A stretch of DNA of 42,734 nt from contig JAGAAJ010000094.1 of the NCBI GenBank assembly GCA_017615355.1, positions 1 through 42,734 on the forward strand, read 5' to 3'. The stretch comes from Prevotella sp. GTDB taxonomy: Bacteria; Bacteroidota; Bacteroidia; Bacteroidales; Bacteroidaceae. Below are positions 1 through 42,734 of the stretch, piece after piece. Position 1 is the first letter of the stretch; every line of letters begins with the position of its first letter. Position numbers and translations under genes: made by a program. The notes beneath the pieces are model-generated. The model had not been told where the DNA came from and did not search any database. It worked only from the letters and a program-made list of their open reading frames with translations.

Positions 1-1
1 C

Positions 2-700
2 CTGAAGATGGGCCTGCGCTGGGACTTCATGCACTACCGCAACAAGCTCGGCTCGGAGACGTCGAAGCAGGTGACGCTGAGGAACGAACACTTCTACAGC
101 TACCGTGCACGCTTGGACTACAACAGCGAGGACAACTGGTATTTCCCCTCACGCGGCTCCCGCTTCAAGGCTGAGTATGCATACGTGACCAACAACTTCG
201 CCAAGCTCAACGACCGTGCACCCGACGGTTCGACCATCGGGAAAAAGACGGGCATGAGCGAGGTGAATGCCAACTGGCGCATGTCGCTGACCCTCGGCAA
301 CAAATTCACCCTCCAGCCGATGCTCTATGGCCGTCTGCTCTTCGGTTCTATCGTACCTGCCGTCTTTGGCAACACCGTCGGCGGCGATTGGTTCGGCCAC
401 TACGTAGCCCAGCAGATGCCCTTCGCCGGCATCGGTAACATGGAATACCTTGACCATCAGGTAGTGGCGGCTCAGCTGCAGGCGCAGCAGCGCATCGGCA
501 CCAACAACTATGTGCTGCTTCGTGTGGCCGGTGCCCAGCAAGCCGGCAAGTTGAAGGAACTGCTCGACAACAAGACCATGCTTGGCGTGCAGGGTGCCTA
601 TTACTACAACACGATGTTCGGACCCATCGGTGCCACCCTAGGCTACAGCAATCACACCAAGGAGCCTTACTTCTATCTGAATATCGGATATGAATTCTAA
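2..700 (+). CDS. C-terminal beta-barrel of an outer-membrane surface-antigen protein (5' truncated by window edge)
   Basis: The reading frame is open from the first bases of the window, so only the C-terminal part (about 232 residues) is present. It consists of alternating aromatic/hydrophobic beta-strand segments typical of a 16-strand outer-membrane barrel of the BamA/TamA surface-antigen class, and ends in the aromatic-terminated strand YLNIGYEF, the usual C-terminal signal for barrel insertion. In Bacteroidota such barrels are commonly fused to a patatin-like phospholipase domain; the LYGRLLFG and TMFGPIGATLGYS segments remind me of that subfamily, but the N-terminal part that would prove it lies outside the window. 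It converges on the GH53 gene with only 13 bases between stop codons. Confidence is high for an outer-membrane barrel and moderate for the patatin fusion. Confidence 0.7.
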   Translation: MKMGLRWDFMHYRNKLGSETSKQVTLRNEHFYSYRARLDYNSEDNWYFPSRGSRFKAEYAYVTNNFAKLNDRAPDGSTIGKKTGMSEVNANWRMSLTLGNKFTLQPMLYGRLLFGSIVPAVFGNTVGGDWFGHYVAQQMPFAGIGNMEYLDHQVVAAQLQAQQRIGTNNYVLLRVAGAQQAGKLKELLDNKTMLGVQGAYYYNTMFGPIGATLGYSNHTKEPYFYLNIGYEF

Positions 701-713
701 AACAACAAAAAGG

Positions 714-1811
714 TCACTCCACAAAGGCCTCCATAATGGCTGTCGGTCCGCCTTTGCTGTTGAAGGCGCCTAGCTTGTAGCCGCCGGGAATGGTCTGGGG
801 CTCCCAATAGAAGATGCCGCGGCAATGGCCGTCGGTATTGGTGCGGGCCTCGTGGATGATGCGTGAAAGCTGGCGACGGCCCTCGTCCATCAGCTCGGGA
901 TGCTGCTCGTTCACCTCGAAGCCCGTCTCCACAATCATTACGTCGCAGCCGAACTTCTCGCTGACACGGCGGATATTGGCGATGCAGGAGGTGATGACGC
1001 TGTCGGCCTGCAGCTCAGGATGGCTGCGGCGTGCCCAGTAGGGATAGAGCGACATGCCGATCATGTCGAACTTTCCGCCGTATTTCAGGAGCGTGCCCAG
1101 ATTCCAGTCGTAGAGTCCGGGCTTGTAGCCGTTGTCCAAGTGGACGATGACGAGGGCATTGGGCAGCACCTCCTTCACGGCATCGTAGCCTGTGCGGATG
1201 AAGCCGGCATAATGCTCCGGCTCAGTCTGGATATGTCCCATGCTTTCCACCATGGTGCTCTTGCCGTTCTCGTCCTTCACGACCCAGCCGCGTTCATCGG
1301 TCTTCACCGTCCACAGCAGGCCGTTGCTCGTCTCGTTGCCCACCTGCACCCAGCGGGGCTCTACGCCGTTTTCCTTCAACAAAGAGAGGACTTCCACCGT
1401 GTGACGGCGGAGGTCCTCTTTCATTTGTTCATAGTCGTGCCCATGCCAAGCGGCGGGGATGGGCTGCTGAGCTGGGTCGGCCCACCAGTCGCTGTAGTGG
1501 AAGTCGATCATCACGTCCATGCCCAGGGCCTTGGCACGCAGAGCCATACGCAGCACCTCCTCCTTGGTGGAAGAGCCGTCGCGTGTGGGCTCTACCCACA
1601 CTCGCAGGCGGATGGCCGACATCTGATAGTCGTTCTTCAGCAGCTCCAGGCACTCACGCTCTTGGCCATCGCGGTCGTGGAAGACCACGCCAAAACGTTC
1701 CTGTCGTGGCAGTCCGCTCACATCGGCACCTTTCACGAAAGACGTGTCCTGGGCGCTGAGCAGCATCGGCACAAAGAGTGCCAACAGAAGCCATAATCCT
1801 CCTTTCCTCAT
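714..1811 (-). CDS. Arabinogalactan endo-beta-1,4-galactanase, glycoside hydrolase family 53
   Basis: This is a secreted or periplasmic endo-1,4-galactanase of 365 residues that cleaves beta-1,4-galactan side chains of pectin. Residues 1-20 form a signal peptide ending in SAQ. The remainder is a GH53 TIM barrel: RLRVWVEP near residues 68-75, MIDFHYSDWW near 101-110, the acid/base glutamate in VQVGNETSNG (E160), SLYPYW near 254-259, and the nucleophile in VIVETGFEV (E295). Length matches single-domain family members. It is the last gene of a leftward operon, starting only 3 bases after the ligase stop codon. No SusC/SusD pair or other pectin enzymes are visible, so it is a solitary glycanase inside a housekeeping operon, which is unusual for Bacteroidota. 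Confidence 0.9.
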   Translation of the reverse strand: MRKGGLWLLLALFVPMLLSAQDTSFVKGADVSGLPRQERFGVVFHDRDGQERECLELLKNDYQMSAIRLRVWVEPTRDGSSTKEEVLRMALRAKALGMDVMIDFHYSDWWADPAQQPIPAAWHGHDYEQMKEDLRRHTVEVLSLLKENGVEPRWVQVGNETSNGLLWTVKTDERGWVVKDENGKSTMVESMGHIQTEPEHYAGFIRTGYDAVKEVLPNALVIVHLDNGYKPGLYDWNLGTLLKYGGKFDMIGMSLYPYWARRSHPELQADSVITSCIANIRRVSEKFGCDVMIVETGFEVNEQHPELMDEGRRQLSRIIHEARTNTDGHCRGIFYWEPQTIPGGYKLGAFNSKGGPTAIMEAFVE

Positions 1812-1814
1812 GGC

Positions 1815-3122
1815 TTACAGCTTGCGTTTGTCGATGACGTGTGCGCTCTTGCCCTGGCTGCGCTCGATGGTGCCGGGAGCCTTCAGCTGCACCTTGGCAG
1901 CGATGCTGAGCACGCTCTTCAGCTTGGCGGCGAGCTTCTTCTCGAGCTGGTCGACAGCAGCGGGCGTGTCGAAGGTAGACGTAAAGACCTCCTGGCGCAG
2001 CTCGGCCTGCACCTGCAGGGTGTCGAGGTTGTTGACGCGATCCACGACGAGCAGATAGTGAGGAGCGAACTCAGGCAGCGAGAGGATGACGCTCTCCACC
2101 TGCGACGGGAACACGTTGATACCACGGATGATGAGCATATCGTCTGAGCGGCCCTCGATGCGTCCCATGCGGATGGAGGTACGGCCGCAGTCACATTGGC
2201 CGTCCATCAGCGAGCAGAGGTCGCGTGTGCGATAGCGCAGCACAGGCATACCCTCTTTGGTCAGCGTGGTGAAGACGAGCTCGCCCTGCTGGCCGTTGGG
2301 CACGTTCTCCAAGGTCACAGGGTTGATGATCTCAGGATAGAAATGGTCCTCGCAGATGTGTGAGCCGTGCTGCATCTGGCACTCGTAGCTTACCGACGGG
2401 CCCATCACCTCTGAGAGACCGTAGATATTGTAGCCTTTCAGGCCGAGACGCTCCTCAATCTCCTTACGCATGCTCTCCGTCCAAGGCTCGGCGCCAAAGG
2501 CACCCACACGCAGCTTGATCTGCTCTTTCTTGATGCCTAACTTATCCATCGTCTCAGCCAGATAGAGGGCATACGACGGTGTGCAGGCGATGCCCGTGAT
2601 GCCAAGGTCGCGGATGAGCTTCAGGTGCTTCTCGGTATTGCCCGTGCCGGCAGGGATGACGCTGGCGCCAAGATGCTCCACGCCGTAGTGAGCGCCGAGG
2701 CCACCGGTGAAGAGGCCGTAGCCGTAGGCCACAGAGAAGATATCGTCGCGAGTGACACCATAGGCCGTCAGACAGCGTGCCATGCACTCGCTCCACACGC
2801 CGATGTCCTTGCGGGTATAGCCCACAATGGTAGGATTGCCCGTCGTGCCTGACGAAGCGTGTACACGGATGATCTCACTCTGAGGAGCAGCCTGCAGGCC
2901 GAAGGGATAGTTGTCGCGCAGGTCCTTCTTCGTGGTGAAGGGCAGCTTCTTGATGTCCTCGATGGTCTGAATATCATCGGGACGGATATCCAGCTCCTGC
3001 AGCTTATTGCGATAGAAGGGCACATTGTGATACACATACTCCACAATCTTGTGAAGACGCTTTCCCTGAAGCGCGCTCATCTCGTCGCGGCTCATACATT
3101 CTTTGTTCGGATTCCAAATCAT
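1815..3122 (-). CDS. paaK: Phenylacetate-CoA ligase family protein (first of two paralogues)
   Basis: This adenylate-forming enzyme of 435 residues should join an aryl- or phenylacetate to CoA with ATP. The AMP-binding P-loop SSGTTGNPT lies at residues 90-98; the central YGLSEVMGPS motif, the YRTRDL motif and the C-terminal GRSDDMLIIRG hinge are all present, as is the closing IDKRKL lysine region. Length is normal for PaaK (about 430-440). In anaerobic Bacteroidota these enzymes are thought to act on aryl-acetates from aromatic amino-acid breakdown rather than in the aerobic paa pathway, of which nothing else is seen here. It lies 51 bases downstream of mrp. A paralogue is encoded at 27453-28772. 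The exact substrate cannot be read from sequence. Confidence 0.88.
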   Translation of the reverse strand: MIWNPNKECMSRDEMSALQGKRLHKIVEYVYHNVPFYRNKLQELDIRPDDIQTIEDIKKLPFTTKKDLRDNYPFGLQAAPQSEIIRVHASSGTTGNPTIVGYTRKDIGVWSECMARCLTAYGVTRDDIFSVAYGYGLFTGGLGAHYGVEHLGASVIPAGTGNTEKHLKLIRDLGITGIACTPSYALYLAETMDKLGIKKEQIKLRVGAFGAEPWTESMRKEIEERLGLKGYNIYGLSEVMGPSVSYECQMQHGSHICEDHFYPEIINPVTLENVPNGQQGELVFTTLTKEGMPVLRYRTRDLCSLMDGQCDCGRTSIRMGRIEGRSDDMLIIRGINVFPSQVESVILSLPEFAPHYLLVVDRVNNLDTLQVQAELRQEVFTSTFDTPAAVDQLEKKLAAKLKSVLSIAAKVQLKAPGTIERSQGKSAHVIDKRKL

Positions 3123-3173
3123 AGTTAAGCGAAGAAAAAGTTTTTATTTGAATAATGAGTATTCTATCACAGG

Positions 3174-4304
3174 TTATTCGGATTTCTTTTCGTTGCGGTT
3201 GACGACGGTGACGACAGCCTGGGCAAGCGAGAGGAAGGCCTGGCCCGACATGGAGTCGACATTGGTGACCACAGGAGCACCGCCATCGCCGGCCTCGCAG
3301 ACACTCTGCACCAAAGGCAGCTGTGCCAGCAGGGGCACATGCATCTCCTCGGCCAGCTGCTTGCAGCCTTCACGGCCGAAGATATAGTAGCGGTTTTGCG
3401 GCAACTCGGCAGGCGTGAACCAAGCCATGTTCTCCACCAGTCCCAAGATGGGCACGTTCACCTTCTCGTTCATATACATGTCGATGCCCTTGCGTGCATC
3501 GGCCAGGGCGACCTGCTGCGGTGTTGACACGATGATGGCGCCGGTAAGCTTGAGCATCTGCAGGATGGATAGATGGATGTCGCTGGTGCCCGGCGGCGTG
3601 TCGAGGATGAAATAGTCGAGTGTGCCCCAGTCGGCATCGGCAATAAGCTGTTTCAAAGCGTTGCAGGCCATGCCGCCACGCCAAAGGGTAGCCGTGGTGG
3701 GTGCCACGAAGAAACCGATGCTAAGCATCATCACACCATATTTCTCTATGGGCAGGATGAGGTCGCGTCCGTCCTTGTGCAAGGAATAGATGCGCTCGCC
3801 CTCCACACCCATCATCTTGGGAATGGACGGGCCGAAGATATCGGTATCGAGCAAACCGACACGATAGCCCAGACGGGCCAACGCCACGGCCAGGTTGACG
3901 GCCACGGTGCTCTTACCCACGCCGCCCTTGCCGCTGCTGACGGCAATGATGTGCTTCACACCTGGCAGCAAGGCCTCGTCGGCAGGACGTGCCTTGTTCT
4001 TGAACTCAGTCACGATATCCACCTCGATGTCGGCCGTTGGCTCTTGGCTGTCAGCAGTTTGCTTGGTGCAGTGGTACTTGATGGCGGCTTCAGCAGCCTT
4101 TACCGTCGACTTGAGGAAGGGGTCGGTGTCGCGTGGAAACTCCAACACTACCTTCACCCTCCAGCCCTTTTCCCCTTCAGGGGAATCGAAGGGGGCTATG
4201 ACTGGTGTGTCGGCCACCATGCCGCTCTCTACGAGGTTTTTCTTTGTGCCCGCATACATTACTGTAGCGAGGGCATCCATTACTAGTTTCGGATATATTG
4301 TCAT
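3174..4304 (-). CDS. mrp: Mrp/NBP35-family iron-sulfur cluster carrier ATPase
   Basis: This is a cytoplasmic P-loop ATPase of 376 residues that carries or transfers Fe-S clusters (ApbC/Mrp). An N-terminal MIP18/DUF59-type domain (about residues 1-80) is joined by a linker to the ATPase domain with the deviant Walker A GKGGVGKST (residues 125-133), the DTDIFGPS switch and a DTPPGTSD Walker B/switch region. The CxxC that binds the bridging cluster in Mrp of other phyla is replaced by ENMAWFTPAELP; I recall this form as usual in Bacteroidota. The linker around residues 81-92 (TADSQEPTAD) is encoded by five degenerate 7-bp repeats, so it is probably a neutral expansion. It lies 11 bases downstream of the peptidase gene in the same operon. 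Confidence 0.92.
   Translation of the reverse strand: MTIYPKLVMDALATVMYAGTKKNLVESGMVADTPVIAPFDSPEGEKGWRVKVVLEFPRDTDPFLKSTVKAAEAAIKYHCTKQTADSQEPTADIEVDIVTEFKNKARPADEALLPGVKHIIAVSSGKGGVGKSTVAVNLAVALARLGYRVGLLDTDIFGPSIPKMMGVEGERIYSLHKDGRDLILPIEKYGVMMLSIGFFVAPTTATLWRGGMACNALKQLIADADWGTLDYFILDTPPGTSDIHLSILQMLKLTGAIIVSTPQQVALADARKGIDMYMNEKVNVPILGLVENMAWFTPAELPQNRYYIFGREGCKQLAEEMHVPLLAQLPLVQSVCEAGDGGAPVVTNVDSMSGQAFLSLAQAVVTVVNRNEKKSE
4029..4063 (-). repeat. Five degenerate 7-bp repeats inside mrp
   Basis: On the plus strand the tract divides into 7-mers GTCGGCC, GTTGGCT, CTTGGCT, GTCAGCA and GTTTGCT (consensus GTTGGCT). It encodes the linker between the DUF59 and ATPase domains of Mrp. The complementary consensus AGCCAAC closely resembles the RCCAAMA 7-mers inside sufB. 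Confidence 0.55.
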
Positions 4305-4315
4305 TTCCTTTCTTT

Positions 4316-6496
4316 CTATTTCAGGTAGTCTTCGAAATATTGGGTGATACGCTCATGCAGATGTACGCTGGCATGACCTGCCATATTGTGACCCTCGCCA
4401 GGATAGACGAAGAAGTCGGGCTGCGTCTCAGCCTCTATGCAGGCCTTCAGGAACGACAGGGCATGCTGCGGAACGACGGTGGGGTCGTTGGCACCGATGA
4501 TTATCTGGAGTTTACCCTTCAGATTCTTGGCCTTGTTGATGAGACTTGTCTGGGCATAGCCCTCAGGATTCTGCTGCGGCGTGTCCATATAGCGTTCACC
4601 GTACATCACCTCGTACCATTTCCAGTCGATGACGGGACCACCCGCTACGCCTACCTTGAACACGTCGGGATAATTCGTCATCAGCGAAATGGTCATGAAA
4701 CCGCCGAAGCTCCAGCCGTGTACGCCGAGACGGTTCATATCTACATAGGGTAGGGTCTTTAGGAATTCCACACCCTTCATCTGATCCTGCATCTCCACCT
4801 GGCCAAGCTGGCGGAAGGTGGCCTGCTCGAAGTCGCGTCCACGATTCTCCGAGCCACGGTTGTCGAGGATGAAGACGATGTAGCCCTTCTGCGCCATGTA
4901 AGTCTCCCATGTGCGACTAGCCCAATGCCAGGAGGCATCCACGTTGTGGGCGTGAGGGCCACCATAGACATAGACCACGGTGGGATACTTCTTTGCAGGG
5001 TCGAAGCCATTGGGCTTCACCATGCGGTAATAAAGGTCGGTGACACCATCTGCAGCCTTGATGCTTCCGCACTCAAAGATGGGTTGCACATAGTCAGCCC
5101 AAGGGTCGGATGCAGTAAGCAGGCTGGTAGTCTGGGGCTTCGGGGCAATCTTCGTTACGTCAATACTGTTGGGAATGGTGGGACAGTTCCATTTGTCGTA
5201 GAGCAGGGTGCCTGTGTCAGAGAGCTTGGCACGGTGGACACCCTCGCCATTATCAAGCAGGGTGCGCTTGCCTGTCTTGACATCGACGGCGTAAAGGTTG
5301 CGCTGGAGCGGATGTTTCTCATTGGAAGCAATGATGACGGACTTTTGCTTCTGGTTGAAGCCTAGCACTTCCATCACCTCCCATGATCCGCTGGTAAGCT
5401 GTCTGATCTGCTCACCCTTCACATTATATAAATAAAGGTGGTTGTAGCCGTCTTTGCGACTCTGCAGGATGAACCGGCTGTTGTCCCAAGGCAGGAACAG
5501 GATGGGATCCATCGGCTCCACGTACTTATCGCTGGTCTCGCGACAAAGCTCGGCTAGACGCTCGCCCGTCACGGCATCGTAGCTGACGAGGCGGCAGTCG
5601 TTTTGGTCGCGGTTCAGCTCAAACATGTAAATGGTCTTGGCATCAGGGCTCCAGGCGATGTTGGTGAAATAACTGGTCTGCTCCAAGGCCGTTGGGGCAA
5701 CATCGACTGACGGTGTCTTGAGATAGACCGTCTTTTGAGTCTTCAAGTCGTAGACACCGATGGTGACGATGTGCGTGTTTGTGCCGGCCATAGGGTATTT
5801 GTCGGGCTGAAGCTCGGCAATACGCGGGTCAATGTCCACCTGCGGATAATCCGTCACCATGCTCTGGTCCATGCGGTAGAAGGCGAGGCGCTGACCGTCT
5901 GGGCTCCAGAAAGTGCCTTTGTGGATGCCAAACTCGTCGCGATGTACGCTCCTGCCATAGACAATCTCTCGCGAGCCATCGGTGGTGAGCTGCTGCTTGT
6001 TGCCATCAGCATCGACGACGAAGAGCTGGTCCTTCTCGACAAATGCCGTAGCACGCGATGTGCTGTTCCAGTCGTAGGCATCGTGGCCGGAGATGCTATC
6101 CTGCCATACGATTTGCTTCGCCTTGAAGTCGACAAGCACGAAGGCACGGCGATTGCCGACGGCCACGATGGACTTGTCGGGGTAGGGGAAGGTGGCGTTA
6201 GTGAGATGCCGTACCTGCGTCTGCTCGCCGTCGCAGCCAGCCCACTCGTTGATCTGGTCAAGCGTGAAGAGCACCTTCTTCTTTCCGGTCTTCGCATCAA
6301 TGGTGTAACACTCCTCCACATCGGTCTGCACCAGCTGGTCGCCCCACCACGTGAGGAACATATTCTGCGGTCGCAGGCTGTGGTAGTTGCGTCCGCCAAA
6401 ATTCAGGTCCTCGAGGGTGAAGAGCTTCTGCTGTGCATTCATAGGAATGAACGTGAGAAATGAAAGCAATAGCGTAGTGATCAGTTTAGTCTTCAT
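4316..6496 (-). CDS. S9B family dipeptidyl peptidase IV-like serine peptidase
   Basis: This is an exported prolyl-oligopeptidase-fold peptidase that trims dipeptides from oligopeptide N-termini, as in asaccharolytic Bacteroidales. Starting at 6496 gives 726 residues with a signal peptide at residues 1-21 (ending in NAQ); the longer upstream frame only adds sequence from the overlapping methyltransferase gene. Residues of about 30-460 form the DPPIV_N beta-propeller, with repeated WSPDG blades. The C-terminal alpha/beta hydrolase has GWSFGG (catalytic S596), GANDPTVV (D671) and EGHNMAGH (H703), a complete triad. The start codon overlaps the methyltransferase stop by 11 bases (translational coupling). 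Assignment to S9 is firm; specificity for X-Pro or X-Ala is inferred. Confidence 0.9.
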   Translation of the reverse strand: MKTKLITTLLLSFLTFIPMNAQQKLFTLEDLNFGGRNYHSLRPQNMFLTWWGDQLVQTDVEECYTIDAKTGKKKVLFTLDQINEWAGCDGEQTQVRHLTNATFPYPDKSIVAVGNRRAFVLVDFKAKQIVWQDSISGHDAYDWNSTSRATAFVEKDQLFVVDADGNKQQLTTDGSREIVYGRSVHRDEFGIHKGTFWSPDGQRLAFYRMDQSMVTDYPQVDIDPRIAELQPDKYPMAGTNTHIVTIGVYDLKTQKTVYLKTPSVDVAPTALEQTSYFTNIAWSPDAKTIYMFELNRDQNDCRLVSYDAVTGERLAELCRETSDKYVEPMDPILFLPWDNSRFILQSRKDGYNHLYLYNVKGEQIRQLTSGSWEVMEVLGFNQKQKSVIIASNEKHPLQRNLYAVDVKTGKRTLLDNGEGVHRAKLSDTGTLLYDKWNCPTIPNSIDVTKIAPKPQTTSLLTASDPWADYVQPIFECGSIKAADGVTDLYYRMVKPNGFDPAKKYPTVVYVYGGPHAHNVDASWHWASRTWETYMAQKGYIVFILDNRGSENRGRDFEQATFRQLGQVEMQDQMKGVEFLKTLPYVDMNRLGVHGWSFGGFMTISLMTNYPDVFKVGVAGGPVIDWKWYEVMYGERYMDTPQQNPEGYAQTSLINKAKNLKGKLQIIIGANDPTVVPQHALSFLKACIEAETQPDFFVYPGEGHNMAGHASVHLHERITQYFEDYLK

Positions 6497-8027
6497 CGCG
6501 GTTGAATTTTTTGTTTCGCTTGCCACCGCTACGGTCGAAACGCTCGTGGCCGCCTCGGTTTTGGCTGTCGTTGAATTTGCCAGGCTTTTTGGTCTTGCCA
6601 GAAAAACCTGATTTTCCGGAGTCCTTGGAGAATCGGGACTTTCTCTCTCCTCTCTCCTCTATCCACTTTCCACTTTCCTCTCTACGCTTTCCTCTCTCCT
6701 CTTTCCTCTTTCCACTCTCCTCTTTGAATTCGTGGCGATGGAAGGTGAATGAGCGGATGTCGGCATCTTCGTTTTCTTCCTGCTCGGTGAGTCGCTGTTT
6801 GAACTCACGCTCTTTCTTGAAGCGATGCGTCTGAGCCATCTGGCGCTTCTCCTCCTCCGTCTTCACGGTGCCACCCTCGCTGCGGAACTGCTTCATCTTG
6901 CCGTCGAACAGCTGATACTTGCGCAGCTCGCATTCCAAGCTTCCGTTATAGAGGGGTATCTTGATGCTGGGTTTGAGACCTATCTGCTCAAAACATTCCT
7001 CACGATAGCTGAGAATCCAGGCATCGCCACCCATGAACTGGTGCTTCAGTCGCTCACCGATCATGCGGTAGGTCTCTAAGAGGTTGGGCGTGGAGATACG
7101 CTCACCATAAGGCGGATTGGTGACGATGATGGCCTTGTCGTTAGGCTGCTGGAAATCCTTGAAGTCCTGCTGCTCCACGGTGATGCAATCGCTTAGTCCC
7201 GCTGCCTTGACATTGAGACGTGCCGTGTTGACAGCCTTGAAGTCGATGTCATAGCCATAGATGTGGTGATTAAACTCGCGCTCCTGTGACTCGTCGTTGT
7301 AGATACTGTCGAAGAGGTCGGCATCGAAGTCGGCCCACTTCTCAAAGGCATATTCCTTGCGGAAGAGGCCAGGTGCCATATTTCGTGCGATAAGGGCAGC
7401 CTCGATAAGGAACGTGCCAGAGCCACACATCGGGTCAATGAAGTCGGTCTCGCCCTGCCATCCCGTCATCAGGATGATGCCTGCAGCGAGCACCTCGTTG
7501 ATGGGTGCCTCGACGCTCTCCTGACGGTAGCCGCGACGGTGCAGGCTCTCGCCGCTACTGTCGAGACACAGCGTGCACTGGTCCTCAGCCACGTGTATAT
7601 GGAGCCGGAGGTCAGGATTGGCCACAGAGATATTGGGCCGCTTGCCAGTACGCTCACGCAGCTGGTCGACGATGGCATCCTTCACCTTATAGCTGACAAA
7701 CTTTGAATGACGAAACTCCTCGCTGAAGACGACGCTGTCTACGGCAAACGTCTTATCGTCGCCCAAATATTCAGTCCAGTCGAGTTTCTTGATTTCTTCG
7801 TAGACATCGTCGGCGCTATGGGCCTTAAAGCGGTGGATGGGTTTGAGGATTTTGATGGCCGTATGCAACTGGAAATTGGCGCGATACATCATTTCCTTAT
7901 CACCCGTAAACGACACCATGCGTCTACCTATCTGTACGTCGTTGGCCCCCAGTTGAGTCAGCTCTTTCGCAAGGACGGGCTCCAGTCCCATGAATGTTTT
8001 TGCGATGAGCTCAAATGTTTGTTCCAT
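6486..8027 (-). CDS. THUMP-domain class I RNA methyltransferase (RlmL N-terminal type) with repeat-derived tail
   Basis: This predicted 23S rRNA guanine-N2 methyltransferase has 513 residues. A ferredoxin-like/THUMP region occupies about residues 1-155; the SAM-binding motif DPMCGSGTF is at 198-206 and the catalytic motif TNPPYGER ends at 310 (NPPY 304-307). It matches the N-terminal half of E. coli RlmL; the RlmK half is absent, as in many bacteria. Beyond about residue 390 the protein becomes a very charged Lys/Arg/Glu-rich tail ending in a Gly/Arg/Lys-rich stretch, resembling RNA-binding tails. Residues 436-464 repeat ESGKRKE, ERGKRRE, ESGKWIE, ERGERKS and come from a 7-bp DNA repeat. It is the first gene of the leftward operon and has a good promoter upstream. 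Confidence 0.88.
   Translation of the reverse strand: MEQTFELIAKTFMGLEPVLAKELTQLGANDVQIGRRMVSFTGDKEMMYRANFQLHTAIKILKPIHRFKAHSADDVYEEIKKLDWTEYLGDDKTFAVDSVVFSEEFRHSKFVSYKVKDAIVDQLRERTGKRPNISVANPDLRLHIHVAEDQCTLCLDSSGESLHRRGYRQESVEAPINEVLAAGIILMTGWQGETDFIDPMCGSGTFLIEAALIARNMAPGLFRKEYAFEKWADFDADLFDSIYNDESQEREFNHHIYGYDIDFKAVNTARLNVKAAGLSDCITVEQQDFKDFQQPNDKAIIVTNPPYGERISTPNLLETYRMIGERLKHQFMGGDAWILSYREECFEQIGLKPSIKIPLYNGSLECELRKYQLFDGKMKQFRSEGGTVKTEEEKRQMAQTHRFKKEREFKQRLTEQEENEDADIRSFTFHRHEFKEESGKRKEERGKRREESGKWIEERGERKSRFSKDSGKSGFSGKTKKPGKFNDSQNRGGHERFDRSGGKRNKKFNRDED
6639..6722 (-). repeat. Twelve tandem 7-bp repeats encoding a 7-residue peptide repeat
   Basis: Read on the plus strand, the 84 bases split exactly into CTTTCTC, TCTCCTC, TCTCCTC, TATCCAC, TTTCCAC, TTTCCTC, TCTACGC, TTTCCTC, TCTCCTC, TTTCCTC, TTTCCAC, TCTCCTC. 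Because 3 x 7 bases equal 7 codons, the protein also repeats every seven residues. The coding-strand consensus is roughly RARAGG. The same 7-mer family occurs at 19964-19991 and 21759-21793. Confidence 0.9.
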
Positions 8028-8052
8028 TAAGTAAAATAACTATTTCAGCTTG

Positions 8053-8083
8053 CAAAGGTACGAATAAGCGAGCAAAGAGCAAA
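8053..8083 (-). promoter_or_regulatory. Bacteroidota-type promoter for the leftward operon
   Basis: On the minus strand, TTTG (8083-8080) is followed after 19 bases by TACCTTTG (8060-8053), matching the Bacteroidota sigma-ABfr consensus TTTG-N19-21-TAnnTTTG. It lies about 25 bases before the methyltransferase start and is the only strong promoter visible for the five leftward genes down to 714. Confidence 0.75.
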
Positions 8084-8101
8084 AGAAAATGGGATTTTTC
8101 T

Positions 8102-8131
8102 TTTGAGATTAAAAAAAACTTCGTACTTTTG
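8102..8131 (+). promoter_or_regulatory. Promoter of the histidine kinase gene
   Basis: TTTG at 8102-8105 is followed after 18 bases by TACTTTTG at 8124-8131. It is divergent from the operon promoter to its left. The -7 element ends only 6 bases before the first plausible ATG (8138), so the message would be leaderless or nearly so. Confidence 0.55.
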
Positions 8132-8137
8132 CAGGCG

Positions 8138-9379
8138 ATGAGTCCAAACCTCTTATTGATATCATCCTTCAGCAGCATGGTCCTCTTAGGACTGTTGATA
8201 TTGGCCTGCCTTGCCTTTATCGGGCTCATCGTGTGGCAACATCGCCAGGGCCGTGACCTTCGCTATGAGCTGGAGCAGCTGGACAAACTGAAGGAAAACA
8301 ACGTCGAATCGGAATTCGTGCTGCGTGCCATGCATCTCACTACATGGCACCTTGACCCGAAAACAATGGCCATCACCTTCGACAGTGATTTCCGTGAACA
8401 CGCCGATTGGGTGGCACCACATGACGAGGATGCCCTTTATAAGGAGCTGTCGCAGCAGATACACCCTGAGGATATAGAACGTGTGGGCAAGGGGTTGCTC
8501 GACATTTGCGAGGGACGCAGCGAGACTTATCACCAAGAGTATCGTTTGCGCATCCCCAACACCAACAGGTTCTTTTGGGAAGAGAGCTTTGCTACCGTCG
8601 TCGAGCGTGATATAGAGGGCAAGCCCACCAGCATCGTGGGTACTACTATGAATGTCGACGACCGCAAGCAGATGGAGGAAGCCCTCGTCGATGCTCGTAA
8701 CCGTGCCGAGGAGAGCGACCGTCTGAAGTCGGCATTCATAGCCAACATCAGCCATGAGATACGCACCCCGCTGAACGCCATCGTGGGTTTCACCAGTATT
8801 TTGCCGGACATCACTGATGATGCAGAACGCCGTTCGTTGCTCGACCTCATTAACGAGAACACACAGAAACTGCTACGTATTATCGACGATGTGGTGAACA
8901 TCTCACGGATAGAGTCAGGTCAGGACCAAATGGTGTTGTCGTGTTTCGAGCTGAACATGATGCTGACGGAGATTATTGACCGAGCCCGTCAGGACCTGAA
9001 GCCCGGCGTAGAGATGAATTCGCAGTTTGCCTGTGATCAGCTGAAGGTGACTTCCGACTTCAACCGCCTCAGTGAGATACTTAAGCATCTGTTGTCCAAC
9101 GCCACGAAGTTCACACAGCAGGGTAGTATCACCGTGGGCTATGCCAAACCTACTGACGGCCGCATCAGTATTTGGGTGCGTGACACAGGCCTAGGCATTT
9201 CCGAAGAGAACCAGAAGCGGGTATTTGAGCGCTTCTTCAAGGTTGACGAGTTCGTTCCTGGTGCTGGTCTCGGTCTGAGCATCTGTCACACGATGGCCTA
9301 TAGCCTTGGCGGCACTGTGACGGTGGATTCGCAACTTGGCAAGGGTTCCACGTTCACGCTCGACATCCCCATACAGTAA
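8138..9379 (+). CDS. Membrane-anchored PAS-domain sensor histidine kinase
   Basis: Choosing ATG 8138 gives 413 residues; sequence upstream of it in the same frame lies within and before the promoter. A transmembrane helix spans about residues 5-33, followed by a short coil, a PAS-like domain (about 58-175, ending in the MNVDDRKQ linker), a HisKA dimerisation domain with the phospho-acceptor H206 in FIANISHEIRTPLN, and an HATPase_c domain with N box NATKF (N321), G1 box DTGLGIS and G2 box GAGLGLS. No receiver domain or response regulator gene is adjacent, so it is an orphan kinase whose partner must be encoded elsewhere. ATG 8177 is an alternative start that would leave a normal leader. The gene converges on the cytidylyltransferase gene across a small hairpin. 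Confidence 0.88.
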   Translation: MSPNLLLISSFSSMVLLGLLILACLAFIGLIVWQHRQGRDLRYELEQLDKLKENNVESEFVLRAMHLTTWHLDPKTMAITFDSDFREHADWVAPHDEDALYKELSQQIHPEDIERVGKGLLDICEGRSETYHQEYRLRIPNTNRFFWEESFATVVERDIEGKPTSIVGTTMNVDDRKQMEEALVDARNRAEESDRLKSAFIANISHEIRTPLNAIVGFTSILPDITDDAERRSLLDLINENTQKLLRIIDDVVNISRIESGQDQMVLSCFELNMMLTEIIDRARQDLKPGVEMNSQFACDQLKVTSDFNRLSEILKHLLSNATKFTQQGSITVGYAKPTDGRISIWVRDTGLGISEENQKRVFERFFKVDEFVPGAGLGLSICHTMAYSLGGTVTVDSQLGKGSTFTLDIPIQ

Positions 9380-9387
9380 ATTCGTCG

Positions 9388-9407
9388 CAATCCCTTTTTG
9401 GGGATTG
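9388..9407. terminator. Hairpin between convergent genes
   Basis: CAATCCC (9388-9394) pairs with GGGATTG (9401-9407) across a 6-base T-rich loop, in the 48 bases between the convergent stop codons. It is probably a bidirectional terminator, although no long T-run follows on either strand. Confidence 0.4.
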
Positions 9408-9427
9408 GCTTGGGATGAATTTGCCGA

Positions 9428-10078
9428 CTACCTACGGCTCAGGATGGACTGGATTTTGAACAAATCCTCAGGATAAGTCAGCTTGTCGTAATATGGAGCA
9501 TCAAAATCAAGATAGACTTTGGAAGTGGGCGGCAGCTGCTGAATGGATTCCGTCAGGGGCGAGTCGGCCTTGAAATGCCTGTCGATCAAGGGGAAACGGA
9601 AACCTTCTGGCGTAGAAAGCGTGTAATACTCCTCGCGGTTGACAATCCATTCACCATAGCGTCCAAGACTGTCAGTTATTTTATGTGCACAAGCCACCGC
9701 ATCATATTCGTCAAGTAGGGTGAAGAACCGGTCTATCACATGGGTCTCTACTGCAGGCCTGACAGCATCGACTACGACCAGCTTCTCACAGGCAGTATGA
9801 CGGCATATGTAGTCAAGACCGTTACGTTTCGTGACGTTCAGCTCAGGGCCGCTTGCCACCACGTCTACTCCATACGCTGCCGTCAGCTCTTCGTGATAGT
9901 TGGGATGGGCAACGACGAGAATGGCGTCTGCCAGCTGGCTTTGCTTGCAGGCGTCGATGACATAGGAAATGACCTGGCGTCCATTGATTTCCACATACTG
10001 TTTGGGTACGCTGCTGCCAAAACGTGCACCAACGCCACCTGCCGTAATCATGATGATGTTTTTGTCTGTCTGTTTCAT
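9428..10078 (-). CDS. IspD/TarI-family cytidylyltransferase
   Basis: This 216-residue nucleotidyltransferase attaches CMP to a sugar-alcohol phosphate. The N-terminal signature AGGVGARFGSSVPKQY (about residues 13-28) is that of the IspD/TarI group. VVVDAVRPAVE in the middle corresponds to the usual V-H-D-A-R-P block, with VDA in place of the more common HDA. Substrates in the family are methylerythritol 4-phosphate (IspD) and ribitol 5-phosphate (TarI/BcbE-like). The divergent neighbour is a CDP-alcohol phosphatidyltransferase, which favours a CDP-alditol or CDP-polyol donor route over isoprenoid synthesis, but this is inference from context; isoprenoid IspD cannot be excluded. A good minus-strand promoter lies upstream. 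Confidence 0.75.
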   Translation of the reverse strand: MKQTDKNIIMITAGGVGARFGSSVPKQYVEINGRQVISYVIDACKQSQLADAILVVAHPNYHEELTAAYGVDVVASGPELNVTKRNGLDYICRHTACEKLVVVDAVRPAVETHVIDRFFTLLDEYDAVACAHKITDSLGRYGEWIVNREEYYTLSTPEGFRFPLIDRHFKADSPLTESIQQLPPTSKVYLDFDAPYYDKLTYPEDLFKIQSILSRR

Positions 10079-10121
10079 TTTAATCCCATTTAGGTATTGT
10101 CCGATTATTCTACCTGCGTGG

Positions 10122-10153
10122 CAAAGTTACGACTTTTTTTCATGATGGGCAAA
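10122..10153 (-). promoter_or_regulatory. Promoter of the cytidylyltransferase gene
   Basis: On the minus strand, TTTG (10153-10150) is followed after 20 bases by TAACTTTG (10129-10122), close to the consensus. It lies 44 bases before the start codon. Confidence 0.6.
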
Positions 10154-10193
10154 AAAAAGAGCTTAAAAAGGTAGAATTATCACATAAAATGCT

Positions 10194-10201
10194 TACCTTT
10201 G
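10194..10201 (+). promoter_or_regulatory. -7 element of the CDP-alcohol phosphatidyltransferase operon
   Basis: TACCTTTG matches TAnnTTTG and is followed by a leader of about 60 bases to ATG 10266. No clear TTTG is seen 19-21 bases upstream, so the promoter is only half supported. Confidence 0.4.
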
Positions 10202-10265
10202 CACCCCGATAAAACGCAATTTTGATTTCTAGTTTTGTATTGCAGAGAGTTGTTGAAAAGATTAT

Positions 10266-11243
10266 ATGGATAAGAGTTTTAAGCAATTGTTGCGCGAGTC
10301 GTTCAAAAGCAATGACACGGAAGAGACGCTCGACGTCTACTTTACACGGCCCATTGGCCTTGCATTCGCGCTCATGTGGATTAAGATAGGCGTTACGCCC
10401 AACTTTGTCACTATTCTCTCGATGTTTCTTGGCGCTGGAGCCGGTTTCTGCTTCTATCACACCGAATTGTGGTGGAACGTTTGTGGCGTCGTCCTACTGA
10501 TGCTGGCCAATTTCTGCGACAGTACAGACGGACAGATGGCTCGTCTGACCAACCAAAAGACCGCCATAGGCCGTATGCTCGACGGTCTGGCCAGCGACGT
10601 GTGGTTCTTCTTCTGTTATTTGGGTATCGCCCTCAGACTGTGGAACCAGTTGTTGCCCTTCCAAGACAAATACTTGTGGACGTTCTGGGGTTTTGTACTC
10701 TGCTCATATGCCGGTTTCTACTGGCATGCCCGCCAATGTCAGCTGGCTGACTACTACCGCCAGATCCACCTCTACTTCATTAAGGGCGAGGAAGGCAGCG
10801 AACTGAGTAGCACACAAGGAGAGCAGCGCCTGCTCGACAGCATGCCGAAACGCAAGTGGGGGCCCTTCACCGTGGGAGCCGAAGGCTATTTCTGGGACTA
10901 CCTGTTCCATCATTTCTACATCGGCTGGTGCCGTACGCAGGAGAGAAATACGCCCGAATTTCAGAAATTCTTCCGTCAGGTGAAGGAAAAATATCCCAGT
11001 GCTGCCGATATGCCTGAGGACTTCCGCCAGAGCTTCCGCAGCAAGAGCCTGCCCCTGATGTGGATGACCAACACGCTGACGCACAACACCCGTGCTACGA
11101 TGATGTTCATTGCATGTCTGGTGAACGAGCCCTGGATATACCCGCTCTTCGAGATTACCGTACTCGCAGCGCTCTATTACTACATGAAGTACCGCCATGA
11201 GAAGATGTGTAAGGAATTTTCAGAAGTGATGAGTGATAAGTGA
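10266..11243 (+). CDS. CDP-alcohol phosphatidyltransferase family membrane enzyme
   Basis: This is an integral membrane enzyme of 325 residues that moves a phospho-group between a CDP-linked donor and an alcohol. The family motif is visible as D85-S-T-D88-G89-Q-M-A92-R93, then G102-R-M-L-D106. The fourth aspartate, normally at D-x3-D, is one residue further on (residue 110 is Ser, 111 is Asp). Several hydrophobic helices surround it (about 32-82, 112-160 and the C-terminal region near 275-305), and a polar insertion of about 90 residues separates the last ones. The nearby cytidylyltransferase suggests a CDP-polyol donor, but the product lipid or glycan is unknown. Its stop codon overlaps the next start as TGATG. 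Confidence 0.8.
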   Translation: MDKSFKQLLRESFKSNDTEETLDVYFTRPIGLAFALMWIKIGVTPNFVTILSMFLGAGAGFCFYHTELWWNVCGVVLLMLANFCDSTDGQMARLTNQKTAIGRMLDGLASDVWFFFCYLGIALRLWNQLLPFQDKYLWTFWGFVLCSYAGFYWHARQCQLADYYRQIHLYFIKGEEGSELSSTQGEQRLLDSMPKRKWGPFTVGAEGYFWDYLFHHFYIGWCRTQERNTPEFQKFFRQVKEKYPSAADMPEDFRQSFRSKSLPLMWMTNTLTHNTRATMMFIACLVNEPWIYPLFEITVLAALYYYMKYRHEKMCKEFSEVMSDK

Positions 11244-11335
11244 TGAGTATGAAGAAGAATAATCATAGTATTGCACGATGGATGATGAAAGTGGTAGTGA
11301 TACTTATCACTTTTCACTTTTCACTCATCACTTCT
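11222..11335. repeat. Pair of inverted 7-bp repeat tracts flanking the start of the DUF5686 gene
   Basis: The left tract (11225-11245) reads AGTGATG, AGTGATA, AGTGATG. The right tract (11304-11331) reads TTATCAC, TTTTCAC, TTTTCAC, TCATCAC. Together they contain a perfect 15-bp inverted repeat, 11222-11236 against 11321-11335, enclosing an 84-base loop that carries the stop codon of the upstream gene and the start of the next. The right tract encodes the core of a signal peptide. Confidence 0.8.
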
Positions 11336-13891
11336 TCTGCGCAGACGCTGACTGGTCACGTGTTCGACGAGCAGACAGGCGATACCATTCCCTTTGCCAG
11401 TTGCATCTATCAGGGGCATGGTGTGGCTGTGGCCTCCTCGCTCGACGGATTCTTCACCATCGAGCGTCATGACAGTTGGCCACTGACCTTCAGTGCCGTG
11501 GGCTATCAGCCACAGACAATCGTCGTAGACGGACGCACACCTGCCTACCTGCGCATCAAACTGAAGCCCGACACACAGGTGCTCGGTACTGTCACTGTGA
11601 AGACCAAGCGCAAACGCTACAGCCGCAAGAACAATCCCGCTGTGGAGCTGATGAGGAAGGTGGTGGCGGCGAAAAAGCGTACCGACCTTGCAAACCACGA
11701 CTACTATCAGTATAACAAATACCAAAAGCTGACGCTGGCCCTGAACGACGTTACCTCGTCGTTCCTCGACAGCACGAAGATGGCGAAGAAGCAATGGCTG
11801 CTGAACCAGATTGAGGTATGTCCCTACAACAACAAACTGGTGCTGCCCATTTCTGTCGATGAGACCGTGTCGCAGAAAATATATCGCCGTGACCCTCACG
11901 ACGAGAAAACCATCATCAAGGGTATGAACAATCAGGGCATCAACGACCTCATACAGACGGGCGACATCCTGACCACCTTGATGAAGGATGTGTTTACCGA
12001 CATCAACATCTACGATGACCAGATACGTCTCCTGCAGTATCCGTTCACCTCGCCCATCGGCGAAGATGCTATCGCCTTCTACCGCTATTACATTGAGGAC
12101 ACCATCTACGTGGGACGCGACCTTTGTTTCCACCTGCAGTTCCTGCCCAACAACCAGCAGGATTTCGGATTCCGTGGCGACCTCTACATCCTGGCCGATT
12201 CGAGCTATCAGGTGAAGCGTTGCGAGATGACCATTCCCAAGCGTTCTGACGTGAATTTCGTAGAGAACATGAAGGTGACGCAGGAGTTCACCCAGTTGCC
12301 CAACGGCGAGTGGGTGCTCTCAATCGATGACATGTTCACAGAGTTGAAGGTGGCCTCCTTCCTGGCACAGTTTGCCGTCATACGCAACACACGTCTCACC
12401 GACTATGCCTTCGACGAGTTGCCCAAGCAGCTCTTCAAGGGCAAGAAGAAAGAGGTGAAAGACGTCAACGCGATGATGCAGAACGACGAGTTCTGGGCGC
12501 AGTACCGCCAAGTGGAGCTGACAAAGAGCGAGAGCTCCATGGATGCCTTTGTACACGGCTTGGAGCAGATAAAGGGCTTCAACTACATTATTTTCGTGGC
12601 TAGAGCGTTTATCGAGAACTTCGTGGAGACGGGCACGCCGAAGACGCCGTCGAAAGTGGACATAGGCCCCATCAATACGATGATCACGCAGAACTTCGTT
12701 GACGGCTACCGTTTCCGCTTCTCAGCACAGACCACTGCCAACCTCGACAGCAATTTCTTCGCCTCGGGCTATATTGCACACGGCATGGACTCGAAGAAAA
12801 CCTATTACAAAGGCGACCTCATCTGGTCGTTCAACAAGAAGGAATATCTGCCTCGCGAGTTCCCCAAGCGCACGCTGACGCTAAGCAGCACCTATGACGT
12901 GATGTCGCCCAGCGACAAGTTCATGCACACCGACAAGGATAATGTCTTCACGTCGTTCAAATGGACGAAGGTGGACAAGATGATGTTCTACAACCGCCAG
13001 TCGCTCACCTTCGAACGCGAGGAAGACTGGGGATTCCGCACCACACTCTCGCTGAAGACGGAGGAGAACGAAGGCGCTGGAGAGCTGTTCTTCATCCCAA
13101 TGTCGCAAAACGGCGACCAATCTACGTGGCATAACTGGAGCAATCCTGTTCCCGCCGACGTCCCGTATGATGCGACTATGTCGCAACCCTTCCGCACCAC
13201 CGAGCTGCGTGGCGAAATCCGCTTCGCTCCCGGCGAGACATTCATCAACACTAAGCAGCGACGACTGCCTATCAATCTTGACTCACCCGTCTTCACCCTC
13301 AGCCACACGCTGGGCCTGAAAAACGTCCTCGGCGGCGACTACGGCTACAACTACACCGAACTGAATATTTACAAGCGCTTCTGGCTGAAGTCGTGGGGAA
13401 AGATGGACTTCCAGGCCAAGGGCGGCATACAATGGAACAAGGTGCCTTTCCCACTGCTCATCATGCCCGAGACCAACCTCTCCTACATCATGCAGGACTA
13501 CACCTTCACTCTTATCAACAACATGGAGTTCCTGAGCGACCGCTATGCCTCGGCTATGCTGTTGTGGGACATGAACGGAAAGATTTTCAACCGTATTCCC
13601 CTGCTGCGCAAGCTGAAGTGGCGCGAGTGGCTCACCGTGAAATGCCTGTGGGGTGATCTCACCGACAAGAACAATCCTTTCCTGGCGCAGAACGCAGGTG
13701 ACCCCACATTGATGTATTTCCCCGAAGGTTCCTATCTGCTTGACAAAAAAGAGCCCTACTGGGAGGTGTCGGCGGGCATCCACAATATCTTCAAGATTGT
13801 GCACGTAGAGTATATCCGCCGCCTCAATTACAACAACTTGCCTACCGCTCATAAACAGGGCATTCGCTTCATGATTCGCATGACGTTCTGA
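11243..13891 (+). CDS. DUF5686 / carboxypeptidase-regulatory-like outer-membrane protein
   Basis: This large outer-membrane protein of about 882 residues is of a type widespread in Bacteroidota. A signal peptide (hydrophobic core around residues 15-33, ending in SSAQ) precedes a carboxypeptidase-regulatory-like Ig domain (about 36-115, with GHVFDEQTGDTIPFA and the closing IKLKPDTQVLGTVTV). This leads into the long DUF5686 region, predominantly amphipathic beta-strands, ending in GIRFMIRMTF with a C-terminal aromatic, as expected for a beta-barrel. Function is not established; similar proteins resemble TonB-receptor relatives without a plug. ATG 11243 overlaps the previous stop; ATG 11249 is an alternative. 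Part of the signal peptide is encoded by 7-bp repeats. Confidence 0.82.
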   Translation: MSMKKNNHSIARWMMKVVVILITFHFSLITSSAQTLTGHVFDEQTGDTIPFASCIYQGHGVAVASSLDGFFTIERHDSWPLTFSAVGYQPQTIVVDGRTPAYLRIKLKPDTQVLGTVTVKTKRKRYSRKNNPAVELMRKVVAAKKRTDLANHDYYQYNKYQKLTLALNDVTSSFLDSTKMAKKQWLLNQIEVCPYNNKLVLPISVDETVSQKIYRRDPHDEKTIIKGMNNQGINDLIQTGDILTTLMKDVFTDINIYDDQIRLLQYPFTSPIGEDAIAFYRYYIEDTIYVGRDLCFHLQFLPNNQQDFGFRGDLYILADSSYQVKRCEMTIPKRSDVNFVENMKVTQEFTQLPNGEWVLSIDDMFTELKVASFLAQFAVIRNTRLTDYAFDELPKQLFKGKKKEVKDVNAMMQNDEFWAQYRQVELTKSESSMDAFVHGLEQIKGFNYIIFVARAFIENFVETGTPKTPSKVDIGPINTMITQNFVDGYRFRFSAQTTANLDSNFFASGYIAHGMDSKKTYYKGDLIWSFNKKEYLPREFPKRTLTLSSTYDVMSPSDKFMHTDKDNVFTSFKWTKVDKMMFYNRQSLTFEREEDWGFRTTLSLKTEENEGAGELFFIPMSQNGDQSTWHNWSNPVPADVPYDATMSQPFRTTELRGEIRFAPGETFINTKQRRLPINLDSPVFTLSHTLGLKNVLGGDYGYNYTELNIYKRFWLKSWGKMDFQAKGGIQWNKVPFPLLIMPETNLSYIMQDYTFTLINNMEFLSDRYASAMLLWDMNGKIFNRIPLLRKLKWREWLTVKCLWGDLTDKNNPFLAQNAGDPTLMYFPEGSYLLDKKEPYWEVSAGIHNIFKIVHVEYIRRLNYNNLPTAHKQGIRFMIRMTF

Positions 13892-13894
13892 AAA

Positions 13895-13918
13895 AATTAC
13901 GTAAACGTTTGCGTAATT
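13895..13918. promoter_or_regulatory. LacI-type operator palindrome
   Basis: AATTACGTAAAC followed by GTTTGCGTAATT forms a 24-bp palindrome with a single mismatched pair and a central CG, the hallmark of a LacI/PurR/CcpA-family operator. It lies 4 bases after the DUF5686 stop codon and covers the TTTG -33 element of the regulator's own promoter, so autorepression is the simplest reading. Confidence 0.8.
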
Positions 13919-13939
13919 CAGATTTTTTGTATACCTTTG
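13908..13939 (+). promoter_or_regulatory. Promoter of the LacI-family gene
   Basis: TTTG at 13908-13911 is followed after 20 bases by TACCTTTG at 13932-13939. The -33 element is inside the right half of the operator palindrome. The leader to ATG 13969 is about 24 bases. Confidence 0.8.
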
Positions 13940-13968
13940 CCGGCAAATTGCTGAAATAGTCGTCAAAA

Positions 13969-15009
13969 ATGAAGAACCAGCGCAGAACGTCATTAAAAGA
14001 CATTGCCCAGCAATTGGGCGTGAGCATTGCCACGGTAAGCCGCGCACTGCACGGAAGTCCAGAAATCGGTCAGGAGATGCAACAAAAGGTGCAGGCACTG
14101 GCTAAAGAGCTGAACTACCGGCCCAATCCCTTTGCACAAAGTCTGCGCAAGGAGGCACCGAAAGTCATCGGTGTCGTCGTGCCCAATCTTGTCACCCATT
14201 ATTTCGCATCTGTGCTCGACGGCATCGAGGTAGAGGCCGCCCGTGCCGGCTACAGCGTCATCAGTGCCAACAGTCATGAGAGTGCAGAGGCTGAGGCGCG
14301 TATCATCGACAATTTCAATTCCCTGCACGTCGAAGGTATCATCGCCTGCTTGGCACAGGACTCTACCACCTATGAACACTTTGAGGAGATTCGCCAAATG
14401 GGCATCCCCCTCGTTTTTTTCGGACGCACGTGCCTTACCGACACTTTCAGCACGGTTACTGCCAATGGTGACGAGGCAGCTCAACAGGCCACGCAACACC
14501 TGATCGACACGGGCTCGCGCCGTATCGCCTTCATTGGCGGACCTCAGCATCTCGACATGGTGCGGCGTCGTAAACACGGATACTTGGAGGCTCTGCGTGA
14601 AAACCGCATACCCATCGACAGGAATATCGTGGTATGCGACCGCATCGACTACGACGTGGCCCTACAGAACACCCTGCAGCTCTTGCAGCGGGAGGATCGT
14701 CCCGATGCCATCCTGGCCTTCAACGACATCATCACTTTTGCGGCTTTCACTGCCATCAAGCAGCTGGGCCTTGCCATTCCACAGGACGTGGCACTCATTG
14801 GCTTTACCGACGATGAACACGCCTGTTACGTCACACCACAGCTGTCGGCCATTGTCGACCAGTCGGCCCTAATGGGCCAGCGTGCCTGCCAGCTGCTGCT
14901 ACGCCACATCGGCGGCGACCAGCGCGTCTATCGCGAGATCGTGCCACAGCAGCTTGTCATCCGCCAGACATCAGCAAAAAAAGTAGTTAGAGGTAGTAAT
15001 GACCTCTAA
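13969..15009 (+). CDS. LacI-family transcriptional regulator
   Basis: This 346-residue DNA-binding regulator carries an N-terminal LacI helix-turn-helix with hinge (SLKDIAQQLGVSIATVSRAL at about residues 6-25; hinge helix RPNPFAQSLR around 50-59), then a periplasmic-binding-protein-like effector domain (VIGVVVPNLVTHYFA onward; C-terminal VALIGFTDDE). Such proteins bind sugars or nucleosides and control catabolic operons. No sugar utilisation genes lie next to it; the only evident site is the palindrome in its own promoter, so its other targets must be distant, or it acts on unlinked operons. The stop codon directly abuts the stop of the convergent ABC-F gene. Confidence 0.9.
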   Translation: MKNQRRTSLKDIAQQLGVSIATVSRALHGSPEIGQEMQQKVQALAKELNYRPNPFAQSLRKEAPKVIGVVVPNLVTHYFASVLDGIEVEAARAGYSVISANSHESAEAEARIIDNFNSLHVEGIIACLAQDSTTYEHFEEIRQMGIPLVFFGRTCLTDTFSTVTANGDEAAQQATQHLIDTGSRRIAFIGGPQHLDMVRRRKHGYLEALRENRIPIDRNIVVCDRIDYDVALQNTLQLLQREDRPDAILAFNDIITFAAFTAIKQLGLAIPQDVALIGFTDDEHACYVTPQLSAIVDQSALMGQRACQLLLRHIGGDQRVYREIVPQQLVIRQTSAKKVVRGSNDL

Positions 15010-15013
15010 CTAC
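14983..15013. terminator. Bidirectional hairpin spanning two abutting stop codons
   Basis: A perfect 12-bp stem (14983-14994 with 15002-15013) and a 7-base loop cover both the TAA of the LacI-family gene (15007-15009) and the TAG of the ABC-F gene (15012-15010). A 7-base A-run just upstream (14976-14982) supplies a U-tract for the leftward transcript. It is therefore a good intrinsic terminator for the leftward gene and a plausible one for the rightward gene. Confidence 0.7.
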
Positions 15014-16707
15014 TCTTCCATCAGTTTACGGTAGCGTGCCCGTTTGGGTTCTTCTATGCCTAAACGCTGGGCTTTATTTGCTTCGTAATCAGAGTAGTTG
15101 CCATCGAAGAAAAAGACATTGCCCTCGCCCTCGAAGGCCAGGATATGTGTGCAGATGCGGTCGAGGAACCAGCGGTCGTGGCTGATGACGACGGCACAAC
15201 CTGCGAAGGCCTCCAAGCCTTCTTCAAGAGCGCGCAGGGTGTTGACGTCAATGTCATTCGTCGGCTCGTCAAGCAGCAGCACATTCCCCTCCTGCTTCAG
15301 CGCCAATGCCAGCTGCAGGCGGTTACGCTCGCCACCAGAGAGGACTCCGCATTTCTTTTCCTGATCCACACCGCTGAAGTTGAAACGGCTGAGGTAGGCT
15401 CGGGCATTTAGTTCGCGGCCGCCCAGGCGCAGTGTCTCATTGCCCTGAGAGACCACCTGATAGACGGTCTTGTTGGGATCGATGTCCTTGTGCTGCTGAT
15501 CCACGTAGGCCAGACGCACCGTCTCGCCCACAGAGAATGTGCCGGCATCGGGCTGCTCCAAACCCATGATGAGGCGGAACAGCGTAGTCTTACCTGCACC
15601 GTTAGGGCCGATAACGCCCACAATGCCATTGGGCGGCAGGATGAAGTTCAAGTCGGTGAAGAGCGTCTTTTCAGCAAAAGACTTTGCCACATGCTCAGCT
15701 TCGATGACCTTGTTGCCAAGGCGCGGGCCGTTGGGAATGAAAATCTCCAGCTTCTCCTCCTTCTGCTTCTGCTCCTCGTTCAGCATCAGCTCATACGAAT
15801 TCAGACGGGCCTTACCCTTGGCCTGACGGGCCTTCGGCGCCATGCGTACCCATTCCAGCTCGCGCTCCAGCGTCTTGCGGCGCTTGGAGGCCTGTTTCTC
15901 TTCCTGAGCCAAGCGCTGGCTCTTCTGCTCCAGCCAGCTTGAGTAATTGCCCTTCCAGGGGATGCCCTCGCCGCGGTCAAGCTCCAGGATCCATTCGGCC
16001 ACATCGTCGAGGAAATAGCGGTCGTGCGTGACAGCGATGACCGTGCCCTCATACTGCTGCAGATGCTGCTCCAGCCAGTCGATGCTCTCGGCGTCAAGAT
16101 GGTTGGTAGGCTCGTCGAGCAAGAGCACATCGGGTTTCTGCAACAACAGCCGACAAAGAGCCACACGGCGCCGTTCGCCGCCTGAGAGATTGGTCACAGG
16201 CCAGTCGCCTGGAGGGCAGCGCAGGGCAGCCATAGCTCGGTCGAGCTTTGAATCCATGTTCCAGGCATCGGTGGCATCGATGATATCCTGCAGCTCGGCC
16301 TGGCGCTGCATCAGCTTGTCCATCTTGTCGGGGTCTTCGTAATATTCGGGTAAACCGAATTTCACGTTGATGTCATCGTATTCAGCCAAGGCGTCATACA
16401 CGTGTTGCACACCCTCCATCACGTTCTCCTTCACCGTCTTCGTCTCGTCCAATGGCGGATCCTGCGGCAGATAACCCACGGTGTAGCCAGGCGCCCACAC
16501 CACGTTACCCTGATATTGCTGGTCCAGGCCGGCGATGATTTTCATCAGCGTCGACTTACCCGCACCATTCAGGCCGATAATGCCTATCTTCGCTCCGTAG
16601 AAGAACGAGAGGTAGATATTCTTGAGCACTTGTTTCTGATTCTGCTGGATGGTCTTGCTCACTCCTACCATCGAGAAGATCACTTTCTTGTCGTCAACTG
16701 TTGCCAT
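15010..16707 (-). CDS. ettA: ABC-F ATPase, EttA-type (energy-dependent translational throttle)
   Basis: This soluble, twin-ATPase ABC-F protein of 565 residues binds the ribosomal E site and gates entry into elongation according to ATP/ADP ratio. The first ATPase domain has Walker A GLNGAGKST (45-53), signature LSGGERRR and LLLDEPTNHLD. An arm and a charged linker (EWVRMAPKARQAKGKARL) follow, then the second domain with GPNGAGKTT, LSGGERNR and LLLDEPTNDID. Length and the QAKGKARLNSYE linker match E. coli EttA closely, with no resistance-type extension. It is monocistronic between the terminator hairpin and a TATCTTTG promoter element on the minus strand. Confidence 0.92.
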   Translation of the reverse strand: MATVDDKKVIFSMVGVSKTIQQNQKQVLKNIYLSFFYGAKIGIIGLNGAGKSTLMKIIAGLDQQYQGNVVWAPGYTVGYLPQDPPLDETKTVKENVMEGVQHVYDALAEYDDINVKFGLPEYYEDPDKMDKLMQRQAELQDIIDATDAWNMDSKLDRAMAALRCPPGDWPVTNLSGGERRRVALCRLLLQKPDVLLLDEPTNHLDAESIDWLEQHLQQYEGTVIAVTHDRYFLDDVAEWILELDRGEGIPWKGNYSSWLEQKSQRLAQEEKQASKRRKTLERELEWVRMAPKARQAKGKARLNSYELMLNEEQKQKEEKLEIFIPNGPRLGNKVIEAEHVAKSFAEKTLFTDLNFILPPNGIVGVIGPNGAGKTTLFRLIMGLEQPDAGTFSVGETVRLAYVDQQHKDIDPNKTVYQVVSQGNETLRLGGRELNARAYLSRFNFSGVDQEKKCGVLSGGERNRLQLALALKQEGNVLLLDEPTNDIDVNTLRALEEGLEAFAGCAVVISHDRWFLDRICTHILAFEGEGNVFFFDGNYSDYEANKAQRLGIEEPKRARYRKLMEE

Positions 16708-16748
16708 AAATGTGACTGTTACTATTCATGTTTTAGTGTAGAATGGTG

Positions 16749-16756
16749 CAAAGATA
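16749..16756 (-). promoter_or_regulatory. -7 element of the ABC-F gene
   Basis: Read on the minus strand this is TATCTTTG, matching TAnnTTTG, about 42 bases before the start codon. A matching -33 TTTG is not obvious. Confidence 0.4.
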
Positions 16757-16825
16757 GCGAAAAAAATTGAAATAGCTCAGAATAATGGCATCAAAAGTTA
16801 CGATATATGGAAAATTAACACATTG

Positions 16826-16859
16826 TTTGAGGCTATTCGCAGAATTATTCGTAATTTTG
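16826..16859 (+). promoter_or_regulatory. Promoter of the dut-TPR-DUF4292-envC cluster
   Basis: TTTG at 16826-16829 and TAATTTTG at 16852-16859 are separated by 22 bases, slightly longer than the 19-21 norm. The leader to the dut start at 16899 is about 35 bases. Confidence 0.5.
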
Positions 16860-16898
16860 CACCGAATTATGGCCATTAGAATAATGGCAGGAGAAAAA

Positions 16899-17333
16899 AT
16901 GAAGATACAAATAGTGAATCGCAGCCGCCACGCTCTGCCTGCTTACGCTACAGAGCAAAGCGCTGGCATGGACCTCAGGGCGAACATTGAAGAGCCCATC
17001 ATTTTGCAGCCCATGGAGCGCAGACTCATACCTACTGGGCTCTACATCGCACTGCCAGCGGGCTACGAGGCACAGGTGCGTCCACGTAGCGGATTGGCCT
17101 TGAAACAGGGCATCACCGTATTGAATGCCCCTGGTACTATTGATGCAGACTACCGAGGCGAAGTGGGTGTCCTGCTTATCAACCTGTCACAACAGCCTTT
17201 CACCATCAACGATGGAGAACGTATAGCCCAGATGATTATCGCTCGCCATGAACAGGCAGAATGGATAGAGGTGGAAACGCTTGACGAGACAGAGCGTGGT
17301 GCAGGTGGTTATGGCCATACAGGAGTGAACTGA
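16899..17333 (+). CDS. dut: Deoxyuridine 5'-triphosphate nucleotidohydrolase (dUTPase)
   Basis: This trimeric enzyme hydrolyses dUTP to dUMP and pyrophosphate, keeping uracil out of DNA and supplying dTMP synthesis. ATG 16899 gives 144 residues, the usual length, and has a GGAG about 6 bases upstream; earlier in-frame starts add sequence that lies at or near the promoter. The conserved motifs are present in order: [16 protein letters not shown], the sugar-binding [15 protein letters not shown] with catalytic Asp, GERIAQMII, and the C-terminal Gly-rich arm [10 protein letters not shown]. It heads a rightward cluster; this linkage to a TPR protein, a DUF4292 lipoprotein and an EnvC-like factor recurs, in my memory, in other Bacteroidales. 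Confidence 0.95.
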
Positions 17334-17367
17334 AACGAAAAATGTCTGAAGTTTGAGATTGTCGCAG

Positions 17368-19095
17368 ATGAATAGGATTGTAGTGATACTGATGATGGTG
17401 ATGGTTGGCATGGTGGCTTCGGCACAGGCTGACCAAAAATCATTGTCATCATCCACTGTCTCTCAAACTAAACGACAGTTTGATGTTTTGTTCCATGAGG
17501 CCTTGTTGCAGAGGCAGAAGGGGAACCTTGATGCAGCCTTCGACCTGCTGCAGCGTTGCCAGGAGCTGAGTCCTGAGGCTGCCGAGACCTATTATTTCCT
17601 CGGAGAATTCTATGCCGACATGGAGCAGAACGAGCAAGCACTTAATGCCTTCCGTCGTGCTTGCGATCTGGAACCCAAAAACATGACCTTCCTCGAGCGT
17701 ATGGCTTATGCCAGTATTCAGGCAGGTGCCTATGGCGAGGGTGCAGAGATGATGGAACAGATGTATGAGGCCGACAAAAGCAGGCAAGACCTGCTGGAGA
17801 CGCTCTACATGCTCTACATGCGACAGGAAGACTACGGCAAAGCTATCGCCACGCTCGACAAACTGGAGGCTGTCGACGGACCTACGGAACGCACCACACT
17901 GGCCAAGTGCCGCATCTATATCGAGCAGGACAATGCCGATGCTGCCATTAGCGAGATGCGTCAGCTGGCCGAGCACTATCCCAACGATCCCACCTACCGC
18001 ACACTCTATGCCAACACGCTGCTTGTGGCCGATCATTTCGATGAGTCTTACAACGTGTTGCAGCAAGTACTGGCTGAAGATGCAGGCAACCTGCGGGCTC
18101 AACAAGTGTTGCGCAGCTATTACATCCGTCAGGGCGACGAAGCGGCTGCCGACTCCGTCAACCACGCCATTCTGCTCAACCCGAAAGCCTCCATTGAGGA
18201 CAAGGTGGGGCAACTTCGGCAGATTATCATTGAGAACGAACAGCAGCAAGGCGATAGTACCGTCGTACTCGACCTTTTCAACGAGCTGCTCCGTCAACCC
18301 AACCCCAGCGCAGACATTGCCGAGATGAAAGCCGCCTATATGCAGCTGAAGGAGATGCCGCGTGACAGTGTACGGCAGGCCTTCTCCTATGTGTTGCAGT
18401 TGGCGCCCGAACAAGCATCGGCCCGTCTGCGGCTGGTGCAACAGGCTTGGGAAGATGAGGACGACGATGCCATCATCAGCCTCTGCAGCGAGGCTCGCCA
18501 ATATAACCCTGAAGAAATGGTGTTCTATTACTATCAGGGTATGGCCTACTATAGACAGGAGGACAAGGACAATGCCCTTGAGGCTTTCCGCAACGGCATC
18601 AACGTCATCAATGAGCAGAGCATCCCGGAGATTGTCAGTGACTTCTATGCCGTCATGGGCGACCTCCTCTATCAAAAGGGAAGGCAGACGGATGCTTTTG
18701 CCGCCTATGACTCTTGTCTGGTTTGGAAGGAAGACAATATCAGTTGTCTGAATAACTACGCCTACTATCTCAGCCTGCTTGGCGAGCGTCTGGACGAGGC
18801 TGAACAGATGAGTTACCGCACGGTAAAAGCTGAGCCTGAGAATGCCACCTATCTCGATACATACGCATGGATCCTCTTCCGTCAGGAACGCTATGCCGAG
18901 GCAAAGATCTACATCGAGCAGGCATTGCGCGACTCGCTGATTGATGGTGTGGTGAAAGAGCACGCCGGCGATATTTTCGCCCTCAACGGCGACATCGACA
19001 AGGCGATGGAATTGTGGCAGCAGGCACAGACCAACGCCCCAGACAATAAACTCCTTAGAAGAAAAATTAAACGTAAAAAATATTTCCAAAAATGA
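17368..19095 (+). CDS. Exported tetratricopeptide-repeat protein
   Basis: This 575-residue TPR protein has a signal peptide (MNRIVVILMMVMVG, cleavage after SAQ near residue 20), placing it in the periplasm or bound to the envelope. ATG 17368 is preferred over the in-frame TTG 15 bases earlier because it begins the signal peptide directly. Helical TPR units run almost to the C-terminus; the clearest are around residues 40-135 (ETYYFLGEFYADMEQNEQAL) and 390-560 (YYQGMAYYRQEDKDNALEAF, YAYYLSLLGERLDEAE). It probably acts as a scaffold for envelope assembly. Its stop codon overlaps the next start as ATGA, so it is translationally coupled to the DUF4292 lipoprotein. Confidence 0.85.
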   Translation: MNRIVVILMMVMVGMVASAQADQKSLSSSTVSQTKRQFDVLFHEALLQRQKGNLDAAFDLLQRCQELSPEAAETYYFLGEFYADMEQNEQALNAFRRACDLEPKNMTFLERMAYASIQAGAYGEGAEMMEQMYEADKSRQDLLETLYMLYMRQEDYGKAIATLDKLEAVDGPTERTTLAKCRIYIEQDNADAAISEMRQLAEHYPNDPTYRTLYANTLLVADHFDESYNVLQQVLAEDAGNLRAQQVLRSYYIRQGDEAAADSVNHAILLNPKASIEDKVGQLRQIIIENEQQQGDSTVVLDLFNELLRQPNPSADIAEMKAAYMQLKEMPRDSVRQAFSYVLQLAPEQASARLRLVQQAWEDEDDDAIISLCSEARQYNPEEMVFYYYQGMAYYRQEDKDNALEAFRNGINVINEQSIPEIVSDFYAVMGDLLYQKGRQTDAFAAYDSCLVWKEDNISCLNNYAYYLSLLGERLDEAEQMSYRTVKAEPENATYLDTYAWILFRQERYAEAKIYIEQALRDSLIDGVVKEHAGDIFALNGDIDKAMELWQQAQTNAPDNKLLRRKIKRKKYFQK

Positions 19096-19961
19096 AAATC
19101 TCAAAAGTATTGAAAATTGCTGTGCTGGCAATGCCATTGGTGATGGTGTCTTGCCACTCGCACAAGAAAGTAGTGACGGAGAGTCCCATTGTTGTAAGTC
19201 CTGAGCAGGAAGAGTTGTTGGATAAGGTTGACAGCCACACACTGCAAAACATGACCTTTGTGGGCTCGAAACTGAAATTCACTGTCAAGGTGGGTGATCA
19301 GGAGATTTCGCTCACAGGCAACCTTCGCATGAAGCGCGATGACGTTATTCGCCTACAGCTCATGGCTTTCGGATTCGTCGAGGCTGCCCGCTTAGAGTTT
19401 ACCCAGGACTATGTGCTAATCATGGACCGCATCAACAAGCAGTTCCTGAAAGCACCTTATTACTATGTTGACTTCCTGCGCAACAGCGGCATCAATTTCA
19501 ACACCCTCCAGGCCCTCTTCTGGAACGAGCTGTTCCAGCCTGGCAAGAGCACCCTCACCGAAGAAGACCGCCAGTTGTTTACTTCACAGTCATTGGGCGA
19601 TGGAGATGCAGTCATCAACTTCGAGGACGGCGACGGCGAGAAAGTGCGCAGCAAGATGTTCTACAGCTGGCTGGTGGGTGAGGCTACTGGTCGCATCAAG
19701 ATGGCCAACATCATGTACCGCGACCCCATCAATGGTAATACGCAGCTGAACTGGGACTACCGCGAGTTCAAGAATCTGGGCTCAAAGCTGTTCCCCAGCG
19801 ATATGGCTGTCACACTGACTACCCCGCAGAAAGAAGTGAAGCTGGGCATCAGACTGAACTATCTTAACAACGATGACGACTGGGAACTGCGTACTCGCGT
19901 CAGCGACAAATACCGTGAAGTAGAGGTCGACGAGATTCTCCGTCGCTTCATGTCGTTGTAG
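19092..19961 (+). CDS. DUF4292-family lipoprotein
   Basis: This 289-residue protein has a lipoprotein signal peptide (residues 1-21, lipobox LVMVSC with the lipidated cysteine at 21). The mature part, with KLKFTVKVGDQEISLTGNLRMKRDDVIRL and the later DYREFKNLGSKLFP segments, is a beta-rich half-barrel resembling LolA/LolB-like lipoprotein-binding folds, as known for DUF4292. It is likely anchored in the outer or inner membrane and involved in envelope lipid or lipoprotein handling; no direct function is established. It overlaps the TPR gene by 4 bases and is followed by a purine-rich repeat leading into the EnvC-like gene. Confidence 0.82.
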   Translation: MKISKVLKIAVLAMPLVMVSCHSHKKVVTESPIVVSPEQEELLDKVDSHTLQNMTFVGSKLKFTVKVGDQEISLTGNLRMKRDDVIRLQLMAFGFVEAARLEFTQDYVLIMDRINKQFLKAPYYYVDFLRNSGINFNTLQALFWNELFQPGKSTLTEEDRQLFTSQSLGDGDAVINFEDGDGEKVRSKMFYSWLVGEATGRIKMANIMYRDPINGNTQLNWDYREFKNLGSKLFPSDMAVTLTTPQKEVKLGIRLNYLNNDDDWELRTRVSDKYREVEVDEILRRFMSL

Positions 19962-19963
19962 AG

Positions 19964-19991
19964 TTAGAGGATAGAGGAGAGAGGTGAGAGA
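19964..19991 (+). repeat. Four 7-bp purine repeats ending at a start codon
   Basis: The 28 bases split into TTAGAGG, ATAGAGG, AGAGAGG and TGAGAGA and are followed directly by ATG 19992. The tract may also serve as a ribosome-binding region because AGAGG resembles a Shine-Dalgarno core. It belongs to the same 7-mer family as the tract inside the methyltransferase gene. Confidence 0.8.
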
Positions 19992-21371
19992 ATGCGCCGA
20001 CTTACACTGTTACTGCTGATGCTAACGCTGTGTGTGGCTGCTCCTGCTCAGAGGAGCCGCCGCCAGTCACAGCAGACTCAGCAGACACAGAGGTCACAGC
20101 GCAACCAGTTAGAGCGACAGCGACAGCAACTGCGTGAAAAGCAGAAGCAAGCCCGACAGCGCCAACAGGAGTTAGAGCGCGAGCTGCGCCAGCGCATCAA
20201 AGATGTAGAGGTGCTGGCCAGCGACATCGAGAACAAACAACTGGTGCTCGACAGCCTCCACATTGTCATTGACAGCGTCAACGCCAACATCGCTGTGCTC
20301 GACTCTCAGCTCACCGTGCTAAAGGATGAGCTAGAGGAGCGCCGTCAGCATTACATCAGCTCCGTGCGCTATATGTATCGCAACCGCAACGCACAGAGTC
20401 AGCTCATTTTTGTGCTCAGCGCCAAGAACTTTGACCAGATGTACCGTCGTCTGCGCTTTATGAACGAGTATACCACCCACCAGCGGGCACAAGGTGAGGC
20501 TGTGAAGCAGAAAGGCGAGCAGGTGGCTGTGAAGCTTGACGAGTTGAATGTGGCGCGTGGCGAGCTGGACGTGCTGCTGGCACAGAACGAGGCCGAGCAG
20601 CACGATATGGAGCAGAAGAAGGCTGATCAGCAGCGCCTTGTGGCAGAATTGCAGCAAGAGCAAAAGACGGTTGACAAGCTCATCGCGCAGCAACAGCGTG
20701 AAGAAGGTGAGCTGACGTCAAAGATTAACAAGCTCATTGCCGAGGAGTTGGAACGACAGCGCCGTGCTGCGGAGGAGCGCCGACTTGCAGAGGAACGCCG
20801 CCGTCAGCAAGAGGCCGCCGCCGCTGCTGCAGGGGCTAATGCCAATGCCAATGCTAATGCAAACGCAAACAACAACAGCAACAACCGGCGAAACCGTCGA
20901 CGCAACGCCAATCCCGGCACTACCACTCCCACAACTAGCCCTACTTATCGCGATGCTGATCCTGACCGCCAGCTCACTGGTAATTTCCGTAGCAACAAAG
21001 GTCGTTTGCCTGTGCCCATCACAGGCAGTTATCGTGTAGTACGCCCCTTTGGCGAATACGTCATTGGCGGCGTTACCTTGACGAGCAGTGGCGTGCATCT
21101 CGAAGGACAGAGCGGTGCCCAGGCCCGCTGTGTCTTCAACGGCGAGGTGAGCCGTGTCTACAACTCTGGCCAGAACGGTTATGTCGTAATGGTAAGACAC
21201 GGCCGCTACATCTCCGTCTATAGCAACCTCTCGTCAGTCAGCGTTACTGCTGGACAGCAGGTCACCACCAATCAGATTCTTGGCACCGTCGGGCCTTCCC
21301 ACATCCTTATGTTCCGTCTGCAGGACTGGGACCAGCTGCTCAATCCCAAGAAATGGCTCTCACGACTATAG
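19992..21371 (+). CDS. EnvC-like murein hydrolase activator with degenerate M23/LytM domain
   Basis: This 459-residue periplasmic protein begins with a signal peptide (MRRLTLLLLMLTLCVAAPAQ), followed by a long coiled coil (about residues 30-260, rich in Gln, Arg, Glu), a low-complexity Ala/Asn/Arg linker (about 270-320), and a C-terminal LytM fold (about 335-459). The peptidase zinc ligands are not conserved: the usual HxxxD is GVHLEGQSG and the HxH-type YxHL is YSNL. It should therefore activate amidases rather than cut peptidoglycan itself, as EnvC does for AmiA/AmiB at the division septum. The Asn/Ala run (NANANANANA) is itself a simple-sequence expansion. Confidence 0.85.
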   Translation: MRRLTLLLLMLTLCVAAPAQRSRRQSQQTQQTQRSQRNQLERQRQQLREKQKQARQRQQELERELRQRIKDVEVLASDIENKQLVLDSLHIVIDSVNANIAVLDSQLTVLKDELEERRQHYISSVRYMYRNRNAQSQLIFVLSAKNFDQMYRRLRFMNEYTTHQRAQGEAVKQKGEQVAVKLDELNVARGELDVLLAQNEAEQHDMEQKKADQQRLVAELQQEQKTVDKLIAQQQREEGELTSKINKLIAEELERQRRAAEERRLAEERRRQQEAAAAAAGANANANANANANNNSNNRRNRRRNANPGTTTPTTSPTYRDADPDRQLTGNFRSNKGRLPVPITGSYRVVRPFGEYVIGGVTLTSSGVHLEGQSGAQARCVFNGEVSRVYNSGQNGYVVMVRHGRYISVYSNLSSVSVTAGQQVTTNQILGTVGPSHILMFRLQDWDQLLNPKKWLSRL

Positions 21372-21372
21372 C

Positions 21373-21414
21373 GATTAGCCATTAGTAGTTAGCCATAATC
21401 CAAAATCCAATATG
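21373..21414 (+). repeat. Six 7-bp repeats running into a start codon
   Basis: The gap between the EnvC-like and M20 genes divides into GATTAGC, CATTAGT, AGTTAGC, CATAATC, CAAAATC and CAATATG. The ATG of the M20 gene is the last three bases of the sixth 7-mer. The consensus differs from the purine-rich family but the period is the same. Confidence 0.65.
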
Positions 21415-22485
21415 CCCACATTCTTCGATGATGCCATAGCCCTGCTCCAGGAGCTGATAGCCATACCTCGTGTGAGTCGCGAGGAGACGGCCGCTGCCGA
21501 CCTGATGCAGCGTCGCATGGAGGAGTGGGGGCTGAATCCGAAGCGTGAAATGAACAACTTGTGGGCCGTATGTCCTGACTACGATGCCAGCCGTCCCACG
21601 CTTTTGCTGAACGCTCATCTTGATACGGTGAAGCCTGTTGCTTCATGGAAACGACAGCCTCACCAGCCTCAGATTGAGGGAGACCGCCTCTATGGCCTCG
21701 GCGCCAACGACTGCGGTGGCGGTCTCGTCACCCTGCTGATGACGTATAGGCGATTGGTAGAAAGGGGAGAGAGGAAAGAGAAAAGAGGAAAGGGCTCTCG
21801 CGCGTACAATATTATCTATTTGGCATCTGCCGAAGAGGAAGTCTCTGGAGCCAATGGTGTAGCACATGTACTGCCTATGCTGCCGCCTATTAGCGTGGCT
21901 GTAGTCGGCGAGCCCACAGGCTTGCAGCCTGCCATCGCTGAGAAAGGGCTGATGGTGATAGACGGCTATGCCGACGGCGTCAGCGGACATGCAGCCCGCA
22001 ACGAAGGTGTGAATGCCATATATGAGGCATTGGACGACCTGATCTTCCTGCGCGACTACCGCTTCGAACGCATCAGTCCGTTGCTTGGGCCGATGAAGAT
22101 GACCGTTACTGTGGTGGAGAGCGGCACACAGCACAATGTTGTGCCCGATAGACTGCATTTCGTTCTTGATGTGCGCACCACAGAGCTCTATACCAATGAG
22201 GAAGTCTTTGCTTTCCTGCAGTCGAAGATGAAGAAATGCCGCTTGGAGGCGCGTTCCTTCCGTCTGCACTCGTCGTCCATCACCACAGAGCACCCTTTGG
22301 TCAAACGTTGCCTCGAGCTGGGACTCAAGCCTTTCGGCTCGCCCACGCTGAGCGACCAGTGTCTGATGTCGTTCCCCTCGCTGAAGCTTGGTCCTGGCGA
22401 ATCTTCGCGTTCTCACTCCGCAGATGAGTTTATCTGTCTCAGTGAGATAGAGCGTGCCTTAGACCTCTACGGAAAACTATTCTGA
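21412..22485 (+). CDS. argE: M20-family amidohydrolase, probable N-acetyl/N-succinylornithine deacylase
   Basis: This zinc metallohydrolase of 357 residues should deacylate an N-acyl amino acid in arginine biosynthesis; Bacteroidetes use N-succinylated intermediates, so N-succinylornithine is a plausible substrate. Metal ligands and catalytic residues are seen in NAHLDTVKP (H69, D71), GANDCGGG (D100) and the SAEEEVSG acid pair (E141/E142), with the C-terminal LGPGESSRSHSADEF block carrying the last histidine ligand. The dimerisation lid lies around residues 170-280. Residues of about 117-129 (ERGERKEKRGKGS) form an extra basic loop encoded by 7-bp repeats. Other M20 specificities (DapE, dipeptidase) cannot be excluded. 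Confidence 0.78.
   Translation: MPTFFDDAIALLQELIAIPRVSREETAAADLMQRRMEEWGLNPKREMNNLWAVCPDYDASRPTLLLNAHLDTVKPVASWKRQPHQPQIEGDRLYGLGANDCGGGLVTLLMTYRRLVERGERKEKRGKGSRAYNIIYLASAEEEVSGANGVAHVLPMLPPISVAVVGEPTGLQPAIAEKGLMVIDGYADGVSGHAARNEGVNAIYEALDDLIFLRDYRFERISPLLGPMKMTVTVVESGTQHNVVPDRLHFVLDVRTTELYTNEEVFAFLQSKMKKCRLEARSFRLHSSSITTEHPLVKRCLELGLKPFGSPTLSDQCLMSFPSLKLGPGESSRSHSADEFICLSEIERALDLYGKLF
21759..21793 (+). repeat. Five 7-bp purine repeats inside the M20 gene
   Basis: The tract divides into AGAAAGG, GGAGAGA, GGAAAGA, GAAAAGA and GGAAAGG. It encodes a loop containing ERGERK, the same hexapeptide produced by the 84-bp tract in the RNA methyltransferase gene. Confidence 0.75.
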
Positions 22486-22506
22486 AAGCCACGTCTCTTT
22501 TGCAGG

Positions 22507-22535
22507 CTGAAAGCGCAAGTTTTCGGTCATTTTTT
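22507..22535 (+). terminator. Probable intrinsic terminator after the M20 gene
   Basis: CTGAAA (22507-22512) pairs with TTTCGG (22521-22526), including one G-T pair, across an 8-base loop, and is followed by a T-run at 22530-22535. The stem is short, so this is tentative. Confidence 0.4.
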
Positions 22536-22598
22536 CAATTTGTCAGTCCCCACGTTTTACCGCACAGAGAGGAAACCATTGTAAAAAAGTTTGCAAAT

Positions 22599-22631
22599 TT
22601 TGCATTATTAGAAAAGAATGTTGTATCTTTG
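22599..22631 (+). promoter_or_regulatory. Promoter of the acidic membrane protein gene
   Basis: TTTG at 22599-22602 is followed after 21 bases by TATCTTTG at 22624-22631, a full match to the Bacteroidota consensus. The leader to ATG 22681 is about 45 bases. Confidence 0.75.
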
Positions 22632-22680
22632 CAGCTGTTTCTCTTGAGAGGAATTCGTGCGACACATAACAACAGAAGAT

Positions 22681-23673
22681 ATGGAACAGCCAACTATCGA
22701 CTCCGCGCCGAATAACGCGCAAACCAACCAACAGAATCCACCTAACAACGCCGGGCGTCCTAGCTATACTGTCAGCACACCCGATGGCGTAGAGGTTGAC
22801 AAACCCAACGTCGTTGAAGGTACGGCAATGCTTATCACCTATAGCCGCACGGGATTTTCACCTGTATCGTATAAGGTGACGGTGAAAAGCATTGGGTCCA
22901 GGCTCTATGTCGTCAATGGAGATACCATCAGGGTGAAGAGCGCCGAGGAGGCCGGCATCACCTTTACAAGGAAGGCCGGTCAGGACAGCAGTCAGCCGCT
23001 GAACATGGTAATTGTGGAAAACAAGCGTGCCGCTGCTACCGATAACAGGAATGTCAGCACCCCCCCTCCGACATTATCCGGCAGCGGCGACAGTAACGCA
23101 TGGCTGAAGATGTTGGTGTGTGCTCTTGCTGGCCTCATCGTGGGATTCCTTCTTGCAAATCTTTTACATTCTGGCAACGACGAGGAGGACGATGAAGAAA
23201 CGACTGTCACCACTTCTTCCAGAATGACCAAGGTTGAAAACGAAGACGAAAACGACTACGAAGACAAATACGAGAACGAAGACGAAAACGACTACGAGAA
23301 CGAAGCCTATCTGCAACAGCAGCAGAGCTTTGAGCAGGAAGACCTGATGTATTTGAAGCAGAACGATGTCTGGAGAATGGATGAGTTGAAGTCGGAAAAA
23401 TACAAGGCCTTGTTCTCGGCTATGACTCGTGGCAACATCACAGGCCTGCTCGACAACGACTATTCGCTATTGCCCCGAGGAGACAACAACTTGAATGGCT
23501 ATTGGTATCAAATCGTCTCCAGTTTGCAGAAGCTTCAGGACGAAGAAAACTATGATGCCTTAGAAGAATGTGCTAATACATTTATGAATATGACGCAGGA
23601 CGGCAGCTGCAAACTGTTTGATTTAACCGATGCGATAAAGGGCATCGCTTTGCCGCCTGCCCAGAGAAATTAG
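22681..23673 (+). CDS. Uncharacterised single-span membrane protein with acidic repeats
   Basis: I do not recognise the family. ATG 22681 gives 330 residues; a GTG 24 bases earlier is possible but less likely. Residues 1-35 are polar and Asn/Gln/Pro-rich, 36-115 may form a small beta domain, and 141-162 (WLKMLVCALAGLIVGFLLANLL) is one transmembrane helix. After it comes an extremely acidic segment (about 166-210) with the 12-residue unit NEDENDYEDKYE repeated almost exactly. The C-terminus (about 211-330) looks helical and globular. No signal peptide is seen, so the N-terminal part is probably cytoplasmic. It has its own promoter and precedes the suf genes, with no obvious functional link. 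Confidence 0.7.
   Translation: MEQPTIDSAPNNAQTNQQNPPNNAGRPSYTVSTPDGVEVDKPNVVEGTAMLITYSRTGFSPVSYKVTVKSIGSRLYVVNGDTIRVKSAEEAGITFTRKAGQDSSQPLNMVIVENKRAAATDNRNVSTPPPTLSGSGDSNAWLKMLVCALAGLIVGFLLANLLHSGNDEEDDEETTVTTSSRMTKVENEDENDYEDKYENEDENDYENEAYLQQQQSFEQEDLMYLKQNDVWRMDELKSEKYKALFSAMTRGNITGLLDNDYSLLPRGDNNLNGYWYQIVSSLQKLQDEENYDALEECANTFMNMTQDGSCKLFDLTDAIKGIALPPAQRN
23239..23297 (+). repeat. Direct repeat encoding acidic 12-residue units
   Basis: A 23-bp stretch at 23239-23261 recurs exactly at 23275-23297, a 36-bp period. It encodes the tandem NEDENDYE units just after the membrane helix. Confidence 0.85.
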
Positions 23674-23708
23674 CGTGAGCCACACTTTATGGTGGCCACC
23701 AATAAAGA

Positions 23709-25211
23709 ATGACAGAAAAAGAGAATCATAAAATATCTGACAGCAACAGCCAGCTCGCAGAGAGTGACAACGAGCTGGTGCGCCGCATTGCGGAGCAGAA
23801 ATACGAGTACGGCTTTACCACCGATGTACACACCGAGATCATCCCTACGGGCTTGAACGAGGATGTGGTGCGCCTTATCTCGCAGAAGAAGGGCGAGCCG
23901 GAATGGCTGCTCGACTTCCGCCTGAAGGCTTTCCGCTATTGGAGTACGCAGCAGCAGCCCACCTGGGGCCATGTACACGTGCCGCCCATCGACTATCAGG
24001 CCATCAGCTACTATGCCGACCCTACGGTTAAAAACCAAAAGCCAAATACCAACAGCCAAGAGATTGACCCCGAACTGGAAAAAACCTTCGACAAGCTGGG
24101 TATTCCCTTGGAAGAGCGCCTGGCGCTGAGCGGAAACACCGCAGTCGACGCCATCATGGACAGCGTGTCGGTAAAGACCACGTTCAAGAAGAAACTCAAG
24201 GAGAAGGGTGTCATCTTCTGCTCCATAGGCGAGGCCGTGAAGGAGCATGGTGACCTGGTGCGCCAATATCTCGGCACTGTAGTGCCCTACCGTGATAATT
24301 TCTATGCCGCTCTGAACAGCGCCGTCTTCAGCGACGGCTCCTTTGTCTACATACCAAAGGGCGTGCGCTGCCCTATGGAGCTGAGCAGCTATTTCCGCAT
24401 CAATGCCCGCAATACGGGTCAGTTTGAGCGCACACTCATCGTGGCCGATGACGACAGCTACGTCTCCTACTTGGAGGGCTGCACGGCGCCGATGCGTGAC
24501 GAAAACCAACTGCACGCAGCCATCGTCGAGATTATCGTGAAGGACCGTGCCGAGGTGAAATACTCGACCGTGCAGAATTGGTATCCAGGCGACGAAGAGG
24601 GCAAGGGCGGTGTGCTCAACCTCGTGACGAAGCGTGGCCTATTGGCTGGCGAGAGCTCAAAACTCTCATGGACGCAGGTCGAGACGGGCTCTGCCATCAC
24701 GTGGAAATACCCGTCGTGTGTGCTGAAAGGCGACAACAGCGTGGCTGAGTTCTACTCTGTAGCCGTAACGAACAACTATCAGGAGGCCGACACTGGCACA
24801 AAGATGATACACTTGGGACGCAACACCAAGAGTACCATCATCTCGAAAGGCATCTCGGCAGGTCATTCGCAGAACAGCTATAGAGGCTTGGTGCGTGCAG
24901 CCGCCACTGCCGAGAACGCCCGCAACTACTCTTCATGCGACTCGTTGCTACTTGGCAGCAACTGCGGCGCCCACACCTTCCCATACATGGACGTGAAGAA
25001 TCCTACCGCCATCTTCGAGCATGAGGCCACCACCAGCAAGATCAGCGAAGACCAGCTTTTCTACTGCAATCAGCGCGGAATACCAACTGAACAGGCCGTC
25101 GGCCTCATCGTTGGCGGCTATGCCCGCGATGTGCTGAAGAAGCTGCCCATGGAGTTTGCCGTCGAGGCACAGAAGCTTCTCTCTGTTTCCCTTGAGGGGA
25201 CGGTGGGATAA
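23709..25211 (+). CDS. sufB: Fe-S cluster assembly scaffold subunit SufB
   Basis: SufB of the SUF iron-sulfur assembly machine, 500 residues, forms the SufBC2D scaffold where clusters are built. The SufB/SufD beta-helix core is clear from about residue 160 on, with [31 protein letters not shown] (with the conserved Cys), the [19 protein letters not shown] region and C-terminal [11 protein letters not shown]. Length is close to that of other SufB proteins. In the N-terminal region, [13 protein letters not shown] (about residues 109-121) appears to be extra, encoded by 7-bp repeats. SufC and SufD follow directly; neither a SufS cysteine desulfurase nor SufE/SufU is seen in the window. Confidence 0.95.
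24027..24061 (+). repeat. Five 7-bp repeats inside sufB
   Basis: The tract reads GTTAAAA, ACCAAAA, GCCAAAT, ACCAACA, GCCAAGA (consensus RCCAAMA), encoding a polar linker. It is the same repeat family, on the coding strand, as the AGCCAAC 7-mers in mrp. Confidence 0.65.
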
Positions 25212-25213
25212 TT

Positions 25214-25269
25214 TCATCGACATAACGTCATAACGATATAACGAAAAGTTGAAATAACGAAATATCAAG
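25214..25269 (+). repeat. Seven 8-bp repeats between sufB and sufC
   Basis: The gap divides into TCATCGAC, ATAACGTC, ATAACGAT, ATAACGAA, AAGTTGAA, ATAACGAA, ATATCAAG. ATAACG occurs at 25222, 25230, 25238 and 25254, always at multiples of 8 bases. The tract ends 3 bases before the GTG start of sufC. Confidence 0.8.
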
Positions 25270-25272
25270 AAA

Positions 25273-26025
25273 GTGTTAGAAGTAAAGAACTTACACGCCA
25301 GCATCGGCGGCAAGGAGATATTGAAGGGCATCGACCTGGTAATCAACGATGGCGAGACACACGCCATCATGGGACCTAACGGCTCGGGCAAGTCGACGCT
25401 CTCAGCCGTCCTCGTTGGCAACCCACTCTATGAGGTGACAGAGGGCGAGGCCTATTTCAACGGCAAAGACCTCCTGGCGATGAAGCCCGAGGAGCGTGCT
25501 CACGAGGGACTGTTCCTGTCATTCCAATATCCTGTGGAAATCCCCGGCGTCTCGATGACCAACTTCATGAAGGCCGCCATCAACGAGAAGCGCAAGGCGC
25601 AAGGCTTAGAGCCGATGAACGCAGCCGACTTCATCAAGCTGATGCGCGAGAAACGCAAGATTGTGGAGCTTGATGCCAAGCTGGCCAACCGCTCGGTGAA
25701 CGAGGGATTCAGCGGAGGCGAGAAGAAACGCAACGAAATCTTCCAGATGGCGATGCTTGAACCGAAGCTGAGCATCCTCGATGAGACCGACAGCGGCCTC
25801 GATGTCGACGCCATGCGCATCGTGGCTGACGGTGTGAACAAGCTGATGACGCCTGACACCTCATGCATTGTCATCACCCACTACGACCGCCTGTTGGAGA
25901 TGATCCGTCCGCAGTTTGTGCACGTGCTCTATCAGGGACGCATCGTGAAGACGGCAGGGCCGGAGCTGGCTCAGGAGATACAGGAGAAGGGTTACGACTG
26001 GCTAAAAGCTGAAGCTGATGAATAG
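25273..26025 (+). CDS. sufC: Fe-S cluster assembly ATPase SufC
   Basis: SufC is the soluble ABC-type ATPase of the SUF scaffold and drives conformational change in SufBC2D. It has 250 residues, the normal length. Walker A GPNGSGKST is at residues 34-42, the Q-loop lies in FLSFQYPVEIPGV, the signature is FSGGEKKRNEIFQM, and Walker B with the SufC-typical DETDSGLDVDA follows. The start is GTG (GTG TTA GAA GTA AAG, reading MLEVK), which fits the conserved SufC N-terminus; there is no nearer ATG. It ends inside the start of sufD (8-base overlap), so SufC and SufD are translationally coupled. Confidence 0.95.
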   Translation: MLEVKNLHASIGGKEILKGIDLVINDGETHAIMGPNGSGKSTLSAVLVGNPLYEVTEGEAYFNGKDLLAMKPEERAHEGLFLSFQYPVEIPGVSMTNFMKAAINEKRKAQGLEPMNAADFIKLMREKRKIVELDAKLANRSVNEGFSGGEKKRNEIFQMAMLEPKLSILDETDSGLDVDAMRIVADGVNKLMTPDTSCIVITHYDRLLEMIRPQFVHVLYQGRIVKTAGPELAQEIQEKGYDWLKAEADE

Positions 26026-27337
26026 CGAGCAACAGTATATCGACATCTACAAAGAGCAGCGTGCCGTCATTTTCGAGCACTCCTCAGAGGTGATGAACGC
26101 GGTGCGCGACGAGGCCTTTGAGCGCTTCGTGGCGAGTGGCTTTCCTACACAAAAGGTGGAACGCTACAAATACACCGATGTGCAGAAGTTGTTTGAACCC
26201 GACTATGGCCTGAACCTGCGCCGTCTGAATATTCCCGTCGACCCTTATCAAGCTTTCCGCTGCGACGTGCCCAACCTGTCGACGTCTCTCTTCTTCGTCG
26301 TCAACGACCAATTCTATGGTGGAAAGCAGCATGACAAGGATGTTTTCGTGGGCTCGTTGAAAGATTTGCCAACTCACCTCTCAGAATACTACAATAGTCT
26401 AGCTAGTAAGGACGGTGACGCTTTGACCGACCTCAATACCATGCTGGCACAAGACGGGTTGCTTGTCTATGTGCCACGCGGAGTGAAGGCCGAGCGTGCC
26501 ATTCAGGTAGTGAACATCCTGCGCAGCGATGTGCCGCTGATGGTCAACCGCCGCGTGCTTATAGTAGCCGAAGAAGGCGCCGAAGTGACGCTGCTGTTCT
26601 GCGACCATGCTGCCGACGACCACGCCTTCCTCACCACGCAGGTCATAGAGGTCTTCGCCAAGGACAACGCCACCGTAAACCTCTACTGCCTCGAAGAGAC
26701 ACATCATAAGAATGTACGCGTGAGCAACGTCTACATCGACCAGCAGCGCAGCAGCCGCGTCACCCACAATGTCATCACCCTGCACAACGGCATCACCCGC
26801 AACAAGCTCGACCTGACATTCAACGGCGAGGGAGCTGAGTGCGAGTGCCTAGGTTGTGTCATCGCCGACAAGCAGCAGCATGTGGACAACAACACCCTCA
26901 TCACTCACCACGCTACACACTGCACCTCCAATGAGCTTTACAAGTACGTGCTCAACGACCAGAGCACGGGTGCTTTTGCAGGCCGAGTGCTGGTGGAACA
27001 CGGGGCTCAGCAGACCTCATCGCAGATGACCAACCAGAATCTCTGCTCGTCGAAGGAGGCCCACATGTACACACAGCCCATGCTCGAAATCTATGCCGAC
27101 GACGTGAAGTGTGCGCATGGCTCTACCGTAGGTCAGCTCAACGACCAGGCCCTCTTCTACATGCAGCAGCGCGGTATTCCTCGTGAAGAGGCTCGCACGC
27201 TGCTTGAAGTGGCTTTTATCAACCAAGTCATCGACGGCATCAGCCTTGTGCCCCTGCGCGACCGCCTGCACTATCTTGTGGAGAAACGATTCCGCGGAGA
27301 GCTCAGTAAATGCAAAGGCTGCCAGCTGTGCCGTTAA
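26018..27337 (+). CDS. sufD: Fe-S cluster assembly protein SufD
   Basis: SufD, 439 residues, is the partner of SufB in the SufBC2D complex and is needed for iron acquisition. An N-terminal helical domain (residues about 1-90, with FPTQKVERYKYTDVQKLF) leads into the right-handed beta-helix of the SufB/SufD family; the C-terminal region has the typical SSKEAHMYTQPMLEIYADDV, CAHGSTVGQLNDQALFYMQQRGI sequence. The ending CKGCQLCR contains extra cysteines. The ATG overlaps the sufC stop codon by 8 bases. The gene is followed by a weak hairpin and then a fresh promoter, so the suf operon appears to end here. Confidence 0.94.
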   Translation: MNSEQQYIDIYKEQRAVIFEHSSEVMNAVRDEAFERFVASGFPTQKVERYKYTDVQKLFEPDYGLNLRRLNIPVDPYQAFRCDVPNLSTSLFFVVNDQFYGGKQHDKDVFVGSLKDLPTHLSEYYNSLASKDGDALTDLNTMLAQDGLLVYVPRGVKAERAIQVVNILRSDVPLMVNRRVLIVAEEGAEVTLLFCDHAADDHAFLTTQVIEVFAKDNATVNLYCLEETHHKNVRVSNVYIDQQRSSRVTHNVITLHNGITRNKLDLTFNGEGAECECLGCVIADKQQHVDNNTLITHHATHCTSNELYKYVLNDQSTGAFAGRVLVEHGAQQTSSQMTNQNLCSSKEAHMYTQPMLEIYADDVKCAHGSTVGQLNDQALFYMQQRGIPREEARTLLEVAFINQVIDGISLVPLRDRLHYLVEKRFRGELSKCKGCQLCR

Positions 27338-27345
27338 TTTTGGAG

Positions 27346-27370
27346 CGCGTTTTTTCTGAAAAGGGACGCG
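27346..27370 (+). terminator. Weak hairpin after sufD
   Basis: CGCGT (27346-27350) pairs with ACGCG (27366-27370); G-T and A-T pairs can extend the stem to about 10. It sits between sufD and the next promoter and could act as a terminator, but there is no T-run after it. Confidence 0.3.
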
Positions 27371-27385
27371 AAAATTTGGAAAATC

Positions 27386-27417
27386 CTTGCGCATTTGCAG
27401 GAAAAGCACTATCTTTG
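27386..27417 (+). promoter_or_regulatory. Promoter of the second ligase gene
   Basis: CTTG at 27386-27389 lies 20 bases before TATCTTTG at 27410-27417. The -7 element is a perfect match and the -33 an imperfect one. The leader to ATG 27453 is about 30 bases. Confidence 0.6.
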
Positions 27418-27452
27418 CAATCGCGAAACATGACAACCTAAACACCTCATAA

Positions 27453-28772
27453 ATGAACGAAACAAATTCACCCTACTTTAATCCGGAACTCGAGACGATG
27501 AGTCGCGAGCAGATTGAGGCGCTCCAGCTGGAACGGCTCAAAGCTACTGTCCGCCACTGTATGAACAACGAGTTCTATCAGAAGAAATTCAAGGAGGCTG
27601 GCATCACACCCGATGATATCCAGACACTTGACGACGTAAAAAAACTACCCTTCACCACGAAGGCCGACCTGCGCGACACCTATCCCTTCGGCATGGCCTG
27701 CGTGCCCCTGCGCGACTGTGTGCGTCTGCACTCTTCCAGCGGCACCACGGGTAATCCCACCGTCATTCTTCATACGAAGAAAGACCTCGACGAGTGGGCC
27801 AATCAGGTGGCTCGTAACCTGTGGATGGTAGGCCTGCGTCCTGATGACGTGTTCCAGAACTCCTCCGGCTATGGTATGTTTACTGGCGGCTTGGGCTTCC
27901 AGTACGGTGCTGAGAAGCTGGGTATGCTCACCGTGCCTGCTGCCGCCGGCAATTCGCTGCGACAGATCAAGTTCATCAAGGACTTCGGCACCACAGCTAT
28001 CCACGCCGTGCCCAGTTACGTCACACGTCTCTACGAAGTGATGCAGGAACAGGGCGTCGATCCGCGTCGCGATACAAAGCTGAAGATGCTGGCCATCGGT
28101 GCCGAGCCTCATAGCGAGGAGCAGCGCAAGCGTATCGAGGAGATGCTGGGCGTGAAGGCCTACAACTCCTTCGGCATGAGCGAGATGTGCGGCCCTGGTG
28201 TAGGCTTTGAGTGCAAAGAGCAGAACGGATTGCATTTCTGGGAGGACTACTACATCGTGGAGATCGTAGACCCCGAAACGCTGGAACCCGTGCCCGACGG
28301 CGAGATTGGCGAGCTGGTGCTCACCACGCTGTGCCGTGAAGCTATGCCGCTGCTCCGCTATCGCACCCGTGACCTCACCCGTGTGCTCGGTCGCAGTTGT
28401 CCCTGCGGACGCAACCACATCCGTCTCGACCGTATGCGTGGCCGCTCCGACGATATGATGGTGCTCAGAGGCGTAAATATCTTCCCCATCCAGATTGAGA
28501 AGATCCTGATGAACTTCAAGGAGCTGGGCAACAACTACCTCATCACCCTGACCACCGACGACGACAATGACAATATGACCATTGAGGTGGAATTGGCCGA
28601 GATGTTCACCGACGACTACAACCGTCTGCAGCAGCTCAGTAAGGACATCACACGTGCCCTGAAGGACGAGATTCTGCTCACTCCGCGTGTAAAGCTCGTA
28701 CCTCGCGGCACCCTGCCTGTCAGCGAGGGCAAGGCCGTGCGCGTCGTCGACAAGAGAAAAGTATATCAATAA
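27453..28772 (+). CDS. paaK: Phenylacetate-CoA ligase (second paralogue, ACT-linked)
   Basis: This 439-residue adenylate-forming aryl-acid:CoA ligase shares all motifs with the protein at 1815-3122: P-loop SSSGTTGNPT (about residues 94-103), the YNSFGMSEMCGPG centre, YRTRDL and the hinge GRSDDMMVLRG, and ends in VVDKRKVYQ. An ACT-domain gene follows after an 8-bp repeat; ligase plus ACT-protein pairs also occur in other anaerobes, where they are linked to aromatic 2-oxoacid/aryl-acetyl-CoA metabolism. It is likely reversible, turning arylacetyl-CoA into arylacetate to make ATP, but the direction is inference. The oxidoreductase (IorAB/PorA type) that would supply the thioester is not in this window. 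Confidence 0.9.
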   Translation: MNETNSPYFNPELETMSREQIEALQLERLKATVRHCMNNEFYQKKFKEAGITPDDIQTLDDVKKLPFTTKADLRDTYPFGMACVPLRDCVRLHSSSGTTGNPTVILHTKKDLDEWANQVARNLWMVGLRPDDVFQNSSGYGMFTGGLGFQYGAEKLGMLTVPAAAGNSLRQIKFIKDFGTTAIHAVPSYVTRLYEVMQEQGVDPRRDTKLKMLAIGAEPHSEEQRKRIEEMLGVKAYNSFGMSEMCGPGVGFECKEQNGLHFWEDYYIVEIVDPETLEPVPDGEIGELVLTTLCREAMPLLRYRTRDLTRVLGRSCPCGRNHIRLDRMRGRSDDMMVLRGVNIFPIQIEKILMNFKELGNNYLITLTTDDDNDNMTIEVELAEMFTDDYNRLQQLSKDITRALKDEILLTPRVKLVPRGTLPVSEGKAVRVVDKRKVYQ

Positions 28773-28773
28773 T

Positions 28774-28821
28774 GTCGTGATAAAGTGATAACGAAATAAC
28801 GTAATAACGCAAAAACGAAAA
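28774..28821 (+). repeat. Six 8-bp repeats between the ligase and ACT genes
   Basis: The tract reads GTCGTGAT, AAAGTGAT, AACGAAAT, AACGTAAT, AACGCAAA, AACGAAAA, ending 4 bases before ATG 28826. It is of the same AATAACG family as the sufB-sufC tract. Confidence 0.8.
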
Positions 28822-28825
28822 AGCC

Positions 28826-29254
28826 ATGACAATCCATCAACTATCTATTTTCATTGAGAACCGCTCGGGCACACTCATCAAAGTGCTCGAAGTGCTGAAG
28901 GAGCAGAAGATACAGATCATCGCCTCCACCATTGCCGATACGGCAGAGTATGGCATCTACCGCCTCATCTGCAGTGAGCCGCTTCGTGCATACGAAGAGC
29001 TGAAGAAAGCTGGTGTGGCCGTTGCCCTGAGCGACGTGCTCGCCCTTGAGCTCGACGACGAGCCGGGCCGCTGCGCCGATGCCGTGAAGATGTTCAGCGA
29101 CGCTGGCATCAGCATCGCCTACATGTACACATTCCTCTACAACGGCAAGGGCATCCTCGTCTTCCGCACCGACAACCGTGAAAAGGCCCGTGAGACCATC
29201 ATTCTGAACAACCTCAAGTTCATTGCTGAGCAAGACCTCAGCAAATGGGCGTAA
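28826..29254 (+). CDS. Tandem ACT-domain protein
   Basis: This small 142-residue protein consists of two ACT-like beta-alpha-beta units (about residues 1-70 and 71-142; the first begins IHQLSIFIENRSGTLIKVLEVL, the second ALELDDEPGRCADAVKMF). ACT domains bind amino acids and regulate amino-acid enzymes. It is directly downstream of a ligase gene, so it probably senses an aromatic amino acid and tunes the ligase or its operon; this is inferred from context only. It overlaps slightly with an upstream in-frame ATG of the deaminase gene. Confidence 0.85.
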   Translation: MTIHQLSIFIENRSGTLIKVLEVLKEQKIQIIASTIADTAEYGIYRLICSEPLRAYEELKKAGVAVALSDVLALELDDEPGRCADAVKMFSDAGISIAYMYTFLYNGKGILVFRTDNREKARETIILNNLKFIAEQDLSKWA

Positions 29255-29268
29255 AGACAGCTAAGGCC

Positions 29269-29745
29269 ATGATCACTGAACAAGACAAGCAATTCATGCG
29301 CGAGGCCATCCGTCTCGCCGATGAGAGCGTCAAGCACGGCGGCGGTCCCTTCGGGGCCGTCATCGTGAAGGACGGCGAGATTATCGCTGGCAACTCTAAC
29401 TCCGTGACCATCGACAACGATCCCACGGCGCATGCAGAGGTGAACACCATTCGTGAGGCTTGTCGCAAGCTTGGCACTTTCGACCTCTCGGGCTGCACCA
29501 TCTACACTTCGTGCGAGCCCTGCCCCATGTGCCTCGGTGCCATCTATTGGGCACGCATCAGCCGCATCTTCTACGGTAACAACCGCAAGGACGCACGCGA
29601 CATTGACTTCGCCGACGACTTCATCTATGAGGAGCTCGACCGGCCGCTTGACCAACGCACCGTGCCCATCATCCCCCTGTTGCGCGACGAGGCCCTCAGC
29701 TCCTTCCGCCTTTGGGCTGAAAAAGAGGATAAGACAGAATACTGA
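29269..29745 (+). CDS. guaD: Guanine deaminase-type nucleoside/nucleobase deaminase
   Basis: This zinc enzyme of the cytidine-deaminase superfamily has 158 residues when started at ATG 29269; ATG 29245 is an alternative that overlaps the ACT gene by 10 bases. Zinc ligands and catalytic residue are in THAEV-type DPTAHAEVNT (H55, E57) and CEPCPMCLG (C85, C88). The context GAIYWARISRIFYG and the C-terminal DDFIYEELDRPLDQRTVPI ending in TEY closely resemble Bacillus subtilis guanine deaminase, including its domain-swapped tail, rather than tRNA-adenosine deaminase TadA. It should convert guanine to xanthine for purine salvage or nitrogen release. No purine transport or xanthine genes are adjacent. 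Confidence 0.85.
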   Translation: MITEQDKQFMREAIRLADESVKHGGGPFGAVIVKDGEIIAGNSNSVTIDNDPTAHAEVNTIREACRKLGTFDLSGCTIYTSCEPCPMCLGAIYWARISRIFYGNNRKDARDIDFADDFIYEELDRPLDQRTVPIIPLLRDEALSSFRLWAEKEDKTEY

Positions 29746-29794
29746 TCCACACTTTTTCTCATATCACTCCCTCTCGGGAATGAGCCACTCCCAC

Positions 29795-29816
29795 ACGGGA
29801 ATGGCGTCATTCCCGT
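29795..29816 (+). promoter_or_regulatory. Hairpin directly upstream of an outer-membrane protein gene
   Basis: ACGGGAATG (29795-29803) pairs perfectly with CATTCCCGT (29808-29816) across a 4-base GCGT loop and ends 2 bases before ATG 29819. A second copy of CGGGAATG lies at 29775-29782 and could compete for the same partner. It could terminate the deaminase transcript or control translation of the next gene. Confidence 0.5.
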
Positions 29817-29818
29817 AA

Positions 29819-31132
29819 ATGATGAATCGGCTTATGACAAGAAAGTTTCTGACCCTCGTATTGATGCTGGGATGCATGCAAGCGGCTATTGCACAGCGCT
29901 TTGAGAAAACAGACGACGGGAGCGTGAAGACTAATGCATTCTTTAGCGACTGGTTTGTGCAGATGGATTTGGATATGTCGCTGCAGAATCCATACGGCTA
30001 TAACTTCTCGAAAGTGTTCCCCAACGGCAAGTCGTTTGGTTTGGATATAGCCTTTGGCAAGTGCTTTACACCGCAGGTGTCATTCCGCTCAAAATTCAAC
30101 TGGGAGAATGCCCTGCCGCTGTTGGAGAACGGACATGCCAACTGGCTGGCGCCCTTCTATCATCCAGGAGTAAACAGAGACGAGGGCGGCTATGTCGCTT
30201 TCTATGGCGATATGCTGCTGAACCTGCACAATTTCTTTGGCGAATACAAGGCTGATAGGACATGGAATCTCCATTTCTATCCACGCGTGGGCCTCAACTA
30301 CAACTTCGGTGCTAGTAAGGGCGCATTGCTTGCAGGTTTTGGCGTTCTGAACACCTATAGACTAAACGACCGCTGGAGCGTGTATCTGGATGCAGCCTAT
30401 ATGATGTGCGGCAGTGGTTTTGTGGGGACTGAAAAGGTGGAGACCACAGGCACGGGATCAAACTCTAACGGATATTTCTCGATAGGCCTTGGCGCACAGA
30501 TGAATCTGGGCAAGAGCCACCAAGACGCATACTCTGTGAAGACGGACGGCCTATGGCAACATTGGTTTGTGCAGGCAGGCCTGGATATGTCGTTGATGAA
30601 TCCTTACGGATGCAATTTCTCACATGTTTTTCCAAAGGGTCAGACCTTTGGCGTGAATGTGTCATTGGGCAAACAGTTTACGCCCGAGCTTGCTGTGAGA
30701 GGCCGCCTGTACTGGGAGAATGGTTTGCTGGAGAATAGTTCTGTAGAATGGGTGCCACCTTTGGACGAGCCCGAAAAGAACTATAGTAAAGGCGGCTTTG
30801 GCATTGCCAGCATAGACGGTTTGCTGAACTTCACCAACGTGATAGCCGGATATCAGCCAGACAGGAAATGGCATACGATAGGTTTCGTGAGGGCAGGACT
30901 TATCAGCCAGTTCTATGAAGGATCGGCTTCTCCGCTGATGGGCTGTGGCTTTGAAGAGACCTATCAGCTAAATGATAAGCTGAGCCTGTTTGCCGACTTG
31001 GGTTATCAGGTGACGACGAGTGAGTCGAGCGGAGGGTTTACTGGCATGAGCGCTCCTACGGGAAACAATGGCTTCTTCGATATTGACCTAGGCGTGAAGA
31101 TAAGCTTAGGCAAGAGTCGCTTCGAAAAATAA
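29819..31132 (+). CDS. Outer-membrane beta-barrel protein made of two tandem homologous units
   Basis: This 437-residue protein has a signal peptide near the N-terminus (TRKFLTLVLMLGCMQAAIAQ). The mature chain contains two clearly related halves: FFSDWFVQMDLDMSLQNPYG... with NFSKVFPNGKSFGLDIAFGK, about residues 40-235, and LWQHWFVQAGLDMSLMNPYG... with NFSHVFPKGQTFGVNVSLGK, about 242-437; each ends in a GLGAQMNLGKS or DLGVKISLGKS strand. Each half has about the size and strand pattern of an eight-strand OmpA/OmpX-like barrel. I do not recognise the family or function. ATG 29834 is an alternative start that would free space after the hairpin. It is the last core gene before the island. Confidence 0.75.
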   Translation: MMNRLMTRKFLTLVLMLGCMQAAIAQRFEKTDDGSVKTNAFFSDWFVQMDLDMSLQNPYGYNFSKVFPNGKSFGLDIAFGKCFTPQVSFRSKFNWENALPLLENGHANWLAPFYHPGVNRDEGGYVAFYGDMLLNLHNFFGEYKADRTWNLHFYPRVGLNYNFGASKGALLAGFGVLNTYRLNDRWSVYLDAAYMMCGSGFVGTEKVETTGTGSNSNGYFSIGLGAQMNLGKSHQDAYSVKTDGLWQHWFVQAGLDMSLMNPYGCNFSHVFPKGQTFGVNVSLGKQFTPELAVRGRLYWENGLLENSSVEWVPPLDEPEKNYSKGGFGIASIDGLLNFTNVIAGYQPDRKWHTIGFVRAGLISQFYEGSASPLMGCGFEETYQLNDKLSLFADLGYQVTTSESSGGFTGMSAPTGNNGFFDIDLGVKISLGKSRFEK

Positions 31133-31615
31133 AGACCACTTTCTGGCTGTGCCCTGCATAGACACATCTTGGCTTTGTTATAGTCACCTTTCTTATCTAT
31201 TTTTCCATCAATTATTTGGAAGTCTCGGAATTATTACTTATTTTTGCAGCAGAATCACGTCTACGATAAACAGTAATTCATAAAAAATTGATAACGATAA
31301 TTGTTGAACCCTTAAAACCGGAAATGCCTATGGGCTGAGATAATTTTTCAAGACATATACGTTGAAGCGTCCGCTTTGATTCTTGTTATTCGAAATTCGC
31401 CAAATTTCAAAGAAACTCACAAGAGAAAAGTAGACGGTTCACGCCTGAGGGCGTGGGCCTTTACTCGTTTAAGTGAGTTGGGTGTTTGGCGATAATCTGC
31501 CAAAACATTATAATATGTTATGATTATCAGATACTTACAAATAAATACTTGGCATGTGGGTAACAAACAAGTAACAAAATGAACCTGAAATGATTTTTGT
31601 GTTACTCCGGCGATA

Positions 31616-31647
31616 CAAAGGTAACGAAAATCTGATAATCTACCAAA
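31616..31647 (-). promoter_or_regulatory. Orphan leftward promoter
   Basis: On the minus strand, TTTG (31647-31644) is followed after exactly 20 bases by TACCTTTG (31623-31616), a full consensus match. Nothing but short peptides, such as one starting MFWQIIAKH, is encoded downstream before the core genes. Confidence 0.65.
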
Positions 31648-31675
31648 CAATCAAAGAAAAGAATATGTTTTTCCT

Positions 31676-31707
31676 TTCGCCAGCACAACAATTCATCTAC
31701 TGGCGAA
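31676..31707. repeat. Inverted repeat, 8-bp stem
   Basis: TTCGCCAG (31676-31683) pairs perfectly with CTGGCGAA (31700-31707) across a 16-base loop. It lies upstream of the XRE gene and could be a regulator-binding site or a recombination remnant. Confidence 0.6.
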
Positions 31708-31719
31708 GAGAGAATTAAG

Positions 31720-31761
31720 TTTAGTCCACATTGCGCATATATAGCAAAGGCGTGGACTAAA
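31720..31761. repeat. Inverted repeat, 10-bp stem
   Basis: TTTAGTCCAC (31720-31729) pairs perfectly with GTGGACTAAA (31752-31761) across 22 bases. It lies about 110 bases upstream of the XRE promoter element and is a candidate operator or terminator. Confidence 0.6.
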
Positions 31762-31871
31762 TGTTTATAAAGTGTATCTGTGAAGCAGTCAAAAACACAT
31801 AAAAAAGTATAAAAGTAGGAGTAAAACGGCGATAATTTAACGATGAATAAAAGAAATTGAAAATAAATCAC

Positions 31872-31879
31872 TACCTTTG
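31872..31879 (+). promoter_or_regulatory. -7 element of the island operon
   Basis: TACCTTTG matches TAnnTTTG and lies 20 bases before ATG 31900. No clean TTTG is found at the -33 position, which is consistent with a weak or activator-dependent promoter. Confidence 0.5.
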
Positions 31880-31899
31880 TACCATTAAAATTCAATCAG

Positions 31900-32130
31900 A
31901 TGGAAGATATTAATAGAATCAAGATGGTGTTGTTTGAGAAGAAACGTACTGCGCGATGGCTTTCAGAACAGATGGGGGTTACGCCATCTACTGTCAGCAA
32001 GTGGTGTACGAACACATCTCAACCTGACCTTGCAACAATACTGAAAATTGCAGATTTATTAGAAGTTGATATTAGAGAACTGTTTGTGAGGGAATATAAG
32101 TCCTATCTCATATCTCAAGGTTCCAAATGA
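31900..32130 (+). CDS. XRE-family helix-turn-helix regulator of the island
   Basis: This 76-residue protein is essentially one Cro/C1-type DNA-binding domain: KKRTARWLSEQMGVTPSTVS at about residues 14-33 contains the scaffold and recognition helices, followed by WCTNTSQPDLATILKIADLLEVDIRELF, the usual XRE tail. It is the first gene of the island and lies 28 bases before the next gene in the same direction, so it probably controls the operon that follows, as small XRE proteins do for many defence operons. The inverted repeats upstream are candidate operators. Regulation is inferred, not seen. Confidence 0.85.
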   Translation: MEDINRIKMVLFEKKRTARWLSEQMGVTPSTVSKWCTNTSQPDLATILKIADLLEVDIRELFVREYKSYLISQGSK

Positions 32131-32158
32131 TGGGTTTAAAGATTAGCATCTTATAACA

Positions 32159-33751
32159 ATGAATATTATGCAAGGCGACATATTTAAAGCATTTTGCCAC
32201 TATGTGGATGACCGCATTTTCTCGAAAGAGAATATGGGGTCTTATGTCGCTCTGGTCATAGACCAATCTTTTGTTGACGATTTCTGTAGAGAAAACCATA
32301 CAACAGAAGATGCTCTAATGTCTTCTGTTCGCAGTATTCTGTGGAGATATAGACACGATGAATTGTCGATAAAAGGTATAGTTGCTATTCAACTATTTGC
32401 TGCATCAAAAAGAGCTAATACAGATGGATTAACAGTAAAGAACTATAGAGATCGTTTGTCTCAAGTAGTTAATTGGGACATCAACGATTTGCAGCAATGG
32501 ATGGCATCATATCAAGAAAATATCTGGGTGTCACTATATCGTTGGTGTGATAGTCACTATTTCCAGATAACAAAGTGCAAGCCAAGGACAGGAACGGGAC
32601 GATACGTTCAGTTCCCAGTAAACCAAGCCTTACGTGTTTTTAATGAAGAGGATTTGTTTTACATTGCTAGAGCTTTTGTTGACAAACATCTCTATCCAGG
32701 AGAAGATATTTCACAAGTGGATTTCTGGAGGATTATCAATAAACATTCCATTTCAAGTTATTTTCAAACTAGGCATGCTTATGACGTTGTTGCCAATTCT
32801 GTTTCAGACGACGATTACTATTCACAGATATACAATTATTATCTACGCTGGAATGGTAAGTATAAATTCCGTGAGAAAGTTGTCAAGACTGACCCTGCAC
32901 TGGCAGACGTGTACGCATATCTTACGGACGATTTAAGCACCCTCGAGCTTAGAAATGAGCATTTAAGTCTCCTGCATATTTTTTCATCTGACCAGATGAG
33001 TTATGTCAATATTAAAAAACACTTCCCTTTCAAACGGGAAGGAATGTTAGTATTTAAGAGGGATGATGTCTATGAGAACCGCTGGCAGGAGGTAAGATAT
33101 ATAGATGCTGATGAAACTGATTATTCAAAAGAGTCTGGTAACTATGGTATTGTTGTTTGCTTTAGAAACGCTGTGCCATTAAGATGGGAACACAAACTGA
33201 AGGTATGTGAAATACTTTTTGATAATAAGTTTTTTGTCGTATACAAACTAATCAGACGTGTTCTGACAGAGGAGTTTTTTACAGAGAAACACCCATACGA
33301 GTTATATGGTGGGCTCAAAATTGGTCGCAATACATACTTAAAGGGGGCTACACCCATATTACGATTGTTAAAGTCTACAATGGTGTGGGTTGACGGTAAG
33401 GCTGTAGACGAGAATGCGATAAATGGCGATTACTCTTTAAACCATCTTGAAGCAGGTAGTCACTATGTAAAGTTCATCAATAGTAAAAAAATCAAGATAG
33501 AGGTTGTTGATACTTCTGCGAGTATTTGGGAATGGCAGAACGGCTATAATAAATGGCAAATCGGGAAGAAACCCGCATTATGGCGTAACACAAATTCAGA
33601 TAGTGGCATTGTCGGGTTGAATTTCTCTTCTGTTTGTGATAAGGAGCAGGCTCTTGATGGGAGTGTGGTCAAACGATGGGCCAAAGCACTGGTTTTTGAC
33701 GAGTACCATCCTAATGAAAATAATATTGCTATTAACTTAACGAAACAATAA
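32159..33751 (+). CDS. Uncharacterised island protein, possible DruB-like
   Basis: I do not recognise a domain in this 530-residue protein. The N-terminal half (about 1-230) looks alpha-helical and rich in charged and aromatic residues (DLQQWMASYQENIWVSLYRW). The C-terminal half (about 290-530) is more beta-like and contains Gly-turn segments such as YGGLKIGRNTYLKG and a WEWQNGYNKWQIG stretch, suggestive of beta-sandwich modules. No signal peptide or membrane helix is evident, so it is cytoplasmic. It is the first structural gene after the XRE regulator and ends 1 base before the next start codon. Its position and size suggest DruB of Druantia type I systems, from memory of gene order only. 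ATG 32168 is an alternative start. Confidence 0.6.
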   Translation: MNIMQGDIFKAFCHYVDDRIFSKENMGSYVALVIDQSFVDDFCRENHTTEDALMSSVRSILWRYRHDELSIKGIVAIQLFAASKRANTDGLTVKNYRDRLSQVVNWDINDLQQWMASYQENIWVSLYRWCDSHYFQITKCKPRTGTGRYVQFPVNQALRVFNEEDLFYIARAFVDKHLYPGEDISQVDFWRIINKHSISSYFQTRHAYDVVANSVSDDDYYSQIYNYYLRWNGKYKFREKVVKTDPALADVYAYLTDDLSTLELRNEHLSLLHIFSSDQMSYVNIKKHFPFKREGMLVFKRDDVYENRWQEVRYIDADETDYSKESGNYGIVVCFRNAVPLRWEHKLKVCEILFDNKFFVVYKLIRRVLTEEFFTEKHPYELYGGLKIGRNTYLKGATPILRLLKSTMVWVDGKAVDENAINGDYSLNHLEAGSHYVKFINSKKIKIEVVDTSASIWEWQNGYNKWQIGKKPALWRNTNSDSGIVGLNFSSVCDKEQALDGSVVKRWAKALVFDEYHPNENNIAINLTKQ

Positions 33752-33752
33752 T

Positions 33753-35630
33753 ATGAAAACATTTGATTACGAACAATATAGAGTTGTAGGCCTTGTAGAA
33801 GACAAGCTTGGCGACAATGCGACAATCAATGTGATTGGTTATTGTGATGACAATCTTCATGTGTTTCATAAGCTTAATGAAGCAGAAACCCTTGAATTGT
33901 TTCCCACTCGCGGTAAGGTTTTTGCCTATAGATTCAATTTAGACTATAAGCATCTCAAAGGAAGCATTGCCTGCCTATGTGTTCAACCCAGCAATAAAGA
34001 TGATAGAGAAAGATATGTCTGGGATTGGGATGCAGAAGTCATTGAGTACGGGCGAAGAATCCACACGCTTAAAGGTGTATTCTCTGAGGATAGTCAGCAG
34101 AATTATGACATTCTCGCAAATAACGGTTTACTTGATGTTAATAGCGACAAGTTAGTATATAGCGGTGGAAGGGTTTATCAGATTATTCCCGACAATAGCG
34201 ACAGGGTATTAAAATACTGGGAAGCATCTTCGCTTGAGATGGTTTCAGTCGATGGCTACAGGTATTTCGTAGGTATATCCTTACCTAAGCACGATGGTTT
34301 GTTAGATATTACCAACGATGAACAATTGGCCAACTGGTATTTGTCTAAGGTCGTTAAAAAGAATTGGTCAGGTATTGTTCAGGCTCAATCGTTCCGTAAC
34401 TCAGAAAGCTTTTTAAGAGAATTGCTTTCTTCGCAAAAAGACCTTGATGCAGCAACTATAGAATACAGGTTGAAACGGCTTTTGTCTATAGACACAAGCA
34501 TATCTCTTATGTTTGACAGCTTAAAGGAGATTGCTGAAACGCCATGGTTTTCTGAAGTTGTCAATAGAAGTATAGCAAAGGAGAAAGTGCATCTGATAGA
34601 ACAGCTCAGAAATGACAACACTGCAGAGATTCAGAAAATAAAAGAAGATTATGATTCGGAACTGATGCAGCTTGAAGAAGAGCAAAAGGCAAAGATAGAA
34701 AAACTGCAACAAGAAATTGATGAAAAGAAAAAGGGTCTTGCAGAGCAGGAACGCTCTTTTGATGCCAAGCTTCAGGAGAAGAATTTTGAGATAGAATTGT
34801 TAGATGAAGCCGTTAAGGAGAAACGACAAACGATTGCTGCCATTGAGGAATCCATCGCCCAAATGAATGACAGAAAAGCCTCTATCATTCAAGATTTCTC
34901 CATCATACATGAGGTGTTGTCAGCATCTGTTCCTCAGAATAAAGCTGCAACGGTACAATCATCCAAGCAATTCGCACTGGAAGAAATCAACTATTCCGAG
35001 AATCCCATTACCCGTTTCCAAGCATATGTTAAATCGCTGGACAACATCTTAAAAGCCAATGAAGCTCCTAAGTGCTCGTCACAGGCCTTGGCCAGATTAC
35101 TAGCAAAGTATATAGTTGTGCTGTGTCCAAGTCAGGCTATAGCACAAGCATTAATAATGGCTTCACATAAGTGCCGTTATATCACAGAATACGTGAGCGC
35201 TAAATGGGCTTCTTTTGATGACCTGTGGAATAATGGTCTGGCCTATATCGTTGAAAAATGCAACGAAGAACCAGAGACCATACACTTCCTGCTATTGCAA
35301 AACATAAATTTATCATACCTTCCAAATTTCTTGCAACCGGTGGCTGACCTTCAAAAAAGTCTTATAACTAGATTCCCAGCGACGGATATTCCTCTGCCCA
35401 AGAATTTGCGCATTCTCTGTACCGTATCAGAAGATGAACTTATTAAGATGCCAGCAACAGTCCTAAGATATTTTGGCTGTATCGACAAAACATGTCAATT
35501 TGACACATCATCCACAATGAAAATGGCTGATGATGCAAACTTAGGCTATCTCACGACAGAAGAACTTATTCGTGAAGGGCAACAAGATTTTGAGGTTCAT
35601 AACATGTTTGAACAGTATATAGATGAGTAA
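33753..35630 (+). CDS. Coiled-coil protein with a degenerate AAA+ (McrB/MoxR-like) C-terminus, possible DruC-like
   Basis: This is a cytoplasmic protein of 625 residues. Residues 1-190 form a mixed, beta-containing N-terminal domain. About 285-390 is a long coiled coil (EEEQKAKIEKLQQEIDEKKK and following). The C-terminal part (about 420-580) has the layout of a McrB-like AAA+ domain: a Walker-B-like FLLLQNINLSYLPNFLQPV and a sensor-1-like LPKNLRILCTVSEDE. Where Walker A should be, VLCPSQAIAQAL lacks the GK[ST], and the Walker B acidic pair is QN. It is therefore probably a non-hydrolysing pseudo-ATPase that assembles or recognises a ligand. The start follows the previous stop by 1 base, and the end overlaps the next gene by 8 bases. 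Function is unknown. Confidence 0.6.
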   Translation: MKTFDYEQYRVVGLVEDKLGDNATINVIGYCDDNLHVFHKLNEAETLELFPTRGKVFAYRFNLDYKHLKGSIACLCVQPSNKDDRERYVWDWDAEVIEYGRRIHTLKGVFSEDSQQNYDILANNGLLDVNSDKLVYSGGRVYQIIPDNSDRVLKYWEASSLEMVSVDGYRYFVGISLPKHDGLLDITNDEQLANWYLSKVVKKNWSGIVQAQSFRNSESFLRELLSSQKDLDAATIEYRLKRLLSIDTSISLMFDSLKEIAETPWFSEVVNRSIAKEKVHLIEQLRNDNTAEIQKIKEDYDSELMQLEEEQKAKIEKLQQEIDEKKKGLAEQERSFDAKLQEKNFEIELLDEAVKEKRQTIAAIEESIAQMNDRKASIIQDFSIIHEVLSASVPQNKAATVQSSKQFALEEINYSENPITRFQAYVKSLDNILKANEAPKCSSQALARLLAKYIVVLCPSQAIAQALIMASHKCRYITEYVSAKWASFDDLWNNGLAYIVEKCNEEPETIHFLLLQNINLSYLPNFLQPVADLQKSLITRFPATDIPLPKNLRILCTVSEDELIKMPATVLRYFGCIDKTCQFDTSSTMKMADDANLGYLTTEELIREGQQDFEVHNMFEQYIDE

Positions 35631-36447
35631 TTCCATGAGATTAACAGACCTTCAGAATTTATTCTACGTATGGATGAGTAAATTCGAGAAGAGAAGCCTT
35701 GAAAACATCAAGGTTCACTGTGATTTTCTCAATGAAAGTTATGGCCTTAATCTTACATACCCCAATTGGAGCATTTTCTGGCCATTGGTCTTCAATGGTC
35801 TGATTGATCATATAGGTAAAGGGTATTATGCTCTTACCACACCTGTCATCATTGATTATGGCCGACACTATGTCTATATTAACTACAAGCCCAACAATGT
35901 CAAATCCAAGCAGCTTACCATAGGTATATATTTATCTGAGCAAATAGACAATCCAAGAGATTTTGCCGTTATTAAGGTAAATCCGCTGTCTGTCTTAAAT
36001 AGATTCCCAACAGTCAAAGATATTGTTGACTCTTTTGAAAAATCACATCGTGACCCTAAAGAATTAGAGTATTACCATTGGAAATCGGGGAAAGGGATTG
36101 CTAAACTGGAAGCAGAAGGTCTTACACGCTACTTCTCCATACCAGAGGAGTTATATATGCGCGAACTTCCAAGCAGGACGGTTAACCCGGAAGCATTTGC
36201 TGTTGCCTATTGCTTTAGCCGTGCTATCAATAATGAACCTAATGGGAGATATAGCGAAGCGACCAATACGCTTGCACTTCCGACTTTTGCCCTGCCATAC
36301 CTGCTTTACCGAACATTGTTGCTCCACTCCCTGTCTGATGGGGTAATACCAGAGGTACGTGACAAGTATTACATCTTTAACAATGTGCCGGTTCCCTATG
36401 TACGACAATTGAATAGAATTTTATGTAACTCGATAGTATATGAATGA
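35623..36447 (+). CDS. Uncharacterised island protein, possible DruD-like
   Basis: This 274-residue soluble protein has no recognised domain. The first 75 residues (RLTDLQNLFYVWMSKFEKRS, then WSIFWPLVFNGLIDHIGKGYYAL) look like a winged-helix-like unit, the GKGYYALT end resembling a beta wing. The remainder alternates short beta and helical stretches. Its start overlaps the upstream stop by 8 bases and its end overlaps the helicase start by 8 bases (ATGAATGA), which argues for a stoichiometric role with both neighbours. Judged by position only, it could be the DruD equivalent. DNA or nucleoprotein recognition would fit the winged-helix impression, but this is speculative. Confidence 0.55.
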   Translation: MSNSMRLTDLQNLFYVWMSKFEKRSLENIKVHCDFLNESYGLNLTYPNWSIFWPLVFNGLIDHIGKGYYALTTPVIIDYGRHYVYINYKPNNVKSKQLTIGIYLSEQIDNPRDFAVIKVNPLSVLNRFPTVKDIVDSFEKSHRDPKELEYYHWKSGKGIAKLEAEGLTRYFSIPEELYMRELPSRTVNPEAFAVAYCFSRAINNEPNGRYSEATNTLALPTFALPYLLYRTLLLHSLSDGVIPEVRDKYYIFNNVPVPYVRQLNRILCNSIVYE

Positions 36448-39400
36448 TCCTATAAAAATATATAATGATATACGCAATGCTTACTATAAATATATAGGAA
36501 GCGGATTACCATTCTTTCGTGAAGAATATAATCTGGAGCGTAACAAGCTCATAAGGGAGCCTGGCACTATTTCACAGCCTCCCATCATTGAGATTGTTCC
36601 AAAATATCATGAGAAAGCCACGCTTAAAGATTTTTGCGTGGCAGAGGGAGTAAGCACCGAATTGAATGATTTCGTTAATTGTGGTCTATTCTCACAAGGT
36701 GGTTCATTTGAAAGAAAACTGTATGACCATCAATACGAAGCACTTAAAACCGCTCACCTTGATAGAAAGAACATAGTCGTTACTACTGGTACTGGCTCAG
36801 GTAAAACTGAATGTTTCTTACTTCCTGTTATCGCAGACCTCATCAAGGAATCAAAACAATGGCATAATGAGCGTCCACGTGCAATGAGGACAATGATTCT
36901 CTATCCTCTTAATGCGCTTGCAGAAGACCAGATGATTCGACTCAGAAAGGCAGTGAATAGTCGAAAAGATGATAAAAGTGGGGCTCTTGACTGGTTAGAC
37001 AGAAACAGGAATGGCAATCGATTCTATTTCGGGCGTTATACAGGAGCAACTCCTGTAAGCGGCTCAAAAGAAAAAGCCAAAGACAAACTAAGAGAAGAAA
37101 AGCGAAGCCTAATAAGGGACTGGAACGCAGCAAAAGAAAGTGGCAAAAAAGAGCTCCTGTATCACATCCCTTGTATGGAAGATGATTCAGCTGAGATGTG
37201 GGATAGATTTTCCATGCAGGAAAATGCCCCTGACATTCTTATCACAAACTACAGTATGCTCAATGTCATGCTGATGCGCGACAATGAGCTGAAGATGTTT
37301 GAGGATACCCGCAAATGGCTGGCAGAAGACAAGCATAACGTTTTCCATCTGGTCATAGATGAATTGCACACATACCGAGGAACAGCAGGGACAGAAGTTG
37401 CTTATTTGATTCGAATATTACTTGACAGATTAGGAGTGACTCCCGATTCTCCTCAGGTACAATTCCTTGCTACCAGTGCCTCTTTAGAAGAGAACCTGCA
37501 GTCCATCGATTTTCTTGCTGAGTTCTTCGGTATTGACAAAGAGCGATTTAATGAAAGATTCACTATCATTTCGAATCCTCCCCAAGCCGCAGTTGAAAGG
37601 CCTACGGTAGCGATACCATACGAAGAACTTGCCAATTATTATGAAACAGAAGAAAACGACGAGGCATTCCTTGCTTCTCTTGACTGTGACTCCTTCTTTG
37701 CTGTCACCCAGAAGTATCAGTTGGTCGAATGGCTCAAATATGCAATGAGCACACCAAGAGGGATACTTCCACGTGATGTTGTAAGCATATCAAAGTCGCT
37801 TCCCGTCAATGAAGATATAGCTTTGACAACAACAGCAGCCATCATAAAGGTAATATGCAAGGGAGCGACTTCAAACGGATATGTCTTACCGCTTCGTGCA
37901 CATTTCTTCTTCAGGAACCTTTCTGGTCTTTGGGCATGTTCTTCACATGAATGCAAGGATGTTTGCAGTGAATATCAGTTTGACGAAAGGGCAATAGGCC
38001 GCTTTTTCAAACGCCCCCGTAATGTGTGTTCGTGTGGCATGAAGGTGTTGGAACTGCTGGTCTGTGAGAACTGTGGCGAAGTATTTCTCAGTGGTTACCA
38101 ACTCGTCAGAAACGGCAGAACCTATCTTAGCGTTGAGAAACCGATTGGTAATGTTTTTGTCGGATATGGTGTCCTATGGAAGGGAACAGAAAAGCCTGAA
38201 GACGGATGGATACGGGTATCATACGATGCTGCCACAGGTGAGTGCGCCAATGACATGGATGGGCAATACTGGCTGCACCTACAAAAGAGTGACTCAGAAA
38301 CAAAATTCCCTCATAGATGTCCCAAATGCGAGGTCTCATATAAGGTCAGTGATGCAAGCAGTCTGACTCCTGTCCGTCGTCATAGTACCGGACTTCAGAA
38401 AATAACGCAGATTCTTGCAGACTCACTTATAAGGTCGATGCGGAATGCCAAAGAGTCTAATACGAAGGTGGTATTGTTCTCTGACAGCAGACAATCCGCA
38501 GCAAAACTCTCAGCAGGTATAGAACTTGACCATTACCGCGACGTTTTGCGATGGGCTATATTGCACTCCCTTAGTGGAAACGATAAGGCTATTGAGATTC
38601 TTAACAAATACAGGAAAGGCCAGCCTCTGACAGAAGATGAGAAGGAAACGTTTAGGTCATTAGGCAATGCTCCGACATTCCGTGAATATATCAACTACAT
38701 CAGAGATGAGAAAGATGACTTGATAACGGATGATGCATTAGAAGCACTTAATGAATTTCTTAATGCCGTGTCTGGTCAGAACTTGGATAATATAGAAGAT
38801 GAGGTGTTCAGAATCCTATTGAAACAGGGAATGAATCCCGCTGGCCCCAAACCTTCTGTAACCGAAAGCAGTATAGCAGGCTTCTGGTCAGAGTTGTATG
38901 ACTTTATCCAGTTGAAGGTTAAGCCTGGATTGAGTGACAACAAACGACAGTTTGAGGAAAGTATTCGTTCGTCCAACAAAACCGAACAGATAACCAGCAT
39001 CTTCTCAAACAAGAAACGTTCCTTCGAAGAACTGAAGTTGGGTTATCTGACTCCATCAAAAGATATAGCGGATCCTATTTGGAGAGAAATGGTATGTGCC
39101 ACCATCCGTATCTTGGGCGAAAAAAGAAGGATAAAAGGTATTCCTTCCAAATACCCTGCTACTGAAAGTTTTCCGAAGGAAGTTAGAAACTTGGTAAAGA
39201 CCATATTTCATGTCACAAGCAATAGTGCAGTTGAAGAAAAGATAGAGGAGTTAAGAAGACTTCTCCGAAGTCGTGGAATCATAGACGCGACGACAGTTAG
39301 GCTTACGGGTGAAGGTATCTCTTTTGTGAAAGCAGAAATAGGTAGCAAATATTGGGTATGTCCTAAGTGTAAAACCATTCACATGCATCATGCGAACGGT

Positions 39401-41620
39401 GTTTGCATCAACTGCAATAACAAATTAGGAGATGCCCTTGTTTTGACCGAAAAGGACGTGTCTAACCCAGAAGACTACTATCTTACACTGCTTAACAGCA
39501 CGGACAGTGTTTACCGCTTACATTGTGAGGAAATGACAGGTCAGACGGCAAAAGAAGACTCAAGACGGCGACAGCGCCTTTTCCAAGAAATATTTCTAGA
39601 TAATGAGAATAGCGTTGTTGATGGAATTGATTTGTTGAGCGTGACAACCACGATGGAGGCAGGTGTTGACATTGGCTCCCTTTCAGCGGTAATGATGGGC
39701 AATGTACCTCCCCAACGTTTTAACTATCAACAAAGAGTAGGTCGCGCAGGCCGTCGCGGGAACCCACTGTCGGTGGCATTGACAGTTGCACGTTCCTCAA
39801 GTCACGATCAGACCAACTTTATAGAATACAACCGCATGGTGTCAGATACGCCTAAAGACCCATATTTGGAAGTTCGCACATTGGAGATTGCCCAACGTAT
39901 AATAGTGAAGGAGGTTTTGTACAAAGCACTTCGGAAAGAAAGTGGTGCCAACGATAGCGTACACGGTAATTTCGGACTCGTAGAGAATTGGAGCTATAAT
40001 AAAGACATCGTCTCAAAATGGTTAGATGGTAACCAAAATGAGGTACATCGCATAATATATGTTGTTACCAATGGGACGGAAATCAGCGATGAACTAAAAG
40101 GCGAGATCTTTAACTACATCTATAAGGGCCTGCTTGATGAAATAACAAATATATCCAATAGTACTTCCTTTACGCAAGACCTTCTAAGTGAAAGACTGGC
40201 CAACGCTGGTATGCTTCCTATGTTTGGCTTCCCAACAAGAGTTAGGAATCTATACTTGAAAGACCCAGTGCTTCAAGGGAAGTTGCCTTCAGAAGATGTG
40301 GTTTCGAGGGATATTGATATGGCTATCAATTCTTTTGCTCCAGGACATGAGATAGTGAAAGATAAAAAAGTCTATAAGTCAATCGGAGTAGTGGAATATG
40401 AATACAACAAGTTAAATCACACAGTTAAACCCAAATACAATTCGTTGAATGTTTATAACCAGCCTTTGTGCCGTTGCCATAATTGTGGCTATTCGACTAT
40501 TGTTGATACAGAACCGCAAGATTCATGTCCTGTATGTGGAAACGAAATGGAGAAAGTAAAGATTTGTTCTCCATTAGGTTTCTTTGTCGACTATGAAAAG
40601 AAACCAGAAGATTTCAGCGGTGACTATGATTGGTACTCACCCAATAGCGATATTAGATTGGATTGTGAACAGTATCTTCGTGATTGTGGAACTGTTGCAA
40701 ATATGACGATACGTAACAACATATCCCCTTCTCAGGGCAGGGTCCATCTGGTAAACGACAACAACGGAGATTTGTATTGCTTGGGGAAAGACGATAAAGG
40801 TAGATTTGTTTCAAGAGATGTTCTAGAAGAGGGAAAGAGACAATCAATAAGGCTTCAGAATGAAACGAAATATGCATTCGTCGCCTCAAAGACTACAGGT
40901 GTGTTAACACTGTCTGTAGACAAAATGCCAAAGTGTGTAAACTTGTCTCCTATACTTGAGACAAACGCTAATAGCTATGCTGTTAGAGCAGCATTCCTGT
41001 CATGGGGCTATCTGGCAAGAAAAGCCATATCCTCATACTTAGATATAGATTCGTCTGAGCTCAATGTGGGATTTTATATTGTTCCACAGACCAAAAAGGC
41101 AGAGATTTTCTTTGTCGAAAATCTTGAAAACGGTGCTGGCTATTGCAATTTTCTATCAGGAAGACGCTACACCAATGTTCCTATGGAAGCAATAATAGAG
41201 CCTTTGTCTGAAGGTGGAGAAATCTATAATCAGCTCACATCAAAAGAACACCAGTCAGGCTGTACTTCTTCCTGTTATGATTGCATACGCGATTATTCAA
41301 ATCAGAATGTTCATGGTATTCTTGATTGGAGGTTGGGCTTGGATATAGCACGTCTTGCCAATAGCAAGGAAGCAACAATTGACTTCTCTGTACCTTATTG
41401 GTATGATTATATTTTCTCAACCATAAAGAATATGCTTGAAAGCAATCGATACACAGTGGAAGAAATGCATGGGACACTCATCGGCAATGACCCTTACGGT
41501 GACAAATATATTCTGGTTCATCCTCTATGGTCTGAAAAACATGTTGACTCCTTGATGCGGAAAATAGGGGGAGAATATAAGCCTCTGTCTGTTTTTGGAA
41601 TAACTAAACTTAAAACCTAA
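36440..41620 (+). CDS. Giant DEAD/DEAH-type superfamily 2 helicase with DUF1998/MZB-type C-terminus (DruE-like)
   Basis: This 1726-residue protein is the core enzyme of the island. A Q-like motif YDHQYEAL precedes Walker A GTGSGKT (117-123); the DExH box is DELH (307-310); TSASLEEN is motif III; the second RecA domain contains TTTMEAGVDIGS and motif VI QRVGRAGRRG (1098-1107). Several cysteine pairs suggest zinc ribbons: CSCGMKVLELLVCENCG, CPKC near 630, CPKCKTIHMHHANGVCINC (from 974), CRCHNCG (1344-1349) with CPVCG. The C-terminal GCTSSCYDC (C1608, C1612, C1615) is the MZB/DUF1998 zinc site seen in MrfA helicases. Large helicases of this type drive Druantia, Dpd and DISARM defence. Here, three coupled unknown genes precede it, the Druantia type I order. 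Substrate is likely foreign or modified DNA. Confidence 0.85.
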   Translation: MNDPIKIYNDIRNAYYKYIGSGLPFFREEYNLERNKLIREPGTISQPPIIEIVPKYHEKATLKDFCVAEGVSTELNDFVNCGLFSQGGSFERKLYDHQYEALKTAHLDRKNIVVTTGTGSGKTECFLLPVIADLIKESKQWHNERPRAMRTMILYPLNALAEDQMIRLRKAVNSRKDDKSGALDWLDRNRNGNRFYFGRYTGATPVSGSKEKAKDKLREEKRSLIRDWNAAKESGKKELLYHIPCMEDDSAEMWDRFSMQENAPDILITNYSMLNVMLMRDNELKMFEDTRKWLAEDKHNVFHLVIDELHTYRGTAGTEVAYLIRILLDRLGVTPDSPQVQFLATSASLEENLQSIDFLAEFFGIDKERFNERFTIISNPPQAAVERPTVAIPYEELANYYETEENDEAFLASLDCDSFFAVTQKYQLVEWLKYAMSTPRGILPRDVVSISKSLPVNEDIALTTTAAIIKVICKGATSNGYVLPLRAHFFFRNLSGLWACSSHECKDVCSEYQFDERAIGRFFKRPRNVCSCGMKVLELLVCENCGEVFLSGYQLVRNGRTYLSVEKPIGNVFVGYGVLWKGTEKPEDGWIRVSYDAATGECANDMDGQYWLHLQKSDSETKFPHRCPKCEVSYKVSDASSLTPVRRHSTGLQKITQILADSLIRSMRNAKESNTKVVLFSDSRQSAAKLSAGIELDHYRDVLRWAILHSLSGNDKAIEILNKYRKGQPLTEDEKETFRSLGNAPTFREYINYIRDEKDDLITDDALEALNEFLNAVSGQNLDNIEDEVFRILLKQGMNPAGPKPSVTESSIAGFWSELYDFIQLKVKPGLSDNKRQFEESIRSSNKTEQITSIFSNKKRSFEELKLGYLTPSKDIADPIWREMVCATIRILGEKRRIKGIPSKYPATESFPKEVRNLVKTIFHVTSNSAVEEKIEELRRLLRSRGIIDATTVRLTGEGISFVKAEIGSKYWVCPKCKTIHMHHANGVCINCNNKLGDALVLTEKDVSNPEDYYLTLLNSTDSVYRLHCEEMTGQTAKEDSRRRQRLFQEIFLDNENSVVDGIDLLSVTTTMEAGVDIGSLSAVMMGNVPPQRFNYQQRVGRAGRRGNPLSVALTVARSSSHDQTNFIEYNRMVSDTPKDPYLEVRTLEIAQRIIVKEVLYKALRKESGANDSVHGNFGLVENWSYNKDIVSKWLDGNQNEVHRIIYVVTNGTEISDELKGEIFNYIYKGLLDEITNISNSTSFTQDLLSERLANAGMLPMFGFPTRVRNLYLKDPVLQGKLPSEDVVSRDIDMAINSFAPGHEIVKDKKVYKSIGVVEYEYNKLNHTVKPKYNSLNVYNQPLCRCHNCGYSTIVDTEPQDSCPVCGNEMEKVKICSPLGFFVDYEKKPEDFSGDYDWYSPNSDIRLDCEQYLRDCGTVANMTIRNNISPSQGRVHLVNDNNGDLYCLGKDDKGRFVSRDVLEEGKRQSIRLQNETKYAFVASKTTGVLTLSVDKMPKCVNLSPILETNANSYAVRAAFLSWGYLARKAISSYLDIDSSELNVGFYIVPQTKKAEIFFVENLENGAGYCNFLSGRRYTNVPMEAIIEPLSEGGEIYNQLTSKEHQSGCTSSCYDCIRDYSNQNVHGILDWRLGLDIARLANSKEATIDFSVPYWYDYIFSTIKNMLESNRYTVEEMHGTLIGNDPYGDKYILVHPLWSEKHVDSLMRKIGGEYKPLSVFGITKLKT

Positions 41621-41671
41621 CTATAACTTATACAAAGACAATACAATTGACAAATAATACGTTATCATATA

Positions 41672-42734
41672 ATGACCATACAAGAAATAATATCTCGGAA
41701 GGAAGACCAGACATTTGATTGCAAAAGCATTCAAATAGATTCGAAGGCTTTAGCTGTCCCCATTGTAGCATTTGCCAATGCTGATGGTGGTGTGATAGCC
41801 ATTGGTGTATCGGATAAGACCCGAAAGATAGAAGGGGTTGACCAGCATACGGAGAAACTCAATGAGTTGTTGCGTGTGCCTTTCGACTTCTGCAATCCGT
41901 CTGTGCCAGTCACTTGTTCGTATCTGCCATGCACGGATAAGGATGGGAATGGAAACCGCATTTTACTGATGGAGATTCCTGCCAGTTCCAGCTTGCACAC
42001 CAATCAGGCAGATGAAGCATTCATGCGCGTAGGTGACAAGAGCCGGAAACTGACCTTTGATGAGCGTGTCCAGCTGATGTATGACAAGGGAGAACGGTAT
42101 TACGAGGATACAGCGGTCTATGGTGCTACCATTGATGATATTGATATGGATGCCGTGACCGACTATGCCAAACTGGTTGGATATGGGAAGAGTCCGCTGC
42201 AATACCTGCGAGAGAACAATAGTTTTGTGACCACCAACAAGAAAGGTGAGGAGGATGTCAGCACTGCTTGTGTTCTTCTCTTTGGCAAGAATCCACAGAA
42301 GTTCTTCCCTCGTGCTCGCACCCGTTTTATCCGCTATGAAGGTATCGATGAAAAGGTGGGTGCAGAAATGAACGTCATCAAGGATGTCACGTTTGAAGGA
42401 ACCATCTTGAATCAGGTAAAGAAAACCATCGAGTTCATCGAGACTCAAGTTCGAGAGCATACGTTCTTGGGACAACATGCCCAGTTCGTAACAAAGCGTG
42501 ATTACCCAGAATTCGTCATACAAGAAATGACGGTCAATGCTTGCTGCCACAGAGCGTATAACATTAAGGGAACTGAAATTCAAATTAAGATGTTCGATGA
42601 TAGACTGGTTTTTGAATCTCCAGGAAAGTTGCCAGGTCAGGTGAAACCCACCAACATCCGACACACCCACTTTTTCTCGTAATCCAAAGATATCGGCTTT
42701 CTTCAAAGCATATCACTATGTCAAGGAGTTTGGC
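41672..42734 (+). pseudogene. AlbA_2-domain (Schlafen/COG2865-like) ATP-binding protein, frameshifted and cut by the window edge
   Basis: The N-terminal AlbA_2 domain is clear (SRKEDQTFDCKSIQID, FANADGGVIAIGVSD, FMRVGDKSRKLTFDE), followed by the GHKL-like ATP-binding part (PEFVIQEMTVNACCHRAYN and DDRLVFESPGKLPG). The reading frame stops at 42682 just after NIRHTHFFS. Skipping one base in the T5 run at 42671-42675 gives the family-typical continuation HFSRNPKIS...YHYVKEFG to the end of the window. So it is a one-base insertion relative to the family: a broken gene, a phase-variable tract, or an assembly error. It is 51 bases after the helicase, but its base composition is higher in GC. Its role in the system is uncertain. 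Confidence 0.75.

Follow-up and report, generated by a model that had tools for sequence, protein, structure and literature searches.

Gene content and organization

ORF calls place five genes on the forward strand near one end of the window, i.e., the whole stretch of 42,734 nucleotides that was analysed: an XRE gene, followed by genes for proteins of 530, 625, 274 and 1726 amino acids (proteins B, C, D and E). The assignments named in the list are argued below.

31766..41779, no strand: block common to a second Prevotella-genus genome (G034, ONMA01000023.1; blastn, 10053 columns, 86.1% identity)
31900..32130, forward: XRE/Cro-type regulator, 76 aa (HTH_3, 40.6 bits, 2.7e-10)
32159..33751, forward: putative DruF homologue, 530 aa, protein B (profile-profile comparison; PADLOC DruF4)
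33753..35630, forward: putative DruG homologue, 625 aa, protein C, with an N-terminal part, a coiled coil and a degenerate McrB-like ATPase end (profile-profile comparison)
34560..34952, forward: coiled coil of protein C, residues ~270-400, bounds approximate (coiled-coil models)
35094..35444, forward: residues 448-564 of protein C, a degenerate AAA+ region resembling McrB (alignment with McrB-like proteins)
35623..36447, forward: putative DruL homologue, 274 aa, protein D (profile-profile comparison)
36440..41620, forward: DruE, 1726-aa YprA-family SF2 helicase, protein E (PADLOC DruE models)
36785..36808, forward: DruE motif I (Walker A) TGTGSGKT, residues 116-123 (motif search)
37358..37369, forward: DruE motif II DELH, residues 307-310 (motif search)
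39731..39754, forward: DruE motif VI QRVGRAGR, residues 1098-1105 (motif search)
41009..41287, forward: DruE MZB (DUF1998-type) zinc domain, residues 1524-1616 (PF09369, 24.4 bits, barely passing the cut-off of 24.2)

An earlier note on this DNA had described an XRE regulator and four genes of these sizes in an AT-rich block, and this is borne out by the ORF calls and by GC contents of 0.38-0.42 in the five operon genes versus 0.539 over positions 1-31100. The gene-to-gene distances, from the XRE gene through the ORF behind the helicase, are 28, 1, -8, -8 and 51 bases; the tight coupling claimed for the last four genes was thus measured as a 1-base gap followed by two 8-base overlaps. Comparison with the nearest copy gave dN/dS of 0.011-0.127 across all five genes, indicative of purifying selection. 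Scans for promoters (31 sites) and terminators (8 sites) yielded no excess over shuffled sequences (31.4 and 8.1), and a repeat scan of the region revealed nothing bounding the block.

Distribution and probable mobility

The gene order is kept in six other Bacteroidota genomes, one locus being cut by a contig end, as the earlier note had proposed to check. Because the same four genes stand in the same order in these six genomes and all five genes are under purifying selection, the arrangement goes beyond chance. The XRE gene is not a constant first member of the operon: its relatives are found in the window and the nearest copy only, i.e., in two of the six loci with a visible upstream side. 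Where it is present, the XRE protein is probably the operon repressor.

The operon is patchily distributed, with 5 carriers among 398 genomes of the genus. The block shared with G034 shows no blastn similarity to that genome in the flanks on either side; the same block is located at another chromosomal site in a second species, and it looks like a transferable block of genes. In one genome (G265), the operon has an LmuB gene on one side, 13 bases away, and then LmuA; on its other side is a phage integrase. A viral origin was rejected: four scans of viral contigs (queries A1, A2, A3 and P0005) gave no confirmed relative, and phage records yielded two matches to the P0005 query, both partial and of low identity. 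The P0002 query had no match in 72,556 plasmids. A match of the P0004 query in a further genome (G367; E 7.2e-5, 89 residues) was rejected as a relative, since no neighbouring gene matches the operon.

DruA (PF14236) was found in none of the seven operon-bearing genomes, several of which are incomplete, and 14 control genomes were silent as well; the positive control, a DruA-bearing plasmid (NC_014316.1), was matched at 1.2e-82. The absence of DruA asserted in the earlier note is thereby upheld. DruM was searched for as the PF00145 methylase family, which has no match in three of the genomes (G000, G265 and G601) and is not beside the operon in the other four, being at least about 0.2 Mb away in G024 and on other contigs in G034, G1014 and G853.

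The helicase

Protein E is matched by PADLOC DruE models at E=0, with 1376 bits for DruE4, 1337 for DruE2, 694 for DruE1 and 419 for DruE3. Judged by these scores, the 1726-aa protein is DruE and the operon is a member of the Druantia family, in agreement with the Druantia link drawn in the earlier note. The helicase with a DUF1998/MZB-type C-terminus described there was likewise recovered: DEAD (68 bits), Helicase_C (35 bits) and MZB domains were found, and the helicase motifs are intact.

In a tree of 25 DruE rows (L063, L064, L036 and the broken L035 were left out), the five window-type rows form their own clade (100/100), apart from the five type II rows, which form a separate 100/100 clade on a long stem. 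The window DruE is 32-35% identical to four type IV rows, 27% to two type II rows and 24% to the type I DruE of E. coli.

The partner proteins

The protein B profile matched DruF with 99.3% probability (E 7.1e-21), in a comparison that is not fully independent, since three of the six rows of the DruF profile were partly recruited with the protein B profile; against a type II-only DruF profile, the family reached just 50%. PADLOC models gave DruF4 4.6e-4 and DruF2 9.1e-4 for the window protein, and DruF4 4.4e-19 for its homologue in locus L021. These comparisons indicate that protein B is a DruF homologue.

Protein C matched DruG with 96.8% probability (E 2.1e-10) over 474 columns. PADLOC DruG2 scored 0.006 and ranked under other coiled-coil models, and coiled-coil models of PADLOC, Pfam and NCBIfam match the protein at about residues 265-438. 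Residues 448-564 align with McrB-like ATPases, one of which (L044) lies beside a DUF2357 protein; it should be noted that this comparison is not fully independent, the five McrB-like rows having been chosen via the protein C profile itself. These five are among six weak matches of that profile and lie in the McrB-like part, the remaining match (G382, E 4.9e-4) being to the coiled coil. The window protein lacks GxxGxGKT in this region and has QN in place of the Walker B DE. Among the six protein C rows compared, the P-loop is absent from all, unlike in McrB/CnuB; at the Walker B acids, four rows have QN and two have ED. The DruG-like protein thus looks to end in a dead McrB-type ATPase.

Protein D matched DruL with 79.8% probability (E 1.5e-5, 239 columns); the DruL profile consisted of seven PADLOC-named rows. 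In locus L033, automatic ORF calls put antisense frames over the annotated DruF and DruL, and its DruL sequence was taken from the annotation, while its DruF entered no profile. When the protein D profile was searched against 332 ORFs from 20 loci, the first two matches outside the family were PADLOC-named DruL proteins (E 0.0066 and 0.016). PADLOC DruL models gave no match to protein D, nor did any other PADLOC model. A match (80%, E 1.4e-5) links DruL itself with the C-terminal region of type II DruF; a direct comparison of protein D with that region gave 0.5-0.6%.

As controls for the profile comparisons, 225 column-shuffled decoys (75 for each of the families B, C and D) reached at most 0.9%, and 15 reversed profiles at most 0.3%. 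Sequence searches against solved structures gave coiled-coil chance matches only for protein C (E 0.029 and worse), nothing notable for proteins B and D, and nothing for Burkholderia DruG and DruF. Two AlphaFold models, built from two-sequence alignments, had mean pLDDT of 33.2 and 34.3, unusable for fold comparison.

On these profile matches, the four-gene order is read as DruF-DruG-DruL-DruE, without DruA and with no DruM detected beside the operon. The operon thus combines the marker partner of type II (DruG) with that of type IV (DruL). No PADLOC model by itself calls protein C or D, which counts against the interpretation given below; it also suggests that the present models (PADLOC-DB 2.0.0) miss such operons.

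Relation to known systems

The earlier note had classified the locus as a Druantia type I system lacking DruA. The family and the missing DruA stand; the type is not supported. Three partner genes of similar size followed by DruE are indeed reminiscent of type I, as the window proteins (530, 625 and 274 residues) are near DruB (548), DruC (627) and DruD (347) of E. coli. Nevertheless, comparisons of the window families with E. coli/Pseudomonas DruB and DruD gave only 0.1-0.4% (0.1% for B/DruB and 0.1-0.3% for D/DruD) with reference profiles of 2-3 sequences, and these scores rule out DruB and DruD as the identity of the two genes. The likeness of protein C to DruC, confined to the AAA region, is weak and unstable, at 71.8% in one setting and 12.7, 16.1 and 5.6% in three others. 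The DruE1 score is half that of DruE4, and the E. coli helicase is further from the window DruE than the type IV rows. We therefore regard a type I system that has lost DruA as very improbable. The resemblance to the DruBCDE layout might still be more than coincidence, since DruL matches DruD at 58% (E 9.7e-5) and the end of protein C matches DruC in one of the settings. It should be noted that the earlier note had named a lack of HMM similarity between the three smaller proteins and Druantia subunits as speaking against its proposal; this was not what was observed.

Type II (DruM-DruF-DruG-DruE) shares with the operon DruF, DruG and DruE homologues, an inactivated McrB-like part in the DruG-type protein, and DruL as the end of its DruF. 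The presence of DruG, the match of DruL to type II DruF and the high DruE2 score would fit a type II system that has lost DruM and has its DruF divided into separate DruF and DruL genes. Against such a derivation, to which we give a small chance, are the separate clade and lower identity of type II DruE and the distribution of PF00145 described above. The operon further differs from type II in the position of DruL between DruG and DruE, and in its Bacteroidota host; the PADLOC paper found Druantia type II only in Proteobacteria. PADLOC type IV (DruE-DruF-DruL) is resembled in the best DruE model, in the identity of the helicase to its rows, and in separate DruF and DruL homologues; its definition is without DruG and DruM, so that the coiled-coil gene would have to be an unrelated insertion. 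This is quite unlikely, given that the gene occupies the same place in seven of seven loci and matches DruG, and that the DruE tree sets the five window-type rows apart as a clade. In the available part of Bell et al. 2025 (PMC12458937), Druantia type II is treated as part of Type IV CoCoNuT, and types I and II are said to encode inactivated CnuB/McrB homologues; the combination that serves there as the criterion, a Druantia-type helicase with an inactivated CnuB/McrB homologue, is present in our operon.

DISARM, Dpd and ARMADA also have helicases of the YprA family; unlike in these systems, no methylase or PLD nuclease partner was recognised in the operon. The strong match to DISARM or Dpd for which the earlier note proposed an HMM check was not obtained: DpdJ (86 bits) and DrmA (54 bits) are far below DruE4, NCBIfam DpdJ reaches 82 bits against a cut-off of 800, and both systems are ruled out as the identity by score. 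YprA/MrfA can be recognised as a relative (6znp, 2.4e-14), which leaves room for a DNA-repair or housekeeping helicase operon, or for defence against plasmids rather than phages. Such a role appears unlikely, considering the same difference in scores, the patchy distribution, the unlike flanks and the Lamassu-type neighbour in G265, although an action against plasmids is conceivable.

Proposed function

Taken together, the genes probably make up a Druantia-family operon of the chromosome that acts against phages. Its composition, DruF-DruG-DruL-DruE, is new, and it would have been transferred among Bacteroidota as a single unit; it has the look of a Druantia version that has not been listed before. 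By the mechanism that we propose, with phage as the presumed target, DruE would load on the single-stranded parts of phage DNA while this is being replicated and, by translocating, would disturb the process. The single-stranded substrate is suggested by analogy with type III DruE, which prefers 3'-tailed DNA according to the available part of the source (PMC13192584). The DruG-like protein, with its coiled coil and dead ATPase, could be a scaffold tying DruE to DruF and DruL, one or both of which might sense and decide when DruE acts, and in both copies with an XRE gene the XRE protein would hold the operon down. An active nuclease could not be recognised in DruE or its three partners, which leaves the proposed mechanism without a destructive step and counts against it.

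PADLOC types are split by mutually exclusive DruG or DruL, and an operon with both suggests a common partner set. Somewhat short of an even chance, in our estimate, is the broader possibility that DruF-DruG-DruL-DruE is a separate type showing that types I, II and IV are one machine, i.e., DruE plus a set of three partners. One of these (DruG, perhaps DruC) would be a dead McrB-type scaffold and another would be DruL/DruD, which type II has as a fusion with DruF; DruA and DruM would be optional additions. If so, the methylase-free form would be the basic Druantia unit, and, given a shared partner set, the roles of DruF, DruG and DruL could be tested in a four-gene, methylase-free system.

The DruE helicase and the gene layout

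The source genome comprises 147 contigs (3.25 Mb, completeness 89.7%), of which the window is one entire contig, and its closest named relative found was RUG414, an uncultured Prevotellaceae bacterium. The GC content drops from 53.9% at positions 1-31100 to 40.5% between about 31.1 kb and the end of the contig. We recomputed ORF calls and intergenic distances, and the five genes that an earlier note had described, along with their spacing, were reproduced exactly.

31900-41620, forward strand: operon encoding the 76-aa XRE regulator and proteins B (530 aa), C (625 aa), D (274 aa) and E (1726 aa)
41672-42682: 336-aa ORF with an AlbA_2 domain (AlbA_2/RecG-C-like, Pfam), directly behind the gene for E

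Protein E was identified as DruE: its best matches in PADLOC-DB 2.0.0 were DruE4 (1376 bits), DruE2 (1337 and 1289), DruE1 (694) and DruE3 (419), while other helicases scored far lower (DpdJ, 86 bits; DrmA, 54 bits). The protein has intact helicase motifs I, II and VI and an MZB zinc domain. Past the zinc domain, 13 of the 14 aligned DruE rows share an HP(L/F)W motif in the C-terminal piece, the exception being E. coli type I, and no nuclease active site was seen in this piece when the 14 rows were inspected by eye. This agrees with the inactivated C-terminal Vsr domain of type I and II DruE, as described by Bell et al. (PMC12458937).

Relative to the window protein, DruE is 41-93% identical in the six other window-type loci, 32-35% in four type IV-like loci, 27% in two of type II and 24% in E. 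coli type I. In a 25-row DruE tree, for which the program flagged uneven residue composition and long branches (L051, L032, L050, L052), the five window-type rows form one side of a 100/100 branch, as do the five type II rows; the PADLOC-type-IV-like rows require three changes, and the branching order among the three groups was left undecided. Structure 9wae, which matches Burkholderia DruE at 1547 bits, appears to be a solved type-II-like DruE; the entry is titled just "Helicase", and its type is taken from this match.

It should be noted that in the AlbA_2 ORF the HATPase_c_4 match is limited to the first 31 of 89 positions; thus, the ORF appears shortened at its 3' end. A remnant of it, full of stops, lies at the equivalent place in locus L004, and L064 contains a 478-aa relative downstream of DruE, with one ORF intervening.

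Assignment of B, C and D

Single-protein searches of PADLOC-DB 2.0.0 yielded DruF4 (4.6e-4) and DruF2 (9.1e-4) for B, coiled-coil-type matches only for C, among them DruG2 (0.006), and no match for D; Pfam and NCBIfam gave nothing useful for B or D, and weak coiled-coil-type matches only for C. Since these searches were uninformative, relatives were gathered for family profiles. The order B-C-D-E recurs in the Bacteroidota genomes G034 (protein identity 81-93%), G024, G1014, G265 and G601, and in G853 the order is C-D-E, with the contig terminating inside C.

Using hhalign, we compared profiles of the B, C and D families with those of named Druantia proteins (6-7 rows). B matched DruF (99.3%, E 7.1e-21, 407 columns), C matched DruG end to end (96.8%, E 2.1e-10, 474 columns) and D matched DruL (79.8%, E 1.5e-5, 239 columns). 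Profiles restricted to the first five rows gave 99.3, 97.0 and 75.4%, respectively, and the remaining family pairs at most 1.1%, save for C and the McrB-like proteins (89.2%). Decoy values did not exceed 0.9% in 225 column-shuffled comparisons or 0.3% in 15 reversed ones. When the D profile was run against 332 ORFs, the best matches after the five D proteins were DruL of L037 (E 0.0066) and L030 (0.016).

The origin of the comparison rows differs between profiles. All seven DruL rows carry this PADLOC name, and the DruG profile consists of one PADLOC-named protein (L034, 3.4e-21) and three of its tblastn relatives. Three of six DruF rows are PADLOC-named (L024, L025, L030), and the others (L027, L031, L037) were recruited via an iterated B profile and their position beside DruL and DruE. 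Independently of this recruitment, the B protein of G265 matches PADLOC DruF4 at 4.4e-19.

The C profile also gave six weak matches beyond the source genome and G265 among 393 genomes of the order. Five of these lie at or beyond residue 490 of proteins that are 587-748 aa long (E 1.5e-5 to 7.1e-4) and resemble McrB: two are matched by Pfam AAA models at scores below the cut-off, and one (L044) adjoins a DUF2357 protein (134 bits), an arrangement also seen in McrBC, whereas the neighbor in L049 is a YhcG-type nuclease instead. In the alignment, GxxGSGKT of these proteins faces a gap in C, and LDEMNLS faces LQNINLS. None of six C rows has the P-loop, and the Walker B acids read QN in four and ED in two (G265, G601). 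The comparison of C to the McrB-like profile (91.8%) is no independent test, because the five McrB-like rows were picked by the C profile. Judged by these motifs, C would end in a dead, i.e., inactive, ATPase.

Relation to the Druantia types

The PADLOC paper defines type IV by DruE, DruF and DruL, and states that DruM and DruG are lacking. A literature search, which reached neither supplementary tables nor the bulk of subscription journals, found no published description of a DruF-DruG-DruL-DruE gene set. We considered a unified reading, in which types I, II and IV are one machine of DruE plus three partners, with DruA and DruM as optional additions. DruL matched the C-terminal part of type II DruF (80.2%, E 1.4e-5, positions 542-835) and that of L032 DruF (98.6%); therefore, type II DruF in these rows reads as DruF plus DruL, which in the window are encoded separately, on either side of DruG. 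Compared directly to the fusions, D gave just 0.4-0.6%, so its link to type II DruF passes through DruL. For type I, DruL matched DruD (58.4%, E 9.7e-5, 216 columns); C against DruC varied with the setting (71.8, 12.7, 16.1 and 5.6%), DruG against DruC gave 0.2-0.7% only, and B against DruB 0.1% only. Taken together, these profile comparisons support the unified reading for types II and IV, but do not settle it for type I.

The claim of the earlier note that DruA is absent was borne out: DruA was found in none of the seven operon genomes, four of which are highly fragmented and some of which are incomplete, and the positive control matched well. The cytosine methylase PF00145 had no match in the source genome, G265 and G601, and in G024, G034, G1014 and G853 every match lay either at a distance from the operon or on a different contig.

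According to the paper on type III DruE (PMC13192584), this helicase is a dimer that unwinds 3'-overhang and forked DNA, and its authors view DruE as the common core and type-specific partners as triggers. By analogy, DruE of the window might act on replication forms bearing single-stranded DNA, with the coiled-coil protein C as a putative scaffold and B and D probably carrying sensing or gating. No nuclease was recognized in the operon proteins; consequently, damage may come from blocking or stripping, or, alternatively, from an unrecognized domain in B or D.

Distribution, transfer and neighboring genes

Counting the source genome, a match to the C profile (E 1e-15) occurs in 5 of the 398 genomes scanned for the genus, a full-profile C match in 2 of the 393 scanned for the order, and full-length DruE of >40% identity in 2 of the 395 scanned for the phylum. 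XRE, run against 356 ORFs, found the G034 copy alone (1.1e-48; next best, 0.11). Relative to the nearest copy, the dN/dS values are 0.011 for XRE, 0.117 for B, 0.091 for C, 0.127 for D and 0.055 for E.

The window and G034 share the block 31766-41779 (86.1% DNA identity), with no similarity on either flank. Window positions 19992-28772 have four matches of >900 bases in G034, 69-79% identical, on four contigs; orthology is thus uncertain, and the higher identity of the block is only suggestive of transfer.

In G265 (L021 14278-17958 and 755-2155), Lamassu-type LmuB (256 bits) and LmuA (104 bits), separated by an ABC-3C middle component, lie directly upstream of the operon, and a phage integrase lies downstream. 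In G601 (L023 2157-17378), the operon is bordered by tricorn-protease-like and Na/Ca-exchanger genes at one end and by short ORFs at the other; no defense gene was recognized among the two neighbors scanned.

Several comparison loci have further features. The Alisedimentitalea plasmid locus L032 encodes one 1013-aa DruF-DruL fusion (4952-7993) and, further downstream, a cytosine methylase and an MvaI/BcnI-type endonuclease. A protein of 640 to 655 aa with UvrD/GajB-like matches lies beside DruF/DruL/DruE in the type IV/II-like loci L024 (10947-12869) and L032 (13400-15367). In L025 (3747-13941), a Bacteroidota type IV DruF-DruL-DruE set is followed by a DruK-type PD-(D/E)XK nuclease. The Nitrosococcus DruA locus L050 has, between DruA and DruD, a 955-aa protein (4944-7811) without a PADLOC match, which occupies the place of E. 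coli DruB and DruC and resembles neither by hhalign. Finally, a Hymenobacter plasmid carries a Druantia-like locus in pieces (L035 5110-14808), in which the annotated helicase and DUF1998 parts are separate frames.
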